Shown piece by piece: positions 1 to 64,000 of a DNA stretch of 64,000 nucleotides. How positions within the stretch are numbered: the stretch's first letter is position 1; every line of letters starts with the position of its first letter. Under the pieces are notes generated by a model. That model was not told the DNA's origin, did not search any database, and saw only the letters and a list, made by a program, of their open reading frames with translations. The position numbers were made by a program, and so were the translations under genes. This stretch comes from Butyrivibrio sp. AC2005 (lineage in GTDB: Bacteria; Bacillota; Clostridia; Lachnospirales; Lachnospiraceae): contig NZ_KE384137.1 of NCBI RefSeq assembly GCF_000424145.1, positions 520,594 through 584,593 of the forward strand. Reading direction: 5' to 3'.

Positions 1-225
1 TGTTTCCTTATTGGTAAGTGCCTCGATAACAAGCTCAATTGCACGATTATGATCAGGAATAGCTGTGTCATTTGTAATCTTATCGCCATCACCGGGAGTG
101 AATACTATTCTGCCGTCGATGCCGATTCTCTCACAAATGCCCTTTCCAAGTACTTTTTCTGTCTCTGAATCAATAAGCTGAAATTTAAGTGATGAACTTC
201 CGCAATTGATAACCAGTATTTTCAT
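1..225 (-). CDS. ackA: acetate kinase, N-terminal part (cut by window edge)
   Basis: Only the first 75 residues are inside the window. They begin MKILVINCGSSSLKFQLID, the phosphate-1 motif of the acetate kinase family (N-C-G-S-S-S-L-K). The enzyme interconverts acetyl-phosphate plus ADP and acetate plus ATP in the cytoplasm, the final ATP-yielding step of acetate fermentation. The ATG at 223-225 has a good ribosome-binding site (ggaggtt on the minus strand, 231-237). The gene is divergent from tmcAL with only 29 bp between the start codons. The second acyl kinase in the window (24221-25333) is the butyrate kinase type, so this is probably the housekeeping acetate kinase. Confidence 0.93.
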   Translation of the reverse strand, partial: MKILVINCGSSSLKFQLIDSETEKVLGKGICERIGIDGRIVFTPGDGDKITNDTAIPDHNRAIELVIEALTNKET

Positions 226-254
226 TATGTAACCTCCATGATATTATATTTTTT

Positions 255-1547
255 ATGAAGACCGTAGGAATCATTGCTGAATTTAACCCCTTCCATAAGG
301 GACACGAATACCTGATCCGTACTCTGAAAAAAGAGACCGGGTCCGATTATGCTGTCATTGTAATGAGCGGTGATTACACTCAGCGTGGAGCTCCTGCAAT
401 CCTCGATAAATATACAAGAACAAAAATGGCCCTGCTATGCGGAGCCGACCTTGTATTAGAATTGCCTATCTATTATAGCACATCCAGCGCAGAATTTTTC
501 GCAGGAGGTGCAGTTTCTTTATTAAATAATCTTGGGTGCATTGACTTTCTCGGATTCGGCTCCGAATCAGGAGATATAGAATCCATGAAAAAAGTTTCCG
601 CTGTTCTTGCTGACGAACCAAAAGACTTTTCAGAACATATAAAAAGGAATCTGAAGAGTGGGATGAGTTATCCTGCAGCAAGATCTGATGCACTCTCCAA
701 ATATATTGACAAAACCAGTGATACAAATGACAACGGATTTGATGTCTCTCCGCTTTCAAGCCCTAACGATATTCTCGGAACCGAATATATAAAGGCACTG
801 ATATTACAGCACAGTACTATTACACCTTATGCCGTAAAAAGAGTAGGTGCAGGTTACGATGATACTGAGCTGTTTTCTGATCCCGGCCATTATGCTTCTG
901 CTAAAGCTATACGGACTGTTCTTGAAAACCTTGGAGATATTAAGAGCATTTCAGGGAAAGACCTGTCGCAGGAAGACGCTTTTTCTCAGCTTCCCATTGC
1001 TGTTAAGGATTATCTTCTTAGTTTAAATAATGACGGAAAGCTCTCTTACATTTCTGCAGATAGTTTTTCAGAACTTTTGCACTATAAATTATTACTTGGA
1101 AAAAATACAGGCTTTTCCGATTTTCTTGATGTCACACCTGACTTATCCGATAAAATCCTGGGGAATCTTAATAGTTTTTCTTCATTTTCAGATTACATTA
1201 TGAAGCTCAAATCCAAGGATCTGACATATACCAGAATAAGTCGTGCGCTTTTGCATATTGTTCTTGGGATGACCTCAGATAAATTAAAGCTATACACCGA
1301 AGACCGCAGTGCTTTCACATCATATGCACGAATTCTGGGCTTTAACAAAAGCGCTTCTCCTCTTATGAAAAAAATACAGGAATGCTCTCACATTCCTGTT
1401 ATTTCCACGCTCTCTGATGCATATAAGACACTTGACAAAACTGCATATATGCTTCTTTGTGATACCATATCCGCATCAAATATTTATGACCTTGTAAGAG
1501 GTACTACACCAATAAACGAATATGCAAAACCTCCGGTCATTTTATAA
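255..1547 (+). CDS. tmcAL: tRNA(Met) cytidine acetate ligase
   Basis: 430 residues, the usual length of the TmcAL/YlbM (DUF795) family. The N-terminus holds a nucleotidyltransferase fold with the HxGH motif (NPFHKGHEYL, residues 11-20) and the family stretch VMSGDYTQRGAPAILDK. In Bacillus subtilis this enzyme uses acetate and ATP, via acetyl-AMP, to make N4-acetylcytidine at the wobble base of elongator tRNA-Met. It is divergent from acetate kinase, and both enzymes use acetate. No clear Shine-Dalgarno sequence precedes the ATG, but this start gives the complete family N-terminus. The 3' end converges on the next gene with 25 bp between and no obvious terminator. Confidence 0.93.
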   Translation: MKTVGIIAEFNPFHKGHEYLIRTLKKETGSDYAVIVMSGDYTQRGAPAILDKYTRTKMALLCGADLVLELPIYYSTSSAEFFAGGAVSLLNNLGCIDFLGFGSESGDIESMKKVSAVLADEPKDFSEHIKRNLKSGMSYPAARSDALSKYIDKTSDTNDNGFDVSPLSSPNDILGTEYIKALILQHSTITPYAVKRVGAGYDDTELFSDPGHYASAKAIRTVLENLGDIKSISGKDLSQEDAFSQLPIAVKDYLLSLNNDGKLSYISADSFSELLHYKLLLGKNTGFSDFLDVTPDLSDKILGNLNSFSSFSDYIMKLKSKDLTYTRISRALLHIVLGMTSDKLKLYTEDRSAFTSYARILGFNKSASPLMKKIQECSHIPVISTLSDAYKTLDKTAYMLLCDTISASNIYDLVRGTTPINEYAKPPVIL

Positions 1548-1572
1548 GCCTTAGTTTATTCCTTTGCAGCTG

Positions 1573-2856
1573 TCAGTCTGCTCTTTTATATGCATAAGGG
1601 CTAAATTCCTGAATCTCACCACTTCCAAACATAGCAGCTTCATCAACTTCAAATGTGGGAACCTGACTATTCTTCAGGCTTTCTTCTGCTTCTACCTGTG
1701 CTTTCTTTAAATCCTTTACATACTGAATCTCGTACCCCAATATTTTTGCCAGATACAGCAGACCTCCGAGTCCCTGGACATTACCTTTTTCAAAGGCTTT
1801 TTTTGCATTTTCCTCAAGCTTTGCCTTAACCTTGTCTTTCGGATAAGTTTTTAATGCGTCAACAGCCATCTGAAAGTATGCTTCATCCACATCATTCAGG
1901 CAGTCAAACAAAAAGTCTAATCCATTATGTTTAAGATGGCTGTCTACCACTTTAAGAAGTCTTATTCCATTACATACACTGTATTCATTTTCATAGCCCT
2001 TAAAGCACATGTAGTCTGTAAGCTTTACTTTACCCTGTCTTATAGCCCTGGCATATTTATTTACTTCTGCCTCTGTAAGAACTCTCTCAAATATATCCCT
2101 GCCATCTCCGGTAATAACAGCTTCTCCTGCATTGTATTTTTCCCATTGATATCGAACCTTCCCCCAGTCAGCCTTTGACAGTTCATCAAGAGGTCTTCCG
2201 AGAGCAGCCTTAAATCTTGCATTTGATTTCTTCGGAAGCTCAGTATAATAATCGCCCCTATCCTCAAAGAATTTTTCAATGCTCTCGCTTAAGAAGGGAA
2301 GTCGTCCTCTTACAGGGAGTTTTATTACCGTTCCATCAATCGCATATAACTCATTCTCTTTTTTGTTATAACCAACGATAAGATCAACCGGATATATACT
2401 TCCTAAAATACGAACCCACTTATCATCATCACTCATTTTAATATATGGAATTTCTTTTCCCCATTTATTTTTATATGGATGAAAGCTCATATCACTAATG
2501 ATGTCTTCGAATTGCTTTCTCTTATACATATCCCTGAAATGAGGCATTTTACCATATCCCCAGACATCCGGGGTCTCTTCTTCAGGCTCCGGCATCCTGG
2601 CATTGGCATGGCTTTCGGCAGTGACTTTATCAGTTTTCCAAAAAGCCAATGCCGAGAGCACAGGCACCAGTAAACAAAATGAAAAAATACCGGCTTCTTC
2701 ATTTTGTAAAAGAGTTGCCAGCATAACTGAAACTCCACCTGAACAGATTACTGTAGCAGTTTCAATCAGGATTACCATCCAGAATATTTTCCATGCAAGC
2801 TTACTTTTTTCACCATAAGAGGCTTTCTCAGCTTTTTTTAATAATTCATTGAACAT
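1573..2856 (-). CDS. membrane-anchored protein of unknown function
   Basis: 427 residues, not recognised. Two hydrophobic segments lie near the N-terminus (about residues 26-50 and 55-75), followed by a long soluble part of about 350 residues. The soluble part is rich in charged residues, with a tryptophan-containing stretch near residues 90-150 and a lysine-rich helical region near the C-terminus. No signal peptide cleavage site, lipobox or catalytic motif could be seen, so a cytoplasmic domain tethered by a two-helix hairpin is the simplest reading. The start ATG is preceded by a weak site (gcggaaaa). It is a single gene convergent with tmcAL and divergent from the diguanylate cyclase. Confidence 0.75.
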   Translation of the reverse strand: MFNELLKKAEKASYGEKSKLAWKIFWMVILIETATVICSGGVSVMLATLLQNEEAGIFSFCLLVPVLSALAFWKTDKVTAESHANARMPEPEEETPDVWGYGKMPHFRDMYKRKQFEDIISDMSFHPYKNKWGKEIPYIKMSDDDKWVRILGSIYPVDLIVGYNKKENELYAIDGTVIKLPVRGRLPFLSESIEKFFEDRGDYYTELPKKSNARFKAALGRPLDELSKADWGKVRYQWEKYNAGEAVITGDGRDIFERVLTEAEVNKYARAIRQGKVKLTDYMCFKGYENEYSVCNGIRLLKVVDSHLKHNGLDFLFDCLNDVDEAYFQMAVDALKTYPKDKVKAKLEENAKKAFEKGNVQGLGGLLYLAKILGYEIQYVKDLKKAQVEAEESLKNSQVPTFEVDEAAMFGSGEIQEFSPYAYKRAD

Positions 2857-2962
2857 TACTTATTTTCCGCCTTAGCAGTTATATCACGAAGCAAAATTAT
2901 AACAAAATTCACCTTGTCTTCCAAGAGTGTGTATACCGTAATATTATTTATAAAGCTTTAAT

Positions 2963-2992
2963 TTGAATGGTGAAAATAGTGCATAGTATAAT
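2963..2992 (+). promoter_or_regulatory. sigma-A-type promoter of the diguanylate cyclase gene
   Basis: A -35 box ttgaat (2963-2968) and a perfect -10 box tataat (2987-2992) are separated by 18 bp. Transcription would start near 2999, leaving a leader of about 65 nt before the ATG at 3067. Confidence 0.6.
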
Positions 2993-3066
2993 TTATTTGG
3001 GAAAATTTTAACTTTGTATATTACTGAATTAAGCTTTACAGCCTATATAAATTCGGAGAAATATCC

Positions 3067-4083
3067 ATGAATAGCCAGTCTGTATTTTATAACTCAGTTT
3101 CACTATATGTATCTATAGCCCTCCTGGGGCTTTTATTTCTTGCCTTTTTTACATACTATCAAAAGCACAAGAAAACCCGTGAGCTTGAAAGTGCCATTCA
3201 TGCACTGGCAGATATGTACTCTTCCATGACACTGTTTGACCTGAAAGAAAAGAAAGTCACGCCTCTCAGAAACAGCGATATAGACGAGAAAGTTTTCAAG
3301 GGTGAAAAAGAGATTATATACAACAGAGAAAGAGCTTTGGCAGCACATCTGGCTACTGAAGCATCCCGGGAAGCATTGTATCAGTTCATGAGAATGGACC
3401 AGATCAGGGAAAGAATCGGAGATCTTTCTCATATTACCCATGAATATGTTGACAATAACGGAAAATGGAATCGCCTGCATTTTATTGTAGTAAAAAGAGA
3501 TTTCGACGGAACAATCCAAAAGCTGCTATGGGCAGTTGAATCTATAGATGAAGACCGAAAGCGTCAGGAACTGTTTAAAAAGTTGTCTGAAACCGATTCT
3601 TTGACCAAGCTCCTAAACCGCACAGGAGGTGAAACCAAAGTTTCCGAATATCTTGAAAGCGGAAAAAAAGGGTTATTTCTCATGCTCGATGCCGATCATT
3701 TCAAACATGTAAATGATGCTTATGGTCATGACATGGGGGATGAGGTAATTATTGCGCTTGCAAATGCCCTAAGAGAAACCTTCAGAGAGGTTGATGTTAT
3801 ATTCAGACTTGGTGGCGATGAGTTTGTGGTTTTCGCACCGGGAGTCGAAAATGAAACTACCTGCAGAACGCTGATTAACAGACTTTTTGAAAATGTAAAT
3901 AAAGTTTCTTTTGATAAGATTAGCGATTGGAAACTACAAATAAGTGTAGGCGCTGTTCTGTGCAACTACAAAGATTCCTTTGATTCCTTATATCAGATAG
4001 CAGACAAAGCCATGTATCAAAGTAAGGAAGTTGAAGGGAATCATGTGACATATTCAGGACTGCTTCTGCGCTCTTCCTCATAA
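3067..4083 (+). CDS. diguanylate cyclase, membrane-anchored, with intact I-site
   Basis: 338 residues. One N-terminal transmembrane helix (about residues 8-30) is followed by a PAS-like sensory region (about 45-165) and a GGDEF domain (about 170-330). The active-site motif is intact (RLGGDEFVVF). Five residues upstream is R-E-V-D, matching the RxxD inhibitory site, so product feedback by c-di-GMP is expected. The enzyme would join two GTP into cyclic di-GMP at the inner face of the membrane. The last codon sits directly against the stump of a surface-protein gene that is still in open frame, so the region downstream has been rearranged. It is one of three GGDEF proteins in the window. Confidence 0.93.
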   Translation: MNSQSVFYNSVSLYVSIALLGLLFLAFFTYYQKHKKTRELESAIHALADMYSSMTLFDLKEKKVTPLRNSDIDEKVFKGEKEIIYNRERALAAHLATEASREALYQFMRMDQIRERIGDLSHITHEYVDNNGKWNRLHFIVVKRDFDGTIQKLLWAVESIDEDRKRQELFKKLSETDSLTKLLNRTGGETKVSEYLESGKKGLFLMLDADHFKHVNDAYGHDMGDEVIIALANALRETFREVDVIFRLGGDEFVVFAPGVENETTCRTLINRLFENVNKVSFDKISDWKLQISVGAVLCNYKDSFDSLYQIADKAMYQSKEVEGNHVTYSGLLLRSSS

Positions 4084-4084
4084 G

Positions 4085-4660
4085 ACAGCAACAGGCTCTG
4101 CTCTTACGCCTGCTGTTACTTTAAAATACAAAGATAATACTTTGGTTTCAGGGACTGATTATTCAACCCAATATTCAAATAATGTCAATGCAGGCTATGC
4201 CACTGTTACTATTACGGGAAAAGGGAACTTTACAGGGACCACAACAACCTCTTTCTATATAGAAAGCCCTCCCGAAGTAAACAATAATGAAGTCGATGCA
4301 AACAACCAGGAATCTGAATCAAACAGAGCTTCAAATACTACATCAAAAAAATCTGCCTCCGACGATTCATTAGACTCATTCGATAAGATAAAATCCTTCT
4401 CTCTTAAAAAAGGAAAAAAATCCCTTACAGTAAGCTGGGATAAAGTAGACGAAGCAGATAAATATGAGATTCAGTATTCTACCAATAAAAAATTTACCGA
4501 TGCTAAAACAAAGACCTGCAAGGGTTCCAAGAAATCAGTAAAAATCAAGAAACTTAAATCCGGAAAGAAATATTACGTCCGCATCCGTTATCGCCAAAGT
4601 AATTATGGAATAAAAACTTACTCAAAATGGAGTAAAGTAAAGAAAGTCAAAGTAAGCTAA
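4085..4660 (+). pseudogene. 3' remnant of a secreted surface protein (Ig-like repeat plus fibronectin type III domain)
   Basis: The open frame enters from inside the end of the cyclase gene (first in-frame stop upstream at 4046-4048) and has no credible start, ribosome-binding site or signal peptide; the best internal start would be TTG at 4142. It begins partway into a module of the type tP.vtlkY.dntLvsGtDY...NNvNaGyATVTITGKGNFTGT, common in Lachnospiraceae surface proteins. A Ser/Asn-rich spacer and a fibronectin type III domain follow (about 4390-4660, containing SLTVSWDKVDEADKYEIQYS), ending in a Lys-rich C-terminus. The missing front half suggests a deletion or the arrival of the cyclase gene. 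Expression as a short cytosolic protein cannot be excluded. Confidence 0.6.
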
Positions 4661-4666
4661 TATAAA

Positions 4667-4717
4667 AAAAATGACTAAATATTATCACTTTATCGTGTTA
4701 AATATTTAGTCATTTTT
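4667..4717. terminator. bidirectional intrinsic terminator
   Basis: Perfect 17-bp inverted repeat (4667-4683 and 4701-4717) around a 17-nt loop, with A-runs on the left and T-runs on the right. It lies between the convergent surface-protein remnant and the U32-like gene and can serve both. Confidence 0.85.
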
Positions 4718-4748
4718 ATTTGCAGACTTCGCACGCCGAAAATAATAA

Positions 4749-5645
4749 TCAAAACAAATCCAGCATACTGTCCAGATATATGTCCTCTCTAACCTTAAGC
4801 TGATATTCAGGCTTTGTCATATAGTAGAGCAAAAACTCGAGTATTATCGCACTTCCAAGACTGCGCCCTTCAATCTTAAAGTTTGTAAAACCGTTAGGCC
4901 CATATACTTTTGTAATGTCTTCTATCCCGATAAATCCCGGATTTTTCATAGCCTCAGAGAATCTGTATCCGCTTCCTGCGGTAGGTGACACACATACATG
5001 ATCCTCACAGTCCTCTCCAAGACTCTTTCGGCTGACATTCTCATAACAATTTTTCCTATCGTAACAATCATACCTGCAACATTCGTTACAGAGAAATTCA
5101 ACCTTATCCTTTAGTAACTGCGGTAAATTATTCAGTTTATCAAAAGCCTTATTTAATCTGAAATCCGGTACGACATACCGAAAGTCCTCGCGGTTTAATT
5201 CGTCTTCGAAATCCTTAAAGTCGGTAAGAACCTTAGTCGTAGAGGACACAAAATAGAAACCGGGATAATTGGCTTTAATATAATCCAGTAACAAATCTGA
5301 ATACAGAATTATGCCATTCTCTGTTTCTCCGTTCTTCTCAAACAGGCTGCAGAGATAATTACACCGTTTATCTTCAAGATGTTCTTTTCTCAAAAGTGAA
5401 TTACTGAAGGTCAGTCTGGCAGAAATACCATATTCTTCCATTAAATCTGCGACATTCAGAGGCTCTTCCTCTCCAAAACCCACTCGTCCTCCGCCCCAGA
5501 TGCAATCTCCCGGAGCACCATAAACAGACCCTATTTCGCACCAGTCATAAAAGTATTCACGATGGGCACGATATAGAGGCAGGAAGGCCTTGTATAATTC
5601 ATAGAACTCAAATAAACCCGGAAGATGATAGTATGCTGTCATCAT
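4749..5645 (-). CDS. conserved hypothetical protein, possibly U32-like TIM barrel
   Basis: 298 residues from the chosen ATG (5643-5645). It has no signal peptide or membrane segment. The features that stand out are a cysteine cluster (NECCRYDCYDRKNCY, about residues 188-205) after a segment shaped like a (beta/alpha) barrel repeat (ISARLTFSNSLL, and IILYSDLLLDYIKANYPG), and a late GRSLGSAIILEFLLYYM motif. The pattern of barrel strands and clustered cysteines recalls peptidase-U32/UbiU-type proteins, which often bind an Fe-S cluster, but this is a weak likeness. The Shine-Dalgarno sequence (gaggggtga) is formed partly by the end of a dispersed repeat element at 5657-5704. The gene follows the GGDEF-EAL gene on the same strand. 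Confidence 0.72.
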   Translation of the reverse strand: MMTAYYHLPGLFEFYELYKAFLPLYRAHREYFYDWCEIGSVYGAPGDCIWGGGRVGFGEEEPLNVADLMEEYGISARLTFSNSLLRKEHLEDKRCNYLCSLFEKNGETENGIILYSDLLLDYIKANYPGFYFVSSTTKVLTDFKDFEDELNREDFRYVVPDFRLNKAFDKLNNLPQLLKDKVEFLCNECCRYDCYDRKNCYENVSRKSLGEDCEDHVCVSPTAGSGYRFSEAMKNPGFIGIEDITKVYGPNGFTNFKIEGRSLGSAIILEFLLYYMTKPEYQLKVREDIYLDSMLDLF

Positions 5646-5656
5646 AAAAATCGTCA

Positions 5657-5704
5657 CCCCTCATCCGGCGCTTCGCGCCACCTTCCCCCCAAGGGGAAGG
5701 CTTT
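5657..5704 (-). repeat. dispersed hairpin repeat, copy 1
   Basis: On the + strand it reads cccctcatccg, then a GC-rich GGCGC/GCGCC mini-hairpin, then ccttcccccc-aaggggaagg. In mRNA sense (minus strand) this is two hairpins followed by gatgagggg, lying between the GGDEF-EAL gene and the next gene and supplying that gene's Shine-Dalgarno sequence. Five further copies start at 13799, 23518, 28444, 51191 and 55454. Confidence 0.85.
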
Positions 5705-5741
5705 AAGGTTACATATTCCGGCGGGCGTAAGGCTTAAAAAT

Positions 5742-7658
5742 TCACCCGGCGTTAACCTGATCCGAAAAGATTTCGGATGGCATTGGTTTTGCAAAGTAGA
5801 ATCCCTGTATCATCTCACAGTGAAGCTTTCTAATGTAATCATATTGTTCCTGAGTTTCTACTCCTTCAACAACAATCTTAAGTCCCAGCCGTTTTGCCAT
5901 CTGTACAACAGATTCAAGAACTATCATACCCTTTTCACTGTTCTCAATATTGCGCAGGAAATACATATCGATTTTCACAATATCAACCGGCATATCCTTG
6001 AACATATTCAGATTTGAGTATCCGCTTCCAAAATCATCCATCATTATGATGAATCCATGACTCCGCAGCTGATTCAGCATTTTGATAATATTTTCCATGT
6101 TATCATTAAACGCACTCTCAGTAAGTTCTATCTTTATAAGGCTGTGATCAATATTGTATTTATCAACAATACGAACAATCTCTTCAACTATGCCATGATG
6201 GTCGACATCAACTCTGGAAAAATTAACAGATACGGGAACCACTTCCATTCCCTGATTAATCCATTCTCTCAGTATTCTGCATACTTCTTCCAAAACATAA
6301 AGATCAAGCTCAGTTATAAACCCGTTCTTTTCAAGAATAGGAATAAAATCACCGGGATTTATCATCTGATTCTTGGAATCAATCCATCTTACAAGTGCCT
6401 CGGCACTAACTCTCTGTCGTGACATTGTATCGCATACAGGCTGCAGATAAACCTTAAACTCTTTATCAAGAATAGCTCCTCTTACACGCTGCTCTACAGA
6501 TTTTCTGTGCTCATCCTCAAGTCTTATATCAGCATCATAAAACGCAACATTGGTCTTGAAATTGCCCGATACCCACTTAAGTGCATACCCTGCGTGATCA
6601 AGCATCTTGTCGATATCCTTATCCCCATCTTCCAATCTGTAAATGCCGGCATAAAAAGAGACAGCATAGTCCATACCTGTAAGGGGATTGCTTATCGCCT
6701 CTGACAAGTCCATATTTTTTATCGTTTGGATTGATATTTCCTCTTCAGTCAGTATAGCAAAAGTATCTCCGCCAATTCTGCCACATACCGCTTTATGCCT
6801 GGCACTATCTACACATTTTTGAATACTTTCAGCAAGAAGCATCAGGACTCGGTCACCATTTTCCATTCCGGTTCTCTCATTTAGCTCCTGCATATGATAA
6901 ACCTGAATTTTTACCATCGCGTATCCACTCATATCCTGCTTATGCATAAGCTCGTCACAGGAGCGAACGAATCCCACCTTATTGTTAAGTCCCGTAAGCT
7001 CATCAACGGTAACATCGATAAAGCAAAATACCACTATAGTCATAGCAACAGCAAGCGCTATGATAAGACCTGTAAGGGATTGTTCCGGAAGAAACGCCTG
7101 ATATAAAAGATTGAAAACAGTAATAAGAAATACTGTAAACAAAAGTCTTCTTCTGATATTCCCCAGATATCTCTTGTGCCTGAATGCGCAAATTCCCACC
7201 ATAATGGAGCAGATAAGATAATAAATAAAGGTAATGGGAACACCAAATCCGTGTTCATAATCAAGAGTGTTTTTATCGAGTGAAAAGAACATATCAAAGA
7301 AAATATTCCCGAAAGTCGCAAAAACAAGCATTATGCCAAGACCTGCATTCATAATTTTATGCTTGCCATCTTCTCCGCACAGCTCATAAAAATATCTGGT
7401 TGCACTATAGGGTATTAAATACAATACGCAAAAATATGCCAGCAGCGCTATATAAGTGATGTAATAAGAACGTGGATTGGCTATTTTCAGAAGAATTACT
7501 GTAAGTGAATCGAGAATATTATACGCAATTGCGCAACAAATAAGCAGCTTTAAACTAAAGCCGAAATTTTTCATAAGCTTTGGACGAATCCAGGCGCATA
7601 TTAAACTGGTGAATATTACCATTATGCCGGCAACATCAAATTGGTAAGAAAACTGCAT
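5742..7658 (-). CDS. c-di-GMP phosphodiesterase (7TM, degenerate GGDEF, active EAL)
   Basis: 638 residues. About seven transmembrane helices (residues 8-220) precede a GGDEF domain whose signature is degenerate (GRIGGDTFAIL), so it is probably not a cyclase. The EAL domain (about 385-635) keeps the catalytic set: AEALVRW, SVNFSR, IELTES, MMDDFGSGYSN, VKID, VVEGVET and QGFYFAKPM. It should hydrolyse c-di-GMP to pGpG at the membrane, with the GGDEF part as a possible GTP sensor. The start ATG (7656-7658) is preceded by a leader that contains an intrinsic terminator (see 7694-7796), so conditional transcription is likely. Confidence 0.93.
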   Translation of the reverse strand: MQFSYQFDVAGIMVIFTSLICAWIRPKLMKNFGFSLKLLICCAIAYNILDSLTVILLKIANPRSYYITYIALLAYFCVLYLIPYSATRYFYELCGEDGKHKIMNAGLGIMLVFATFGNIFFDMFFSLDKNTLDYEHGFGVPITFIYYLICSIMVGICAFRHKRYLGNIRRRLLFTVFLITVFNLLYQAFLPEQSLTGLIIALAVAMTIVVFCFIDVTVDELTGLNNKVGFVRSCDELMHKQDMSGYAMVKIQVYHMQELNERTGMENGDRVLMLLAESIQKCVDSARHKAVCGRIGGDTFAILTEEEISIQTIKNMDLSEAISNPLTGMDYAVSFYAGIYRLEDGDKDIDKMLDHAGYALKWVSGNFKTNVAFYDADIRLEDEHRKSVEQRVRGAILDKEFKVYLQPVCDTMSRQRVSAEALVRWIDSKNQMINPGDFIPILEKNGFITELDLYVLEEVCRILREWINQGMEVVPVSVNFSRVDVDHHGIVEEIVRIVDKYNIDHSLIKIELTESAFNDNMENIIKMLNQLRSHGFIIMMDDFGSGYSNLNMFKDMPVDIVKIDMYFLRNIENSEKGMIVLESVVQMAKRLGLKIVVEGVETQEQYDYIRKLHCEMIQGFYFAKPMPSEIFSDQVNAG

Positions 7659-7693
7659 AATAGTACCTCAGGCAGAATCTATAGTAAATACGG

Positions 7694-7796
7694 TTAATTT
7701 CTATAAAAAAAGACGAAAAAAGATGATGTCCCCTCATATAGGCACATCATCTCCTCCACCTAACTATAATATATTATCTAAAATTTAATTTTTCAA
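7694..7796 (-). promoter_or_regulatory. promoter and attenuator-like leader of the GGDEF-EAL gene
   Basis: On the minus strand a promoter (-35 ttgaaa at 7796-7791, 17-bp spacer, -10 tatatt at 7773-7768) would start RNA near 7760. Within 10 nt comes a perfect 9-bp stem (agatgatgt 7752-7744, acatcatct 7729-7721) followed by a T-run, a textbook intrinsic terminator placed upstream of the gene. The stem overlaps ggaggag-atg-atg, which opens a 17-codon frame (M-C-L-Y-E-G-T-S-S-F-F-V-F-F-Y-R-N) running across the terminator to a stop at 7694-7696. No upstream minus-strand gene needs this terminator. Confidence 0.5.
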
Positions 7797-7925
7797 GCGA
7801 TTTTTTTGATTGATGATGTGTTTTTCTAAGTATTTTGAAATATATTTACCAAACTTTAATAAATTGCTATCAAAAATTCGTCTATAATAAATTCAAACTA
7901 TATTCTATTGTTAAAAAGGAGCAAT

Positions 7926-10037
7926 ATGGGGCTTATAACACTTAAGCAGAATCAGGTCCTGCACAAAAGCGGCGACATAGTAGAAACCCTTGAGATAGTT
8001 GTTAAAGGGTCTGTTTCTGTTATCATCGAGGGTGAATCCATCATCGTCGGTGTAGGTGGTATTTTAGGTGCTCCCGAACATCCAGGGTCTGAATATGTCT
8101 ATACTTATACCGCTCTTGAGGATACATCCGTATTCTCATATCCTTTTAATTCAATAGATGATATTTTCAGAGTTGTCGCATCAAATCCTAAAATATCCCC
8201 CATCCTTGCTGCCCAGACAGTTAAAAATGTTGTTCTTAGCCTTGATAAATATAATGAGGATTACGACAACATTCTTGCAGAATACAAACAGCTTGATATC
8301 GATGAAGCAGATTACCCCATGATGGCGGTTTCAGTTGGCATGGAGGTCGAGGATTTTCCCGAACTTGATGATATAAGGCCTCCTGTTCGTACGCAGGCTC
8401 TTTCTGATTGGCAGGAAAAATTCTATCGCAAATTAAACGATAATGAAGAACTAATGAAGAAGACGTGCTATGCCCGCTCTGCAGACATATCAGACGGCTT
8501 TATTATGTATGCCCTGGAGGCTATTTCCTATACTGCGGCCTGCAGAGAACAGCTCACAGAATACAGACACGATTTTCAGAAACAGACAAGCAGATTCCGT
8601 TCATCCATGCAGCTTATACGCGCAAAATCAGATGATATGAAGCGAAATGGCGCAGACGGAGCTGCTACAGATATTGATATCAGGGATGCACTCAATACCA
8701 TACTTCAGTATGCCGATGCGGACGAAACTGCAACTGAGAACTTCCGCAATATCATTATTGAATTTAAGAATACAAAGACAAGATATGACACTTCGGATGA
8801 GAGCAGGGCCTTAAGGCGAAATGTGGCAAAGGACTACTACACTATTTACACCTCTGCATTCCTTCGCAGCCTCAGTGATCCTTCTATTCCGTCTGAAGTC
8901 ATGATGTTTTTGATGTTCGGTTTTGTGGACGAAGAGCTTGCAGGGCGAGAAAACACAAGGCAACTCTATGCCCTTATGAAAACCTATAAGCCTGATCCGG
9001 CCGGCCATGTTATGACCGTTTATGAATGGCTGAAAAAGGTTTATGCAATGGAGCTTGAGCCTTCAAGAAATGAATTCGATGAAGATTATTTCACTGCTCT
9101 TCGCACCTTAAAAACCAGCGGTGACATAAGCGAAGAACAGATGGAAGAAATGAAGCTTGATCCCATGGAACGCCTGAAATTTGAGATAAAGAACCTTCTT
9201 GCTCTCGGAAACAGAATGAGTTTTGGAAGGCCATCAATGTTTGTTCCTGTTTTTGACGAAGAAAATGTAATACGCCCTCTGGACGTAGCTTATGTAAATA
9301 CTGAAAAAGTGAATAGCTTCTATGAATATATACGTTCTATTGACTTTTCATTGTTCTGCAGGCAAAGTATCTTTTCAGATCCGGAAATCGGCGTGAATCA
9401 GGCATTTATCGACGAAGATGTGACGCCGTACATGATACTCATGCCGAATATGGGAAGCCGGGCTTCTCTATGGCAGGAAATAGAAGGAAAGAAAAGAAAT
9501 ACTCCCGCAAGATTTATCATTTCGATTTTTAACACAGAGACCTTTGAAGATGTTATGATACGTCTATGCGGCGAATTCCGTTGGGAAATGTGCAAGACAA
9601 TTCAGGGTGTTCACTGGAATGATGTCACAGATCCATCTCTCACATCAATGTACTGTGATTATCTGCAGTTTTATAAAAAGAACCACTCTCTTTCCACTGA
9701 GATGAAGGAAAAGCTCAGAACAGATCTTAAGAAATACAACAACAATTATAAGAATCTGTTTGTATCTGAATATATGGCTTATATTAAATTTGAAGCAAAC
9801 CAGTCCCCCAGGCTTAACAAGATTTCCAGGGAGATTATATTCACGTACTGTCCGTTCTCAGCTGAGCTTAGGGAAAAATTTGCAGATAATCCTCAATATG
9901 GTGAGCTAATAAAGAAATATACCGCACATATAAACGGTATCATGCGCCCTATTTCCAATATGATCAGAAGGATACAAAATGACGGCTTTGAAGTGCCTCA
10001 GGTTCTGAAGGATCAATATGAGTATCTTAAGAAATAA
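7926..10037 (+). CDS. cyclic-nucleotide-binding-fold protein with large unknown C-terminal region
   Basis: 703 residues from the ATG at 7926, chosen over an upstream TTG because aaaggag lies just before it. Residues 1-115 look like a Crp-type cNMP-binding beta-roll (LKQNQVLHKSGDIVETLEIVVKGSVSVII, then GGILGAPE). The phosphate-binding cassette is not clearly conserved, so the ligand is uncertain. The remaining 580 residues are mostly helical, soluble and acidic, without a helix-turn-helix, nuclease or membrane segment. I know this architecture only as an uncharacterised clostridial protein. A small DUF6472 gene follows after 20 bp and is probably co-transcribed. Confidence 0.75.
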   Translation: MGLITLKQNQVLHKSGDIVETLEIVVKGSVSVIIEGESIIVGVGGILGAPEHPGSEYVYTYTALEDTSVFSYPFNSIDDIFRVVASNPKISPILAAQTVKNVVLSLDKYNEDYDNILAEYKQLDIDEADYPMMAVSVGMEVEDFPELDDIRPPVRTQALSDWQEKFYRKLNDNEELMKKTCYARSADISDGFIMYALEAISYTAACREQLTEYRHDFQKQTSRFRSSMQLIRAKSDDMKRNGADGAATDIDIRDALNTILQYADADETATENFRNIIIEFKNTKTRYDTSDESRALRRNVAKDYYTIYTSAFLRSLSDPSIPSEVMMFLMFGFVDEELAGRENTRQLYALMKTYKPDPAGHVMTVYEWLKKVYAMELEPSRNEFDEDYFTALRTLKTSGDISEEQMEEMKLDPMERLKFEIKNLLALGNRMSFGRPSMFVPVFDEENVIRPLDVAYVNTEKVNSFYEYIRSIDFSLFCRQSIFSDPEIGVNQAFIDEDVTPYMILMPNMGSRASLWQEIEGKKRNTPARFIISIFNTETFEDVMIRLCGEFRWEMCKTIQGVHWNDVTDPSLTSMYCDYLQFYKKNHSLSTEMKEKLRTDLKKYNNNYKNLFVSEYMAYIKFEANQSPRLNKISREIIFTYCPFSAELREKFADNPQYGELIKKYTAHINGIMRPISNMIRRIQNDGFEVPQVLKDQYEYLKK

Positions 10038-10057
10038 TTATCAGGAAGGATTATTAT

Positions 10058-10234
10058 ATGCAAATGCACTGCGATGAATGTACTTATTACGAGTACGATG
10101 AAGATGATGAAGCTTATTACTGCGGAGTCGATATGGATGAAGACGACTACGCAAGACTGATGGGTAATTCCAAGAGTGAATGCCCATATTTTAGAAATAA
10201 TAATGAATACGAGGTGGTTAAACACCAGATGTAA
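10058..10234 (+). CDS. DUF6472 family small cysteine protein
   Basis: 58 residues, M-Q-M-H-C-D-E-C-T-Y-Y-E-Y-D onwards, with a strong Shine-Dalgarno sequence (aggaagg) 8 nt before the ATG. Four cysteines (CDEC near the start, C-G-V-D in the middle, and ECPYF near the end) in an otherwise very acidic, tyrosine-rich chain suggest a small metal-binding knuckle. The pattern matches what I recall of DUF6472, a family found mostly in Lachnospiraceae; its function is unknown. It follows the cNMP-binding-fold gene closely and is followed by a GC-rich hairpin. Confidence 0.8.
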   Translation: MQMHCDECTYYEYDEDDEAYYCGVDMDEDDYARLMGNSKSECPYFRNNNEYEVVKHQM

Positions 10235-10241
10235 CCCAGCA

Positions 10242-10265
10242 CCGCCCCAATATACATTGGGGCGG
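10242..10265. terminator. GC-rich hairpin between convergent genes
   Basis: Perfect 9-bp stem (ccgccccaa and ttggggcgg) with a 6-nt loop. No strong T-run follows on either strand, so termination efficiency is uncertain. It separates the DUF6472 gene from the ABC permease gene. Confidence 0.5.
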
Positions 10266-10279
10266 GCAAGTTGTTAAAG

Positions 10280-11311
10280 TTATTTAACTATCATTCCGGT
10301 CTCGCGGTCAGCGAAGACTGCTACCATTATCAGGAATACAATACCCATAATAAGCTGCTGCGTCTTAGGTTCTATGCCAAGCATGACCAGACCTGCAGTC
10401 AGAATTTTGTAGGTTAATGCTCCAAGAATTATGTTATAGAACTTAACCTTAGCTCCACCGTTTACAGGCATCCCACCAAGAACTAACGCAATCATGATCT
10501 GTGTCTCAAGCTGATTACCTGCAGTTGAGGTTACAGATCCAACTTTGATGCTATTGATAAAAGCTGCAAGTCCTGTTATCATTCCGGCGGCCATGTAAAC
10601 AAGCATCTTGGTTCTCTCTACTCTTACACCTGCAAATCTGGCAGCTGTTTCTCCCGCACCGATAGCCTTAAGCCTGTTACCAAGACCTGTGTACTGAAAT
10701 ACAGCAAATGCTGCAAGCAATATAAGTAATGTAAAGGTCAGATTAAAGGGCATGGTGTTATAGGAAAACACTGACTGACAAAAAAAATACAGACCAGCTG
10801 TGGCCTGTAAGTACTTCTGATATAATTTAACTGTCAAACTCCCGGTTATATTTGAAACACCATAAACAGGAGTTTTTGTAGTAGCATATGCAACAATACC
10901 TCTTAACAGATACATATTACATATAGTGACAATAAAGGATGTGATTTTTCTTTTCACATTGAAAAATCCGTTAACAAGGCCTATTATTCCTCCGGTCAGT
11001 ACTCCGCATAATACAGCAAGTACGATATTGAAGTTTGACAGAAAACAAACAACTACCGAACATACACCAAGCATAGACCCCTGAGAAAAATCAAGCCCTC
11101 CCATTGTCATAACCATGAACACTCCAACACATGCTATCAGCAGTACATAGGACTGGGATAACAGGAGTTTTAAATTACCTGCAGTAAATAACTGTCCCCC
11201 TGTAAGTACCGCAAACAATATCACAATAAATATGAATCCTGCAAAGGGCATTATATTTCTTATAAGAGCACGTTCCATAAACGGAACTGCTATTTTTTTA
11301 CCATTTTCCAT
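10280..11311 (-). CDS. sugar ABC transporter permease (RbsC-like), last gene of importer operon
   Basis: 343 residues with about nine or ten hydrophobic helices and the family stretch GGLDFSQGSMLGVCSVV of the branched-chain/monosaccharide permease family (BPD_transp_2). It would form the membrane channel with the other permease (12836-13783). Spacing to the ATPase is 16 bp. It is transcribed last in the order lipoprotein, binding protein, permease, ATPase, permease. The presence of two different permease genes suggests a heterodimeric channel. Confidence 0.92.
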   Translation of the reverse strand: MENGKKIAVPFMERALIRNIMPFAGFIFIVILFAVLTGGQLFTAGNLKLLLSQSYVLLIACVGVFMVMTMGGLDFSQGSMLGVCSVVVCFLSNFNIVLAVLCGVLTGGIIGLVNGFFNVKRKITSFIVTICNMYLLRGIVAYATTKTPVYGVSNITGSLTVKLYQKYLQATAGLYFFCQSVFSYNTMPFNLTFTLLILLAAFAVFQYTGLGNRLKAIGAGETAARFAGVRVERTKMLVYMAAGMITGLAAFINSIKVGSVTSTAGNQLETQIMIALVLGGMPVNGGAKVKFYNIILGALTYKILTAGLVMLGIEPKTQQLIMGIVFLIMVAVFADRETGMIVK

Positions 11312-11327
11312 TTTGTCCTCCCGGCTC

Positions 11328-12824
11328 TTATACCATCTTCGCTATAAGGTCTGTATCCTTAAGATCTTCTGATCGTTTGAATTCACCACTCTGCTTACCA
11401 TCTTTCATTATAATAATTCGATCAGCCATACCAAGAAGCTCCGATATTTCTTCCGATATCATAATGATTGACTTGCCGTCTTTTCTCATATGGCTCATCA
11501 TCTGGTAAATCGTAGCTTTAACCTTGACATCAATTCCTCTGGTAGGTGAATCCAGTATTATGATGTCCGAGTTTTTACCGATCCATCTTGCCAGGACGAC
11601 CTTCTGCTTGTTACCACCGGAAAGCGCTGACATAAACTGATGAACCCCCTCCATCTTTGTACTCATCTGCTTAGCATATTTTTCAGCAAATGCTTTTTCA
11701 TCCTTTGAATGAAGAATGTGATTTTTCTTAAGTTCCTCAAGTGAAGGCAGGCAAATGTTATCCTGTATGGTATCGTTTATGACAAGCGACTCGTTATCTC
11801 TGTCCTTGGAGGCATAAGCAATACTGTTATCTATTGCAGTCTTAATGTCATTTATCTCTGTACCGTCAGCAAGATATACATTTCCCTCTCTGTCGTAGGA
11901 AGCGCCAAACAACGCTTTTCCAACTTCATGCATACCACACTCTGACAAGCCGCCGATTCCAATAATCTCACCTTTGTGCAGTTCTATATTAAAATCATCA
12001 ATCTCTCCAGGAACAGTCAGATGTTCTCCTCTTAAAACTACTTCGTCCGAAATCTCTGTGCCATAGTCCGTACGATAGTAATTGTTACTCATCTCACGTC
12101 CTACCATAAGTTTTTTCAGAGCATCCGCATCAACCTCACTGCTTTTAACTGTATCGATCAGAACTCCGTCTCTGAGCACACTGATTGAATCTGACTGTTC
12201 TATAACTTCATCAAGGTCATGAGATATAAAAATCACACATCTGCCATCATCCTTAGTCTGTTTCATGACTTTGAAAAGTTCTTTACGTCCTTTTTCACCA
12301 AGTGCTGTCGTTGTCTCATCCACAACAAGTACCTGTGGTTTAAAATGCGTAGCTTTAACTATTTCTATAAGCTTTCTGTCCTCAAAATTGTATTTGTCAA
12401 TAACATCTGTTGCCTTAATGTAATTAAATCCATACGAATCCAAAAGCTCCTGGGCTTTTCTGTTCATAGCATTGGTGTTTTTTACGCAGAAGCTTGTAAA
12501 CTCTTTTTCCTTACCAAGAAAGATATTCTCAGCAACGGTAAGGCCTGATAGTGTTCCAATCTCCTGAACTATAATCGCTACCCCCTGGTAATTTCCATCA
12601 ACCTGATTCTTAGCGGATACTTCTTTTCCGTTTAAGGTAAAGGTTCCTGTATCCTTGTGATAGATACCTGTAAGACATGATGTAAAGGTTGATTTACCGG
12701 AGCCGTTTTCACCTATAAGTGCATGCACCTCACCTTTATAGAAGTCAAGAGTGACATGGTCGATGGCATGGGTGACGCCAAAATTTTTGTCGATTTCCTC
12801 GGCATGAAGCAGTACTTCGTTCAT
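11328..12824 (-). CDS. sugar ABC transporter ATP-binding protein (RbsA/MglA-like)
   Basis: 498 residues, the standard length for a double-ABC monosaccharide importer ATPase. Domain 1 has Walker A GENGSGKST (about residue 38) and a Walker B ending VLVVDETT. Domain 2 has a degenerate P-loop (GLSECGMHEVGKAL), as in RbsA and MglA, but an intact signature LSGGNKQKV and Walker B (IIILDSPTRG). It would power uptake by the two neighbouring permeases. It is separated from the genes on either side by 11 and 16 bp. Confidence 0.95.
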   Translation of the reverse strand: MNEVLLHAEEIDKNFGVTHAIDHVTLDFYKGEVHALIGENGSGKSTFTSCLTGIYHKDTGTFTLNGKEVSAKNQVDGNYQGVAIIVQEIGTLSGLTVAENIFLGKEKEFTSFCVKNTNAMNRKAQELLDSYGFNYIKATDVIDKYNFEDRKLIEIVKATHFKPQVLVVDETTTALGEKGRKELFKVMKQTKDDGRCVIFISHDLDEVIEQSDSISVLRDGVLIDTVKSSEVDADALKKLMVGREMSNNYYRTDYGTEISDEVVLRGEHLTVPGEIDDFNIELHKGEIIGIGGLSECGMHEVGKALFGASYDREGNVYLADGTEINDIKTAIDNSIAYASKDRDNESLVINDTIQDNICLPSLEELKKNHILHSKDEKAFAEKYAKQMSTKMEGVHQFMSALSGGNKQKVVLARWIGKNSDIIILDSPTRGIDVKVKATIYQMMSHMRKDGKSIIMISEEISELLGMADRIIIMKDGKQSGEFKRSEDLKDTDLIAKMV

Positions 12825-12835
12825 GTCTCCCTCCT

Positions 12836-13783
12836 TTACTTCACAACAACGCCCTTAACAGGCTTAATAGTCATAGTTACAATCGCAAGAAGAACAATAC
12901 CGGTTACAATGTTCTGTACTGTTGTCGGAGCGCCAAGTGCAACAAAGCCCTGGAAAAGTAGCTGAATGATAAACTCCCCGACTACAATTGCCACAACAGG
13001 ATGTCCATACTTTTTAAAAGCAAGGCCAAAAAACGTTCCCATAAGAGGCGGGAAGTTTCGGCTCATGGATGCAAGGTTTGAAGCACTAGTCATAGATGTT
13101 CCATAAGATATTGTCAGAATAGATTCAACCCCCACAAAGAATCCGCAGAGCACAAAAGCAACCACCTTATATTTGTCAACATCAACACCCATATTCTTTG
13201 CAACAACTTCGTTTGAACCTATCGCATAAGTATAGGTTCCAATCTTTGTGTACTTTAAAATAAATCCGCATAGGAAAAAGGCCAAAAGTGCAAGAATAAG
13301 ATTTCCCGGATAATCACCAAAGGCTCTGTACTGCGGTGCAAGAATCGCTTCTTTTCCATTAGTTGCAAAAATGGAAAGAGCCTCATAAACAAGTGACAGG
13401 CCCGCTGTCACGATAAGTGATGATATTCTGAATTTTATATATACAAGTCCGTTAAGGAGTCCCACCAGTACTCCGCTTATCATGGGAGCAACAAGAAGGC
13501 CCACATAACCGAAACGTTCACTCATATTTACCGCAAGCACCGAGGAAAGTACGATGTTTGCACCAACGCTCATATCAAAGGGACCCATAACACAAATAAA
13601 ATAGAGTCCGCATCCGCCTACCGCATAATAAAGAGCGGTTTTTAAATATGTCTGCAATTTATTAAAGTCCCCGAAGGTCTGGGGTGCCAGAATTTTAAAG
13701 AAAGCCCAGAAAACAAAGGCTATCAGAACCAGAAGGAGCATACCGTACCACTGGCTCTGTTTGAATTTTTGTAGCTTGTTCAT
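12836..13783 (-). CDS. sugar ABC transporter permease (RbsC-like), first permease
   Basis: 315 residues from the ATG at 13781-13783, which has ggagga just upstream. An in-frame extension further upstream is repeat sequence and is not believed. There are about eight to ten transmembrane helices, and the family segment GPFDMSVGANIVLSSVLAV corresponds to the GxxDLSVG motif of monosaccharide permeases. It partners the permease at 10280-11311. The gap to the upstream binding-protein gene (214 bp) is filled by a dispersed hairpin repeat and a three-unit tandem palindrome, which probably lowers permease expression relative to the binding protein. Confidence 0.92.
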   Translation of the reverse strand: MNKLQKFKQSQWYGMLLLVLIAFVFWAFFKILAPQTFGDFNKLQTYLKTALYYAVGGCGLYFICVMGPFDMSVGANIVLSSVLAVNMSERFGYVGLLVAPMISGVLVGLLNGLVYIKFRISSLIVTAGLSLVYEALSIFATNGKEAILAPQYRAFGDYPGNLILALLAFFLCGFILKYTKIGTYTYAIGSNEVVAKNMGVDVDKYKVVAFVLCGFFVGVESILTISYGTSMTSASNLASMSRNFPPLMGTFFGLAFKKYGHPVVAIVVGEFIIQLLFQGFVALGAPTTVQNIVTGIVLLAIVTMTIKPVKGVVVK

Positions 13784-13798
13784 AGAATCCTCCCATAA

Positions 13799-13850
13799 CC
13801 CCTCATCCGTCAGCTTCGCTGACACCTTCCCCCCTACCAGGGGGGAAGGC
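13799..13850 (-). repeat. dispersed hairpin repeat, copy 2
   Basis: Variant with the stem cagcttcgctg and ccttcccccc-taccag-gggggaagg. It lies between the binding-protein gene and the first permease gene, in the same orientation relative to transcription as copies 1, 3, 4 and 5. Confidence 0.85.
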
Positions 13851-13860
13851 ATAATATTAG

Positions 13861-14001
13861 TTGCCCCAACGCATATTAACATTGCCAGTTGAAAGGTATA
13901 ATATTAGTTGTCACAACGCATGTTAACATTGCCAGTTGAAAGGTATAATATTAGTTGCCACAACGCATGTTAACATTGCCAGTTGAAAGGTATGATATTA
14001 G
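13861..14001 (-). repeat. three-unit 47-bp tandem palindromic repeat
   Basis: Three consecutive 47-bp units begin at 13861, 13908 and 13955. Units 2 and 3 are nearly identical and unit 1 differs at a few positions. Each contains the palindrome atgttaacat (degenerate in unit 1) inside a longer imperfect inverted repeat (caac...gttg). The array starts at the stop codon of the binding-protein gene, which itself lies in the last unit. It would form a row of hairpins at the 3' end of that cistron. Confidence 0.9.
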
Positions 14002-15170
14002 TTACTGTGGCGTGTTATAACGTCATCGATTGAAAGATTTGTAGCTGCCTTGTTGAGTTCGTCAAAGCTGTAACCTGCCATTTCAGCGAGCTCTTCGTCT
14101 GTATAAGGATCATCCTTTACAAAGTACTTCTCATAGTTTGCATAGTCATCGGGAGATGAAACATACAGGTACGGGAAAAGAATCTCATAACCAAAGGTTC
14201 CTTCTTCCTTAACATAGTTGCCCTTTACTGCGTTAAGCACAAGGTAGAAAGCAAAAAGAGGATCGCAGAAATGTCCACCTGACTCGGCAAACATACCACC
14301 TGACTTAAGCTGCTCAGCAAGATCATCAAGGAAGTCTGTGGATACAACATCGATTTTTCCTGTAAGACCTTCATTAGCGTATGCACCGATGGAACCAACG
14401 AGGGAATCACCACCGCCACCTGCTACGATAAGGGCATCCATTCCGGGATTTGAATTGTAAAGTGACATAGCTGCTGCTGCACCTTCTTCAGAAGATGTGT
14501 TAGCATAAACAGGCTCTGTCATTGTTGCCTGGTCATCGGGATGAGCTGAATTCCACTCATCGATTGCCTGCTGATATCCCTGCCATCTGAGCTGGAATGT
14601 AGCATCACCAACTGTCCAAGCCTCAAGGCCTATTGTTCTGTCGCCTTTTTCAAGAAGAAGGTTAACAAGAGTATAACCGTTTGTTATCTCGTCCTCGTGA
14701 ACCGCACCAACATAGTACTTGGAATTACATGCTGTCTTATATACCTCCGGACTGTTTTCCTCTGAAATAATACGGAAGAACTGTGCGATGTATACCCCAT
14801 TCTCTGTACATGTATTGATAGCTGAAGTCATTTCGGAATCAGCTGAGTTACAGATTATAATACCCTTACATCCTGCTGCGCAAAGCTGCTCAACAGATGC
14901 TGTAACCTGCTCAGATACATGTCCCTGATCAACATACTGTACTTCCACTCCTGTTGCCTTTGCAGCCTTGTCCACAATCTTTTTGCACTGGCTTCCGAGA
15001 ACGTCTGTGGAGCTCCAGATTGAAACACCGATCTTAATATCCCCTGATCCTGAAGCTGATGATCCACCTCCGTCACCGGAACCTGCAGCCTTACCGCAAC
15101 CTGTTATCAGCGATGATGCCATAACACCTGCCATAAGCAATGCGCCAAACCTTTTAAAACTCTTTTTCAT
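13998..15170 (-). CDS. sugar ABC transporter substrate-binding lipoprotein
   Basis: 390 residues from the ATG at 15168-15170, which has ggaggg 10 nt upstream and gives a proper lipoprotein signal peptide (MKKSFKRFGALLMAGVMASS, lipobox LITGC with Cys25). A Gly/Ser-rich linker is followed by a type 1 periplasmic-binding fold (IKIGVSIWSSTDVLGSQCKK at its start, and GMDALIVAGGGGDSLVGSI later). It would capture a sugar outside the cell and deliver it to the two permeases. The ligand cannot be told from sequence. A two-component system of the YesM/YesN type encoded upstream on the same strand is the likely regulator. Confidence 0.93.
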   Translation of the reverse strand: MKKSFKRFGALLMAGVMASSLITGCGKAAGSGDGGGSSASGSGDIKIGVSIWSSTDVLGSQCKKIVDKAAKATGVEVQYVDQGHVSEQVTASVEQLCAAGCKGIIICNSADSEMTSAINTCTENGVYIAQFFRIISEENSPEVYKTACNSKYYVGAVHEDEITNGYTLVNLLLEKGDRTIGLEAWTVGDATFQLRWQGYQQAIDEWNSAHPDDQATMTEPVYANTSSEEGAAAAMSLYNSNPGMDALIVAGGGGDSLVGSIGAYANEGLTGKIDVVSTDFLDDLAEQLKSGGMFAESGGHFCDPLFAFYLVLNAVKGNYVKEEGTFGYEILFPYLYVSSPDDYANYEKYFVKDDPYTDEELAEMAGYSFDELNKAATNLSIDDVITRHSN

Positions 15171-15241
15171 AAAACATTTGCCCTCCTTATTTAATTTGAG
15201 AATATTTTTCACCGGATCATGCTATCAGCAGATCCGACAAG

Positions 15242-15694
15242 TTACTTTTTTAATCCCTTTACTTCAAATGTCTTACTCTTCTCATTTCCAAATACCACTC
15301 CTGCCGATTTGGCTGCAGTATCATCGTATGAAACGGAGACAATAACCTGCTCTCCGTTAGATAGTCCGGAATTCTTATCGATATTAAAAGAGATGGATGA
15401 AACTGCATTTATATATTTTGTAAGCTTTGAAAGGTCTTCTATCTCATCAAGTTCTTTTATCTTCTCCTCACCTCCGACCATCTCTGTTTCAAGTCCGTCG
15501 TAATCAACATACACAAATGCTGTTCCCTCTCCATTTGATCCGTCAAAAGAGACTGTTACGTAATCAAGGATATTGGTCACTCCATCCTCAGTATTTATTC
15601 CTGCATATTTTTCGTGACCGCATCCATTTATCAAAAGCATAAGAGCAATTCCGGTACCGGCTATAACTGCCTTTAAATTCCTTATTTGTAACAC
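15242..15694 (-). CDS. small lipoprotein of unknown function
   Basis: 150 residues starting at GTG (15692-15694), supported by ggagg 8 nt upstream. The signal peptide ends in lipobox LINGC (Cys25). The mature part is short, acidic and beta-rich with repeated VxVDYDG- and VSVSYDD-like strands, resembling an Ig-like extracellular domain, but no named family was recognised. It sits between the two-component genes and the binding-protein gene, 71 bp before the latter, so it may help the importer or the sensor. An intrinsic terminator lies directly in front of its ribosome-binding site. Confidence 0.75.
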   Translation of the reverse strand: MLQIRNLKAVIAGTGIALMLLINGCGHEKYAGINTEDGVTNILDYVTVSFDGSNGEGTAFVYVDYDGLETEMVGGEEKIKELDEIEDLSKLTKYINAVSSISFNIDKNSGLSNGEQVIVSVSYDDTAAKSAGVVFGNEKSKTFEVKGLKK

Positions 15695-15714
15695 CCTTAT
15701 ATCCTCCCCAAAAA

Positions 15715-15749
15715 TAAAAAACTTCGTAAACCCGTTATAGTTTACGAAG
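15715..15749 (-). terminator. intrinsic terminator after the two-component genes
   Basis: A perfect 10-bp stem (cttcgtaaac 15722-15731, gtttacgaag 15740-15749) is followed on the minus strand by TTTTTTATTTTT. It ends the response-regulator transcript, but lies only about 7 nt before the Shine-Dalgarno sequence of the lipoprotein gene, so the importer operon depends on read-through or on a promoter overlapping or preceding the hairpin. Confidence 0.85.
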
Positions 15750-15823
15750 CCATTGTATCAATTATATTTTTTAACTATTAGCACAATTTAGAAAAACTTA
15801 CTATCACTATTTTGAAAATCAAT

Positions 15824-17413
15824 CTAGCATAAAACGTTCTTTCTATACTCTGTCGGACTTATTCCCTCAAATCTTCTAAACACGCGGCTAAAATAATTGT
15901 AATCATCATAGCCTACTTCGAAGGATATTACCTCAAGCTTGATATCCTCATCCTCCATAAGTTTCTTTGCCTGATTCATCCTGCATCTTGTTATAAAGGC
16001 TGTAATCGTCTCATTGTATTTTTGTGAAAATTTACGTGACAGATAACTGGGTTCAACAAAGAACATCTCTGCAAGATCAGAAAGCGAAAGACGTTCCATA
16101 TAATGTTTTTCAATATAGTCATGAACACTTTCTACCTGCCTGTTAATGGAATTATCCTCAAATGATTCCACACCGGAGGCAATACTAAGAGCAAGATCTA
16201 TATTATCCAGAATAATTTCTTTATTCAGCGATCTCAGGCCGTAATTAATTGCATCCTGAACCTCCTCCAAGGAGCGCACGTCACTCTCACACTCAAGATC
16301 AGCTATGGTATTTATCACTCTTGTGGTAAACTGCGTTACTTCAAAAAGGCTCCAGCCTGTGCTGTCACACTTCCTTAAGCCGGCCGTTTCCATAATGGCA
16401 TTTTGGGCCTGTCTGATCTCATGATTACTTAAATGGCCTGAAATAAGAGATTCCAGCCGGTTAGTATATTTATCCTGTACCTCAGATATTTTCTTATTTC
16501 CCCTGCACATGACAATGCTATGCTTTCTTCCAAATGGCCTTGTCACAAGCTCTGCTATCATCTCACGGTATACCGTAGCAATATCATCAAGTGAACTTGC
16601 CCTGTCATGTATGACCACAGTAACCGGGCCCTGCTTTTCAACAGGAAACGCTTCAATGATTCTGTCTGCTATAAGCTTTAAGCGCGGTGGTGTAGCATTA
16701 AGCTCAATTATGAACTCATTAACCTTGTCGGTGTAGTTAAAGACTATGATACTTTCATTATCTATGAGTTCTCTAAGCTTTGCTTTCAGATCATAGGACA
16801 TTCTCAGAACATCCTTATCATAGCTTTGCTTTAATATTTCAACATCGTGAAACTTTACAAGTATAGTTGAAAGCTCAGAAAAAACCTTTGTACTTGGAAT
16901 ATGAAACTCTTTGGTCGGTCTGAAAAGCTTTCCGTTTAGCAAAGATGAAAACTCATCATCTTCAAGAAAAGAGGATACATAGTTTTCTCTTAATCTGCTG
17001 TCTTCTTTTTCAGCATTTTCCGCTTTTCTCTCCTCCAATGTTTTAAGGGCCTTACTCAAAGAAGCTGCCAACTGCTCTCTGCTTACAGGTTTTAAAAGAT
17101 AATCTATGCCACCGGACATAAAGACACCCTTAACCTTTTTAAAGTCATCATAGCCACTTACCGCAAGGGTTATAATATCAGGAAAATCCGTATGAATTTT
17201 ATTCAAAAGTTCAAGTCCACTAAGAAACGGCATGTTGATATCAGTGATAACAATATCAGGTTTTTCCTCCGGTATCCTCTCAAGAACCTCATCTCCATCA
17301 CACGCAGGCTCAAGAAAGTCGATTGAATAATCTTCCCAAGGCAGCATTCTTCTTATATTTTCACGACTCCACAATTCGTCATCAGCTGACAATACCCTGT
17401 ACTTCGCCCCCAT
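15824..17413 (-). CDS. response regulator with AraC-type DNA-binding domain (YesN-like)
   Basis: 529 residues. An N-terminal receiver domain (1-125; phospho-acceptor Asp in IVITDINMPFLSG, conserved Lys in LLKPVS) is joined by a long middle region to a C-terminal AraC helix-turn-helix pair (about 425-527: LSLSDLAEMFFVEPSYLSRKF, then ISFEVGYDDYNYFSRVFRR). It would activate transcription on phosphorylation by the adjacent kinase. The start ATG lies inside the 3' end of the kinase gene (32-bp overlap) with gaggaggaag upstream, so the two are translationally coupled. The downstream sugar importer is the probable target. Confidence 0.94.
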   Translation of the reverse strand: MGAKYRVLSADDELWSRENIRRMLPWEDYSIDFLEPACDGDEVLERIPEEKPDIVITDINMPFLSGLELLNKIHTDFPDIITLAVSGYDDFKKVKGVFMSGGIDYLLKPVSREQLAASLSKALKTLEERKAENAEKEDSRLRENYVSSFLEDDEFSSLLNGKLFRPTKEFHIPSTKVFSELSTILVKFHDVEILKQSYDKDVLRMSYDLKAKLRELIDNESIIVFNYTDKVNEFIIELNATPPRLKLIADRIIEAFPVEKQGPVTVVIHDRASSLDDIATVYREMIAELVTRPFGRKHSIVMCRGNKKISEVQDKYTNRLESLISGHLSNHEIRQAQNAIMETAGLRKCDSTGWSLFEVTQFTTRVINTIADLECESDVRSLEEVQDAINYGLRSLNKEIILDNIDLALSIASGVESFEDNSINRQVESVHDYIEKHYMERLSLSDLAEMFFVEPSYLSRKFSQKYNETITAFITRCRMNQAKKLMEDEDIKLEVISFEVGYDDYNYFSRVFRRFEGISPTEYRKNVLC

Positions 17414-19205
17414 TTTCTTCCTCCTCTTTCACAACAGGCAAAATGATAACAGCTTTTGTTCCATCCTCAGATACGCTCTCATAATGTATTCCGTACCCAC
17501 TCCCATAGACACTCTTGACTCTGGCATTAACATTCATTATGCCTATCGAGCGTCCCATCTCTATCCTGCTGATATCAGCTTTTTTAAGCTGCTCATTCAT
17601 TTCCTCGGCGTCCATACCCGCACCATTATCTTTTATCGTTACAACAAGGTTTCCATCTTTATGCTTTGCCGAAATAACAAGCTCCTTATCTTTTCGCCTG
17701 CTCTTTCTGAGGCCGTGTTGGATAGCATTCTCAACAATGGGCTGCAGTGTAATTCTCGGAATGCTGTCCATAAGTGTATCCGACTCAATCTTATAGGTGT
17801 ATTTTATAGTGCTGCCAATACGCACATCCATTACATAGAGATAATTTCTTACGTGTGCCATCTCCTGCTGAAGTGTAGACTGAGTATCAGAGATATCAAG
17901 GCTGTATCTGAAAATAGCTGAAAGTGACTGGCAAAGGCCGCTCACCAGAGTACAGTCCTGAGATGCAGCTATTCCGCTCATGGTATCAAGAGTATTATAT
18001 AAAAAATGAGGATTTATCTGCGCCTGAAGCACCTTGTACTGTGTACGTTCCATAAGTACTTTTGCCTCATACTCTTCCTGAACCATATTTTGAATTCGGT
18101 CAAGCATCTCATTAAACTCTTCACCCATTACCTTTAATTCCTCGCTCCAGCCATCTGTCCGGGCCCGAAGCTCTGTATCACCGTCTTTGATTTTTATTAT
18201 AGTATGATTCAATTCATCAACAGGTCTATAGATAAAGCTTGATATCATAATTCCGAGTAGAATGGTAACAAGAAGAATTATTCCGGCAATTATTATCAGC
18301 ATGCGGGCAAGAGCACTCTGAGTCTGTAACAACAGTGACTGTGGTGTCAGCATATAGATACTCATATTGTATTTCTCGGAAGGTCTGGAATTAAGATAAA
18401 AGGCACCATATTCATCTTCCAGTTCATTATAATTCTCTGACTTTGTCGCTATGATTTTAGTTATATCCGAAAATATCCTGGTTTCTTCCTTAGTGGTATT
18501 TCCCACCCTTGTTATCGGAGAATCTCCATTTGGCTGTAGCCAGACATATACATCTCTTGAGGAAATATACTTACTCATGATTTCAGCAAAATTCTGGGTA
18601 TTATAATCACAGACAAGGTAACCAAGCTGCGACCTTTCATCATCATATGTATGTAGTTTTAAGCAAAATCTTAGGACATCTCTGTCTGCTTCCTCATTAT
18701 GATATCCGGATAACATAACAGAATAATCATCAGAATCAATATAGCTTTTCAAATGGGAAATATTTACATACTGATCAGTATCATAAAGGTCTCTGGGGTA
18801 ATTGTAGGGCTGTTTTCTCCACGAGCTTACAAGCTTGTTATCATTATCGTAAATGTACATGGCAAGCAGCTGGTCCGATGAATCAAAATGCTCCTCTGAA
18901 AGATGCCAGGCCTTCCAGTAATGATTGAGCAATCTTCTCCTTTTTGCATGAGAATATCTCATGTCATAGAGCATTTCGCTCTCAGAATAGATAGTCTGCA
19001 TCTTTACAGTAATCCCATGAATATAAGAATTAAGTTCGCTTTCGATACGCCCAAGAGTTTCGTCATTATTAAGAAGGCTCTCTCTGCGAATCTGGTTTCT
19101 GGATGTCACTTCAAACGCTACCGTCTGCGCAATTATCGCAAATAGCGTACATCCAACAACCAGCCCCAGAATAGCTTGCCGCATAGTCCATTTTGCTTTT
19201 TTCAT
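17382..19205 (-). CDS. sensor histidine kinase (YesM-like)
   Basis: 607 residues from the ATG at 19203-19205. Two transmembrane helices (about 10-32 and 300-325) flank an extracellular sensor domain of about 270 residues. HAMP (about 326-380), His_kinase (NPHFLYNTLDTMS, with the phospho-accepting His) and HATPase_c (PIVENAIQHGLRKS, DNGAGM, GIGIMNV) follow. This is the usual architecture of kinases that sense extracellular carbohydrates and phosphorylate YesN-type regulators. An upstream TTG (19223) is a less likely start. Confidence 0.94.
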   Translation of the reverse strand: MKKAKWTMRQAILGLVVGCTLFAIIAQTVAFEVTSRNQIRRESLLNNDETLGRIESELNSYIHGITVKMQTIYSESEMLYDMRYSHAKRRRLLNHYWKAWHLSEEHFDSSDQLLAMYIYDNDNKLVSSWRKQPYNYPRDLYDTDQYVNISHLKSYIDSDDYSVMLSGYHNEEADRDVLRFCLKLHTYDDERSQLGYLVCDYNTQNFAEIMSKYISSRDVYVWLQPNGDSPITRVGNTTKEETRIFSDITKIIATKSENYNELEDEYGAFYLNSRPSEKYNMSIYMLTPQSLLLQTQSALARMLIIIAGIILLVTILLGIMISSFIYRPVDELNHTIIKIKDGDTELRARTDGWSEELKVMGEEFNEMLDRIQNMVQEEYEAKVLMERTQYKVLQAQINPHFLYNTLDTMSGIAASQDCTLVSGLCQSLSAIFRYSLDISDTQSTLQQEMAHVRNYLYVMDVRIGSTIKYTYKIESDTLMDSIPRITLQPIVENAIQHGLRKSRRKDKELVISAKHKDGNLVVTIKDNGAGMDAEEMNEQLKKADISRIEMGRSIGIMNVNARVKSVYGSGYGIHYESVSEDGTKAVIILPVVKEEEENGGEVQGIVS

Positions 19206-19241
19206 ACCCTGTTTATTCCCCAATATACCGCGTATGCTTCG

Positions 19242-19273
19242 AAAAAATCCCTACTACAAAACAGTAGCAGGGA
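19242..19273 (-). terminator. intrinsic terminator downstream of mscL
   Basis: 10-bp stem with one mismatch (tccctactac 19248-19257, gtagcaggga 19264-19273) followed on the minus strand by a run of six T. It separates mscL from the histidine kinase gene. Confidence 0.8.
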
Positions 19274-19302
19274 TGCTAATAGTTTTCTTTTACTATTTCT
19301 TT

Positions 19303-19788
19303 TTATTTTAAATCAGATGTACAGCAAGGGCACTTTGTAGCCTTGATGTTGATCTCGCTCTGGCAATGAGGGCAGATTTTGGTTGTGGGAGCTTCCTCTT
19401 CCTTCTCCTTCTTAACCTTATCACTAAGCCTGTTAAGTGCCTTCACAATACAGAAAATAACGAGAGCCATAAGCAGGAAATTAATAACTGCAGTGATAAA
19501 TAAACCATAGTTAAGTGTTGCTGCACCTGCTTCCTGAGCAGCTGCAAGTGAAGTGTACTTTGTTCCGTCAAGTGTAATGAACCAGTTGGAAAAATCGATA
19601 CCACCGGTAAGAACGCTTATAACCGGCATAATAATGTCATTAACAAGTGAATTGATTATCCCCTGAAAAGCTCCACCGATGATGACACCGACTGCCAAGT
19701 CCATTACGTTTCCGCGCATAATGAATTCACGAAACTCGTTTGCAAACCCCTTACTTTTTTCTAAAGCCTTAGTCTTATCAACCATCAT
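19303..19788 (-). CDS. mscL: large-conductance mechanosensitive channel with C-terminal zinc ribbon
   Basis: 161 residues. MscL signatures are clear: an N-terminal amphipathic helix (FANEFREFIMRGNVMDLAVG), TM1 (AVGVIIGGAFQGIINSLV) and TM2 (about 90-115). The channel opens under membrane tension to release solutes during osmotic downshock. After the usual C-terminal helix there is a zinc ribbon (CPHCQ...CPCCTS) absent from Escherichia coli MscL. ATG codons at 19788 and 19785 are both possible; ggagg is spaced better for the second. The gene stands alone between a terminator and the tRNA gene. Confidence 0.94.
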   Translation of the reverse strand: MMVDKTKALEKSKGFANEFREFIMRGNVMDLAVGVIIGGAFQGIINSLVNDIIMPVISVLTGGIDFSNWFITLDGTKYTSLAAAQEAGAATLNYGLFITAVINFLLMALVIFCIVKALNRLSDKVKKEKEEEAPTTKICPHCQSEINIKATKCPCCTSDLK

Positions 19789-19830
19789 TTTTTCCTCCCC
19801 TATTTATCTGGAAACTATTTTTCAAACCAC

Positions 19831-19859
19831 TTGAAATTATACCACATATTGAGTATTAT
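19831..19859 (+). promoter_or_regulatory. promoter of tRNA-Gly
   Basis: -35 ttgaaa (19831-19836), 17-bp spacer, -10 tattat (19854-19859). The predicted start is about 20 nt before the mature tRNA 5' end. Confidence 0.6.
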
Positions 19860-19886
19860 TAAATAGTTCATTGATAACGAATTCAT

Positions 19887-19957
19887 GCAGGACTAGTACA
19901 TCGGTAGTATGTCAGCTTCCCAAGCTGAAGAGGCGGGTTCGACTCCCGTGTTCTGCT
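19887..19957 (+). tRNA. tRNA-Gly (anticodon CCC)
   Basis: A complete cloverleaf can be folded: acceptor gcaggac/gttctgc, D stem gtac/gtat, anticodon stem tcagc/gctga with loop ttCCCaa, T arm gcggg-ttcgact-cccgt and discriminator T. CCA is not encoded. It reads GGG glycine codons. A short T-rich stretch follows. It is transcribed divergently from mscL. Confidence 0.95.
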
Positions 19958-20129
19958 TTTCCTTTTTTCATTGTGTTCACAGATTTTTCACATTCCAATC
20001 ACTTTTTCACAGAATAAACACAAATTTATCACTTTCTGTTACGATTTTGATTGTAATATATAAAACATCAAGAGGAACAAACCTCTTGAAACTCCCTCAT
20101 AAGAAATAGAAACTTTTCTTCAAAACAAA

Positions 20130-20166
20130 AAAAGCTGGCGTTTCCCGTGACAAGGCGCCAGCTTTT
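20130..20166 (-). terminator. intrinsic terminator at the end of the 14-gene operon
   Basis: 11-bp stem (aaaagctggcg 20130-20140, cgccagctttt 20156-20166) with a 15-nt loop. On the minus strand it is followed by a run of seven T, placing it 32 bp after the phosphopantetheinyl transferase stop codon. The + side has only a short T-run. Confidence 0.85.
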
Positions 20167-20197
20167 CCCCTGTTTATAAGTATTTTATTCTGAAAAA

Positions 20198-20836
20198 TCA
20201 AATCGTAATATCTTCCACATTCACAATCTTTAAGACAAATGCCTTTTTGGATGCACAGCTTACCATGTATTCCTCGTCAAGATTAAAGCTCTCAATATGC
20301 CATCCTTCCATAAAGTTATCATCCTCTCTGGGATCGATATTAAAGCCTTTCCCATCTGCTTTTAGAATAGCTTCAACCGATGTCCAGCTTTTCCCCCAGG
20401 AAAGCTTTGTATTATTATTCTCTTCCTTTTCAAGTCTTTCATAATATGTAGACGGAAGAACTCTTTTCAGTACATTCAGATTTAATCTGTCGACGCGCTC
20501 GATATCAATGCCTACAGGTGAATCTGATGTAGCAAGAATTACATATTGTCCGCTGTGCGATAAACTGAAGTGCTTATTGACTTCCATATTAAGCATCGGT
20601 TTTCCATACTCATTAAATGTAAGTTGATCATCCCTTGTCACCCCAAGATATCTTGCCAAAAGAAAGCCGGCACCGAGTTCCTCCTTTTTTCCTCTTGGAA
20701 CCCTGATTCGCTCATATTTTTTCGCATAATGGGGAGCAATGACAGACAGCAGCCTGTCATCCTCCCCATCCAGTTTTTCAATATTAAGAACATATACGTT
20801 TATTGTGTCCGCTTTTATAGTCTCATCAAAGCTCAT
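20198..20836 (-). CDS. 4'-phosphopantetheinyl transferase (Sfp/AcpT type), distal gene of operon
   Basis: 212 residues. The three Sfp-family motifs are present: NEYGKP with FSLSHSGQYV (P1/P1a region), VGIDIERV (metal-binding Asp and Glu) and WTSVEAILKADGKG. The enzyme transfers phosphopantetheine from coenzyme A to a conserved serine of carrier proteins. The operon also encodes a small acyl carrier protein (26413-26652), so this is probably its dedicated activator. It starts 18 bp after the MFS transporter gene and is followed by a strong terminator, which makes it the last gene of the unit. Confidence 0.9.
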   Translation of the reverse strand: MSFDETIKADTINVYVLNIEKLDGEDDRLLSVIAPHYAKKYERIRVPRGKKEELGAGFLLARYLGVTRDDQLTFNEYGKPMLNMEVNKHFSLSHSGQYVILATSDSPVGIDIERVDRLNLNVLKRVLPSTYYERLEKEENNNTKLSWGKSWTSVEAILKADGKGFNIDPREDDNFMEGWHIESFNLDEEYMVSCASKKAFVLKIVNVEDITI

Positions 20837-20854
20837 TATATCTTCCTGTTTGTA

Positions 20855-22111
20855 TTATTTTTCGTTGTTATTCATATTACGATATATAAATGTTAATACA
20901 ATTCCAAGAATAGATAAAGCCATAGCTGTAAAGTATGCTGCTTTATAGGTGCCTGTTGCCAGATATATCTTGCCTATCATGATAGGAGCAAAAAATCCGG
21001 AAAAAGCAAAACCGATAAACATTATTCCATAATTTACACTTGAGTACTTTGCTCCGAATTTTTCATTGGTAAATCCGGGATAGATACCCATGAAGCCACC
21101 AAAGCACAGTCCTATTATGCAGATTCCGAGATAAAGAGTAGCCACGCTTCCCTCTCCCGTGATAATCAGCATGAAAAGACCGGCAACCGAACAAAGAAGT
21201 AACAACGCAAGCGTATTTATCTGTCCTATAAGATCTGAAATATAGCCACCGAGAATTCTTCCTCCCGTGTTAAACAGCGCAAGTATTGAAACCACTACTG
21301 CTGCAGACTGCGAGGTCATAAGTACCTGATTCTGGGCTATCGGCGATGCCTGAGAGATGATCATCATTCCCATGAACGCGCCGCAGCACATGAGAACCAT
21401 CATTATATAAAATTCTTTTGTCCCCAGCATCTCTTTCCAGGTATAGTCTCTTGCCTTGTTAACAGAACCGCTTTTGCTGCTCTTGGAAACCGGCTTATAG
21501 CCATCAGGTATGAAATCATCCGGACAGGGAATAATGAATAATGATGCTGCAAGTACTATAACAACAATGGCTATACCAAGTATTTTGAATGCCATTGTAA
21601 CATCCATTTTTGAAATAATTGCATTGGCAATAAGGGGTACCAATACTGAACTGAGTCCATATGAAGCTGTGGCAATTCCTCCCACAAGCCCTCTCTTGTC
21701 GGGGAAAAATTTTACTGCATTACTTACCGTGCAGCCATAGGTCATGCCCATTGCCAGTCCGCAACAGATTCCAAATCCAAAAATCAGCACTGCTACAGAT
21801 CCTGCAAAACCACAGATAAGCATCCCCAGTCCAAACCATATTCCGCCTATCATTATGACAAGTCTCGGCCCAATGGTTCTAACAAGTTTTCCGCCGCCTA
21901 TCATTGTTATGGGTCCTACGACATTAGCTATTGAAAAGACTATTGAGAGACTGCTTGCCGTGACTGCATTCTTCCCCTCAAGTCCTAAAACTGCTGAAAT
22001 ATGTTCAGCCATAGGTGATGCAAAAACACTCCAGGCGTATAGTGCACCAATACATAAGTTAATCAGACAGCTGGCAATAAGCACCAACCATCTGCGTTTG
22101 GTTAAGTTCAT
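20855..22111 (-). CDS. MFS transporter, OFA (oxalate/formate antiporter-like) family
   Basis: 418 residues, 12 transmembrane helices. The N-terminus (KRRWLVLIASCLINLCIGALYAWSVFASPM) and the GMTYGCTVSNAVKFFPDKRGLVGGI region are typical of the OFA subfamily, whose known members move small carboxylates (oxalate/formate, pyruvate). It is probably the uptake or exchange system for the acid processed by this operon. It begins 15 bp after the metallo-hydrolase gene. Confidence 0.9.
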   Translation of the reverse strand: MNLTKRRWLVLIASCLINLCIGALYAWSVFASPMAEHISAVLGLEGKNAVTASSLSIVFSIANVVGPITMIGGGKLVRTIGPRLVIMIGGIWFGLGMLICGFAGSVAVLIFGFGICCGLAMGMTYGCTVSNAVKFFPDKRGLVGGIATASYGLSSVLVPLIANAIISKMDVTMAFKILGIAIVVIVLAASLFIIPCPDDFIPDGYKPVSKSSKSGSVNKARDYTWKEMLGTKEFYIMMVLMCCGAFMGMMIISQASPIAQNQVLMTSQSAAVVVSILALFNTGGRILGGYISDLIGQINTLALLLLCSVAGLFMLIITGEGSVATLYLGICIIGLCFGGFMGIYPGFTNEKFGAKYSSVNYGIMFIGFAFSGFFAPIMIGKIYLATGTYKAAYFTAMALSILGIVLTFIYRNMNNNEK

Positions 22112-22126
22112 TTTTAATCCTCTGTT

Positions 22127-22945
22127 TTATTTAATTTTTGTAGGCCTTTGTTCGACGATCAGCCCCACCGGCTCATCTCTTAGTGAATGAACGTGAAAAT
22201 ATCCTTCCCCGTATGGCGGTTTGGGATAAGTGTATTTTATGAATCTCTTTTCTTCAGTATTTTCAAGACAAGCTGCCATACTGTAAAGAATTTCTTTTTT
22301 TAATAGCTTATTGTTGTGTGAAACAAGGAAATAATCAAAGTCCAAGTCAATTGATTTTTTTATTGTTGATCGCTGCTCTTCAATCGAACCATGATTCTTG
22401 AATATTAGTGTAATTATTGGCGAAAGAGCGTCTCCTCCAAGAACAAGTCTGAGCTTTCTGAAAATGATTCCGACAGATCCGGCTGAATGTCCGGGAAGTT
22501 CTATTACCTCACCCTCAAGGTCTCCTAAATCGAATCTGCCAAAATCAAGATTTGCTATCTGCTTCCATTCTTTACAGCCGAAGGTTATCTCCTGCACTAT
22601 TGCATTTTCGGAATCCTGAGTTTTGTAATCATCCCCATCACCCATCTCCGATATCCATTTATTCAGTAATGCTTCATCATAGGTATCCAGGATGTTTCTG
22701 TCCTTTTCAGAAAGAAAGACTTTATCGAAAAAACGACTGCCACCAATATGATCAAAGTGTCCGTGACTTGCTATGACAAGAAGCGGGAGATCTGTTATTT
22801 TTCTTACAGCAGCATTTATATCATCCAATCCGCATCCTGTATCAAACAAAAGAGCTTTCTTAGCCCCAATCACAAGATTGGAGCAGGTTCCGAAAGCATC
22901 TTCAAGTATATAAACTTTATCACTGATTTTAATCGTTTTTATCAT
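22127..22945 (-). CDS. MBL-fold metallo-hydrolase
   Basis: 272 residues from the ATG at 22943-22945. It has the metallo-beta-lactamase core: the metal-binding motif SHGHFDHIGG (HxHxDH), a later His in ELPGHSAGSVGI and Asp in LVLGGDAL. Such enzymes hydrolyse thioesters, lactones or phosphodiesters in the cytoplasm. In this operon an acyl-thioester or lactone hydrolase would fit, but this is inference. The start overlaps the end of the DUF1097 gene by 17 bp, suggesting translational coupling. An upstream TTG at 22963 is a weaker choice. Confidence 0.88.
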   Translation of the reverse strand: MIKTIKISDKVYILEDAFGTCSNLVIGAKKALLFDTGCGLDDINAAVRKITDLPLLVIASHGHFDHIGGSRFFDKVFLSEKDRNILDTYDEALLNKWISEMGDGDDYKTQDSENAIVQEITFGCKEWKQIANLDFGRFDLGDLEGEVIELPGHSAGSVGIIFRKLRLVLGGDALSPIITLIFKNHGSIEEQRSTIKKSIDLDFDYFLVSHNNKLLKKEILYSMAACLENTEEKRFIKYTYPKPPYGEGYFHVHSLRDEPVGLIVEQRPTKIK

Positions 22946-23492
22946 GTCCTGGGAATTCACCAATTATTGCCTTCATGGCACGTTCTTTTCCAAAAATCGC
23001 TGAGCAAACTGTCATACCTGCAAAAACAAGTACAATAGTAAGAACAATTCCATAAAGGTAGAATGCAATAAGATGTATAGGTGTAAGCGGTACGCCTATC
23101 ATAAACACAAAAAATGTAGTCGCCATACCAAGGAAAAGACAAGGTATATTGCCTAATATTGTCTTTGCAAGAAAGCCTTCATGAATTGTTAATATCAAAA
23201 AGATAATAATAATTGTAGGTACTATGCCAACTACCGCCTCTGATGCAAAGGAGCGGAATACTTCCTGTAGTATACCATTTGCATAAGCCCATGCAATGCC
23301 ACATACATAACATATGATCATTGACGGGATTTTCTTCAAGTCTGCTCCAAGTGCAAAGAACATGAGAAGCGGTAAAAACAGCATCCAAATATACTGTGTA
23401 TAGCCGGTAAGTACAAATACCTGCATAAGAAGTGTGAGTACAACTGCTCCTGTAAGAGATTGTACGATTTTTACCTTCATTCTGTCACTCAT
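22929..23492 (-). CDS. DUF1097-like membrane protein
   Basis: 187 residues from the ATG at 23490-23492, which has aggagg 11 nt upstream. A longer in-frame reading extends through the repeat element at 23518-23613 and is rejected. There are about five or six transmembrane helices over almost the whole length (LTGAVVLTLLMQVFVLTGY, then SMIICYVCGIAWAYANG). It resembles the preceding gene product (23676-24179) in topology and in the pattern IxxGxxCGxxWA, so the two may be diverged paralogues forming a heteromeric membrane complex. Function unknown; its place beside an OFA transporter hints at transport. Confidence 0.75.
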   Translation of the reverse strand: MSDRMKVKIVQSLTGAVVLTLLMQVFVLTGYTQYIWMLFLPLLMFFALGADLKKIPSMIICYVCGIAWAYANGILQEVFRSFASEAVVGIVPTIIIIFLILTIHEGFLAKTILGNIPCLFLGMATTFFVFMIGVPLTPIHLIAFYLYGIVLTIVLVFAGMTVCSAIFGKERAMKAIIGEFPGHDKND

Positions 23493-23517
23493 TTCAAACC
23501 AATCCTCCTGTGTTTTT

Positions 23518-23613
23518 CCCCTCATCCGGCGCTTCGCGCCACCTGTCTTCGCTCCGCTTCGGTCCGCGCAAAGCAATCGTCCCCCGGACGATTTGCGCCC
23601 CCCAAGGGAAGGC
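23518..23613 (-). repeat. dispersed hairpin repeat, copy 3 (long form)
   Basis: A 96-bp copy with an internal extra hairpin (gcgcaaagcaatcgtcc, then ggacgatttgcgc) between the cccctcatccg end and the ggaaggc end. It lies between the two DUF1097 genes in the standard orientation relative to transcription. Confidence 0.85.
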
Positions 23614-23675
23614 TTTAATAGTATTCTTCCAAAATAGTGAAGATTATAATACTTTTCCTTCAAATATAGTTAAGA

Positions 23676-24179
23676 TTACTTTCCTAAAATCTTAACCAGC
23701 TTCTTCTGGAAGGCGTCAACTCCTATCCCCACGTAGACTACGCCTGCTATCATGGCTGCACCGATCTGAATCGGAAGTGTTCCTATATCTGCGATTGCCA
23801 TAGGTCCCATGATGGTAAGACCGATTGCCCAGCCACAAAGCCATGCCGGTGTAAAGATGAATTTTGATATACTCTCACCTATAAGAACGGCCAGCCCTCC
23901 CATAACAAAAAGCGTACAGTAAAGCTCTGCATTGGGATTAAAGCTCATCTTTTCCATTACGAATATAGCTATAACTGCCCAGATGTCACCACACAGAAAC
24001 CCTATTGTTATTTTTAGCGCATCACTTGCCTTGTTACCGTTTGCAACATAAAGTCCTGCACATATAAGGGCTACCGCTCCGGTTGTAATTCCCATAAATG
24101 GCGATAAAACAGCCCAAATAGGAGGAAGCAGTGCTATCCCTAAGGCAAGCGTGAGCTTATTTAATGTATTTTCGTTCAT
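23676..24179 (-). CDS. DUF1097 family membrane protein
   Basis: 167 residues with about five transmembrane helices, no signal peptide and a short cytoplasmic tail. The segments ALGIALLPPIWAVLSPFMG and KITIGFLCGDIWAVIAIFVM match the DUF1097 pattern (Escherichia coli YcdZ-like). The function of the family is not known. It follows the butyrate kinase gene by 41 bp and precedes a second, more divergent copy. Confidence 0.82.
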   Translation of the reverse strand: MNENTLNKLTLALGIALLPPIWAVLSPFMGITTGAVALICAGLYVANGNKASDALKITIGFLCGDIWAVIAIFVMEKMSFNPNAELYCTLFVMGGLAVLIGESISKFIFTPAWLCGWAIGLTIMGPMAIADIGTLPIQIGAAMIAGVVYVGIGVDAFQKKLVKILGK

Positions 24180-24220
24180 TTTTATATCTCTTTTCGTTTT
24201 ACTCTTTAGGTCCGCACTTT

Positions 24221-25333
24221 TTACTCAAAGTCAAAGCCTGTAAAGCAAGGTTTTCCTGTGTAATGCTTAAGTTCCTCTTCTCCGTCAAGAACACGGATTG
24301 CACCTGCAGCCATTGCTTCCATTTCAAACTCTCCGGGATATGCAAAAACAGGCGCGATGAAAGAACATGTATCAGTTATCTGCTGAACGAGATCCTTATT
24401 ATGGACCATTCCTCCCCCAAGAAGAATTCCATCTACCTTGCCATGAAGAACCACTGCCATGGAGCCAATGCATTTTTCAATTTGATATATCATGGTGTTC
24501 CAAAGCATCTCGGCATACTTATCACCGTTTGCTGCACGATTTGTGAGCTCAATTGCATCTGAGATACCTTCATGGCTTACAAATCCTCCGGACTTGGTAA
24601 TAAGTGGCTTAACATCAGCGACGCCAAGGTCATTCTTTTTCATATAATCGAGAAGATTCGCTACAGATATACTTCCACAGCGTGTGGGCGCCATAGGACC
24701 TTCTCCGCCGACAATATCAAAACCATCAACCATCTTTCCTTCTCTGTGAGCTGATACAGAAATTCCGCCACCTATATGACATACAATATAGTTTGCTTCC
24801 TCATATTTTTTATGAAGAACATTCTTACTGTGGCGAATCGCTGTCTCCTTCAGATTAAGAGAGTGAAGGTGAGCAAGACGATAAACGCCCTTAATTCCTG
24901 TCATTCTGGCAAGATCCTGATATTCATCAACATCAGGGGGATTAACTACCATTGCCCTGGCTCCGTTTTTGGAAGCAAACTCAGCTGCAAGCTGCGGACC
25001 AAGTGCAGCAGGATGAATAACACCGTTTGCCATGGTCTTTGCATGATTTAAAAGGAGCTCATCTACGTCGTAGGTTCCGCCTTCCATTGCAAAAAGTCCG
25101 CCACCACGTCCGACGAATACGTCAACATCATCAATTGATTGTCCAGCCTCTTTAAGAAGATCAAGTATCATGTTTCTGCGATACGGAAGCTGATCGCTTA
25201 TTGTCTCGTATTTTGCAAGCTCTGCCGCATCATGAGACACATTCTGTGTATAGAGGCATTCCTCACCTTCAAACAATGCTATTTTTGTGGAGGTTGAGCC
25301 CGGATTTATTGTAAAAACCTTGTATTTTTTCAT
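24221..25333 (-). CDS. buk: butyrate kinase (acyl kinase)
   Basis: 370 residues. The N-terminal phosphate loop FTINPGSTSTKIALFEGEE and the internal VCHIGGGISVSAHREGKMVDGF are diagnostic of butyrate kinase within the acetate/sugar kinase superfamily. It converts an acyl-phosphate and ADP into the free acid and ATP. The start codon overlaps the stop of the phosphotransacylase gene by 4 bp (ATGA), so the two are produced together. Members act on butyryl-, propionyl-, isobutyryl- and related phosphates, so the product here need not be butyrate. Confidence 0.94.
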   Translation of the reverse strand: MKKYKVFTINPGSTSTKIALFEGEECLYTQNVSHDAAELAKYETISDQLPYRRNMILDLLKEAGQSIDDVDVFVGRGGGLFAMEGGTYDVDELLLNHAKTMANGVIHPAALGPQLAAEFASKNGARAMVVNPPDVDEYQDLARMTGIKGVYRLAHLHSLNLKETAIRHSKNVLHKKYEEANYIVCHIGGGISVSAHREGKMVDGFDIVGGEGPMAPTRCGSISVANLLDYMKKNDLGVADVKPLITKSGGFVSHEGISDAIELTNRAANGDKYAEMLWNTMIYQIEKCIGSMAVVLHGKVDGILLGGGMVHNKDLVQQITDTCSFIAPVFAYPGEFEMEAMAAGAIRVLDGEEELKHYTGKPCFTGFDFE

Positions 25334-26334
25334 CTCTTCTCACCTGCCGCTCTTACTGCACTAATTACAATATTGCCCTTAAGCTCTGAAACCGGTGCAC
25401 TTCTTGAGCAGTCACATACAACCTTGTTAAATCCCTGAAGCATGGGACCGTATGCATCTGCGTGACCAAACTGTTGAATAAGCTTAACTGCAACGTTACC
25501 TACGTTAAGATCAGGCCAGATAACAACATTTGCCTTTCCGGCAACCTTGCTCTCTCTGTTTACTTTTTTCTGAGCTACAGCAGGGTTGATTGCTGCATCA
25601 AGCTGGAATTCGCCATCGATGGCAAGGTCGGGACGAAGCTCGTTTGCAATTTTTACTGCCTCAGTTACCTTGTCGATAAGCTCACCCTGTCCGCTTCCGC
25701 AGGTTGAATAGCTGACGCATGCACATCTGGGTTCCCAGTCAAGAAGTGACTTAACAGTGTCACAGGCAGCAATTGCGATACTTGCAAGCTGCTCGGAATT
25801 AGGATTTGTGCAAACGGCGCTGTCACCGATAGCAAGAAGTGAACCTTCGCTTCCGTCGTAGCCGGGAATATCACAAAGACCGATACTTGAGATTGTTGCA
25901 AGGCCGGGCTTAATACCAATAATCATCTGTCCAGCAAGAAGAACGTCACCTGTAGTGTAGTCGATTCCCGCGAAGGTTACATCTGCCTCATCGGCAGCCT
26001 GCATAACCATTGCAAACTGAAGCTTATCCTCCATGCGGCGTCTAAGTGCCTTCTCCTTAAGTCTTGTCTCAGGAAGAGCTGTGTATTTCTCCACAAGCAT
26101 TGTCTTGTAGTCCTCGTTGTTTACATCAACGATTGTAAATACTTCTTCCTTGTAGCCTCTCTCCTTGATAGCAGCCTTTATCTCGGCTTCGTCACCAACA
26201 AGAATAGGCCTTATATATCCCTCAGAGCCTGCTTCATAAGCAGCCTGCATCATCTTTTCATTAAGTGCTTCAGGGAATGCCACTCTCTGGGGATTCTGCT
26301 TTGCTTTTTCAAAAATTTTCTCTATTATGCTCAT
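25330..26334 (-). CDS. phosphate acyltransferase (Pta-type)
   Basis: 334 residues of the PTA_PTB family (PF01515). The C-terminal part (DLAIDGEFQLDAAINPAV, VIWPDLNVGNVAVKLIQQFG, and AYGPMLQGF) is closer to phosphate acetyltransferase than to clostridial phosphate butyryltransferase. It exchanges the CoA of an acyl-CoA for phosphate, giving the acyl-phosphate used by the overlapping kinase gene. The pairing of a Pta-like enzyme with a butyrate kinase is unusual and suggests a substrate other than plain acetyl or butyryl, or relaxed specificity. Confidence 0.88.
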   Translation of the reverse strand: MSIIEKIFEKAKQNPQRVAFPEALNEKMMQAAYEAGSEGYIRPILVGDEAEIKAAIKERGYKEEVFTIVDVNNEDYKTMLVEKYTALPETRLKEKALRRRMEDKLQFAMVMQAADEADVTFAGIDYTTGDVLLAGQMIIGIKPGLATISSIGLCDIPGYDGSEGSLLAIGDSAVCTNPNSEQLASIAIAACDTVKSLLDWEPRCACVSYSTCGSGQGELIDKVTEAVKIANELRPDLAIDGEFQLDAAINPAVAQKKVNRESKVAGKANVVIWPDLNVGNVAVKLIQQFGHADAYGPMLQGFNKVVCDCSRSAPVSELKGNIVISAVRAAGEKR

Positions 26335-26412
26335 TTTTCGCCTCTTTTAAATTGGCTCGCCTATTATACATAAGCGAGCCGAATTATTATTTTTATGTTT
26401 CTGAAATTCCGA

Positions 26413-26652
26413 TTACATCTCTTCTTCAATGAGATCTACGAGATCAGAAATTGTCTCGCATGCACTTGCATCAGCAAGCATAAGAGCTACATCAAGCTCA
26501 TTCTCGATTTCTGAAACAAGAGCTACCATCTGGACTGATGCTCCGTTTAAGTCTGTCTTGAAGGATGTGGACTCTGAAAGTTCAGAAACTTCCTTCTTGT
26601 AGGACATTGCTACCATGTTTAATACCTGATCTAAAATTTCCTGTCTGCTCAT
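26413..26652 (-). CDS. acyl carrier protein
   Basis: 79 residues, acidic, helical. The motif D-L-N-G-A-S-V-Q-M-V-A-L-V-S-E-I-E places a serine where phosphopantetheine is attached in carrier proteins (usual form DSL). The Asp before the Ser is replaced by Ala, which is seen in some specialised ACPs. It is followed by the phosphotransacylase gene and preceded by the DUF35 gene (15 bp). The operon ends with its own phosphopantetheinyl transferase, supporting a working carrier protein outside fatty-acid synthesis. Confidence 0.85.
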   Translation of the reverse strand: MSRQEILDQVLNMVAMSYKKEVSELSESTSFKTDLNGASVQMVALVSEIENELDVALMLADASACETISDLVDLIEEEM

Positions 26653-26667
26653 TCTTTATTTCTCCTT

Positions 26668-27090
26668 TTATTTAAAATACTTCTCATCCAGATCAAAGAT
26701 TACGGTCTTGAAGCCGCCATCGCGATCTATAATAGCTGCGTGAATGTCGAGAGGAAGCTGCTTGGAAAGCTCCTCACGATTCTTCTTGCTGATGCCGCGA
26801 ACTACTGCGTTAAGTCTTGTGCCTTCCTCGATTTCAACCTCGCCATAAGCGAACTTGCCCATCTTCTTGTACTCAGGCTTTGAGGAAAGTGCAGCGGGAA
26901 GAACGATTGAATGAAGCTTTGCTTTTCCGCTAAGTTCAACCCACTCAGTCTCATAGTTTCCGCACTCGTTGCATGCGTAAACCGGAGGGAATTCAACGTG
27001 TCCGCACTTAGGGCACTTGCGGCCCATGATTTTTCCTTCTTCTAAGGATGTATAAAATTTCTCAACGATTTTTTCTAATTTGATAGCCAT
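26668..27090 (-). CDS. DUF35 zinc-ribbon/OB-fold protein (thiolase partner)
   Basis: 140 residues. A rubredoxin-like zinc ribbon (CPKCGHVEFPPVYACNECG, about residues 25-43) is followed by an OB fold (AKLHSIVLPA, then GTRLNAVVRGI). DUF35 proteins bind SCP-x-type thiolases and help channel or hold CoA substrates, as known for archaeal thiolase/HMG-CoA synthase complexes, steroid aldolases and PhlB. The gene starts 15 bp after the thiolase gene, so a complex of the two products is expected. Confidence 0.92.
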   Translation of the reverse strand: MAIKLEKIVEKFYTSLEEGKIMGRKCPKCGHVEFPPVYACNECGNYETEWVELSGKAKLHSIVLPAALSSKPEYKKMGKFAYGEVEIEEGTRLNAVVRGISKKNREELSKQLPLDIHAAIIDRDGGFKTVIFDLDEKYFK

Positions 27091-27105
27091 GGTTAATATT
27101 CCTCC

Positions 27106-28413
27106 TTAGTCCATTGTTCGAATGATGATAGCGGCTACGTTCTGAGCACCGCCATATCCGCGAAGCATAGTTGTTTTGGGCAGTTTCTTAACCTGGCGAT
27201 CACCACATTCATTCCACATCTGCTTACATGCTTCATACATGTCTGCAAGACCTGATGCTGCGTGAGCGTGTCCGAAGGAGGTTCTTCCGCCGTTTGAATT
27301 GATGGGCTTATCACCATCCCATGCGGTACGGCCATCGCAGATGTACTTCCAGCCTTCACCGTAGGGAAGATATCCTGCAATCTCAGCTGATACAAGGTGT
27401 GATGTGATGATAAAGTCATTTGCAAAGAACAGATCAAGATCATCTCCTGAAAGGCCTGTTGACTCATAAACCTGCTTTACTGCTTCCTCAGTTGCACGAA
27501 CCTCGAAGTGAGGTGTTGTTGCCTCGCATGCAGCACTTCCGATTCCGAGAACCTCAATGGGCTTATGCTTTAAGTTCTTTGCGATTTCAGGAATCTTCTC
27601 TGTTGCGCATACGATACAAGCTGCAGCGCCGTCACACTTAAGCTCAAGGCCGCCGGCACGAAGGAAGTCACCCATCTTAGGGTTGTAAGGTGAATTCATG
27701 TACTCATCAAGAGTCATGCCTGCCTTTTCAGCAAGCTCTTCATAGGTTGTTCTCTCGATTGCAAGAGGGTTAACTGATGCATTTCTTCTGTTATTGATGC
27801 ACATTGCATTAAGAGTGTTATTCATATCCTCTGCGGATATTCCTCTTGTGCGCACATACCACTCTGCTGCATCGTCATAGATGAGTTCCTGACCTGCCAT
27901 AAGGCTTCTTGTATAGGTTCTGTCATAGAGCCATGAAGTAGTCTTAAGGAACTTCTCCATTGTCATCTTGTCGCGCTTGTAAGGATGCTTGGGTGTCTCA
28001 ACATTGTCAGCGGGGCTTGGAGTACTGTCACCAAACTCAACCGCACCTGTGAGAACACAGTCATATTTTCCTGAAGCAACTGCGTTTACAGCCTGCTCGA
28101 TAGCAAGGTATCCTGTGCAGCATGCCTCGGAGTGGTGGATTGAACCCTTACCCTTCATACCGAACCAGTTGGCAATCTGTACGTTGGGTGTGAGGTAGTT
28201 AGAGCCATTCAGCGGGCTGGCACAGCCGTGGAAGTAGAAATCAACATCCTGAGGATTTACTCCTGCATCTTCCATAGCCTTAAGTGCTGCATAGCCGAAT
28301 AATTCGCCTTCTGTGAGGCCGTTTGTTTCTTCATTATCTACTGTGTACATGAAAGGTGTGCAGCCGGCACCGATAATGGACACACTACGTGAGTATTTTC
28401 CGAATTTTTTCAT
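27106..28413 (-). CDS. thiolase-superfamily acyltransferase (SCP-x type)
   Basis: 435 residues from the ATG at 28411-28413 (cgaggtt upstream). A longer frame reading into the 27-bp tandem array, which would give a repeated K-T-L-K-A-F-P-K-G leader, is an artefact. The nucleophile cysteine is present (HHSEACCTGYLAIEQAV) and the thiolase GHxxxAxG motif appears as GHAHAASG. The usual C-terminal CxG base cysteine is not obvious (RGYGGAQNVAAII), as in other SCP-x/PhlC-like members. It should make or break a carbon-carbon bond on a CoA or ACP thioester together with the DUF35 protein. Cleavage would feed phosphotransacylase and kinase. Confidence 0.88.
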   Translation of the reverse strand: MKKFGKYSRSVSIIGAGCTPFMYTVDNEETNGLTEGELFGYAALKAMEDAGVNPQDVDFYFHGCASPLNGSNYLTPNVQIANWFGMKGKGSIHHSEACCTGYLAIEQAVNAVASGKYDCVLTGAVEFGDSTPSPADNVETPKHPYKRDKMTMEKFLKTTSWLYDRTYTRSLMAGQELIYDDAAEWYVRTRGISAEDMNNTLNAMCINNRRNASVNPLAIERTTYEELAEKAGMTLDEYMNSPYNPKMGDFLRAGGLELKCDGAAACIVCATEKIPEIAKNLKHKPIEVLGIGSAACEATTPHFEVRATEEAVKQVYESTGLSGDDLDLFFANDFIITSHLVSAEIAGYLPYGEGWKYICDGRTAWDGDKPINSNGGRTSFGHAHAASGLADMYEACKQMWNECGDRQVKKLPKTTMLRGYGGAQNVAAIIIRTMD

Positions 28414-28443
28414 TATATTAACCTCGTTAAATTTTCTATGCTT

Positions 28444-28488
28444 CCCCTCATCCGGCGCTTCGCGCCACCTTCCCCCCAAGGGGAAGGC
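28444..28488 (-). repeat. dispersed hairpin repeat, copy 4
   Basis: Same core as copy 1 (cccctcatccg, GGCGC/GCGCC hairpin, ccttcccccc-aaggggaagg). It abuts the 27-bp tandem array, which appears to have grown from its right half. Confidence 0.85.
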
Positions 28489-28649
28489 TTTCAGAGTCTT
28501 TCCCTTGGGGAAGGCTTTCAGAGTCTTTCCCTTGGGGAAGGCTTTCAGAGTCTTTCCCTTGGGGAAGGCTTTTAGAGTCTTTCCCTTGGGGAAGGCTTTT
28601 AGAGTCTTTCCCTTGGGGAAGGCTTTTAGAGTCTTTCCCAAGAGAAAGG
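28488..28649 (-). repeat. six-unit 27-bp tandem hairpin array
   Basis: Six units begin at 28488, 28515, 28542, 28569, 28596 and 28623. Each reads ctttYagagtctttccc then ttggggaagg, and the last is degenerate. Every unit contains the stem cttyccc/ggggaag. The array lies between the Fe-S gene stop (28664) and the thiolase start (28413) and would be transcribed as a row of short hairpins dividing the redox half of the operon from the thiolase half. Confidence 0.92.
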
Positions 28650-28663
28650 CTTAGAAGCTTACA

Positions 28664-29239
28664 TTACTTTCTCTTACACGGAATAGGTTTAGTGGGGCAC
28701 TTGGGCTTTTGTGCGCCTGCCATGACGATTGCATCCTCGTCACATGCGCTCATGCACTTTCCGCAAAGTGAGCATTCGTCCATTACAATTACGTGTACGA
28801 ACTTATCTTTTCCAAGGATTGCGTCATCCTCGCAGACATCCATACATTCACCGCAGCCCACACACTTACTTGCAAGAATGTGGTAGGTCATGAACTTTTT
28901 ACATACTCCTGCACGGCAGCCCTTCTTAGAAATATGCTCATCAAAAATGTCACCGTAATTACTAAGTGCTTCCTTAACAGCATCCGCAATATCTTCTCCG
29001 TCTTCGCAAAGAGACTGAGTTTTCATCATATCTGAAAGATCCTGCATAAGAGCGATGTCACCGGGACGTCCCTTCTTTTCGGTTATATCCTTCAGTATCA
29101 TTTCAAGCTGTGTGATTCCTTCATATCCAAAGACACATTTCCCGCAGTCCTTGCAGGGGTGGCTCTGAACTTCCTTAAGAAGGACATCAACGACGCACTT
29201 ATCTTCTTTTAATTCTCTGATCTTATCTGCGCTACTCAT
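28664..29239 (-). CDS. Fe-S electron-transfer protein (NuoF C-terminal-like plus 2x[4Fe-4S])
   Basis: 191 residues. The first half resembles only the C-terminal Fe-S part of NADH dehydrogenase subunit NuoF (HPCKDCGKCVFGYEGI, then SLCEDG); the FMN/NADH-binding part is missing. The second half is a bacterial ferredoxin with two CxxCxxCxxxC clusters (CVGCGECMDVCEDD and CSLCGKCMSACDED). It can relay electrons between the neighbouring pyridine-nucleotide oxidoreductase and the flavoprotein reductase. It lies 10 bp after that oxidoreductase gene. Confidence 0.88.
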   Translation of the reverse strand: MSSADKIRELKEDKCVVDVLLKEVQSHPCKDCGKCVFGYEGITQLEMILKDITEKKGRPGDIALMQDLSDMMKTQSLCEDGEDIADAVKEALSNYGDIFDEHISKKGCRAGVCKKFMTYHILASKCVGCGECMDVCEDDAILGKDKFVHVIVMDECSLCGKCMSACDEDAIVMAGAQKPKCPTKPIPCKRK

Positions 29240-29249
29240 CTTTTCCTCC

Positions 29250-31337
29250 TTAATACTCGTTCCAAAGCTTTACTTTGGATATTGTTGTTCTAAGATCGCA
29301 CTGAAGGCATCTGCTTGCTTCGCATTTCGCCTGATCACAGGTAAAGGGCTTCTCTATGGCATCAAAACCGCATTTTCTCTTCTCAGGCTCCATCATTGCA
29401 GCTTCATTTCTGGATAGATCAGCAAAGCCATCTATGCGACCGATATATTTCTCCGGAGCAGTTCTCTCTGTAAGAGTCTCACTGATATCACCGTCTCCGC
29501 CGAGGAATTTATCTATAGCAATCGCTGCATCTCTTCCGCCTGCAATTGCTTCGATAACAGATCTTGTACCTGTAACTACATCACCTGATGCAAAGACTCC
29601 TTCCATACTTGTAGCACTGTCTTTTGCGGCAATGTAAGGACCATGTGTGAGCTCAAGGCCCATCTTGTCAGTTCCTTCAGGCTTCTGGCCAACTGCAAAA
29701 ATTACATTATCTACTTCTACTATCTGGTTTGAACCTTCCTCAAGTTCGATAATGGCCTTTCTGTTTTCATCAAAGTAGAACTTGTTAACCTTCTGAATTT
29801 CTACTCCTGTAGCCTTAGTATCTCCTGTTATTCTAAGGAAGGAATGAGCTGCATGAAGAATTACACCTTCCTCTTCACCCTCTCTTCTCTCCTCCTCAGA
29901 TGAAGTCATCTGCTGGAGATTCTCAAGGCACGCGATATGCACTTCCTTAGCTCCCTGTCTGATAGCTGTACGGGCACAGTCATAAGCAACATTTCCGCCG
30001 CCAAGAACCATTACCCTGTCGCCTACGGGAAGAGGATTTCCCTGTCTTGCAGCCTTGAGGAAGTCTGCGTTTACATAGACGCCTTCAAGGTCATTTCCTT
30101 CAATAGGAAGCTTTGTTCCCTGATGTGTGCCGATTGAAACCAGGACGGCATCAAACCCGTCTGCTAAGAGCTTTGCAGGTTCTTCTGCTGCTACGCCTGT
30201 TTTCAGGGTGATTCCTGACTCTAAGATTGTATTTATCTCTCTGTCTAAAAGCTCATCAGGAAGTCTGTAGGAAGGAATACCATAGCGGCACTGTCCGCCG
30301 GCTTTTTCGTTCTTCTCAAATACAGTTACTTCATGTCCCTTCTTTGCAAGGTAATATGCACCTGTAAGACCTGAAGGGCCTGCTCCTATAACAGCAACCT
30401 TCTTGCCGGTAGGTGCATCCTTTCTTACATGCTTTTTCCACTCGCCACTCTCATTTGTAGCAGCTGCTCTCTTAAGTCTGCAGATAGATACAGGTGAGTT
30501 AAGTTCACCTCTCTTACACTGACTTTCACAGTTTCTTGTGCAGACAGATCCGAGAGTCTCAGGGAAAGGAACCTTTTCTCTGATAATTGCAGTAGCCTTA
30601 TCAAAATCGCCTTCCTTAATGCTTCTGATGTACTCAGGAATATCTATATGTGCAGGGCATGTACTTCTGCAGGGAACTACATTTTCCTCATAGGTTCTCT
30701 CAGGTTTCATGAGCTTAAATGCATCAACGATTGAGCCTGTGGGACAAACCTCGATACATGCGCCGCAGAATCTACAGCCTGCTTCCTTAAGGCTCTTTCC
30801 TTCAGGGATACCTGCTCTGATTCCAATGTCCGTCTTTATATAGTCAAGGACTTTAACACCGCGCATATCCTGACATGCTCTGATGCAGCGTCCGCATCTT
30901 ACGCATCTTGTGAAAAGATGTGAAATCAAAGGATTGCTTTCATCATTGGGAACCGGTCTTGACTTTTTCCTCCAGCGCTCGGGACTTACTCCCATGTACT
31001 GGTACATTGACTGCAGTTCGCATTTTCCGTATTTGGGGCATCCTGTACAGTCAGCAGGATGAGTGGCAAGTATGAGCTCCATGGCTGTTTTTCTTACCTT
31101 TTCAGCCTCGGGGCCATTAACTGTGATCTTCATGCCATCTGTCACAGTTGTTTTACAAGAGGGCACAGCCCCCTCCACTCCGTCTATCTCGACAGAGCAG
31201 AGGCGACAACCTCCCTTTGCTTCCAGATCGGGATGGGAGCAAAGGTGCGGAATAAAAACGCCTGCTTCAAGGGCTGCATCAAGTACTGATGCGCCTTCTC
31301 TTGCCTCTATTTCTTTTCCGTCAATAAAAATCTTCAT
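29250..31337 (-). CDS. multidomain Fe-S/FAD oxidoreductase (NuoG-like N-terminus plus GltD-like domain)
   Basis: 695 residues. Domains in order: 2Fe-2S ferredoxin (about 1-80; CSHPDLEAKGGCRLCSVEI), the His-Cys cluster segment of NuoG/hydrogenases (HPADCTGCPKYGKCELQ), two [4Fe-4S] clusters (CVRCGRCIRAC, CRFCGACIEVC), then a glutamate-synthase-small-subunit-like part (about 225-690) with its own cysteine region and two Rossmann motifs (VAVIGAGPSGLTGAYYLAKK for FAD, VMVLGGGNVAYDCARTA for NAD(P)H). It should accept hydride from NAD(P)H and split it into single electrons along the Fe-S chain to the 28664 protein and the flavoprotein reductase. The gap to the next gene upstream is 20 bp. Confidence 0.9.
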   Translation of the reverse strand: MKIFIDGKEIEAREGASVLDAALEAGVFIPHLCSHPDLEAKGGCRLCSVEIDGVEGAVPSCKTTVTDGMKITVNGPEAEKVRKTAMELILATHPADCTGCPKYGKCELQSMYQYMGVSPERWRKKSRPVPNDESNPLISHLFTRCVRCGRCIRACQDMRGVKVLDYIKTDIGIRAGIPEGKSLKEAGCRFCGACIEVCPTGSIVDAFKLMKPERTYEENVVPCRSTCPAHIDIPEYIRSIKEGDFDKATAIIREKVPFPETLGSVCTRNCESQCKRGELNSPVSICRLKRAAATNESGEWKKHVRKDAPTGKKVAVIGAGPSGLTGAYYLAKKGHEVTVFEKNEKAGGQCRYGIPSYRLPDELLDREINTILESGITLKTGVAAEEPAKLLADGFDAVLVSIGTHQGTKLPIEGNDLEGVYVNADFLKAARQGNPLPVGDRVMVLGGGNVAYDCARTAIRQGAKEVHIACLENLQQMTSSEEERREGEEEGVILHAAHSFLRITGDTKATGVEIQKVNKFYFDENRKAIIELEEGSNQIVEVDNVIFAVGQKPEGTDKMGLELTHGPYIAAKDSATSMEGVFASGDVVTGTRSVIEAIAGGRDAAIAIDKFLGGDGDISETLTERTAPEKYIGRIDGFADLSRNEAAMMEPEKRKCGFDAIEKPFTCDQAKCEASRCLQCDLRTTISKVKLWNEY

Positions 31338-31357
31338 CTACCTGTAACCTCTGTTAT

Positions 31358-32851
31358 TTATTCAAAATCATCAAAGTCCTCGGAACCTGCTGATGCGTTC
31401 TCACCTGCGATACGTCCGCTGTTGAGGCAGAATCCCATTGTGTTTCCTGAGAGGATGAAAGGATAGCTGTCACCGAAGATGTTGCAGGCATCTGTTCCTG
31501 CTGCATAGAGTCCGGGAATAACCTTTGCATCCTGTGTGAGAACCTGTGTCTTGTGGTTGATCTTTACGCCGCCAAGTGAGCCGTATGCACCAACGTTCTC
31601 TCTGCAAAGATAGAAAGGTGCCTTCTCGATGGGCTGCATGTATGCGCGATCTTTCTCGAAGATCTCATCGAAGCCCTTCTCGCACATCTCGTTGTACTCT
31701 TCGATCTGAGCCTTGAGACCTTCAACATCGATGCCTGCCTTCTCAGCCAGCTCTTCGATTGTGTCTGCCTGTACGATGGGCTCATATCCATCTGCAAGGT
31801 CTCTGTTCCACTGCTCATCGAAGTGATCGAAAAGATCGTGAGGGTGTACATGAGAAACGATGTCGGGACCCTTTTTCTTATACTTTTTAAGGAGCTTGCT
31901 GTCGAAGATTGAGTAAGCAACCTTTCCGGGCTGAGCTGCGATTGCGTTACCTGTGAAGGTTGTGTTTGCAATCTGATCCTCAGGCATGAATCTCTGTCCG
32001 TTTCTGTTTACCCAGAGGCAAGGCTGACGGAAAGCACCGTCAAGGATGAAGTGGTTCATGTTGTCAGGAAGCTGATACATAAGCTCCATGATGCAAGGCT
32101 CGTGGCCAGCGCCTGCTTCCCATGCCATCTTGATTCCATCGCCCTTCATTCCGGGAACTGCGAAGTTGTAGATTGTGTTGCCGTACTCGAACTCTGTCTG
32201 CTCTTTGATCATCTCCGGGTTGTCACCGAATCCGCCTGTGCAGATGATTACTGCATTTGCTCTTGCTTCGATCTCTTCACCGTTCTTATCTGTTGCGATA
32301 ACACCTACAGCAGCGCCATCCTCCATGATGATCTTCTTAACAGGTGTCTCGAACTGGAAGTCTACGCCAAGCTCCTTAGCCTTCTCTGTCATTTTCTTTG
32401 TCATAGCTGTTGCGCAGCGAGGTCCGGGCATTCCGCCGTCCTCGGGCTTAACAACGTGCCATGTAAACTCACCATCTGAATAAGCTCTTGTAGCCTCAGG
32501 TGCACTGAAAGCTCTCTGAACTCCAACAAACTCAACGCCCATGTCCATAAGCCAGTCAATTGTGTCACCTGACTTGAAGTAGTAGTCTCTTACCATACGT
32601 GCATCTACACGATAGTGTGTGAAGTACATGTGCTTTCTGAATGCCTCACCGGGTGTAAGTGCGATCATGTGATCCTTCTGGATCCTACTACCAACACCAA
32701 GAGGGCCCATTCCCATGTTTGCAGCACCTCCTGTTGTGGATGACTTCTCAAATGTGATTACACTTGCTCCGTTCTCTGCTGCTGCGATACTTGCTGCAAG
32801 ACCTGAAAGGCCTGCTGCTACTACGATTACGTCTGCGTTCATCTGTTTCAT
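31358..32851 (-). CDS. FAD-dependent reductase, fumarate reductase flavoprotein family
   Basis: 497 residues of the FAD_binding_2 family. The N-terminal dinucleotide motif reads VVAAGLSGLAAS, with alanine where the first glycine of GxGxxG is usual. Later comes AVIICTGGFGDNPEM, and VNRNGQRFMPED carries the arginine that acts as proton donor in flavocytochrome fumarate reductases. The C-terminal ISG region is seen as LYAAGTDACNIFG. There is no haem or FMN_bind domain, so electrons must come from partner proteins, here the Fe-S proteins encoded next door. Family members reduce fumarate, urocanate, cinnamates or enones, or desaturate steroids. The substrate here is not evident. Confidence 0.88.
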   Translation of the reverse strand: MKQMNADVIVVAAGLSGLAASIAAAENGASVITFEKSSTTGGAANMGMGPLGVGSRIQKDHMIALTPGEAFRKHMYFTHYRVDARMVRDYYFKSGDTIDWLMDMGVEFVGVQRAFSAPEATRAYSDGEFTWHVVKPEDGGMPGPRCATAMTKKMTEKAKELGVDFQFETPVKKIIMEDGAAVGVIATDKNGEEIEARANAVIICTGGFGDNPEMIKEQTEFEYGNTIYNFAVPGMKGDGIKMAWEAGAGHEPCIMELMYQLPDNMNHFILDGAFRQPCLWVNRNGQRFMPEDQIANTTFTGNAIAAQPGKVAYSIFDSKLLKKYKKKGPDIVSHVHPHDLFDHFDEQWNRDLADGYEPIVQADTIEELAEKAGIDVEGLKAQIEEYNEMCEKGFDEIFEKDRAYMQPIEKAPFYLCRENVGAYGSLGGVKINHKTQVLTQDAKVIPGLYAAGTDACNIFGDSYPFILSGNTMGFCLNSGRIAGENASAGSEDFDDFE

Positions 32852-32869
32852 TTATATACACCTCCCAAT

Positions 32870-33814
32870 TTAGATACCCTTAAAAGTTTTTTCCTTATAT
32901 CTGATGATTTTCTTACCAACAATTTCTCTGTTTTCGGGATTTTCGAAGAAGCCGCCCTGTGTACGTCCGATTTCTTCAAGATGTCTTGCTCTTCCCTCAA
33001 CTGTTGTACGATCCTTTAACAGGCCGTCCTTCTGAATAACAAATTTCCACTTGCCATCCTCAGTCTGCTCAAGATTTCCGCCTGCTCCGCAAACCTGACA
33101 CTCGATAGGATAGTGAAGGCCATCCCACTGAGGTTCTCCAAGAACAAGTGCGTTTGAATGGCAGTTAGGACACCAGCCCATGTTTTCATCACCAAGCCAG
33201 CCTCTCTTCTCAACAGGAGTCTTAACAGCCTTGATAATGTTTTCACCCATCTTGTGAGCTCTCGCTATAAGCTCATCATCAAGAAGACACTGAGCGGGTC
33301 CTGGTACTCTGGTTGCAAGAATCATGTCAACAACCTTCATATCTGTTGTGAACATTGTTGCCTGAAGTCCTTCAAGAGCCATGGACTGCCATGCTCTGGT
33401 TGATCCGCCTACTGAGATAAGTCCGGCAACTCTGTCTCTGTGTTCAATTGCACCGATTGTCTCAAGGAATGCCGTCTCATAGCTAAGGCTTCTCTGAGCG
33501 AATGTCAGATAGTTGGCGGATGGCATCAGATCATATGTAGGAACTGAATAAATAACCGCATCCTGGTTGAGCAGTACGTCCATGATTTTCTTTTTGTCAT
33601 CCTTATCATCAAGAACGCAGCCAACATTCTTGCCCTGGGACATACCGATTGTGCAGGATGTGCAGCCTGTGCAATCAAGGATGTTGTAGTCCCTTAAGTT
33701 AATCATTGTTACCTCAGCTCCTGCCTCCTCACAGGCGATAAGAGCCTCCTTTAACAAAATTTCGCTGTTACTGTTTTTTCTTCCGGCAGTAACCCCCATT
33801 ACTTTGATACTCAT
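32870..33814 (-). CDS. NADPH-dependent FMN reductase-type flavoprotein with zinc ribbon
   Basis: 314 residues. Residues 1-200 have the flavodoxin-like FMN_red fold (KVMGVTAGRKNSNSEILL phosphate loop, and YSVPTYDLMPSANYLTF). A CTGCTSC cysteine cluster (about residues 50-56) recalls iron-sulfur flavoproteins. A C-terminal zinc ribbon follows (WCPNCHS...CQVCGAG, about 215-245) with a tail of about 65 residues. It is the first gene of the operon, divergent from the PucR-type regulator, and probably supplies reduced flavin or electrons to the flavoprotein that follows 18 bp later. Confidence 0.87.
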   Translation of the reverse strand: MSIKVMGVTAGRKNSNSEILLKEALIACEEAGAEVTMINLRDYNILDCTGCTSCTIGMSQGKNVGCVLDDKDDKKKIMDVLLNQDAVIYSVPTYDLMPSANYLTFAQRSLSYETAFLETIGAIEHRDRVAGLISVGGSTRAWQSMALEGLQATMFTTDMKVVDMILATRVPGPAQCLLDDELIARAHKMGENIIKAVKTPVEKRGWLGDENMGWCPNCHSNALVLGEPQWDGLHYPIECQVCGAGGNLEQTEDGKWKFVIQKDGLLKDRTTVEGRARHLEEIGRTQGGFFENPENREIVGKKIIRYKEKTFKGI

Positions 33815-33936
33815 AATGCTTACTTCCTCTTTATCATTTTTTTAATATGTAATACGTTAGTTAATAAATTATCATTCAGAGTTTCTCTTTACATCCAACG
33901 GTCATTGAGTAAAAATAGTAAATATCGCGGACCTTT

Positions 33937-33952
33937 TCCGACAAATGTCGGA
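33937..33952. promoter_or_regulatory. 16-bp palindrome, candidate operator of the divergent operon/regulator pair
   Basis: Perfect inverted repeat tccgaca-aa-tgtcgga in the 179-bp space between the FMN-reductase gene (start 33814) and the PucR-type regulator (start 33994). A symmetric site beside a divergent regulator gene is a typical binding site for that regulator. The region also has A/T-rich promoter-like stretches, but no strong -35/-10 pair on either strand. Confidence 0.5.
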
Positions 33953-33993
33953 TGCAACTTAAAATTACGAAAAAATGCGGGAGAACCAGTAAA

Positions 33994-35505
33994 ATGGCTT
34001 ATATTTCAGACATCATAAATGCCATAGAAAAAAAATATGAGATTATTGTCCATGGAAACGCACCAAAAAGGCATTCAGTTGACGGATTGCGTTTTTTAAA
34101 TCAAAATGACGTTATCATTGAGCATCTTTCACCCAACATACTCTATCTGGCAAGCTATAAGGATTACGGTAATTCAGATGTCTTTGGGGATGTTCTTTTC
34201 ATAGGAACCGGTGATAGAGTTCCTTCTTCGGATTCTTTCTATATAAATGAAGAACTCGATATATTAGAACTTTATAATCTTATGGAGGATGTCATCCTTT
34301 CTTATCAGAGAATTGATATACAAAAACAAAGTCTTTTCAGCATTCTCCACAACGGCTATGGTATAGAAGCTCTTCTTCAAACCGCCAACAAATATCTTGG
34401 TAATCCTGTTGTTGTCTGTGACAGCAGCTATGGTATCCTTGCTTCTTACCCTGACCTTTCGGATAACAAGAACCTGGAAATACGAAATAACCGCCTGTCA
34501 GTACGTGCAAAGAATACTGCCGACATGGAACAGAAAAAAATCACCGAGCGAATTTATCACTCGGTGTATCCCTTTGCTGTAAAATTTGATGATTATTCAT
34601 TTAATTGGATATTTGAAAGCATCAGAATAAAGCATGCTGTCGTGGGATACATCTGTGTAATGTGTAAAGACCGCGATCACACCGAAAGTGATCTTGATCT
34701 TATTCATACGCTTGCGCAAATGGTTTCCATCCAGCTTCAGAAGGATGACTCTTACAGGAATCCTCAGGGAATTAAATATGATATGTTTTTAAAGGATCTT
34801 TTCGGAAGACATTATGACGAAGAAACCGCCGTCTCTCAGCTATCTCTTCTTGGTATTAAGCCGCAGGATTACTACTATATTGTTGCCTGCAGCTTCACTG
34901 CGACTTCAAATCGCCTTATGGCTTATCACAACTATATCCATCAGCTCACGAACATCTTTTCAAACAGTGTTACGGGAGTATTCGGAAATCGTTTTGTGAC
35001 CCTGGTTTCCACCTCAAAACCGGCTACGCTTGACGAAAAGACAGCAAAGAGATTAGGAACATTTCTGACAATGAACCATATGATCGGAACTATCAGCTAT
35101 CTCTATGACAGGTTAAGTGAGAGCTCCTCTTATTTTAATCAGTGCCAGGGACTACTCTCCCAAAGAATGTCAGTATTTAACGAATCACCAATTATATATT
35201 ATAAAGACTACTATTTGAGACATATTCTGGGTGCACTGAATAAACACGCACTTGTAATGGCATCAATTAATCCATCTATAAAATTCATGAAAAAATATGA
35301 CGAGGAAAATGGAACTAACTATATCAGCACACTTACTACTTATTTTGACAATAACAGAAGCGCACCTGCTACAGCAAATGCGCTTTTCATACATAAATCA
35401 ACTTTATTTTACAGATTCGATAAGATGAAACAGCTTTTTGGAATACACCTTGATGATAAGGATGAACTGTTTTCTTATGAGTACTCTTTGAAGCTTTTGG
35501 AGTAA
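33994..35505 (+). CDS. PucR-family transcriptional regulator
   Basis: 503 residues from the ATG at 33994 (gggag 10 nt upstream); an ATG at 33952 is possible but poorly supplied. The C-terminus carries the PucR helix-turn-helix (NRSAPATANALFIHKSTLFYRFDKM, then LFGIHLDD). The preceding region has the GGDEF-like fold common in CdaR/PucR proteins, and the middle has a GAF-like sensor (NPVVVCDSSYGILASYP). Such regulators respond to small metabolites (purines, sugar diacids, amino acids) and usually activate an adjacent catabolic operon. The divergent 14-gene operon is the obvious target. Confidence 0.9.
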   Translation: MAYISDIINAIEKKYEIIVHGNAPKRHSVDGLRFLNQNDVIIEHLSPNILYLASYKDYGNSDVFGDVLFIGTGDRVPSSDSFYINEELDILELYNLMEDVILSYQRIDIQKQSLFSILHNGYGIEALLQTANKYLGNPVVVCDSSYGILASYPDLSDNKNLEIRNNRLSVRAKNTADMEQKKITERIYHSVYPFAVKFDDYSFNWIFESIRIKHAVVGYICVMCKDRDHTESDLDLIHTLAQMVSIQLQKDDSYRNPQGIKYDMFLKDLFGRHYDEETAVSQLSLLGIKPQDYYYIVACSFTATSNRLMAYHNYIHQLTNIFSNSVTGVFGNRFVTLVSTSKPATLDEKTAKRLGTFLTMNHMIGTISYLYDRLSESSSYFNQCQGLLSQRMSVFNESPIIYYKDYYLRHILGALNKHALVMASINPSIKFMKKYDEENGTNYISTLTTYFDNNRSAPATANALFIHKSTLFYRFDKMKQLFGIHLDDKDELFSYEYSLKLLE

Positions 35506-35538
35506 TGTTTTTTAGCTTCCGGAAAATAATATTATTAC

Positions 35539-36369
35539 TTAGTTCCCTGATTCCAGCATTTCCTTCAGGCTCTCTATCAGTTTGTCCTGCTGCTCTTCTG
35601 TAAGGATGTCGTTTATATCGATATCCTTACCGGTTCTGTCCTTGTACAGTTCCTCAAAACTTCTGCCCTGATCTTCCGGATTAAAGTCCACATCCCTGGC
35701 ATGACTTTTAAGCTCTGAATCGTCCGGAAGTGCAGCGTAGGCAATATTATGCTGCATCCATTCATATACCATGTCATCAGCACTACGATAGCTCGACATG
35801 TCACGTCCATGTATAGGATGAATATCTATGAGCGCCTGACAGATTATAGTCATGTCTGACATACTATTAATCTTGTAGGAATTATAGATGGTCCAGTTGT
35901 CTGTTCTGTATACAGCGCTATAGTTCTCAGAGTTGTATGTGAATGAATAGTTAGTGCCCTGCCCATCAACATCCTGAAGATTTATATCCTCTGCAGAGGT
36001 CAGGATTCCAGTTTCTTCAGAGCTTCGGTTTCCAACTGCATCTGATTCAGCAGAGCTATCCTTTTCTTCTGTTCCTGATTCATTAGTCTGCGTACTGATA
36101 GCAGAATCTGTCTCTTCATCTATAACGGCATCTGTATCTACAGTATCTTCTGCCTTAATATCTCCTACGCCATCAGCTCCAATAACAGATTTATTCTGTT
36201 CTTCTTGTTCTGTTTCGATAACCTGACTTTCATTTTCATTGCCAATAGGTTCGAATAAAGTATCCTCTCCATCTTTGCTGCATCCTGATAATGATATCAG
36301 ACCAAGCAATGCCGCTGCTGTAATCCCATATTTAATTTTATTTAGTTTTATAATCTTATTTTTCATCAT
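35539..36369 (-). CDS. lipoprotein of unknown function
   Basis: 276 residues from the ATG at 36367-36369, giving a lipoprotein signal peptide (KYGITAAALLGLISLSGC, lipid-bearing Cys about residue 30). A long acidic Ser/Thr/Glu-rich linker (about 31-120) precedes a globular domain (about 125-276) with YSFTYNSENYSAVYRTDNW and a C-terminal helical part. I do not recognise the domain. No clear ribosome-binding site is visible. The gene converges with pucR and stands alone. Confidence 0.72.
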   Translation of the reverse strand: MMKNKIIKLNKIKYGITAAALLGLISLSGCSKDGEDTLFEPIGNENESQVIETEQEEQNKSVIGADGVGDIKAEDTVDTDAVIDEETDSAISTQTNESGTEEKDSSAESDAVGNRSSEETGILTSAEDINLQDVDGQGTNYSFTYNSENYSAVYRTDNWTIYNSYKINSMSDMTIICQALIDIHPIHGRDMSSYRSADDMVYEWMQHNIAYAALPDDSELKSHARDVDFNPEDQGRSFEELYKDRTGKDIDINDILTEEQQDKLIESLKEMLESGN

Positions 36370-36452
36370 TACTGTAGTATAACATACCCTTTCATATAGA
36401 AGAAAAACATAAATTGCAGTCACAAAACACAAAAAGTTCACAAAAATACCTC

Positions 36453-36479
36453 TAACATCTTATTAACCTATGCCGATAT
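36453..36479 (+). promoter_or_regulatory. sigma-D/sigma-28 (flagellar) promoter
   Basis: taac (36453-36456), 15-bp spacer and gccgatat (36472-36479), against the Bacillus subtilis sigma-D consensus TAAA-N15-GCCGATAT; only the last -35 base differs. It reads toward the unknown gene at 36589 and starts RNA near 36487. Confidence 0.65.
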
Positions 36480-36493
36480 ATAAGATAGCAACG

Positions 36494-36545
36494 GATATTG
36501 CCGAATATCAAAGGATGGATTTTCTATTGGTATTCGGATTTTTTT
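36494..36545 (+). promoter_or_regulatory. leader with two mutually exclusive hairpins, one a terminator
   Basis: Just after the predicted start point, gatatt-gccg-aatatc (36494-36509) can form a 6-bp hairpin. The alternative ccgaatatc (36501-36509) with ggtattcgg (36529-36537) forms a stem followed by seven T (36539-36545), an intrinsic terminator. The two share 36501-36509 and cannot coexist, an arrangement typical of attenuation. Confidence 0.45.
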
Positions 36546-36588
36546 GTCTAAAAGTTTTCACTAATTCTTGATGGAAGGAGGAAAACAC

Positions 36589-37818
36589 ATGCTCGAACTC
36601 TCAAAGGTTAAGCAGGTTCAGAACATTGGCACTTACAAATATGAAAATAATGGGTCCCCTGCCAAAGCAACAACACAGAGCTTTAAGGCACACTTAGATG
36701 ACGCCTCAGCTGTAAATAGCACTACTCCCATAAGCAATACGACAGTCAAAGAAAATGCTTCAAATACAGGTTCAACGGTTAATGGAACTAATGCAGCTGC
36801 TACTCCGCAAAAAACATCACAGACCGAATACACTGATACTGAGTGGGACGCACAGCGCAAGAAAAATATTGCAATCAGCAAGCTGCAGAAGGCAGACCCT
36901 GATATAGCCGCACTTGAAAGGGTTGCTCCCAATGCTTCTGAAAAAGTGAAAAGCGCATGGATAGATGCCTCCAGGGAAACCGGATACAATGGTCTTGGAT
37001 ATAGCAAAGACGCGACAGAAAATACCGCAACAAGACTTTATGCTGAAATGAATACAAGTGCCAAGATGACTGATAACAGCGCTGCCGGAGTTCAGGATAT
37101 TTTGGGCGGGAATGTAGATTCTGCCATAGATGCAATTGAGGCCGCGAAACAGGATCGCATCAACATGACTAATTCACCCAGATCTTTAAAACGCTCTGAC
37201 AATGAATTAGAATTTTACGATGCATTTTTAGAAAAATTAAACGGTTTACAGAATGGCACTTACACACCTTCAGAACAAAGTACCTTTGAGAGAATGAACA
37301 AGAACAACCTTGAAGTGCTTCCTTCAGAAAGCAGCAATGCTTCTGAAGAAATGGAAATCCCTGCAAGATATTCGGAAAATGCGTTTTTCCATAAAACCAC
37401 TGGGGTCGATGCTGATGGTAATACCTTTGAGCTTAGCGCAAAATACCCTGCGGATTACGATCCGTCAAATCCCAAGGTTGAAGTCTTTACTAACTATCAA
37501 GGCTCAGAAAAGCTCTATGAGGTCAGCATAAATAATGTAAATCCAGATAAAGCATCACAGGCTGAGCTTTACGGTCTTTTCGCATATGTTGAAGATGACA
37601 GGAACATTCCACGCAGTATCGATCCGGATTCTTCAGACCTCTACTACAGCGCTCTTGACAGAAAACTCGAAATATTACATCAAAATGTTCAGGATGTAGA
37701 CAAAAACAACCAGCAGGAGACATATTTTGCTGAAACGGTAAATCCTTTCAAAACAATGGGCAACCTCTCATACTGGGATAGGAAAGAGATATTGGAAAGC
37801 GTATACAGCGGAAGTTGA
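36589..37818 (+). CDS. unknown soluble protein, probably in the flagellar regulon
   Basis: 409 residues from the ATG at 36589, with ggaaggagg 6 nt upstream. There is no signal peptide, membrane segment or recognised domain. The N-terminal 85 residues are Ser/Thr/Asn/Ala-rich and probably disordered (QSFKAHLDDASAVNSTT), and the rest is mixed alpha/beta (about 85-200 helical; the later part contains FHKTTGVDADGNTFELSAKY). Its promoter matches the sigma-D flagellar consensus, so a role in motility or chemotaxis is likely. A disordered N-terminus is common in proteins exported by the flagellar apparatus, but that is speculation. Confidence 0.75.
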   Translation: MLELSKVKQVQNIGTYKYENNGSPAKATTQSFKAHLDDASAVNSTTPISNTTVKENASNTGSTVNGTNAAATPQKTSQTEYTDTEWDAQRKKNIAISKLQKADPDIAALERVAPNASEKVKSAWIDASRETGYNGLGYSKDATENTATRLYAEMNTSAKMTDNSAAGVQDILGGNVDSAIDAIEAAKQDRINMTNSPRSLKRSDNELEFYDAFLEKLNGLQNGTYTPSEQSTFERMNKNNLEVLPSESSNASEEMEIPARYSENAFFHKTTGVDADGNTFELSAKYPADYDPSNPKVEVFTNYQGSEKLYEVSINNVNPDKASQAELYGLFAYVEDDRNIPRSIDPDSSDLYYSALDRKLEILHQNVQDVDKNNQQETYFAETVNPFKTMGNLSYWDRKEILESVYSGS

Positions 37819-37833
37819 ATAACATTACGTTTT

Positions 37834-39378
37834 TTATAATAATGGAGCCACAACTCGCAGGAAATTATCAATAATCTTATGAATAAATTTCCTGTTTATA
37901 TCCTCAAGGTGTCTTTCCCTGCACTCTTTCAATGTACTCAGATAATCAGCCTTCAGGGCATCAACAATATCTGCCTTGTAGAAAACAGAGCTACACTCGA
38001 AGTGAAGGAAAAGGCTCCTGTAATCAAGATTGACCGTTCCAATTCCTGCTATCTTATCATCTGAAATAAATGCCTTGGCATGAACAAAGCCGGGCGTATA
38101 TTCATAAATTTTCACACCGGCTTTTAAGAGGTCCTCGTAATAGCTTCTTGAAAGCCGGTAAACTAATTTCTTGTCAGGAATTCCGGGCATAATTATTCTT
38201 ACATCCAGGCCTCTTCTTGCAGCTCTTATAAACGCATCAAAAAGCGCATCCCCCAGCATAAGGTATGGCGTATAAAACCATACATACTCAGTTGCTGTAG
38301 AAAGAATCTCCGTAAACAGAATATTACTGGTGTGCTCATCTCTCATAGGAGAGTCATAATACGGAAGTATATAACCGTTATCCGCATCGTAATCCTCCAT
38401 ATCTGCAACACGCTTTAATGTTTCTTCAGGAATTTTATGCATGGCAAAAGCGTCCCAGAATTCAGCAAACATATAGGTATAGCTTGCCACTGCCCTGCCT
38501 GTTACGCGAAAACCGATGTCCTTCCATCTTCCAAACATCTGCTTTTCATTGATGTACTCATCTGCCAGATTAACGCCTCCGCTGTAGGCTATCTCTCCGT
38601 CGATGACCATAATTTTCCTATGATCTCTGTTATTGAGCTGAGATTTTATGAGAAAGAATGGATTAAAAGGAATGCATTTGATTCCCTTCCTTGAAAGATC
38701 CGAAATGTCCCTAACTGAGTAAGTTGCAATACTTCCAAGGTCATCGTACATAACCCTGACATCAACTCCTGACTGCACTCTCTCTGCAAGTATTTCCGTA
38801 AGTGTATCCCAGAATTTACCGGACTGTATTATGAAATACTCAATAAAAATGAAGTGCTTCGCATCCTTCAGATCCTTGCACATATCGGCAAACATATCTT
38901 CCCCGAAGGGATAATACTTTGAAGTATCATTTTTCAAAAGAGGAAAGCCTGTTGACTGACTGACAAATGACAAGGTCTGTCCAAGCCTTAAGTCATCCTT
39001 CTCAATCTCCTTTATATAACAGGGGATTTCTGTATTGTCACCATCATATAGTTTTCTTAGCACTGATGCTGTATAGTTAAGTCTCACCCTGAGCTTCTTC
39101 CCGGTAGTTTTATTTCCCAGGGTAAAATACAGCATGGCACCCAATACAGGTACTGCTACTATTACTATAGCCCAAAGCAGTTTATAGGAGCTCTCATCCC
39201 GTCTTGCAATAAGCCTGACAACAAAAAATACTGCAAGCACAGTGAAAATACCATTAACAATATCAGCCAGATGGCCATTGGTAATTCTGTTAAATTGGAC
39301 AAGTGTCAAATATAGCCATCCAATCTGAATAGCCAGCACCGGAAGAACAATGATGATTCTGCCAAGTATTTTTTTCAA
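37834..39378 (-). CDS. cls: cardiolipin synthase
   Basis: 514 residues. Two or three N-terminal transmembrane segments (about 5-30, 37-57 and 68-88) are followed by two phospholipase D motifs, HRKIMVIDGEIAYSGGVN and HAKAFISDDKIAGIGTVN (HxKx4D each). The enzyme condenses two phosphatidylglycerol molecules into cardiolipin plus glycerol at the membrane. Length and order are those of bacterial ClsA-type enzymes. The gene is monocistronic and convergent with the sigma-D-driven gene. Confidence 0.94.
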   Translation of the reverse strand: MKKILGRIIIVLPVLAIQIGWLYLTLVQFNRITNGHLADIVNGIFTVLAVFFVVRLIARRDESSYKLLWAIVIVAVPVLGAMLYFTLGNKTTGKKLRVRLNYTASVLRKLYDGDNTEIPCYIKEIEKDDLRLGQTLSFVSQSTGFPLLKNDTSKYYPFGEDMFADMCKDLKDAKHFIFIEYFIIQSGKFWDTLTEILAERVQSGVDVRVMYDDLGSIATYSVRDISDLSRKGIKCIPFNPFFLIKSQLNNRDHRKIMVIDGEIAYSGGVNLADEYINEKQMFGRWKDIGFRVTGRAVASYTYMFAEFWDAFAMHKIPEETLKRVADMEDYDADNGYILPYYDSPMRDEHTSNILFTEILSTATEYVWFYTPYLMLGDALFDAFIRAARRGLDVRIIMPGIPDKKLVYRLSRSYYEDLLKAGVKIYEYTPGFVHAKAFISDDKIAGIGTVNLDYRSLFLHFECSSVFYKADIVDALKADYLSTLKECRERHLEDINRKFIHKIIDNFLRVVAPLL

Positions 39379-39564
39379 AGTCTTCTCCTTCGTTTTCTAA
39401 TATGTTTATATCAATTTTATCAACGGAATTTCAATAATTCTACTTTTTGAAAAGTTATTTCTATGATATTCAGAAAAATTTAATATTTAATTTCGTTTTG
39501 TTTTGATATGCACCATCTATAATTAATTATGTGACTGTCCCTTTATTACATTAGGAGGTTTACC

Positions 39565-39730
39565 ATGCTTTTTCAAACAGTTGACAAGTTAAAGCGCCAA
39601 TCCCTGGTGGAGTACCCCTGCAAATCTGTTTTTGGGGATAGGTATAATACTACTATTCACTGCGTTTGTTGGCGTTATGCGTCTTATCTGGCTATGGCCT
39701 ACATACCGATTCTTGCATTCAATGCGCTAA
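39565..39730 (+). pseudogene. small membrane-protein gene, apparently frameshifted
   Basis: The ATG at 39565 has an ideal ribosome-binding site (aggaggt, 6 nt before it) and a tataat box about 45 bp upstream. In its own frame it gives an unremarkable 67-residue product ending at 39768. In the +1 frame, open from 39593 to 39730, the sequence reads as a convincing membrane helix with flanks (NPWWSTPANLFLGIGIILLF, then TAFVGVMRLIWLWPTYRFLH). A single indel near 39590 would join the start to this helix. It lies directly upstream of the Na/Pi cotransporter gene. It could also be a translated leader or a sequencing error. Confidence 0.35.
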
Positions 39731-39782
39731 GCAACCTGGCAATCAAACGCATTATGCCCAAAAGATAGAGGAGACCTTGTCC

Positions 39783-41543
39783 ATGAGTTCAGTAGAAATA
39801 TTCACCATTATCGCTTCTATGGTAGGTGGTCTTGCATTATTTATGCTGGGAATGGATACCATGAGCAATTCCCTGTCAGCGTTGGCAGGAGGGGCCCTTA
39901 ACCGATTACTGGGAACCATTACCAAAAACAAATTCTTTGCGTTTTTATTTGGTGCAGTCATAACCGGAATAGTTCAGTCCTCTTCTGCTATTACGGTTCT
40001 TTCTGTCGGTCTTGTAAATTCCGGAATCATAGAGCTTTCAAAGGCTGTAGGCCTTATTATTGGTGCAAATCTTGGAACAACCGCTACTGCATGGATATTA
40101 TCCCTGAATGCTCTGGATGGCGAGGAGCTGTTTCTTACAATTTTAAAACCAAGTTCTTTTTCGCCATTCCTTGCAATATTCAGTATTTTCATTACCATGT
40201 TCTCTAAATCCGAAAAAAAGAAAAATGTGGCATCTGTACTTCTTGGTTTTTCGGTAATGATGATTGGTATGAATCTGATGAGTTCAGCGGTCTCTCCTCT
40301 CAAGGAACTGCCCGCTATAAAAAATATACTGATAAGCTTTAACAATCCTATCCTTGGATTTTTATTTGCACTATGTTTTGCTCTTATCATTCAAAGCTCA
40401 GACGCTGTTATCGGAATCGTGCAGGCCTTTGCCCTGTCCATGACTATTACATATGGCATGGCTCTTCCCCTTATACTGGGTGCACAGGTTGGTACATGTA
40501 TTACTGCTCTGCTGTCTTCCCTTGAAACATCCAACAATGGAAAAAGAACTGCTCTTTTGAATCTTTACTATAATTTTGTAAAGACACTTCCTGTCCTGAT
40601 TATTTTTTATTTTTTAAATAAAGCTTCCGCTTTAAGCTTTATAGATAACAGAGTTGGCGGGATAGGTATACCTGTAATGCATTCTATGGTTAATATCATA
40701 GCCATTGTAATATGGCTTCCTTTGTCGGATGTATTGGTAACACTGGTCAATCTGTCCATTCCTTTAAGTGCGGCAGAAAAGGAAGAACAGGCCAACAGAC
40801 TGACCATGCTTGATGATAATCTTCTGGGTAATCCTGAGGTTGCGATTGATCAGACAGACAAAGCTGTAATTATTCTATCGGAAACAGTTGAGGATACATA
40901 TCTGTCTATAATAGACATTTATAAAAATCCTGATGTTAAAGAGAAAATACCGATGCTTATTGAAAGGATCTTCAGATTCCGCGATCAGATTGATTCCTAT
41001 CTCACAGAACTATCAATGAAAGAATTGGGTAGTACAGAAAGAGCTCATCTGAATCTGCTTAATTCTGCCAATATTGCATTCGGAAGAATGGGAAAGGTTG
41101 CTAAGCGGTTATTCGATTTATCTGACACAATCGCTTCATCTTCATATAGACTCACAGGTGAGGATCTCAAACAGAATCATATACTTGCGGGATCAATATA
41201 CGAAATCATGCAGTTGACAATCAGTGATTTCAAAACAAGATCAAATGCTGTTTCACAATCAATAAGATATTACCGGGAAGAAATCATGGAACTTAGCAAC
41301 ATAGTAAAACGAAATTACATAAAGAGAATCCATGACGAAGACCTGGACCGAAGCAACAGCACACTTTATACGGATGTGTGCAATATCGAAGAGCGGCTTA
41401 TTGATTACTGTGACATGATTGCCGAGGCTCTTATCAGGTACAGCAAAGAAACAAATCAGTATAATGCTTCGGTAAACGGAAATGATAAAAAAATACGTGC
41501 ACAGGTACATGAAGCCTTCAAGGATAAGTTCGAAGCTTTATAA
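39783..41543 (+). CDS. Na+/phosphate cotransporter (NptA/PhoU-like domain)
   Basis: 586 residues from the ATG at 39783 (gaggag upstream). Two inverted Na_Pi_cotrans repeats carry the QSSS-type motifs GIVQSSSAITVLSVGLVNSG and IIQSSDAVIGIVQAFAL (the second has Asp for Ser), with 8-9 transmembrane helices in residues 1-330. The C-terminal 230 residues are helical and PhoU-like. It would import phosphate with sodium. A strong bidirectional terminator follows. Confidence 0.92.
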   Translation: MSSVEIFTIIASMVGGLALFMLGMDTMSNSLSALAGGALNRLLGTITKNKFFAFLFGAVITGIVQSSSAITVLSVGLVNSGIIELSKAVGLIIGANLGTTATAWILSLNALDGEELFLTILKPSSFSPFLAIFSIFITMFSKSEKKKNVASVLLGFSVMMIGMNLMSSAVSPLKELPAIKNILISFNNPILGFLFALCFALIIQSSDAVIGIVQAFALSMTITYGMALPLILGAQVGTCITALLSSLETSNNGKRTALLNLYYNFVKTLPVLIIFYFLNKASALSFIDNRVGGIGIPVMHSMVNIIAIVIWLPLSDVLVTLVNLSIPLSAAEKEEQANRLTMLDDNLLGNPEVAIDQTDKAVIILSETVEDTYLSIIDIYKNPDVKEKIPMLIERIFRFRDQIDSYLTELSMKELGSTERAHLNLLNSANIAFGRMGKVAKRLFDLSDTIASSSYRLTGEDLKQNHILAGSIYEIMQLTISDFKTRSNAVSQSIRYYREEIMELSNIVKRNYIKRIHDEDLDRSNSTLYTDVCNIEERLIDYCDMIAEALIRYSKETNQYNASVNGNDKKIRAQVHEAFKDKFEAL

Positions 41544-41552
41544 AACAAAAAG

Positions 41553-41587
41553 CCTCGCAGTTTCATTTTTTTAAACTGCGAGGTTTT
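41553..41587. terminator. bidirectional intrinsic terminator
   Basis: Perfect 11-bp stem (cctcgcagttt 41553-41563, aaactgcgagg 41573-41583) with A-rich left and T-rich right flanks. It serves both the Na/Pi gene and the convergent LPQTG gene. Confidence 0.88.
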
Positions 41588-41589
41588 AA

Positions 41590-42009
41590 TTAATGGCTCT
41601 TCTTTCGGCCATTCTTTTCAAAATGCCCTCCCCATACAAGAGCTGTCAGGAATACTGAAAAGCTGGCAAGCATGGCAACAAAGGTTAGTATTATACGATC
41701 GTCATCACCTGTTTGGGGAAGATCCGTCGTAGTTGTCGTTGCGGGAGTTGTTGACACCGGCGTTACAGTTGTCTCAGAGGATGCTGTAATTGCTGCACTG
41801 GGAGTAGTTGTTGTTGCCGCAGTTGTGGATGCTTCTGCGCTACCTTCATTATTGTTGCCCGAGCCACCGGAAGGCTCTTCCTGTAAAAGTCCGGCATCAT
41901 AATTATCCTTAATATCTACGGTAACAGCCTCTGCCCTTATTACTGAAAGCGGGGATGTCATCAGCGTACAACACATAGGTATAACTACAAGCATTTTTTT
42001 CATCTTCAT
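41590..42009 (-). CDS. small LPQTG cell-wall-anchored protein
   Basis: 139 residues. A signal peptide (to about residue 27, ending SVIRAEA) is followed by a short acidic segment, a Thr/Ser/Ala-rich stalk (about 58-97), LPQTGDDD, a hydrophobic helix (IILTFVAMLASFSVFLTALV) and a positive tail (KNGRKK). This is the full cell-wall sorting signal. The exposed part is only about 70 residues, so it is a stub or a small spacer rather than an enzyme. It starts 23 bp after the sortase gene, which probably anchors it. Confidence 0.88.
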   Translation of the reverse strand: MKMKKMLVVIPMCCTLMTSPLSVIRAEAVTVDIKDNYDAGLLQEEPSGGSGNNNEGSAEASTTAATTTTPSAAITASSETTVTPVSTTPATTTTTDLPQTGDDDRIILTFVAMLASFSVFLTALVWGGHFEKNGRKKSH

Positions 42010-42032
42010 ACGTATCGCCCTGCCTTTCGAAA

Positions 42033-42839
42033 TTATCCGACCCTCTTGGCAACTACCAGCAATCTTCCGTTTTTCATTGTGTAGTCACAGGTTGAAAGTG
42101 TCAGCAGCTGATCACCATAAGTCGCGGTGGCTGCTATCTGGTGCATAGATCTGGCCTTTAAATTAGCCACATAGGAATCAAAGGTTTCCTTGTCATTTAA
42201 ATTAATATAGTTAGCATAATTAAATCCGTTTTTCTCACCGTTTGCGGTGGTATCAACCACAGCTATTACCTCATAAAACCTCTGCTCATTTGGAGTATCA
42301 AGCTCAACAGCCTGATGCTTCCTCATGTATGCATCATCCTTGTAATACTTAAGAGTTCCGAAAAGAGCGCCTGATCTCATATTATGTCCATGTATCAAAA
42401 GATGATTATCTGATAAGTCATAGTTACATCTCTTATCTAAAACAAGGAGTCCGTTTCTGTCTTCATTACCGAAAAAATCATGCTGTAAATAATAATCATT
42501 GTCGTCATCCCTATACATGATAGGATAGTTAATCTCAGAACCATTGATACGGAGCCATCCCGTAAGATCCTTGTTCTTTTTATAAAGATATTCTATTTTG
42601 AGGGAAACAAGATTTGTATTTTGCTCTTCCGGAGATTCTTTTTTCGCATCCATGACAGCCCTGGAATTAGAAACAGAGACAGCCGCCATAGCCTGTACTT
42701 TTTTCATATTGGAACTGCTAACCTGTTCCTGATAAATCTCGACAGCAAAAATACCTGTCACCACCAAAAAGGTAATGCAGGATAACGTAAGGATAGTATT
42801 TCTTATTGTTTTTTTGATATTCCCCCTACGCCTTCGCAT
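42033..42839 (-). CDS. class B sortase
   Basis: 268 residues from the ATG at 42837-42839; an upstream TTG is possible. An N-terminal signal-anchor helix (about 10-35) precedes the sortase domain with catalytic His (LLIHGHNMRSGALFG), Cys in TLSTC and Arg in KNGRLLVVAK. The TLSTC context and overall length fit class B sortases. These transpeptidases cleave sorting signals outside the membrane and link proteins to peptidoglycan. The only candidate substrate nearby ends in LPQTG, rather than the NPxTN-type signal of classical SrtB. Confidence 0.92.
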   Translation of the reverse strand: MRRRRGNIKKTIRNTILTLSCITFLVVTGIFAVEIYQEQVSSSNMKKVQAMAAVSVSNSRAVMDAKKESPEEQNTNLVSLKIEYLYKKNKDLTGWLRINGSEINYPIMYRDDDNDYYLQHDFFGNEDRNGLLVLDKRCNYDLSDNHLLIHGHNMRSGALFGTLKYYKDDAYMRKHQAVELDTPNEQRFYEVIAVVDTTANGEKNGFNYANYINLNDKETFDSYVANLKARSMHQIAATATYGDQLLTLSTCDYTMKNGRLLVVAKRVG

Positions 42840-42905
42840 AAGCAAAAATCCCCATACCAGTTTTATTATTTACAAGTATTATTTCGGCATATAGGAGAAA
42901 AAAGT

Positions 42906-44069
42906 TTAGTCTAAAAGTAAATCCATTCCAACATCATATACGTTTCCGTTTACTGCGTCACTAAGCCATCTGGCCATGGTGACATCCCCCTGTGAAAAAC
43001 GTGTAAAATACGGCTCTCTCACAGCGGTATGCACTGTTCCTCCCTTTGTTACGATTGGAACAACCCAATTATTGATAAACATGCCAAAGCCGGGAGTAAG
43101 CTCTTTTAATTCGTGAACCATCTCCTTTAGTTGCTCATAAAAAGTATCCTGAACATCCGCATCGGTTTTGTAAGTCTTATTGATAAAATTATTGTAATAA
43201 GCTGAAAGCACATAATCTCTTGTGGAACTGGAATATAGATATCTGAGCTTATCACCGTATTTCGCAAACAGATTCCTGTACCAGCAAAGAGTAATGTTAT
43301 CTGTTTTTATCGGATCGCATATGGACTCAGGTGCCTTCCATACGTTCCTCGCAATATGCTCCCATTTTGAATACAAAAGAAGCGCGCTATCCGATAAAAG
43401 TGTTACATCCTCCGCATCAGGGTACCATTTACTTAAAATATCATCCGTCAATGCCGGGACAGCGAATGCTCCGGCACTATTGCCGGCTATAAGTATTTTT
43501 TCCGGATTGGCAAAAAGTTTTCCTGAAATCTCCATCGCTTCAAGAAAATTATGATAACCATGGAAATGAAGGACATGCTGTTCCTTGTCCTCGCCCTCGT
43601 AAGGAAACTCATTATTCCCTACATGGAAATCACCCGTAGCATAGGGAATATCAATTATGCTCCAGTCTCTAAAGGGATTATCAGCATCCTTAAGATTCAT
43701 TATCCCAATATCAATGTTTATGATCTGGGTTAACGGACGAACATTATTAAAATAATAATTGGGAAGATCGGCAGCCACTTTACCACCGGTAATAGGCCTG
43801 GCTGCAGTATACTCATTGTATGCTACGCCACCGCCGGAAAAGAAAATACATAGTTTTTTTGGATCGGCAATTTTCACATAGATATGATACCCTGATCCAT
43901 CACCTGATATTCCTTTTGGAATTATGACCCTGTACCACTTTTTATCTTCGGGATCATCAGGAAGCTCCGGTGCCAAAAGGTCACGTTCTACCATCTGCTT
44001 ATCTATTTTGTTTTCAACAAAATCCCCTAATTGCTGCAGTCGAAGGTTGCGTTTTTCCTTATAATTCAT
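42906..44069 (-). CDS. pectin-acetylesterase-like alpha/beta hydrolase
   Basis: 387 residues without a signal peptide, so presumably cytoplasmic. The oxyanion region LCIFFSGGGVAYNEYTA and nucleophile elbow ILIAGNSAGAFAVPAL (GNSAG) match the pectin acetylesterase/Notum group of serine esterases. Candidates for the acid and base are an Asp in LLSDSALLL and a C-terminal His (GTVHTAV). A deacetylase for imported acetylated oligosaccharides would fit the neighbouring intracellular GH120 xylosidase, though the closely linked acyltransferase and DUF6320 genes allow another ester substrate. Confidence 0.82.
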   Translation of the reverse strand: MNYKEKRNLRLQQLGDFVENKIDKQMVERDLLAPELPDDPEDKKWYRVIIPKGISGDGSGYHIYVKIADPKKLCIFFSGGGVAYNEYTAARPITGGKVAADLPNYYFNNVRPLTQIINIDIGIMNLKDADNPFRDWSIIDIPYATGDFHVGNNEFPYEGEDKEQHVLHFHGYHNFLEAMEISGKLFANPEKILIAGNSAGAFAVPALTDDILSKWYPDAEDVTLLSDSALLLYSKWEHIARNVWKAPESICDPIKTDNITLCWYRNLFAKYGDKLRYLYSSSTRDYVLSAYYNNFINKTYKTDADVQDTFYEQLKEMVHELKELTPGFGMFINNWVVPIVTKGGTVHTAVREPYFTRFSQGDVTMARWLSDAVNGNVYDVGMDLLLD

Positions 44070-44126
44070 ACTGTTTCCCCCATTGGCATCGACATCGCTT
44101 CTCCCCGGAGTAATAATGCATTTTTA

Positions 44127-44846
44127 TCAGACATTAAACATACGAGACGTGGCACTTCTGAGTTCTCTGAATCTGAATAATAATGTAGCAATAAGTGTTA
44201 TGGCGAAAGCTGCCATTACAAATACCGCTGCATAGGGAACGGAATTTTCACCATTCCATATAAAGATTATCTGCGAAAATGCCATAACCGCATCCATAAC
44301 AATATAGATTATGTATTCCTCAAATCTGAGCTTCATTACCTGTGCAACAATCCAGCTTAAAATCGTATGTCCAACCAGGCTAAAGGGTATCATCCAGGAC
44401 ACACTCCAGCCGTAAAAGCCGGTTTTCTTATCGACGTAGTAATTTATGATAATTGCCACGATAACTTCTATGGTCAATACTTTCAAAATGTTGTAGCGAT
44501 ATCTCATAATTGCGAGAATATCAAGCCACAGCACAACACTTCCAAGAATAAAAACCGGAACCCAGGTCACTGAATCTCCAAACAGGTATTTTATCGCTGC
44601 ACCCATTACTATGATTATTCCAAGCAGAAATGTACATATTTTCACAAAGGTCACACCGCTGATTCTCCGCTCCGGAAGTGTTGGATAAGGTGCTTCACTT
44701 TCTTCGGAAAAATCATTGATGTCGTACATTTTCTTATCAAGACCGGTTCGAAGAACATCCTTTTTGCCAAGGACTTTTCCTTCACACAAAGGACAGCAGG
44801 TTTTATCTCCCCTTATTACAATTTTACATTTTGGGCAGTATTGCAT
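44127..44846 (-). CDS. DUF6320 zinc-ribbon membrane protein
   Basis: 239 residues. An N-terminal zinc ribbon (CPKCKIVIRGDKTCCPLCEG) is followed by a linker and about six transmembrane helices (residues 68-232). This arrangement matches the DUF6320 family, of unknown function. Its start codon overlaps the stop of the condensation-fold gene by one base (TAATG), so the two are translationally coupled and probably work together on a membrane-bound substrate. Confidence 0.82.
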   Translation of the reverse strand: MQYCPKCKIVIRGDKTCCPLCEGKVLGKKDVLRTGLDKKMYDINDFSEESEAPYPTLPERRISGVTFVKICTFLLGIIIVMGAAIKYLFGDSVTWVPVFILGSVVLWLDILAIMRYRYNILKVLTIEVIVAIIINYYVDKKTGFYGWSVSWMIPFSLVGHTILSWIVAQVMKLRFEEYIIYIVMDAVMAFSQIIFIWNGENSVPYAAVFVMAAFAITLIATLLFRFRELRSATSRMFNV

Positions 44847-46147
44847 TACTTACTCTCCTTTGCTTTCTTATCGTGAACAGGCACATCAAAGTCATTGGTA
44901 CTAAGCTCAACTCCCAGTCCCTCGGCAGTAAGCCTTCTGCAAAGATTAAGCATTGTAGGATGCGAAGTAAAGGCTGAGCATTCTCCAAATACCATCCTAT
45001 CGCCGAAGCTGCATATGGTTATCTGCTCCTTAGCCGCCGTCATGAAAGCTGAAAATCTGTCGATGAACGGTGTTACCTCTGTTGGCATTTTAATCAGTCC
45101 CATATTGGAAATAGAGGTCGTAACACCTTTTTTTGCAGCCGCATCAAATCGTCCTATGGCATAGTCCTTGATGAATAAGGGAACAACCTTGATTGCAATA
45201 TTGTGCTCAAGGGCTGCATATGAATTCATGGTTTCATTGACTCTTGTAGGTTCGAGCTGCTGCTTAAATGCATCATCAACCTCTTCTATTATGCTCACCA
45301 TCGTACCATCATAATCGAAGGGATCAAATTTAATGCTGATAACTCCAAAAAAGTTTCTGGCAGTAAAGGACTTGTAGTACTGTCTTAAGTTTACAGGCAC
45401 ACTCACCACTATCGGCTTTTTCATCTGAGCAGTGGACATTGTATCAATAATTGCTCCTATGTAAATCGATGTGCTCAGAATTCCTACTGTAGTACCGAAT
45501 TTTAATGCCAGCTCCTTAAAAGCATTGGCTGATACACAGGCCTCAACTATATGTGATTCGTTATTGCTGTCAACTTCCCCGTGGAGCTGATAAGCATTGT
45601 TTCTTGCAAGAGTCCTTAACTGTTTTAAGCCTTTTTGTTTTCTGTAAAAATGTGTAAAAGAGTCAAGATTCTTCTCTGCTACAGACGCAGTTTCTGCTGC
45701 AAAGAATTCATTATCCACATGAAAATCATGAGCGATTTCCAGATATCTGGTTATCATTCTCCTAAAAAACATGAGGGCGCCGGTTCCGTCTGCCAGCACA
45801 TGAAACATTTCAATACTTATTCTTCTTTTATAATAAAAAACTCTGTATAAAAGGTTCTTTTTTCCCGGAAGATAAAGAGGGCTGCAAGCAGGAAGATGCT
45901 CCTCCTCCACTGTACAGTTAAGATTGCTGTCCTCAAGGTAATACCAGAAAAGGCCTCTCCTTAAGACACAGTTAAAGAAAGGGTATTCGACGATAGACTC
46001 GTCAAGTGCCCTTTGTAAAATTACGGGATCAATCTCCTCCAATAGTTCGCAGGAAATACGAAAAACTCTCGTATTTGCTCCACGAACCGTTGAAGGTATG
46101 ATTTTTGCTGCATTATCGAGTTTGTACCAATTTGTACGTCTTTCCAT
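44846..46147 (-). CDS. condensation-fold acyltransferase (HxxxDG)
   Basis: 433 residues. The catalytic HVLADGTGALMFF (HxxxDG, about residues 115-125) and the length fit stand-alone members of the condensation/chloramphenicol acetyltransferase superfamily (alcohol acetyltransferases, PapA-like). Such proteins transfer an acyl group from CoA or a carrier to a hydroxyl or amine. The partner is not evident. It follows the GH120 gene by 17 bp and overlaps the DUF6320 gene. Confidence 0.82.
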   Translation of the reverse strand: MERRTNWYKLDNAAKIIPSTVRGANTRVFRISCELLEEIDPVILQRALDESIVEYPFFNCVLRRGLFWYYLEDSNLNCTVEEEHLPACSPLYLPGKKNLLYRVFYYKRRISIEMFHVLADGTGALMFFRRMITRYLEIAHDFHVDNEFFAAETASVAEKNLDSFTHFYRKQKGLKQLRTLARNNAYQLHGEVDSNNESHIVEACVSANAFKELALKFGTTVGILSTSIYIGAIIDTMSTAQMKKPIVVSVPVNLRQYYKSFTARNFFGVISIKFDPFDYDGTMVSIIEEVDDAFKQQLEPTRVNETMNSYAALEHNIAIKVVPLFIKDYAIGRFDAAAKKGVTTSISNMGLIKMPTEVTPFIDRFSAFMTAAKEQITICSFGDRMVFGECSAFTSHPTMLNLCRRLTAEGLGVELSTNDFDVPVHDKKAKESK

Positions 46148-46164
46148 TATATTTCTTTATATCG

Positions 46165-48849
46165 TCACAGATTCTCTACAGTCTCTGCAACAGGCTCAAT
46201 AGGAGATGTCTTTACTCTGTAAATTACATCCTCAAGTGAGATAAATTTTTTCTCCTGTATAAATTTCAAATATTTAGGTGTAAGTCTCATTGTGATTCGA
46301 GGCTCCAGCGCTTTATTTACTCTTGCGCTTATGGTCTTGCAGGCATCCGCAGGATCATGTGTCATACTCTTACTGAGTACGCATAAAAGTGTTCCCACCG
46401 TCTGCACCAGTCCGCTCATATTGGGATCCTGACTTACATCAACGGATTGAAGTGAATTCACACTCCATCTTTTCCTCTCAGAGTATATACCATATTCGCA
46501 GTCAACCTCAACAAGCTTCTGGGTTTTCAGATCCCGAAGCCACGCTGTATTACCTCTTACGAAAATGTCCTGCACCTGGAAAAGTGTTCCGTTGTAGGGG
46601 AAGGTCACGCTCTCACAGCCGGTCATTGTAATATCCGCCTGAACTCTTGTGATCTCATCCTCCTTCTCGGATGCTTCCCAGCTGCCCTCTCCCTCAGGGC
46701 CGCTCTCATAATTTCCCCATGGCTCCGTCTCGGGCTCTGCCTCGGAAAACTCTCTCTGTGAAATTCTTTTTCTCGCTTTGCCCTCAAGACGTTCCTTAGC
46801 ATGATGATAAATAGCTCTTCCACTCATTGTAGGCATAGCCACAGTAAAACGGTCTCCTGCTCCCTCTTCAAAAGGTCCGCATAGAGGATGAATACTTCTT
46901 TTTCTTCCGAAATAGTCAGTATCCATTAAAAGTTCGGTACCATCTCTGTTCTCAAAGCGCTGCTCCGGTTCGAAGGCTTCTCCTAGAACTTTCGAGGATA
47001 TCATCCTTGTCATACTGCGGGGCAGATATTCATATAAATTTGTATGAAGTCTGAAATTGCCCTCTTCCTCGGATACCATAATCTTAACGGTATGGTTTTT
47101 CTCTATATACGCACCATATTCCGAATCACAGGGCTGTGCGCCGTTGAAATACGCATTACCGCCCGTATAAACAGGAAGATGGTCATAATATCTGTCATTG
47201 GGTCTATCCTCCCACTTAACTGTCGGATCCGGCGGTAATGTTGCAAAGTACTGCTCCCTTGTGGGATAACCATCATAGGGCTTGGTTCCGCAAATAAAGT
47301 TATACAGTGACAGAGACTCCTGTCCTTCTTTATGGGCATAGTCTCGCAGATCCTGCCTAATCTCCTTTTGCACGAAAATATTGTTATAGAAACGTGCATC
47401 TCCATGTAGGATAGTCATAAATCCGGCTATCTTAGTGGAATGAGGTACATGATACGGCGTATATCTGCAGCTCTGGAACTTTTTACCACCATTGTCTGTT
47501 CCCTGACCAACATATGAAAATGATCCATTTATCAGATTATGCACAAGTGCAATTCCCTGTGTACTAAGTCTGCAGGAAATATCCGATAACAAAAGATTGT
47601 GATCGATGATGGTAGGCCCATGAGATACCTCGACAAAAATGTCTTCACCAAGTGCAAGACCATCAGCAATCTCGCATCCTTCAGGCGTTGTATTATCATG
47701 GAAGAAGTTTTGTGTCACTCTTGTTCCCTGCGCCTGCCAGTCAAGCCATAAACCTCTTGTGCAGTGATGAATGTGGTTTCTCCGTATCACAACATCAATG
47801 GCGGCATGAAGCTTAATTCCTCCAATCTCCGCACCTTCAAGATTATGCTTATTATTTATCCTGTAGATATGATTGTCTTCGATTGTACTAAAAACAGCAC
47901 CCATATGTCCGACAATACCTGTCTGTCCGCAGTCATGGATTTCACACCTTCTGACAATGTGAGAACCGATTGTTTCCTTATCCCATCCATCATTGACCGC
48001 CTGACAGACAGCATCTCTCTCAGTCTGTGTCCCGTCCTTAATATATGTTCCTGTCCACTTGTTATTATTTCTGCTCTGGTAATATTTTCCCAAAGAAATT
48101 CCAGCACATTTTGATTCGGAAATCTCACAATCCTCTATGATCCATCCCTTTGCCCAATGGGGTCCTATAAGACCATCCTGATATGCAGTGGGAGGCGCCC
48201 ACTGTGTAGCAGCCTGCCTGAGCGCAAAGCCTGATACAGTGATATAGTTAATCCCATTTTCAAGAGGCATGAAGCAATTTCTGCGAACACTGATTTCAAC
48301 ATCTTCCTCATTGGGATCTTTTCCATGGAAATTGGCAAAAATGACGGTATCGTTGTTTTCCTGCGCTGAATACCATGTATATACGCTGAATTCCTGATCC
48401 CAGGAAGCACGTCTTATAACAGGATCGCATACAGCATCAAGCGAATCCACTTCATACATGGATTTGCCATTTAAGAAAACATCACCGGTATGATTTATTG
48501 TTTTTCCCCAGTACCAGTCACCTTCCACAGGTGTTGTAAAGGGATTATAATCTCCGAAAATATCATTAGGAACGTTGACCTTCCAGACATCGCCTTTAAA
48601 AGGCTCCCATTCCTTGATTCTCTCCGCTCCGGTGATTACAGCGCCCTGCGGCTCTGCACTACAGTAAACAATTGGAGCGTCCTTTGTTCCACCATTTGCG
48701 GGATGAACAAATTCTCTGTAAATTCCCGGAGCTACAATTACAATGTCTCCGGGCTGCGCAATGTCAGCAGCTTCCTGAATAAAGCGGAATGGATGGTTTC
48801 TCGTTCCGTCGCCACTTCGAACTACGCTCTGCGAAACATAAATCTGCAT
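46165..48849 (-). CDS. GH120 beta-xylosidase with C-terminal extension
   Basis: 894 residues, no signal peptide. The first 600 residues match the right-handed parallel beta-helix of GH120, whose type member is XylC of Thermoanaerobacterium saccharolyticum: QWAPPTAYQDGLIGPHWAKG, then GGIKLHAAIDVVIRRNHIHH. The nucleophile and acid/base identified in XylC correspond to Asp370 (GLWLDWQAQGT) and Glu407 (FVEVSHGP). There is an extra loop of 14 residues between them compared with XylC. About 250 further C-terminal residues are absent from the type enzyme. It should release xylose from imported xylo-oligosaccharides. gggggt precedes the ATG at 48847-48849. Confidence 0.9.
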   Translation of the reverse strand: MQIYVSQSVVRSGDGTRNHPFRFIQEAADIAQPGDIVIVAPGIYREFVHPANGGTKDAPIVYCSAEPQGAVITGAERIKEWEPFKGDVWKVNVPNDIFGDYNPFTTPVEGDWYWGKTINHTGDVFLNGKSMYEVDSLDAVCDPVIRRASWDQEFSVYTWYSAQENNDTVIFANFHGKDPNEEDVEISVRRNCFMPLENGINYITVSGFALRQAATQWAPPTAYQDGLIGPHWAKGWIIEDCEISESKCAGISLGKYYQSRNNNKWTGTYIKDGTQTERDAVCQAVNDGWDKETIGSHIVRRCEIHDCGQTGIVGHMGAVFSTIEDNHIYRINNKHNLEGAEIGGIKLHAAIDVVIRRNHIHHCTRGLWLDWQAQGTRVTQNFFHDNTTPEGCEIADGLALGEDIFVEVSHGPTIIDHNLLLSDISCRLSTQGIALVHNLINGSFSYVGQGTDNGGKKFQSCRYTPYHVPHSTKIAGFMTILHGDARFYNNIFVQKEIRQDLRDYAHKEGQESLSLYNFICGTKPYDGYPTREQYFATLPPDPTVKWEDRPNDRYYDHLPVYTGGNAYFNGAQPCDSEYGAYIEKNHTVKIMVSEEEGNFRLHTNLYEYLPRSMTRMISSKVLGEAFEPEQRFENRDGTELLMDTDYFGRKRSIHPLCGPFEEGAGDRFTVAMPTMSGRAIYHHAKERLEGKARKRISQREFSEAEPETEPWGNYESGPEGEGSWEASEKEDEITRVQADITMTGCESVTFPYNGTLFQVQDIFVRGNTAWLRDLKTQKLVEVDCEYGIYSERKRWSVNSLQSVDVSQDPNMSGLVQTVGTLLCVLSKSMTHDPADACKTISARVNKALEPRITMRLTPKYLKFIQEKKFISLEDVIYRVKTSPIEPVAETVENL

Positions 48850-48886
48850 GGCAATACCCCCATTAAAAAAATTTTTTTATAAGAAA

Positions 48887-50038
48887 TTAGTCATTTCTGG
48901 CATGCTTCATATGGTATAAGTCAGTATCTGCTCTTGCTATCAGTGAAGGAATCGGAACAGGTGATGAATAATCATACTCCGCAATTCCGACACAAACAGA
49001 AAGATCATAGGGTGCTCCGGCCTTCTCATTAAGTATTCTTACACTTGAACGTATCTTATCTGACAGCCAGTTTACTTCACCTTTATATTCAGTCTCAGCT
49101 ATAATTATAAACTCATCTCCACCGAATCTGGACACAAAGAAACGATTTCTGTGTGCCTGACATGCTTCCTTCATTGCTGTTGCTACACGAACCAGCGCCT
49201 TGTCCCCCTCAACATGACCATAGGTATCATTTATATCTTTGAAATGATCAACATCTATTATCATGAGATACAACGAAAGTCCCGGCGTGGGAGATTTCAT
49301 CTTTTTCATAAGATATCTCTGCATCTGATGACGATTATTAACCTGAGTAAGCGAATCCATGGAAACCAGATTCTCAATAGAAGTAAGATAAATCAGCAGA
49401 ACCGCAATTGTAGCTCCGTAACACATTATAGGAGTTGTCAGGAATATCACTTGTAATATTCCGCAAACAACAGGGAGTATGGGGAAAATACCTATAACAT
49501 AATAAAGACTGTTATCAAGATAGCGCTCCTGAGTATAAGCCCTGTAGAATCCCTTAATTGATGAATAGAACATATATCCCCCGGGAATAAGAAGCAGCAC
49601 TGCATACAGTGGTCCATACTGAAGAACACCATTTTCATCAAAATGAAAAACTATCCCATTAAAGGAGCCGAATATTATCAATATTATTCCCACAAACATG
49701 GGAATAGAGCAGCGAATCATGCCGCCTTTCGAAACAATTTTTTTATTTTGCTGAAGCAACTCGCAGTATATAAACCAGCAAAAACCACAGCCCACAATAA
49801 AACCATAAGGAATTATTGTGGCAATGTACATACCGGTCTCAGTAGCTGGCAATATTTTGCCCTCAAACAGTACCCATACTGCATCAGACAAAAAATAACC
49901 CATCATAAGCCAAATCATTTGTCTTATTACGATAGTTGAAATCTGGCGATCAATGCCCTGATTAATTTTTACAAGAACAAGCCCCAAAATAAGAATGCAG
50001 GCTATATTAGCCTCTGCATAGTAAAAAACTTCAGTCAA
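48887..50038 (-). CDS. diguanylate cyclase with multi-pass membrane sensor, no I-site
   Basis: 383 residues from the TTG at 50036-50038, which has aggggg 7 nt upstream; a TTG at 50056 is an alternative. Seven or eight transmembrane helices (residues 1-210) precede a GGDEF domain (about 215-380) with intact VSRFGGDEFIII. The position of the inhibitory RxxD reads R-N-R-F, so product inhibition at that site is not expected. It makes c-di-GMP in response to an unknown membrane signal. It ends 37 bp before the GH120 gene and is probably on the same transcript. Confidence 0.9.
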   Translation of the reverse strand: MTEVFYYAEANIACILILGLVLVKINQGIDRQISTIVIRQMIWLMMGYFLSDAVWVLFEGKILPATETGMYIATIIPYGFIVGCGFCWFIYCELLQQNKKIVSKGGMIRCSIPMFVGIILIIFGSFNGIVFHFDENGVLQYGPLYAVLLLIPGGYMFYSSIKGFYRAYTQERYLDNSLYYVIGIFPILPVVCGILQVIFLTTPIMCYGATIAVLLIYLTSIENLVSMDSLTQVNNRHQMQRYLMKKMKSPTPGLSLYLMIIDVDHFKDINDTYGHVEGDKALVRVATAMKEACQAHRNRFFVSRFGGDEFIIIAETEYKGEVNWLSDKIRSSVRILNEKAGAPYDLSVCVGIAEYDYSSPVPIPSLIARADTDLYHMKHARND

Positions 50039-50065
50039 CTTGAAGCCCCCTAACAAAATTATTTC

Positions 50066-50338
50066 TTAAGCACCGTTTGCTACCGCTTTCAGTGCCTCAA
50101 ACTCCGATTCAAATACACCACCCATCTTCTCTAGCTCATCCCAGGTATACCAAGATCCCGAAAGCTGAATACCATTGATTGAAACATCAGTCACCACAAC
50201 CATAAACGGCTTATGATTAATTACAATATAAGCTGTCCTGTTCATGCCAAGTGGTGCAACAAAGGCATGACCGGTATCTATCAGATAATTTATCTGATCC
50301 AGTGTGAGATTTTTGGTTAGCGGCATTGTTCTCAGCAT
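50066..50338 (-). CDS. small unknown protein
   Basis: 90 residues, starting at the ATG at 50336-50338 (ggag 7 nt upstream). It is soluble, with a helix (LDQINYLIDTGHA), a central beta-sheet (TAYIVINHKPFMVVVTDVSI) and a C-terminal helix. No family recognised. It lies 27 bp upstream of the diguanylate cyclase gene on the same strand and may modulate it, but there is no direct evidence. Confidence 0.7.
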   Translation of the reverse strand: MLRTMPLTKNLTLDQINYLIDTGHAFVAPLGMNRTAYIVINHKPFMVVVTDVSINGIQLSGSWYTWDELEKMGGVFESEFEALKAVANGA

Positions 50339-50477
50339 CAGACTGCTCCGAAGATATATTTGACCTTAAAAATGAATATAAAGCCCTATATTTATTCTAA
50401 GGTTGAAAAGCTATATTATCAATTAAATGAATATGAAAAATTAGTAAACTCGTTATCATATTTTTAACAGTAATATA

Positions 50478-51176
50478 TCACTTTTTTGAATAATCTCTCT
50501 CACCGAATATACCGGTACCGACTCTGACAAAGGTTGCTCCCTCTTCGATTGCAATTTCATAATCCCCTGTCATTCCCATAGAGAGCGTATCAAGCTGTGT
50601 ACCTTCTATGTTTTCTTTTTTTAGCGACTCCATAAGCTCACGCAGGCCCTTAAAATATACTCTGTTGGATTCCGGATCATCTGTGTAGGGTGCAATTGTC
50701 ATAAGTCCTCGAACACGTACATGTGGAAGCTTAGCTATGGTTCTTACAAAGTCGGGAGTTTCTTCCGGAGTAAGACCAAACTTTGTATCTTCAGCTGCCA
50801 TGTTGACCTCGCAGAGAACATCCATCACCAAATCGTTTTTTGCTGCCTGCTTCTCTATTTCTTCTGCAAGGCTAAGCTTATCAACCGAGTGAATCATATC
50901 AACTTTTCCCGGAAGATATTTCACCTTATTTGTCTGAAGATGACCAATCATATGCCAATGAAGAGGTTCCTTGATCTCCTCAGTCTTATCTCTTATCTCC
51001 TGAACCTTATTTTCACCGAAAACCGTAATTCCGCATTCCATAGCCTGTCTTATATCGGAAACAGGCTTGGTCTTACTGACAGCGATAAGTGTTACTTCGC
51101 TTCTGTCACGACCTGCTCTGTCGCAGGCTGCCTGGATATGTTTTTCTACTTCCTGCAGATTTTCTTTGATAGACAT
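50478..51176 (-). CDS. YggS/PLPBP family pyridoxal phosphate homeostasis protein
   Basis: 232 residues. The PLP-binding lysine lies in VTLIAVSKTKP, and the barrel motifs HMIGHLQTNK, MAAEDTKFG and LSMGMTGDYEIAIEEGATFVRVGTGIFG are diagnostic. The protein binds pyridoxal phosphate and buffers its free level; no catalytic activity is established. The Shine-Dalgarno sequence (gggaga) immediately follows dispersed-repeat copy 5. Confidence 0.95.
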   Translation of the reverse strand: MSIKENLQEVEKHIQAACDRAGRDRSEVTLIAVSKTKPVSDIRQAMECGITVFGENKVQEIRDKTEEIKEPLHWHMIGHLQTNKVKYLPGKVDMIHSVDKLSLAEEIEKQAAKNDLVMDVLCEVNMAAEDTKFGLTPEETPDFVRTIAKLPHVRVRGLMTIAPYTDDPESNRVYFKGLRELMESLKKENIEGTQLDTLSMGMTGDYEIAIEEGATFVRVGTGIFGERDYSKK

Positions 51177-51190
51177 TTTTTCTCCCTTCT

Positions 51191-51235
51191 CCCCTCATCC
51201 GTCGCTTCGCGCCACCTTCCCCCTAGGGGGAAGGC
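51191..51235 (-). repeat. dispersed hairpin repeat, copy 5
   Basis: Short form (cccctcatccg, gcttcgc hairpin, ccttcccccta-gggggaagg) between the NUDIX and YggS genes, with the gatgagggg end facing the YggS start codon. Confidence 0.85.
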
Positions 51236-51267
51236 ATTATATTTTTCATCCACATGCTACTAAATAT

Positions 51268-51876
51268 TTATATATTTAAAAATTTAAACGGATCCTCATC
51301 GTGCAGAAAATGCTGAAGCTGATATGCTGCAAGAATTGCAACATGTTCCTCTTTAAGGATTCTTCTGACTTCATCTCTGTCTGCAATAACCACCTGAATC
51401 TCTTCGCTTATTTCCTGATATTTGTCAGTAATCTCACCATCAGCGTATCCAAATACCATAGCCACAGACTCGTCTGTCATACCAACTGATGAAAAGCGCG
51501 GAAGCTCATACATCGAGTCAACATCAAGAGGATGGAAATTAAGGCCTGTTTCCTCATGAAGCTCTCTCACTGCAGCTTCCCTGTAATCCTCACCGGGTTC
51601 ACAAAGTCCTGCGGGGAACTCATATATGTATGTGTTTATCGGATAACGATACTGTCTTACAAGAACCACCTTGTCCTTTTTTTCTCCACATAATGCATAA
51701 ATTGATACACCATCAGCCACATTTTTACCGGTGGTAATCATAAGATTATCTTTAGTTTTGGATCTGGATGCAACATAATAGTTTGAATGATGTCCTTTAT
51801 CATTCTCTCCCTCGACATGAAAAAGGTTTACAAATCTGTTTTCAGTAAGCTGTTCCAAAGAATTTATTTTTGCCAT
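51268..51876 (-). CDS. NUDIX hydrolase (ADP-ribose pyrophosphatase-like)
   Basis: 202 residues from the ATG at 51874-51876; a longer frame overlapping mntP is less likely because agaggaga lies just upstream of this ATG. The NUDIX box GLCEPGEDYREAAVRELHEE (continuing TGL) is complete. The preceding VVLVRQYRYPINTYIYEFPAG segment is typical of ADP-ribose/nucleoside diphosphate sugar pyrophosphatases. It hydrolyses X-linked nucleoside diphosphates with Mg2+ or Mn2+. It lies directly behind mntP on the same strand. Confidence 0.92.
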   Translation of the reverse strand: MAKINSLEQLTENRFVNLFHVEGENDKGHHSNYYVASRSKTKDNLMITTGKNVADGVSIYALCGEKKDKVVLVRQYRYPINTYIYEFPAGLCEPGEDYREAAVRELHEETGLNFHPLDVDSMYELPRFSSVGMTDESVAMVFGYADGEITDKYQEISEEIQVVIADRDEVRRILKEEHVAILAAYQLQHFLHDEDPFKFLNI

Positions 51877-51916
51877 ATTTTTATATGTTCTCCTCTTATA
51901 AAACTTGTTTGCCTCT

Positions 51917-52513
51917 TTATAGACCAATTATTCCTTTGACAAATATTTCTATTCCTATTCCGATTAGAATTACGCCACCTACTATTGTCGCTCTTCCGGC
52001 GAGTTTTAGGCCGACTTTCCTTCCAAGGTGAAGTCCTATTCTGCATATAATGAAGGTTACTGCTCCGATAATTAATGCGGAAAGCAACGCTTCAAATGTC
52101 TTGTACTCAGAAATGGTAAAGCCTACCGAAAGGGCGTCTATTGCAGTGGCAATCCCCTGAACCATAAGAAGTTTAAAGGTAAGAGGCTCTTTTTCAATAG
52201 GTTCATCACTTTTTTGCTCCTTAATTCCTTCAATAAGCATTTTCCCACCGATGTATGCAAGAAGTATCAGCGCAATCCAGGGAATAAAGGTTTGAAACTG
52301 TGTAAACAAAGTTGCAATAGTATGTACACATATCCATCCGATCATCGGCATAAGGAACTGAAAGCCTGCAAACGTACCTGCTATGGCGTTTTTCCTCTTA
52401 TTGCTCATGTCAGGGTCTGCGATAGCATTTGCTATAGACACAGAAAAAGCATCCATCGCCAGTCCCACGCCAAGCAAAATGGAATTACCTATAAGAAATA
52501 TTAAAGTTGTCAT
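51917..52513 (-). CDS. mntP: manganese efflux pump
   Basis: 198 residues, six transmembrane helices, with the two repeated MntP motifs GLAMDAFSVSIAN and ATAIDALSVGF carrying the metal-binding aspartates. It exports Mn2+ and protects against manganese excess. It is divergent from a CDF-type exporter with 89 bp between. No yybP-ykoY riboswitch fits in that space. Confidence 0.93.
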   Translation of the reverse strand: MTTLIFLIGNSILLGVGLAMDAFSVSIANAIADPDMSNKRKNAIAGTFAGFQFLMPMIGWICVHTIATLFTQFQTFIPWIALILLAYIGGKMLIEGIKEQKSDEPIEKEPLTFKLLMVQGIATAIDALSVGFTISEYKTFEALLSALIIGAVTFIICRIGLHLGRKVGLKLAGRATIVGGVILIGIGIEIFVKGIIGL

Positions 52514-52602
52514 TGAAATGCTCCTAAATTAATAATAAAAATATTATGCACTTGTAGCTATTCATAGTCAATTATTGACATATTCAGAGTATAATAAAAC
52601 TT

Positions 52603-53709
52603 ATGAGTGAAAAAACAGAAAACAGAAATAAAAAAATACTGGACACATCCATTATTGGAATTTTGGTCAATGTTGCACTTGTAATAATCAAATCAATTTT
52701 TGGTTTACTTGCAGGTTCCATTGCCATGCTTCTGGATGCCTTAAACAACCTCACTGATGTAGTAAGTTCCGTAGTAACGATAATAGGTCTTAAGCTCGCT
52801 GAAAAACGCCCCGATGAGGATCATCCCATGGGTCACGGCAGAATTGAATATATCAGTGCAGTAATAGTCGCAATTATCATAATTTATGCAGGTGCTACCG
52901 CGGGCTTCGAATCCATAAAGAAAATCATAAATCCTGCTGCAACCAACTATACCGGCTTTACCATAGCAATTCTTCTCATAACAATTATTACAAAATGCCT
53001 GCTTGGCAGATTCGTAAAAAAGCGCGGAGTACAATATAACTCTCCTGCCCTTGTGGCGTCCGGCCAGGATGCGATAAACGACTGCGTAGTTTCTGTTGCG
53101 GTTCTTTTATCTGCCATACTTTCAATATTGGCAAACATTCAGGTGGATGCGTTTATAGGCCTTTTTATAGCCATATGGATCACCAAAGCCGGCTTCGAAC
53201 TTCTTATTGATGACATGGACGATATTCTTGGAAGGCGGGCTGACAGAGAGCTTGCTGATAAGATAAAGAATTATATTGCAGACTTCGAGGAAGTGCTTGA
53301 TGTGCATGATCTCGTTTTACATAATTACGGTCCCGATCGTTTTATAGGGTCAGTTGTTATTGATGTAGACAGCAGCATGACCGCTGACAACATTTACACA
53401 ATATCCCACTATATAAAGGATGATGTACTTGATGCTTATAACGTCATTCTGAGTGCAATCGGTATCTGCGTTGTAAATAGTGAAACCAATGATATGCGGG
53501 AAGAAATAATACGACGCCTGGAACACATAGACGGCATCCTTCAGGTTCACGGAATACATATTGATAAGGAAAAAAAGCAGATCGACCTCGATATTATTAT
53601 CAGCTTTGATACCCCCTATCCTGATGCTACCCTTGATCACGCAAGAATGCATCTGACAGAGAGCTATCCTGATTATGAGATAGATATACACAGTGACAGA
53701 GATATATAG
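52603..53709 (+). CDS. cation diffusion facilitator, probably Mn2+/Fe2+ exporter
   Basis: 368 residues. Six transmembrane helices (residues 12-205) are followed by a cytoplasmic domain longer than usual (about 160 residues). Site A residues are in TM2 (LLDALNNLTDV) and TM5 (SGQDAINDCVV). The TM5 pair is DxxxD rather than the HxxxD of zinc transporters, a change associated with the manganese-type CDF group. Together with the divergent mntP this suggests a manganese-detoxification locus. An intrinsic terminator follows. Confidence 0.9.
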   Translation: MSEKTENRNKKILDTSIIGILVNVALVIIKSIFGLLAGSIAMLLDALNNLTDVVSSVVTIIGLKLAEKRPDEDHPMGHGRIEYISAVIVAIIIIYAGATAGFESIKKIINPAATNYTGFTIAILLITIITKCLLGRFVKKRGVQYNSPALVASGQDAINDCVVSVAVLLSAILSILANIQVDAFIGLFIAIWITKAGFELLIDDMDDILGRRADRELADKIKNYIADFEEVLDVHDLVLHNYGPDRFIGSVVIDVDSSMTADNIYTISHYIKDDVLDAYNVILSAIGICVVNSETNDMREEIIRRLEHIDGILQVHGIHIDKEKKQIDLDIIISFDTPYPDATLDHARMHLTESYPDYEIDIHSDRDI

Positions 53710-53747
53710 TGCCTCGGGCGAAAGTTGATTAAACATTTAAGTAATCA

Positions 53748-53794
53748 GGCTATTGCATGGTTTTCAGGCAATAATTCATGCGATAGCCCTTTTT
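53748..53794 (+). terminator. intrinsic terminator after the CDF gene
   Basis: 12-bp stem with one G-T pair (ggctattgcatg 53748-53759, catgcgatagcc 53777-53788) followed by cttttta. Confidence 0.8.
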
Positions 53795-53903
53795 ATGCGC
53801 TTTTAGCGGTATTTCAGTAAAATATTATTTATAAACTAATTAGGTTAAAGATAATATATTTATGAAATGGTGATATTATTACCAAACATGTTGATGACTG
53901 ATT

Positions 53904-53976
53904 AAAACTGAATAAACAAAAAATGGCCGGAACTAATTTTATTTCAGTTCCGGCCATTTTTTTGTTTATTCAGTTT
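53904..53976. terminator. very long inverted repeat acting as terminator
   Basis: About 31 bp of near-perfect stem (53904-53934 with 53945-53976) broken only by one extra T, around a 10-nt loop. It contains tggccggaact/agttccggcca and A/T-runs inside the stem that serve as U-tracts. It lies 9 bp beyond the stop of the small LexA-like gene. Arms this long are unusual for a simple terminator. Confidence 0.75.
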
Positions 53977-53985
53977 TAAAGAAAA

Positions 53986-54204
53986 TCAATTACATTTCAT
54001 AGGGATAAGCTGTAAGTTCCCTGTGCCAAAGAATAAAGAATTTCGAATCATGCCTATCCTGTATAAATTCAATATATAAAACATCTTATACATAATAATA
54101 GGTAATCCAAATGCCCTTATAAGTTCTTCGACAGTTGGCTGATAGCCATGGTTTCTAGAGTAATTCCCAACATACTCCGCAATTTTCAATTCAAGTAATC
54201 CCAT
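53986..54204 (-). CDS. LexA-type winged-helix DNA-binding protein, stand-alone
   Basis: 72 residues. The order of elements matches the LexA N-terminal domain without the protease part: a first helix (LLELKIAEYVGNYSRNHGYQ), PTVEELIRAFGLP as the helix-turn-helix entry, LNLYRIGMI as the recognition/wing region and FFGTGNLQLIP as the final strand. It could be a small repressor of its own or neighbouring genes. Shine-Dalgarno aaagga precedes the ATG at 54202-54204. It is divergent from the DUF6465/ParA pair with about 195 bp between, which would hold the control region. Confidence 0.68.
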   Translation of the reverse strand: MGLLELKIAEYVGNYSRNHGYQPTVEELIRAFGLPIIMYKMFYILNLYRIGMIRNSLFFGTGNLQLIPMKCN

Positions 54205-54400
54205 TTCATACCATCCTTTCGTCTTTTTGCTTTTTAAACCCTAATAAGGATGGTAGCTTAATTTTGTTATCAAACTGTGTTCATATTCTTAATAAAAATT
54301 GAACGGCTTTTAATTAAATATGTACAAAAATCAGAACCAATTTGATAAAATAGACATTGTTAATTTCACAATTACCATTACATCAAAGGGGGAATTAAAA

Positions 54401-54655
54401 ATGGCCAGAAAAAGTAGCGTAAAAAGAGCTCTTGAAGCTACAGGAAGCTTTGTAAGCGCACAGAAAAATATCGTAGTACAGTTCCAGAACAGAGACAGAA
54501 ATACCGATGAACTTTTAAAGCAGATCAAAGAGGATGCTCTCTCCAAGGGCGTATCAGAAGCTGATTTTGCCAAAGTTGATGTGTATATTAAACCTGAAGA
54601 AAACAAGGTTTTCTATGTTATTAATGACGAAGTCAATGGATGCATTGATTTCTGA
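54401..54655 (+). CDS. DUF6465 family small protein
   Basis: 84 residues from the ATG at 54401, with aaaggggg upstream. A basic N-terminus (MARKSSVKRALEATGSF) is followed by a compact alpha/beta domain (KNIVVQFQNRD, VDVYIKPEENKVFYVINDEV). The C-terminal pattern matches my recollection of DUF6465, found in Lachnospiraceae; function unknown. It lies 27 bp upstream of an orphan ParA gene, and the basic tail could contact DNA or ParA. Confidence 0.8.
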   Translation: MARKSSVKRALEATGSFVSAQKNIVVQFQNRDRNTDELLKQIKEDALSKGVSEADFAKVDVYIKPEENKVFYVINDEVNGCIDF

Positions 54656-54682
54656 TCCATTGATTTCCAAGGAGGATGAAAA

Positions 54683-55447
54683 ATGTCTACAATATTTGTA
54701 GTAGCCAACCAAAAAGGCGGTATAGGAAAAAGTACAACAGCAACAAATCTTGCCGGAATTCTGGGGAAACAGGCAAAAACTCTTTTAATTGACGCTGATC
54801 CGCAGTGCAACAGTACCAGCACTTACAACGCTCAAATTGAAGATGTTGCAACTCTTTATGACGTAATTATTGACTCTGATAAGCTTCCTATCTCTGAAGC
54901 AATACAGCACACTGAAAACGGTGATATTGTCGCATCCGATCCTCTGCTTGTTAAAGCTGAGAAGATGCTTGATGGTGATCTTGAGGGCTTCTACAGATTG
55001 AAGGATGCCCTGGATGAGCTTGAGGGTTATGAATATATAGTAATTGATACTGCTCCCTCTCTTAATATTATCCTGTATAACTGCCTTATCGCAGCTGATA
55101 AGGTTATTATTCCCGTTACAGCTGATTCTTATGCAATGCAGGGAATCAAGCAGCTTCATGACACAATTATGTCAGTCAAAAAGCGTCAGAACAGGAATCT
55201 GACTATTGCAGGACTCTTACTTGTAAGATATTCCGGAAGATCAAATCTGGAGCGCGAGACACGCGATAATATTGAGAAGGTTGCCGGACAAATGGACACA
55301 AAACTGTTTAAGACTGTTATTCGTGAGTGCATAAAGACAAAGGAAGCTCAGGAAAACAAGAAGCTGCTGATAGATTATGCACCTAAGTGTAATACATGTC
55401 TGGATTATGTTGAGTTTACGAAAGAATTGCTGAAGAAAGCTCAGTGA
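54683..55447 (+). CDS. ParA/Soj family ATPase without adjacent ParB
   Basis: 254 residues. The deviant Walker A (NQKGGIGKSTTATNLAG), Walker A' (LLIDADPQCNSTST) and Walker B (YIVIDTAPS) are intact. Such ATPases form dynamic dimers on DNA or membranes to position plasmids, chromosomes or protein complexes. No ParB, centromere-like iterons or plasmid replication genes are nearby; the only partner in the operon is DUF6465. The stop codon is 6 bp before dispersed-repeat copy 6, which can act as its terminator. Confidence 0.9.
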   Translation: MSTIFVVANQKGGIGKSTTATNLAGILGKQAKTLLIDADPQCNSTSTYNAQIEDVATLYDVIIDSDKLPISEAIQHTENGDIVASDPLLVKAEKMLDGDLEGFYRLKDALDELEGYEYIVIDTAPSLNIILYNCLIAADKVIIPVTADSYAMQGIKQLHDTIMSVKKRQNRNLTIAGLLLVRYSGRSNLERETRDNIEKVAGQMDTKLFKTVIRECIKTKEAQENKKLLIDYAPKCNTCLDYVEFTKELLKKAQ

Positions 55448-55453
55448 TGAGGA

Positions 55454-55555
55454 CCCCTCATCCGTCAGCTTCGCTGACACCGTCTACGCTCCGCTTCGGT
55501 CCGCGCAAAGCCATCGTCCCCCGGACGATGGCTTTGCGCCCCCCAGGGGGAAGGC
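55454..55555. repeat. dispersed hairpin repeat, copy 6 (long form), terminator-like
   Basis: 102-bp copy with a 17-bp perfect internal stem (gcgcaaagccatcgtcc, and its complement after ccc). It is followed on the + strand by ggcTTTTTTGATTTTTTC, so it can end parA transcription. It is the only copy lying 3' of a + strand gene, between convergent genes. Confidence 0.85.
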
Positions 55556-55643
55556 TTTTTTGATTTTTTCTTTATTTGCAGAAAGCTTTTTTATTGATTT
55601 TTCCTTTATTTGCATAAAGATTGTTATTGCATTTACTTCTTTA

Positions 55644-57203
55644 TTACAATTTAGTTGTCCACTTGGTGCAGTCGATGACCTCATCTGCAAGGTCTTCATA
55701 AAAATCAGGTTCGTGGCAAACCATAAGCACGGTGCCTTTATATTCCTTAAGTGCTCTGTGGAGTTCTTCCTTTGCGTCTACATCAAGGTGATTTGTAGGC
55801 TCATCGAGAACAAGAATATTGGATTCTCTGTTCATAAGCTTGCAAAGACGAACCTTAGCCTGCTCTCCTCCTGACAGAACCTTACATTTACTTTCAATAT
55901 GCTTGGTAGTAAGTCCGCATTTAGCAAGAGCAGATCTTACTTCGTATTGTGTAAATGACGGGAATTCATTCCATATCTCCTCAAGGCAGGTTGTCTCTAT
56001 ATCAGGCGACATCTCCTGCTCAAAGTATCCTATTTCTACATTCTCACCACGTGTTACCTTTCCTGAAATCGCCGGAATGATTCCAAGGATACTCTTTAAC
56101 AGTGTGGTCTTTCCTATTCCATTAGCGCCTGTAAGAACCACAAAGGTGTTTCTTTCTATTGCAAGATTAAGAGGCTTTGAAAGGGGCTCATCATAGCCAA
56201 TTACAAGATCCTTTAACTCAAACAGAAACTTGCTCGGTGTTCGCGCCGTCTTAAAGAAGAACTCCGGCTTTGGCTTTTCCTGAATTTTCTCAATAAGTTC
56301 CATATTATCAAGCTTTTTCTGACGCGCCATCGCCATGTTCCTGGTTGCAACTCTTGCCTTGTTTCTTGCAACAAAATCCTTAAGGTCCGCGATCTCCTGC
56401 TGCTGTCTGTTATAAGCAGCTTCCCTCTGTGCCTTTTTCACTTCATATACTTCCATGAACTTATCGTAATCACCAACGTATCTGTCCAGGCTGTGTGTCT
56501 GGCCGTCCATATGATAAATGATGTTTACTACGTTATTGATAAACGGAATGTCATGAGATATAAGAATAAATGCGTTCTCATACTCCTGCAGATATCTTGT
56601 AAGCCATACAATGTGCTCAGCATCAAGATAGTTTGTAGGCTCATCAAGGAGAAGGATATCGGGCTTTTCAAGAAGAAGTTTTGCAAGGAGTATCTTTGTT
56701 CTCTGTCCTCCGGAGAGCTCCGTAACATCGCGGTCAAGACCAAGCTCAAGGAAACCAAGAGCTCTGGATACTTCATCAATCTTGGAATCAATAAGGTAAA
56801 AATCATGGTTCGTCAAAAGATCCTGGATTGTTCCAAGCTCCTCCATATATTCCTCAAGCTGCTTCTCATCAGCCTCTCCCATGGCATCACAGATTTCATT
56901 CATTCTTTTCTCCATGTCAAAAAGAGGCTCGTAGGCAGAGGCAAGTACATCTCTTATGGTCATACCCTGTTTTAATACAGCATGCTGATCAAGATATCCT
57001 ACTTTTACGTTCTTTGCCCACTCTATGTTTCCTGCATCAGGCATCAGCTTTCCGGTGATAATATTCATGAAGGTTGATTTGCCCTCACCGTTTGCTCCTA
57101 CAAGTCCTATATGTTCTCCCTTGAGAAGCCTGAAGGAGACATCATCAAAAATGGCTCTGTCTCCAAAGCCATGTGTTAAGTGTTCTACATTTAAAATACT
57201 CAT
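55644..57203 (-). CDS. ABC-F family ATPase (YbiT/YkpA-like)
   Basis: 519 residues with two ABC domains (Walker A GANGEGKST and GANGIGKTT; signatures LSGGQRTKI and LSGGEQAKV) joined by the ABC-F linker (FVARNKARVATRNMAMARQK). There is no membrane domain. ABC-F proteins act on the ribosome, easing stalled translation or giving antibiotic protection. The length and linker fit the housekeeping YbiT/YkpA group better than a resistance factor. Confidence 0.92.
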   Translation of the reverse strand: MSILNVEHLTHGFGDRAIFDDVSFRLLKGEHIGLVGANGEGKSTFMNIITGKLMPDAGNIEWAKNVKVGYLDQHAVLKQGMTIRDVLASAYEPLFDMEKRMNEICDAMGEADEKQLEEYMEELGTIQDLLTNHDFYLIDSKIDEVSRALGFLELGLDRDVTELSGGQRTKILLAKLLLEKPDILLLDEPTNYLDAEHIVWLTRYLQEYENAFILISHDIPFINNVVNIIYHMDGQTHSLDRYVGDYDKFMEVYEVKKAQREAAYNRQQQEIADLKDFVARNKARVATRNMAMARQKKLDNMELIEKIQEKPKPEFFFKTARTPSKFLFELKDLVIGYDEPLSKPLNLAIERNTFVVLTGANGIGKTTLLKSILGIIPAISGKVTRGENVEIGYFEQEMSPDIETTCLEEIWNEFPSFTQYEVRSALAKCGLTTKHIESKCKVLSGGEQAKVRLCKLMNRESNILVLDEPTNHLDVDAKEELHRALKEYKGTVLMVCHEPDFYEDLADEVIDCTKWTTKL

Positions 57204-57287
57204 TCAATTTGCCTTTCGGTAATACTTATTGTTCATTCCATACGCAGCATTATAGCTTACACTCTTACCAATATCAAATAATTATAA

Positions 57288-57317
57288 ATTCCCGTCTTTC
57301 CATAGAAAAACGGGAAT
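57288..57317 (-). terminator. hairpin terminator after the NSS transporter
   Basis: 8-bp stem attcccgt/acgggaat (57288-57295, 57310-57317) followed on the minus strand by a weak T-rich stretch. Confidence 0.6.
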
Positions 57318-57333
57318 CCATAGTTTATTTCGT

Positions 57334-58695
57334 TTATGCAATAAGTCCCTGAATCAGAATTATAAGGATCAGTACCGGAAGAACAAATTTAAAGTAGTTC
57401 TTGAAAATAGCAGGCATAGCTCTTCCTGAGCCGGTATTGGTTTCCTCGAGATATTTATCAAATCCCCACCCAAACTTTACTGTGCAGAACAAGGTGAAAA
57501 TCAATGAGCCAAGCGGTAACAGGATATTGCTGACAATAAAGTCTTCTGAATCAAGAACATCTCTTGCACCTATAATATGAAGATCACTCCATACATTGTA
57601 TCCAAGGACACAAGGCATACTTGCTACCAGAATAAAAATCAGGTTGACTACAATAGATTTACCTCTGCTCCATCCAAAATTGTCTGATATGAATGCTACA
57701 AGATTTTCAAATACTGCTGTGACGGTTGAGAAACTGGCAAAAGTCATAAATACAAAGAAAAGAGTTCCCCATATTCTGCCCATGTTCATATTCATGAATA
57801 CCTTGGGAAGAGTTATAAAAATCAAAGAAGGGCCCTGAGCAGGTTCTACATTATAGCTAAAGCAGGCAGGAAAAATAATTAGTCCTGAAATAAGTGCTAC
57901 AAAGGTATCAAGAGCACATATCCTTACTGCTTCACCTGTCAAAGTGTGATCTTTTGACATATAACTACCGAAAATCTCAATTGCTCCAATACCAAGACTG
58001 AGCGTAAAAAATGCCTGGTTCATTGCAGCACTGATAACTTTTCCAATTCCTACTTCCATTGCCCTGTTCCAATCCGGAAGAAGATAAAATCTGACACCCT
58101 CTGCGGCATTACTTAGGGTTAGCGAATGTCCTGCAAGCACTATAATAAGTGCAAGAAGACCTATCATCATTAGCTTATTTACTCTCTCCAGACCATCAGC
58201 AACTCCAAGGCTTAAGACTCCAAAGCCAAAAAGTACTGTCAGGACCATAAAGATTCCCATTTCCTCCGGATCCGAAAGCATTTCCATAAATATATCGCCA
58301 ACCGCTTCAGGATCAACCTTACTGAATCTCCCTGATGCAAATTTAAAAAAGTAGGCAACCATCCATCCTGAAACTGTTGTGTAATACATCATTAGCAGAT
58401 AGCAGCCGATTATACACAACCATCCGTGAATATGCCATTTTTGTCCTTTTTTCTCAAGCTTTTGATAACCACGTACGACAGACATACCGCTTGCACGTCC
58501 GATTGCAAGCTCCATTGTCATTACAGGAATGCCCATCAGTACTAGAAATAAAAGATAAAATAGTACAAAGACCGCTCCACCATTGGCACCTGTCACATAT
58601 GGGAATTTCCATACATTACCGATTCCTATAGCACAGCCTGCACTTACAAGAATAAAACCAAGTCTGGAGCCGAAGCTCCCTCTCTTTTCTTCCAT
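57334..58695 (-). CDS. Na+-dependent transporter, NSS (SNF) family
   Basis: 453 residues, 11-12 transmembrane helices. The N-terminal signature GSFGSRLGFILVSAGCAIGI and NVWKFPYVTGANGGAVFVLF is diagnostic of neurotransmitter:sodium symporters (LeuT/TnaT-like). It would import an amino acid with sodium. gggga precedes the ATG at 58693-58695. It is divergent from an AraC-type regulator, which may control it. Confidence 0.94.
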   Translation of the reverse strand: MEEKRGSFGSRLGFILVSAGCAIGIGNVWKFPYVTGANGGAVFVLFYLLFLVLMGIPVMTMELAIGRASGMSVVRGYQKLEKKGQKWHIHGWLCIIGCYLLMMYYTTVSGWMVAYFFKFASGRFSKVDPEAVGDIFMEMLSDPEEMGIFMVLTVLFGFGVLSLGVADGLERVNKLMMIGLLALIIVLAGHSLTLSNAAEGVRFYLLPDWNRAMEVGIGKVISAAMNQAFFTLSLGIGAIEIFGSYMSKDHTLTGEAVRICALDTFVALISGLIIFPACFSYNVEPAQGPSLIFITLPKVFMNMNMGRIWGTLFFVFMTFASFSTVTAVFENLVAFISDNFGWSRGKSIVVNLIFILVASMPCVLGYNVWSDLHIIGARDVLDSEDFIVSNILLPLGSLIFTLFCTVKFGWGFDKYLEETNTGSGRAMPAIFKNYFKFVLPVLILIILIQGLIA

Positions 58696-58868
58696 ATTAA
58701 AATCTCCCCTTTAGCAAAAATATAAAATTTTGCATTTTACATTTTTTGATTAGTTCTGAATCATGTTTATATTTTATCATATTTTCCATATATAGCTTAT
58801 CTTACGTTTGCTAATTTTTATATGTATAATATAGCTACAAAATGCTTAATTTAATGTTAGGAAAGAGA

Positions 58869-59618
58869 ATGGCTATGAATTTTCATAAAGACTGGGAAGA
58901 AAACGAAATAATGTTATCTGAGAACGAAGTGACTCATCGTCAGCAAAATGATGAGTACATGTTCTATCAAAGTGTGTCTAATGGCGATGTTGATGCAGTT
59001 CAGGACAATATAGATCATCATAGGTTTCTTGACTCCAGTGGTACCGGTACCCTCTCAAGGGACCCACTTCAAAACCTCAAATACCATTTTGTAGTAAGTG
59101 TTGCCCTCATCACCAGAATCTGTACCGAGAAGGGCATGGAAATGGAGCGTGCCTTCAGACTTAGTGACTTTTACATTCAAAAGCTTGATGATATAAATTC
59201 CATTCCCGAGCTTTCAAATCTCCATTCCCAGATGGTTATGGATTACACTGTGCGCATGAAAAATCTGCGCCATAATGCGAACCTTTCAAAGACAACAAAT
59301 GAGTGTCTGAATTATATCTATGCCAACGTAAATGACCGAATAACAATCGATGATCTGGCTGATCATCTAAATACCTCCACCAGCCATATATCAAGACTTT
59401 TTAAGGAGGAACTTGGTATTTCTCCAAGCGACTATATTCGTAATGTAAAGCTTGATAAAGCAAAGAATCTCCTTAGATTCAGCGATTATTCCATAATTGA
59501 GATTTCGAATTATCTTACTTTTTCTTCACAGAGTCATTTCAGCAAGCTTTTCTTCGAGGATACGGGAATGACACCTAAGAAGTACAGAGAAACCTATTAT
59601 GGAACGACATGGAAGTAA
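58869..59618 (+). CDS. AraC-family transcriptional regulator
   Basis: 249 residues from the ATG at 58869 (aggaaag just upstream); ATG codons at 58842 and 58875 are alternatives. The N-terminal 140 residues form a helical sensor/dimerisation region of the type frequent in Lachnospiraceae, without a cupin. The C-terminal AraC domain has both helix-turn-helices (ITIDDLADHLNTSTSHISRL and IIEISNYLTFSSQSHFSKLF). It is divergent from the NSS transporter gene (173 bp between) and convergent with the GH16 gene; the effector is unknown. Confidence 0.9.
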   Translation: MAMNFHKDWEENEIMLSENEVTHRQQNDEYMFYQSVSNGDVDAVQDNIDHHRFLDSSGTGTLSRDPLQNLKYHFVVSVALITRICTEKGMEMERAFRLSDFYIQKLDDINSIPELSNLHSQMVMDYTVRMKNLRHNANLSKTTNECLNYIYANVNDRITIDDLADHLNTSTSHISRLFKEELGISPSDYIRNVKLDKAKNLLRFSDYSIIEISNYLTFSSQSHFSKLFFEDTGMTPKKYRETYYGTTWK

Positions 59619-59619
59619 A

Positions 59620-59652
59620 AATACACCTCAGGTAAATTGCCTGAGGTGTATT
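59620..59652. terminator. hairpin between convergent AraC and GH16 genes
   Basis: Perfect 13-bp stem (aatacacctcagg 59620-59632, cctgaggtgtatt 59640-59652) with a 7-nt loop. The minus side has a short T-run; the + side has none. Confidence 0.7.
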
Positions 59653-59689
59653 ACACAATAAAGTATAGGGAGTTTTATATGATAAGTTG

Positions 59690-62600
59690 TTATTTGCGTA
59701 TGAAGGTTACGTCCTTAAGTCCAGCGTCCTCAAAGAGTTTAACAACTTTTTCATAGCTTTCATCATCCTTAGCATGGATAACTACCTTGAATTCCTTATT
59801 CAGCTTGCAGTCCTTGAATGCTGATTTCTCAACCTTCTTGAGCTTATCACCCTTTACAGTGATTTTCTTAAGCTTAGTACATCCGCTGAATGCGCCTTTT
59901 CCGATTTTTGTAATGTTCTTACCGAGTGTTACTTTCTTGAGGTTCTTATTTCCCTTGAAAGCATTCTTGGTAATCTTTGTAACCTTTACCTTTGTACCAT
60001 CTACAACTACAGTTGAAGGTACATTTACAGTCTTGTTCACATTATCAGGATTCTGCTGATAACTTACAGTTTTCTTACCTGTTACCTTATAGATGGAATT
60101 CTTGGTAACTCTTATTTCACCCTTCTCAGCCTTACCATTGTTGTTAAGCTTTGACTGGGGCTTATCTGTGTTAGTTGTTTCTGCTTCCACTGCAGGAGCT
60201 GCCTGATCAGGTGTATTAACTACGTCCTTGTCATTGGTGCCTTGTGTAGAAGGCTTGCTTTCAGGCTGTGCCACCGGCTTCTGCGAAGGAACCTCTGCAG
60301 GAGTCTCCGAAGGTGTTTCCGCAGGTCTGTCTGCAGGTGTCACTGAAGGTGTTTCTGCGGGTCTGTCTGCAGGTGTCTCTGCAGGTGTTTCTGCAGGCTC
60401 AGCTGCAGGTGTCTCTGAGGGAGTTTCTGCAGGTTCTGCCGCAGGTGTCTCTGTAGGCTCCTCTTCAATATTTTCACTGCTACCTAGCTTATCAAACTCT
60501 TCCTTGGTCAACTCTATCAGTTCGATATCATCAATGTAAACGTCGTGCTTACTCTGAATTCTCTCACCACCTATTGAACCAAAGGTAATGTTGAATCGTG
60601 TCTTTTCATCAGTAGCATTAGTCATCTGGAATGCATGTGAGAATGTCTTCCACTCATGTCCAACCTCTACTTCACCTGTACCACTGTAGTTTGCCCAGTC
60701 ATCACCATTCTTCTGAAGACAGTACTTTATCACTCTGTTCATGCTGGACTTAGCCTTAAATGATACATAGTAATATTTGCCTTCTTCAATCTTAAGTCCG
60801 TCCTGGTTAAGCTGAATGTACCAGTCGTTGTCCTTTCCTGTATCTTCGATAGTGATAGCAAAACTATTATCATTACCATTCATGTTGTCGATAACATAGT
60901 TTGCCTTTGCTGCACCATCAATGTAAGGTGTCCAGCCTGCCATACCGGCACTAAATGATCCATTCTTAAGAAGTGCCTTTTCTGTAAGGAATACATCATC
61001 AAGATAATAGGTTCCGGGCTTTGTAAATGAAAACTCAATATTTGACTCGTCTCTTGTAAGATCATTTTCAAGGTTTATCATCTTGCTAAAGCTTGTCTTT
61101 TCATTTGTAAGAGATGGAACAAATTCCTCTCCGACAACATTTACGGTAAGACCGTCTGCCTCTCCGCCATCATGATATGCATGAAAGGACAGCTCATATG
61201 ATCCCTTAGCAAGAGGAGCCAGATCTGACTGTGAAATAGTCACAGGGTTAGCCTCCGAAGCTCCCTCCGGAACTTCAACCTTTACCATAAGCTCTCTATC
61301 AGTTTTTGTCTTTGTTACAGAAATCTGACTTGCATCATTTTCATCGAATTCCCAATAGCCAAGTCTCTTGTCACCCTGATCAAATGATCCGTTGTAGACA
61401 TAGTTTCCATCAGGACGGATAGCCTTTTCATTATCATCCTTTACTTCTTCACCTGACTTGTGAATAAGCTTTACGTTCTTTATAATTACAGGTGCTGTAG
61501 AACCCTGTTTTCCAAGATTGAACTCCAATGAACCGTTTGCATCAGTCTTCTCGTTCATTGTGAAATTCATAGTATAATGCTGTTCATTTGTTCCTAATGC
61601 AACTGTTGTATCCTGCAGGTATCTTACCCAGCCATGATCAGGACCTTCAATATCAACAACAATACTTCTGTCCTGTGTGGAATATGCATCAAAAGAAAGT
61701 TCATATTCCCAGCCCTTATACATAGGAATACCTACCTGTTTAAGCTGAACACTGTGAGGTTGACCGCCTTCAGCTACAGGAGTTATTATAACTGCTCCAT
61801 TACTGGTCTCTGCAACAGATCCTTCTGCATCCTTCTCAAGATGAAGTACCCAGTTATTTTTTCCTTCCTCTGAGTTTTCTGCAGCTATAGCATTTGTAAA
61901 GTCACTGTTAAGTACGTAGTTCCCACTTTCATCAGCATCCCTGTAAACTACGGGTTCCTTTTCAGGACGCTCAGCACCGCTCTCAATCTGCTCATACTCG
62001 CTTTCGCTTTTCTGATAAACTCTTACATAGTCTATTTCATAGGCTTTGCCATTGATTTCATCAAGATCAGGATCACCAACCCAGGATCCACCTACAGCAA
62101 GATTCAGAATGATATAGAAATTCTGATCAAAGGGTGCAGGATATGTAATCTGATTATCATCATCTGTTCCTGTATACCAGTCACTTGTCTCATAAACCTG
62201 CTGATCATCCACAAACCATTTGATTTTACCGGGTTCCCAGTCCACTCTGAAAACATGATATTCATCCGAAAAGTTGCCTTCTGTCAGAGTCTTTGTTCCC
62301 TGATTTTCCTTATGCCCGTTTCCGGAATTATATCCATAATGGATAGTATGATAGGACTTATTTGTCTCCTGTCCCATAACCTCCATGATGTCTATCTCAC
62401 CGCACTTAGGCCACTGACCGTAGTAACCTTCATCTGAAGCCATAAGCCAGAATGCAGGAAGGAAGCCCTGCCCGTCCGGAACCTTAGCTCTTGCTTCAAA
62501 ACGTCCGTAGGTAAAATCATGCTTACCCTGGGTTGTAATTCTTCCTGATGTAATCTTGCTCTCACCGCTTTCAATATTTCCTGCATTTCCTGATTTTCCT

Positions 62601-63463
62601 GACCCTGAAATGAGAAGCTTTGCACCACCGTACCAATTATAACCGTTATCAGGATCAAGTGCGCTTATCTGAACCACTCTGTCTGTATCAGAAGCTGCAT
62701 CCATTGAAAAGACATAATTATGTCCGGGAATCAGATGAAGTCCGCTCTGCTGCATTTGAATATGCCAGTTTGCATCACCTGCATTATCTATTTTTATATT
62801 ATACATTCCATCAGTATAATCATATGTTCCCTGGCCATTCTCATTAAAGCCGCAAGACCAAGCTTCACTATCAAGCATATTTACAGGTTCTACGCCCTCA
62901 GTTACATCAATAAGAGAAATATTTCCAAGAGAAACATAAGCCTTAGCCTCCAAAGCAGCTTCTTTATCCCCAAAGGCATTTTTTTCATCATCATTCTCTA
63001 TCGGTATTTTTCCAAAATTAACCTGAAGAGCTATTGTATTTGTTTCCGGTTTATCCTCCCCAACATTCACATTTACACTGAAATGCTCAAAGGTTCTCTC
63101 TGTGCTCTCTTCCTCTACACCTTCTGTCTCTTCTTCGCCGACAACATATTTGGGAATGATATGAAGTACACCATCCTTAACCTCAATGTTTCCTTCATCA
63201 AGTGATGTATATTTCTGCCATTCTGCATTAACCCATCCCGGATCATGCTCCTCAACATTCCAGTCATTGGTGTTTAACGTATCACCATCAAATTCATCTC
63301 TCCAAACCAGATTGTAGCCATCGTCTGCCTCATTAGCTTCATTTTCCTGCGTGGTCTCGGCACCGGTTTCCTCTTCCGCATAAACCGATATCGGAACACT
63401 TGTCACTGTCAGGGCTGCCACCATTGCCGTAGCAAACACCCTTCCCCATTTCTTTTTTACCAT
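59690..63463 (-). CDS. secreted GH16 endo-beta-glucanase with CBM4-like modules and LRR_5 domain
   Basis: 1257 residues from the ATG at 63461-63463 (aaggag upstream). The signal peptide ends near SVPISVYA. The GH16 domain is split: about 50-110 (YNLVWRDEFDGDTLNTNDWN) and 305-483 (the active site CGEIDIMEVMGQE has the catalytic EIDxME set). A CBM4-like insert (about 115-300) lies between. Three CBM4/9-type jelly rolls follow (about 510-665, 680-825, 829-985), then a Pro/Thr/Glu-rich linker (about 995-1080) and a BspA-type leucine-rich repeat region (about 1134-1257; GNKNLKKVTLGKNITKIGKG). It should cleave mixed-linkage or beta-1,3-glucans outside the cell. There is no LPxTG signal, so surface retention may rely on the LRR domain. 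Confidence 0.92.
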   Translation of the reverse strand: MVKKKWGRVFATAMVAALTVTSVPISVYAEEETGAETTQENEANEADDGYNLVWRDEFDGDTLNTNDWNVEEHDPGWVNAEWQKYTSLDEGNIEVKDGVLHIIPKYVVGEEETEGVEEESTERTFEHFSVNVNVGEDKPETNTIALQVNFGKIPIENDDEKNAFGDKEAALEAKAYVSLGNISLIDVTEGVEPVNMLDSEAWSCGFNENGQGTYDYTDGMYNIKIDNAGDANWHIQMQQSGLHLIPGHNYVFSMDAASDTDRVVQISALDPDNGYNWYGGAKLLISGSGKSGNAGNIESGESKITSGRITTQGKHDFTYGRFEARAKVPDGQGFLPAFWLMASDEGYYGQWPKCGEIDIMEVMGQETNKSYHTIHYGYNSGNGHKENQGTKTLTEGNFSDEYHVFRVDWEPGKIKWFVDDQQVYETSDWYTGTDDDNQITYPAPFDQNFYIILNLAVGGSWVGDPDLDEINGKAYEIDYVRVYQKSESEYEQIESGAERPEKEPVVYRDADESGNYVLNSDFTNAIAAENSEEGKNNWVLHLEKDAEGSVAETSNGAVIITPVAEGGQPHSVQLKQVGIPMYKGWEYELSFDAYSTQDRSIVVDIEGPDHGWVRYLQDTTVALGTNEQHYTMNFTMNEKTDANGSLEFNLGKQGSTAPVIIKNVKLIHKSGEEVKDDNEKAIRPDGNYVYNGSFDQGDKRLGYWEFDENDASQISVTKTKTDRELMVKVEVPEGASEANPVTISQSDLAPLAKGSYELSFHAYHDGGEADGLTVNVVGEEFVPSLTNEKTSFSKMINLENDLTRDESNIEFSFTKPGTYYLDDVFLTEKALLKNGSFSAGMAGWTPYIDGAAKANYVIDNMNGNDNSFAITIEDTGKDNDWYIQLNQDGLKIEEGKYYYVSFKAKSSMNRVIKYCLQKNGDDWANYSGTGEVEVGHEWKTFSHAFQMTNATDEKTRFNITFGSIGGERIQSKHDVYIDDIELIELTKEEFDKLGSSENIEEEPTETPAAEPAETPSETPAAEPAETPAETPADRPAETPSVTPADRPAETPSETPAEVPSQKPVAQPESKPSTQGTNDKDVVNTPDQAAPAVEAETTNTDKPQSKLNNNGKAEKGEIRVTKNSIYKVTGKKTVSYQQNPDNVNKTVNVPSTVVVDGTKVKVTKITKNAFKGNKNLKKVTLGKNITKIGKGAFSGCTKLKKITVKGDKLKKVEKSAFKDCKLNKEFKVVIHAKDDESYEKVVKLFEDAGLKDVTFIRK

Positions 63464-63797
63464 GTCCTTCTCCTTCTTCGAAATCAAAATTGATAAATCT
63501 ATCCTATTGATTTTTAGAATTTGTTTATATCAGATTTATGCTTTTTTTATAATTTTCATTTTCCGGAGTCAGAAATTTACCCCGCCATTCAAAGACATTC
63601 CCTATTTATTTTCTTATTATATGAAGTATATTCCATACATAAATTCCAGTTGTTCTGCGAGACATGAGACAGTGGGTGAGACATGGGGACGGTTCTTTTG
63701 ACTTGTCACACTTGTCTTAATTCTTATTAATTTTGTATAATTAAATTAGAAATATGCTCAGACAATTTATTAGTACAATGAATGGAGAGTGATACCT
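63464..63797. promoter_or_regulatory. intergenic region with divergent promoters and a REP-like remnant
   Basis: 334 bp without a gene, between the divergent GH16 and acyltransferase genes. A promoter for the right-hand gene is visible (ttgtct 63712-63717, 18-bp spacer, tataat 63736-63741). At about 63655-63716 lies tgcgagacatgagacagtgg and then gtgagacatggggacggttc, with a later ttttgacttgtcac. This resembles the short gtgagacatggggacggttc-type palindromic repeats found near RAYT transposases in Firmicutes. The GH16 promoter lies in the A/T-rich left half and was not resolved. Confidence 0.45.
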
Positions 63798-64000
63798 ATG
63801 AAGAACTCACGTACACGAATTGAACTTATAGATCTGGCAAAAGCGGTTACCATTTTTCTTGTAATAATGGGACATACTACCGGTAATTTAGATACGCCTC
63901 TGTTCAGACGCGTTCTATATTCTTTTCATATGCCGTTATTCTTTTTCCTGGCCGGAATGTCTACAAAACCTGTGCCGCTAAAAAGCTTTGATAGTTGGAA
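63798..64000 (+). CDS. acyltransferase family 3 membrane protein, N-terminal part (cut by window edge)
   Basis: The first 67 residues are inside the window. RIELIDLAKAVTIFLVIMGH followed by YSFHMPLFFFLAGM is the N-terminal signature of Acyl_transf_3 (OafA/YrhL, WecH-like), including the conserved His at the end of TM1. These multi-pass proteins O-acylate cell-surface glycans or small molecules. Shine-Dalgarno ggagag lies 9 nt before the ATG at 63798. Confidence 0.85.
   Translation, partial: MKNSRTRIELIDLAKAVTIFLVIMGHTTGNLDTPLFRRVLYSFHMPLFFFLAGMSTKPVPLKSFDSW

Follow-up and report, generated by a model that had tools for sequence, protein, structure and literature searches.

What does a Butyrivibrio-like gut bacterium do with a gene set that joins redox flavoproteins to a thiolase, an acyl carrier protein (ACP) and an acyl kinase? 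The set comprises fourteen minus-strand ORFs at 20198–33814 of the window (the whole 64,000-nucleotide stretch analysed here), and profile searches of the window ORFs bore out both the single strand and the family labels given by a sequence-only reading, which had proposed an undescribed fermentation pathway. The features are as follows:

33952–35505, plus strand: PucR/CdaR-type transcription regulator (PF13556 HTH_30), adjacent in close relatives
32870–33814, minus strand: FLR-family FMN ene-reductase, 314 aa (PF03358; FLR kin)
31358–32851, minus strand: FrdA-like FAD reductase, 497 aa (PF00890; alignment to fcc3)
29250–31337, minus strand: NAD(P)H oxidoreductase with a NuoG N-terminus and a GltD/NfnA-like part, 695 aa (PF13510, PF10588, PF14691, PF07992)
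28664–29239, minus strand: electron carrier with a NuoF C-terminus and 4Fe-4S part, 191 aa (PF10589; PF00037, two stretches)
28475–28652, no strand: 27-bp tandem repeat array in the NuoF–thiolase gap, not part of the machine
27106–28413, minus strand: thiolase, 435 aa, Cys98 nucleophile, His382 (PF22691/PF00108)
26668–27090, minus strand: DUF35/ChsH2-type Zn-ribbon partner, 140 aa (PF12172)
26413–26652, minus strand: dedicated ACP, 79 aa, Ser39 (PF00550)
25330–26334, minus strand: phosphotransacylase (Pta), 334 aa (PF01515)
24221–25333, minus strand: butyrate-kinase-family acyl kinase (Buk), 370 aa (TIGR02707)
23676–24179, minus strand: DUF1097 membrane protein a, 167 aa (PF06496)
22929–23492, minus strand: DUF1097 membrane protein b (PF06496, 31.3 bits; cut-off 24.6)
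22127–22945, minus strand: metallo-beta-lactamase-fold (MBL) hydrolase (PF00753)
20855–22111, minus strand: OFA/monocarboxylate MFS transporter (NF049980 SfMCT)
20198–20836, minus strand: Sfp/AcpT-type phosphopantetheinyl transferase (PPTase; PF01648, 27.9 bits; cut-off 25)

The genes had been described as closely spaced and ending at a terminator, and this holds in part. The pta and buk genes overlap by 4 bp, as do the MBL and second DUF1097 genes by 17 bp if ATG 22945 is the MBL start. All gaps are at most 78 bp except two, of 250 and 183 bp. The longer, between the NuoF-type and thiolase genes, follows from placing the thiolase start at ATG 28413, the most likely position, instead of TTG 28641, the start called by the ORF program, which reads through the repeat array; in nine relatives this gap spans 12–91 bp (15–94 bp with the stop codon counted). 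The other arises because the probable start of the second DUF1097 gene lies near 23492. Past the last gene there is a hairpin with a T-rich tail (20089–20068), and beyond it a tRNA (19887–19957), but the terminator is only suggestive, as shuffled sequence gives about half as many such sites (a mean of 12.4, against 25 in the scan). The divergent PucR-type gene keeps its place beside the operon in close relatives and is a probable regulator of it.

We then asked how much of this arrangement is conserved. Loci were counted from stop-to-stop ORFs, longest-ORF calls in GC-rich relatives being spoiled by antisense ORFs, and only those with enough flank were used: 63, 54 or 41 of 80, depending on the test. 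The five-gene block thiolase–DUF35–ACP–Pta–Buk is complete in 46 of the 54 loci with enough flank; taken singly, its members stand near the thiolase in 63/63 (ACP), 59/63 (pta), 57/63 (DUF35) and 52/54 (buk) loci. The order FMN reductase–FrdA–NuoG/GltD–NuoF–thiolase–DUF35–ACP–pta–buk–DUF1097 recurs in L029, L030, L032, L033, L034, L035 (with split frames), L038 and L071; of these, L029 belongs to Butyrivibrio sp. VCD2006 and L038 to Butyrivibrio sp. INlla16. The redox genes are less constant: FrdA (at least 150 bits) is present in 21 of 41 loci with at least 8 kb on each side and missing from 20, which counts against our best explanation, and in eight loci, some among the 41, a divergent PucR gene separates the redox genes from the thiolase block. 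The redox block is thus a linked but separable module, and the separation of the two blocks in relatives, named beforehand as an outcome that would speak against one pathway, is half realised. An FLR-family protein (at least 60 bits) occurs within the locus in 32/41 and a PPTase-like match (Sfp or AcpS type) in 20/41; fewer than 0.1 FLR-family genes would be expected per 21-kb stretch near the block, a rough figure that takes 3–18 first-look candidates per genome in place of a formal background. Locus comparison therefore supports a conserved set made up of a reductive part, a thiolase–DUF35 part that has an ACP of its own, and Pta/Buk for making acyl phosphate, and this set is common to many gut bacteria. 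No description of it was found in the literature searched, which agrees with the earlier claim of novelty.

The reductive genes point away from the substrate first envisaged. The only PDB kin of the FMN protein at E 1e-3 is 7d38, the flavone reductase FLR of Flavonifractor plautii (E 2.8e-29; 29.6% identity over 297 columns), and as a member of this ene-reductase family it is not the plain flavin reductase that its first label implied. The substrate-site residue H271 of FLR is kept in 49 of 50 proteins aligned with MAFFT (26 close and 24 distant), with one gap; W149 is aligned in 50/50, yet unmatched in the HMMER pair alignment, and the window type does not retain D103, G106 and T279, having mostly Q, S and Q in their places. 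At about 30% identity the FMN protein belongs to a different subfamily from FLR and probably acts on a different enone. Genes 59% identical to FLR sit inside clusters L065 and L074, and a third FLR-like gene, 97% identical to the L065 copy, lies at the edge of L062. In the FrdA-like protein, whose top NCBIfam match is vinyl phenol reductase (VprA; 334.1 bits, below the cut-off of 600), an alignment read by eye places T, Y and I at R402, H504 and R544 of flavocytochrome c3, which we take to be part of the catalytic set of that fumarate reductase. With these carboxylate-binding residues lost, the enzyme is unlikely to act on an unsaturated acid, and a carboxylate-type FrdA reaction was set aside.

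These replacements, together with the FLR kinship of the FMN protein, bear directly on the original proposal of a fermentation in which the cell imports an unsaturated or oxo acid, reduces it, attaches it to CoA or ACP and cleaves it by thiolysis. A carboxylate-type transporter, a thiolase, Pta and Buk are all at hand for such a route, but the transporter is equally compatible with acid export, and neither a CoA ligase nor a CoA transferase is found among the fourteen; we regard the proposal as decidedly unlikely, and an imported unsaturated acid as substrate is not supported. Its observation that ordinary beta-oxidation genes and a CoA ligase are lacking stands for the fourteen genes. FLR does not accept electrons straight from NAD(P)H, and excerpts of its description (PMC7862272) state that its electron chain is unknown, whereas an NAD(P)H flavoprotein is encoded within the operon here. 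This NuoG/GltD-like flavoprotein, whose PDB kin include 9bov and 9n5u NfnA, is the probable electron input.

The thiolase carries the marks of DUF35-partnered thiolases of the SCP2/Thiolase_C_1 type: the nucleophilic C98 and the GH-motif H382 are invariant (35/35 aligned sequences), a DUF35 gene is adjacent in 57/63 loci, and fold matches of its AF2 model include the DUF35-partnered BbsB, 6esq, PhlC and MucABC. H62 is near-invariant (34/35) and could be the counterpart of PhlC His56, which activates the phenol ring. We argue that thiolase, DUF35 and ACP form one machine because they are fused in relatives. Thiolase and DUF35 are fused in L092 and L113, and DUF35 is fused to one ACP domain in L123 and L125 and to two in L122 and L124; these four DUF35–ACP fusions form one side of a tree branch (support 100/100). 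PP-binding scores above the Pfam cut-off in all four and zf-ChsH2 in L124 and L125, falling just below it in L122 and L123, which the window DUF35 nevertheless matches with 69–70 bits. Ser39 of the ACP is present in 89 of 90 aligned rows, the remaining row being a gap. In four of 11 paralogue loci (L118, L119, L121, L126) an ACP was not seen within the stretch read, so that it is not universal in the wider thiolase family.

Downstream, Buk exceeds its family cut-off (360.1 versus 289.1 bits, TIGR02707), but Pta falls short of its own (249.9 versus 311.2 bits, TIGR00651), which counts against our best explanation. The transporter scores 398 bits for NF049980 SfMCT, above the lactate-carrier cut-off of 320, and the PPTase 48 bits for NF007676, below the cut-off of 174. 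DUF1097 protein a is modelled as all-helical (AF2, pLDDT 92.3), and a fold search against the PDB gave no match at E 0.001; the one plausible hint, a likeness of DUF1097 to plant ALMT anion channels, was rejected (probability 0.94 but E 0.5, not significant). The MBL hydrolase has no PDB sequence kin at 1e-6.

On the whole, we give a probability of about one half to the operon being a catabolic module that yields ATP from a neutral enone of plant origin; a polyphenol or polyketide-like compound is most likely. Electrons from NAD(P)H would be taken in by the NuoG/GltD flavoprotein together with the NuoF-type Fe-S protein and handed on to the FLR-like and FrdA-like reductases, which would saturate activated C=C bonds, and the product would expose a 1,3-dicarbonyl, or the aromatic enol form of one. 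The thiolase may then attack one carbonyl through its Cys98 and break the C–C bond, much as PhlC, whose Cys takes an acyl group from an acylphloroglucinol according to excerpts of its structural account (PMC6392133). The acyl group would pass to the phosphopantetheine of the ACP, with DUF35 holding the ACP beside the thiolase, an association that the fusions support; Pta would convert the acyl thioester and phosphate to acyl phosphate, from which Buk would make ATP, so that no CoA ligase would be spent on acyl activation. The acid would presumably leave through the OFA/monocarboxylate carrier, perhaps assisted by DUF1097, while the PPTase would turn the ACP into its holo form and PucR would control the operon. 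That ACP and not CoA accepts the acyl group, and that the pathway runs in this direction, we infer. A more specific version is put forward only tentatively, as rather doubtful: acyl-ACP, not acyl-CoA, would be the energy-rich intermediate, with thiolase–DUF35–ACP cleaving reduced plant polyphenols onto the carrier, Pta phosphorolysing acyl-ACP and the butyrate-type kinase making ATP, an energy-saving counterpart of phloretin hydrolase without a CoA ligase, transferred among gut Firmicutes and with interchangeable FLR-type reductases as a substrate-specific front end.

Which plant compound would be cleaved was approached through co-occurrence. Of 299 genomes of the family, sampled at nearly one per genus, 10 carry the thiolase (8 of these the close thiolase), and these 10 are enriched in FLR (7/10, p=1.8e-8), the window-type FMN reductase (7/10, p=1e-8) and the phloretin-hydrolase family (5/10, p=2e-4); the corresponding counts for the eight close-thiolase genomes are 6, 6 and 4. 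The phloretin-hydrolase family itself, found in 21/299 genomes at E 1e-3 (19 above the Pfam cut-off), co-occurs with FLR in 11/15. Chalcone isomerase is present in 3/10 thiolase genomes and 9/299 overall, and in the bacterium's own genome one locus holds a member of the chalcone isomerase family (PF18232) together with an FLR relative of 47% identity. Among 29 named thiolase carriers, by contrast, chalcone isomerase was found in none with the query that matched 9/299, the phloretin-hydrolase family in 2, the same rate as 21/299, and strict FLR in 6. A flavone–chalcone route is therefore not general, and the support that the phloretin-hydrolase link had lent to flavanone-to-dihydrochalcone conversion was dropped, the 5/10 of the 299-genome sample being unrepeated in the named carriers.

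The absence of chalcone isomerase and phloretin hydrolase from most carriers would be accounted for if a ring bond were cleaved instead, a 1,3-dihydroxyarene of the resorcinol or phloroglucinol type being reduced to a cyclic 1,3-dione that the thiolase opens to an oxoacyl-ACP, again yielding ATP. PhlC binds phloroglucinol and accepts resorcinol (excerpts of PMC6392133), and known anaerobic phenol routes typically pair reductive or oxidative dearomatisation with retro-Claisen ring cleavage (excerpts of PMC10470551). However, dihydrophloroglucinol cyclohydrolase and triacetate lyase are not among the families of the fourteen, and FLR, the sole characterised relative of the FMN protein, is reported in excerpts of PMC7862272 to be restricted to flavones and flavonols; we consider ring opening unlikely.

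The direction could also be reversed, with Buk and Pta spending ATP to activate a short acid that thiolase–DUF35–ACP condenses into an acylphenol or small polyketide. An ACP with a dedicated PPTase would suit this, as would the fold matches to PhlC and MucABC, both biosynthetic acyltransferases, but a ketosynthase, an acyltransferase and a KAS III partner are absent among the fourteen, while the PucR-type control, lactate-type carrier and NAD(P)H-fed reductases look catabolic, and glycoside-cleaving genes lie beside some paralogue loci. Neighbours in paralogue loci, counted in favour of the catabolic reading, are GFO/MocA and 3-keto-glucal-hydratase-like genes (L119), GH3 (L117), a gene like URO-D/MtaA (L124) and one of the PhlG/phloretin-hydrolase family (L125). 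A Pfam survey of neighbours covered 52/110 listed proteins and one other, hand-picked, so that its counts are not a census. Biosynthesis appears quite improbable.

Known systems share parts of the proposed catabolic module. The Pseudomonas 2,4-diacetylphloroglucinol acyltransferase PhlACB, a Friedel-Crafts acylase, has the same Cys/His thiolase and DUF35 subunit (PhlC fold matches 5m3k/9skh, 18–19% identity), but its KAS III-like PhlA has no counterpart among the fourteen, which add ACP, Pta and Buk and are presumed catabolic. The benzoylsuccinyl-CoA thiolase BbsAB of anaerobic toluene degradation likewise pairs a catabolic thiolase with DUF35 (fold match 7pyt); it acts on CoA esters, unlike the ACP route proposed here, and is not known to involve an ACP. 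The window proteins score far below its equivalog cut-offs (BbsB, 90.2 versus 750 bits; BbsA, 27.1 versus 250 bits). The Ltp2/Sal steroid aldolases perform retroaldol cleavage of the steroid side chain; the nucleophilic Cys present here fits thiolase chemistry. Phloretin hydrolase (PHY/PhlG, PF18089) cleaves acyl-phloroglucinol in flavonoid breakdown by hydrolysis, losing the bond energy that a thiolase route would keep as acyl phosphate. The anaerobic phloroglucinol cluster of Clostridium scatologenes shares reductive dearomatisation, retro-Claisen cleavage and ATP formation by acyl kinases, but the fourteen include none of its cleavage enzymes, and excerpts of its account mention no ACP or DUF35 (PMC10470551).

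If this reading is true, plant phenolics would supply gut bacteria with ATP along a route without description in the literature searched, and an acyl carrier protein would serve in catabolism. The operon is also a candidate source of the electron supply still missing for FLR-type ene-reductases, as that gap is presented in excerpts of PMC7862272, and it would let DUF35–ACP fusions and DUF1097 be studied in context.

Family profiles recover, on the minus strand, all fourteen genes of the sequence-only reading under the family names it had given them. The features are as follows.

20198-33814, minus strand: putative fourteen-gene operon (FMN reductase, FrdA-like flavoprotein, NuoG/GltD, NuoF, thiolase, DUF35, ACP, Pta, Buk, two DUF1097 proteins, MBL, OFA, PPTase)
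28413, minus strand: ATG, most likely start of the thiolase
28475-28652, minus-strand gap: 27-bp tandem repeat array upstream of the thiolase
33952-35505, divergent to the operon: PucR-type regulator (family profile)
19887-19957: tRNA gene between the operon end and the mscL gene

The short gaps claimed earlier hold for most of the unit, whose genes are closely packed, but 250 bp precede the thiolase and 183 bp the second DUF1097 gene. The proposed terminator exists as a hairpin with a T-rich tail 3' of the last gene, but our scan returned 25 such sites against 12.4 in shuffled sequence. The 250-bp gap, whose counterpart in nine relatives spans 12-91 bp (15-94 bp if the stop codon is counted), contains about six copies of the 27-bp repeat, translatable as repeated GKTLKAFPK; with a query containing this array, 28 of the 30 matches listed covered the repeat end only, nearly all of them elsewhere in the strain's own genome. 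Other repeats are a 32-bp repeat in two copies between the DUF1097 genes (23616-23678), a 47-bp tandem array of 3.4 copies (13846-14003) and a 12/36-bp array of 13.7/4.5 copies (60294-60457).

At E 1e-60, permissive enough to admit paralogues with as little as 43% identity, the thiolase occurs in 10 of 299 family genomes sampled at about one per genus, and eight of these ten hold a close copy (at least 74%). A named genome collection encodes a relative in 130 places; among the best 80 of these, which we used, the nearest loci belong to Butyrivibrio and unclassified Lachnospiraceae strains, the hosts in record titles are cattle, goat, sheep and deer gut, and the carriers are by title mostly Lachnospiraceae or unplaced Clostridiales; Oscillospiraceae also occur, as does a single Erysipelotrichaceae, Floccifex porci. 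Other carriers are mouse, pig or human gut strains. The F. porci thiolase (89% identity) nests among Lachnospiraceae in the tree, a placement that suggests transfer.

Where the flank suffices, ACP follows the thiolase in 63 of 63 loci, pta is present in 59 and DUF35 in 57 of the 63 (at least one DUF35 miss, L092, being a fusion to the thiolase), buk lies nearby in 52 of 54, and 46 of 54 loci have the complete set of five genes. The two flavoproteins that the sequence-only reading tied to this block follow it only in part: across 41 loci with 8 kb on each side, both strands counted, FrdA is found in only 21 and an FLR-family protein in 32, scoring at least 300 bits in 22 of them, beside NuoG/GltD in 23, NuoF in 22, DUF1097 in 31, PucR in 23, a PPTase-like match in 20, MBL in 13 and OFA in 12. 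In eight loci (L042, L043, L045, L050, L053, L055, L058, L060) the redox and thiolase blocks, whose wide separation would have spoken against one pathway, adjoin each other but are parted by a divergent PucR gene. The block is therefore constant, and the reductive front end linked yet variable. Eight loci (L029, L030, L032-L035, L038, L071) share with the window the gene order that runs from the FMN protein through to DUF1097. Of 19 genomes examined, the strain's own included, 17 encode an FrdA homologue at some position (E 1e-80). At L035 (Eubacterium plexicaudatum ASF492, 7205-14218), NuoG/GltD and buk are broken across several frames; this copy may be decaying or contain sequencing errors.

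Fusions provide good evidence that thiolase, DUF35 and ACP cooperate. Thiolase and DUF35 form a single ORF in L092 and L113, and in more distant paralogue loci DUF35 is fused to one ACP domain (L123, L125) or two (L122, L124). PP-binding exceeds its Pfam cut-off in all four DUF35-ACP fusions; zf-ChsH2 does so in L124 and L125 and falls just under in L122 and L123 (23.1 and 22.2 against 23.2), both of which the window DUF35 matches at 69-70 bits. The four fusions form one side of a tree branch, and L116, L117 and L120, with a separate upstream ACP gene, another (100/100 each); ACP is absent from the stretch read at 4 of the 11 paralogue loci. Of 90 aligned ACP rows, among them the window's own and some duplicates of it, 89 have the serine and one a gap. 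L124 additionally encodes an acyl-ACP thioesterase. At L126 (8256-11254) a single DUF35 gene lies between two thiolase genes of the same family, a possible thiolase-thiolase-DUF35 complex.

Across 35 thiolase sequences reaching down to 43% identity, Cys98 and His382 never vary, and H62 is present in 34. The AlphaFold2 model (pLDDT 87.3) matches archaeal thiolases (7yvy, 4yzo), DUF35-partnered enzymes (benzoylsuccinyl-CoA thiolase, the archaeal thiolase/HMG-CoA synthase complex, PhlC, MucABC, Sal, Ltp2) and eukaryotic SCP2 thiolases; all matches lie at 18-26% identity, so the modelled fold points to no single one of these systems. The chemical precedent is PhlC: its crystals, after soaking with monoacetylphloroglucinol, gave density consistent with an acetylated Cys88 plus phloroglucinol (PMC6392133). 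We infer acyl transfer from Cys98 to the ACP.

Downstream, Buk exceeds the butyrate-kinase cut-off (360 against 289 bits), Pta belongs to its family with scores under the NCBIfam cut-offs, and the transporter exceeds the lactate-carrier cut-off. As noted earlier, the fourteen genes include neither a CoA ligase nor a hydratase nor a 3-hydroxyacyl dehydrogenase. ATP formation would be the natural direction for such a gene set, and we consider it improbable that the operon runs in reverse as a biosynthetic unit. One DUF1097 protein (23676-24179) is modelled as all-helical (pLDDT 92.3), and its fold search gave plant ALMT anion channels as the only plausible hint, which was not significant.

At E 1e-3 the FMN protein has a single PDB relative, 7d38. 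PMC7862272 lists this entry as the Flavonifractor plautii flavone reductase FLR and states that the enzyme is unable to use NAD(P)H directly and that its electron chain is unknown. Genes for an NAD(P)H flavoprotein and an Fe-S protein adjoin the FLR-like and FrdA-like reductase genes in the window. The FMN protein is 29.6% identical to FLR; H271 is kept in 49 of 50 FMN proteins (one from the window, the others from the related loci) with one gap, W149 in all 50 by MAFFT but unpaired in the HMMER pair alignment, and D103, G106 and T279 are not conserved in the window type. L065 and L074 encode additional proteins 59% identical to FLR within the same gene cluster, and a third such copy, assigned by matching contig coordinates, lies at the L062 edge. 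In the FrdA-like protein, T, Y and I align with R402, H504 and R544 of flavocytochrome c3, which belong to the catalytic set there; these replacements make a carboxylate substrate unlikely and tell against the unsaturated acid first proposed.

Co-occurrence suggests a link between the thiolase and plant phenolics. By p values that treat genera as independent, across the 299 genomes, 7 of 10 thiolase genomes carry FLR orthologs (15 overall; p=1.8e-8) and 7 of 10 the window-type FMN protein (14 overall; p=1e-8), and FLR accompanies the phloretin-hydrolase family in 11 of 15 (p=1.2e-11). The strain's own genome contains a second locus, probably for flavonoids, which brings a separate acyl kinase pair:

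L141 815-10855 (G000:C5, ~133.8-143.9 kb), one strand: chalcone isomerase-family gene (PF18232) and FLR kin (47% to FLR), enclosing 2-oxoacid:ferredoxin oxidoreductase subunits, a phosphotransbutyrylase-like gene, a butyrate kinase and an OFA carrier

Among distant thiolase-DUF35 loci, L117 has a GH3 beta-glucosidase gene, L124 a URO-D/MtaA-like gene far under the MtaA cut-off, L125 a PF18089-family gene, and L119 a gene resembling 2-hydroxy-3-keto-glucal hydratase (second-best PDB match) and a GFO/MocA oxidoreductase. By family scan, the L119 pair is bordered on both sides by genes resembling a glycoside-oxidation set (xylose-isomerase-like TIM barrels, GFO/IDH/MocA, aldo-keto reductase), and the L121 surroundings hold members of the same protein clusters. 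Among 29 named thiolase carriers, chalcone isomerase occurs in none, the phloretin-hydrolase family in only two (it is absent from the strain's own genome) and strict FLR in only six, which disfavours a flavone-chalcone route. We therefore propose only a class of substrate, a plant phenolic or related enone.

In searches of the open-access literature on thiolase, DUF35, ACP, Buk, flavonoid, ene-reductase, retro-Claisen and dihydrochalcone topics, none of the papers listed describes the gene set in its title or abstract opening, in line with the candidate undescribed pathway of the sequence-only reading; a term search in a Catenibacillus flavonoid paper found neither 'thiolase' nor 'acyl carrier' (PMC11170127). 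The component parts are of known kinds; what is new is how they are combined, in that a presumably catabolic thiolase is accompanied by a Pta/Buk pair and by a dedicated ACP, which in some loci is fused.
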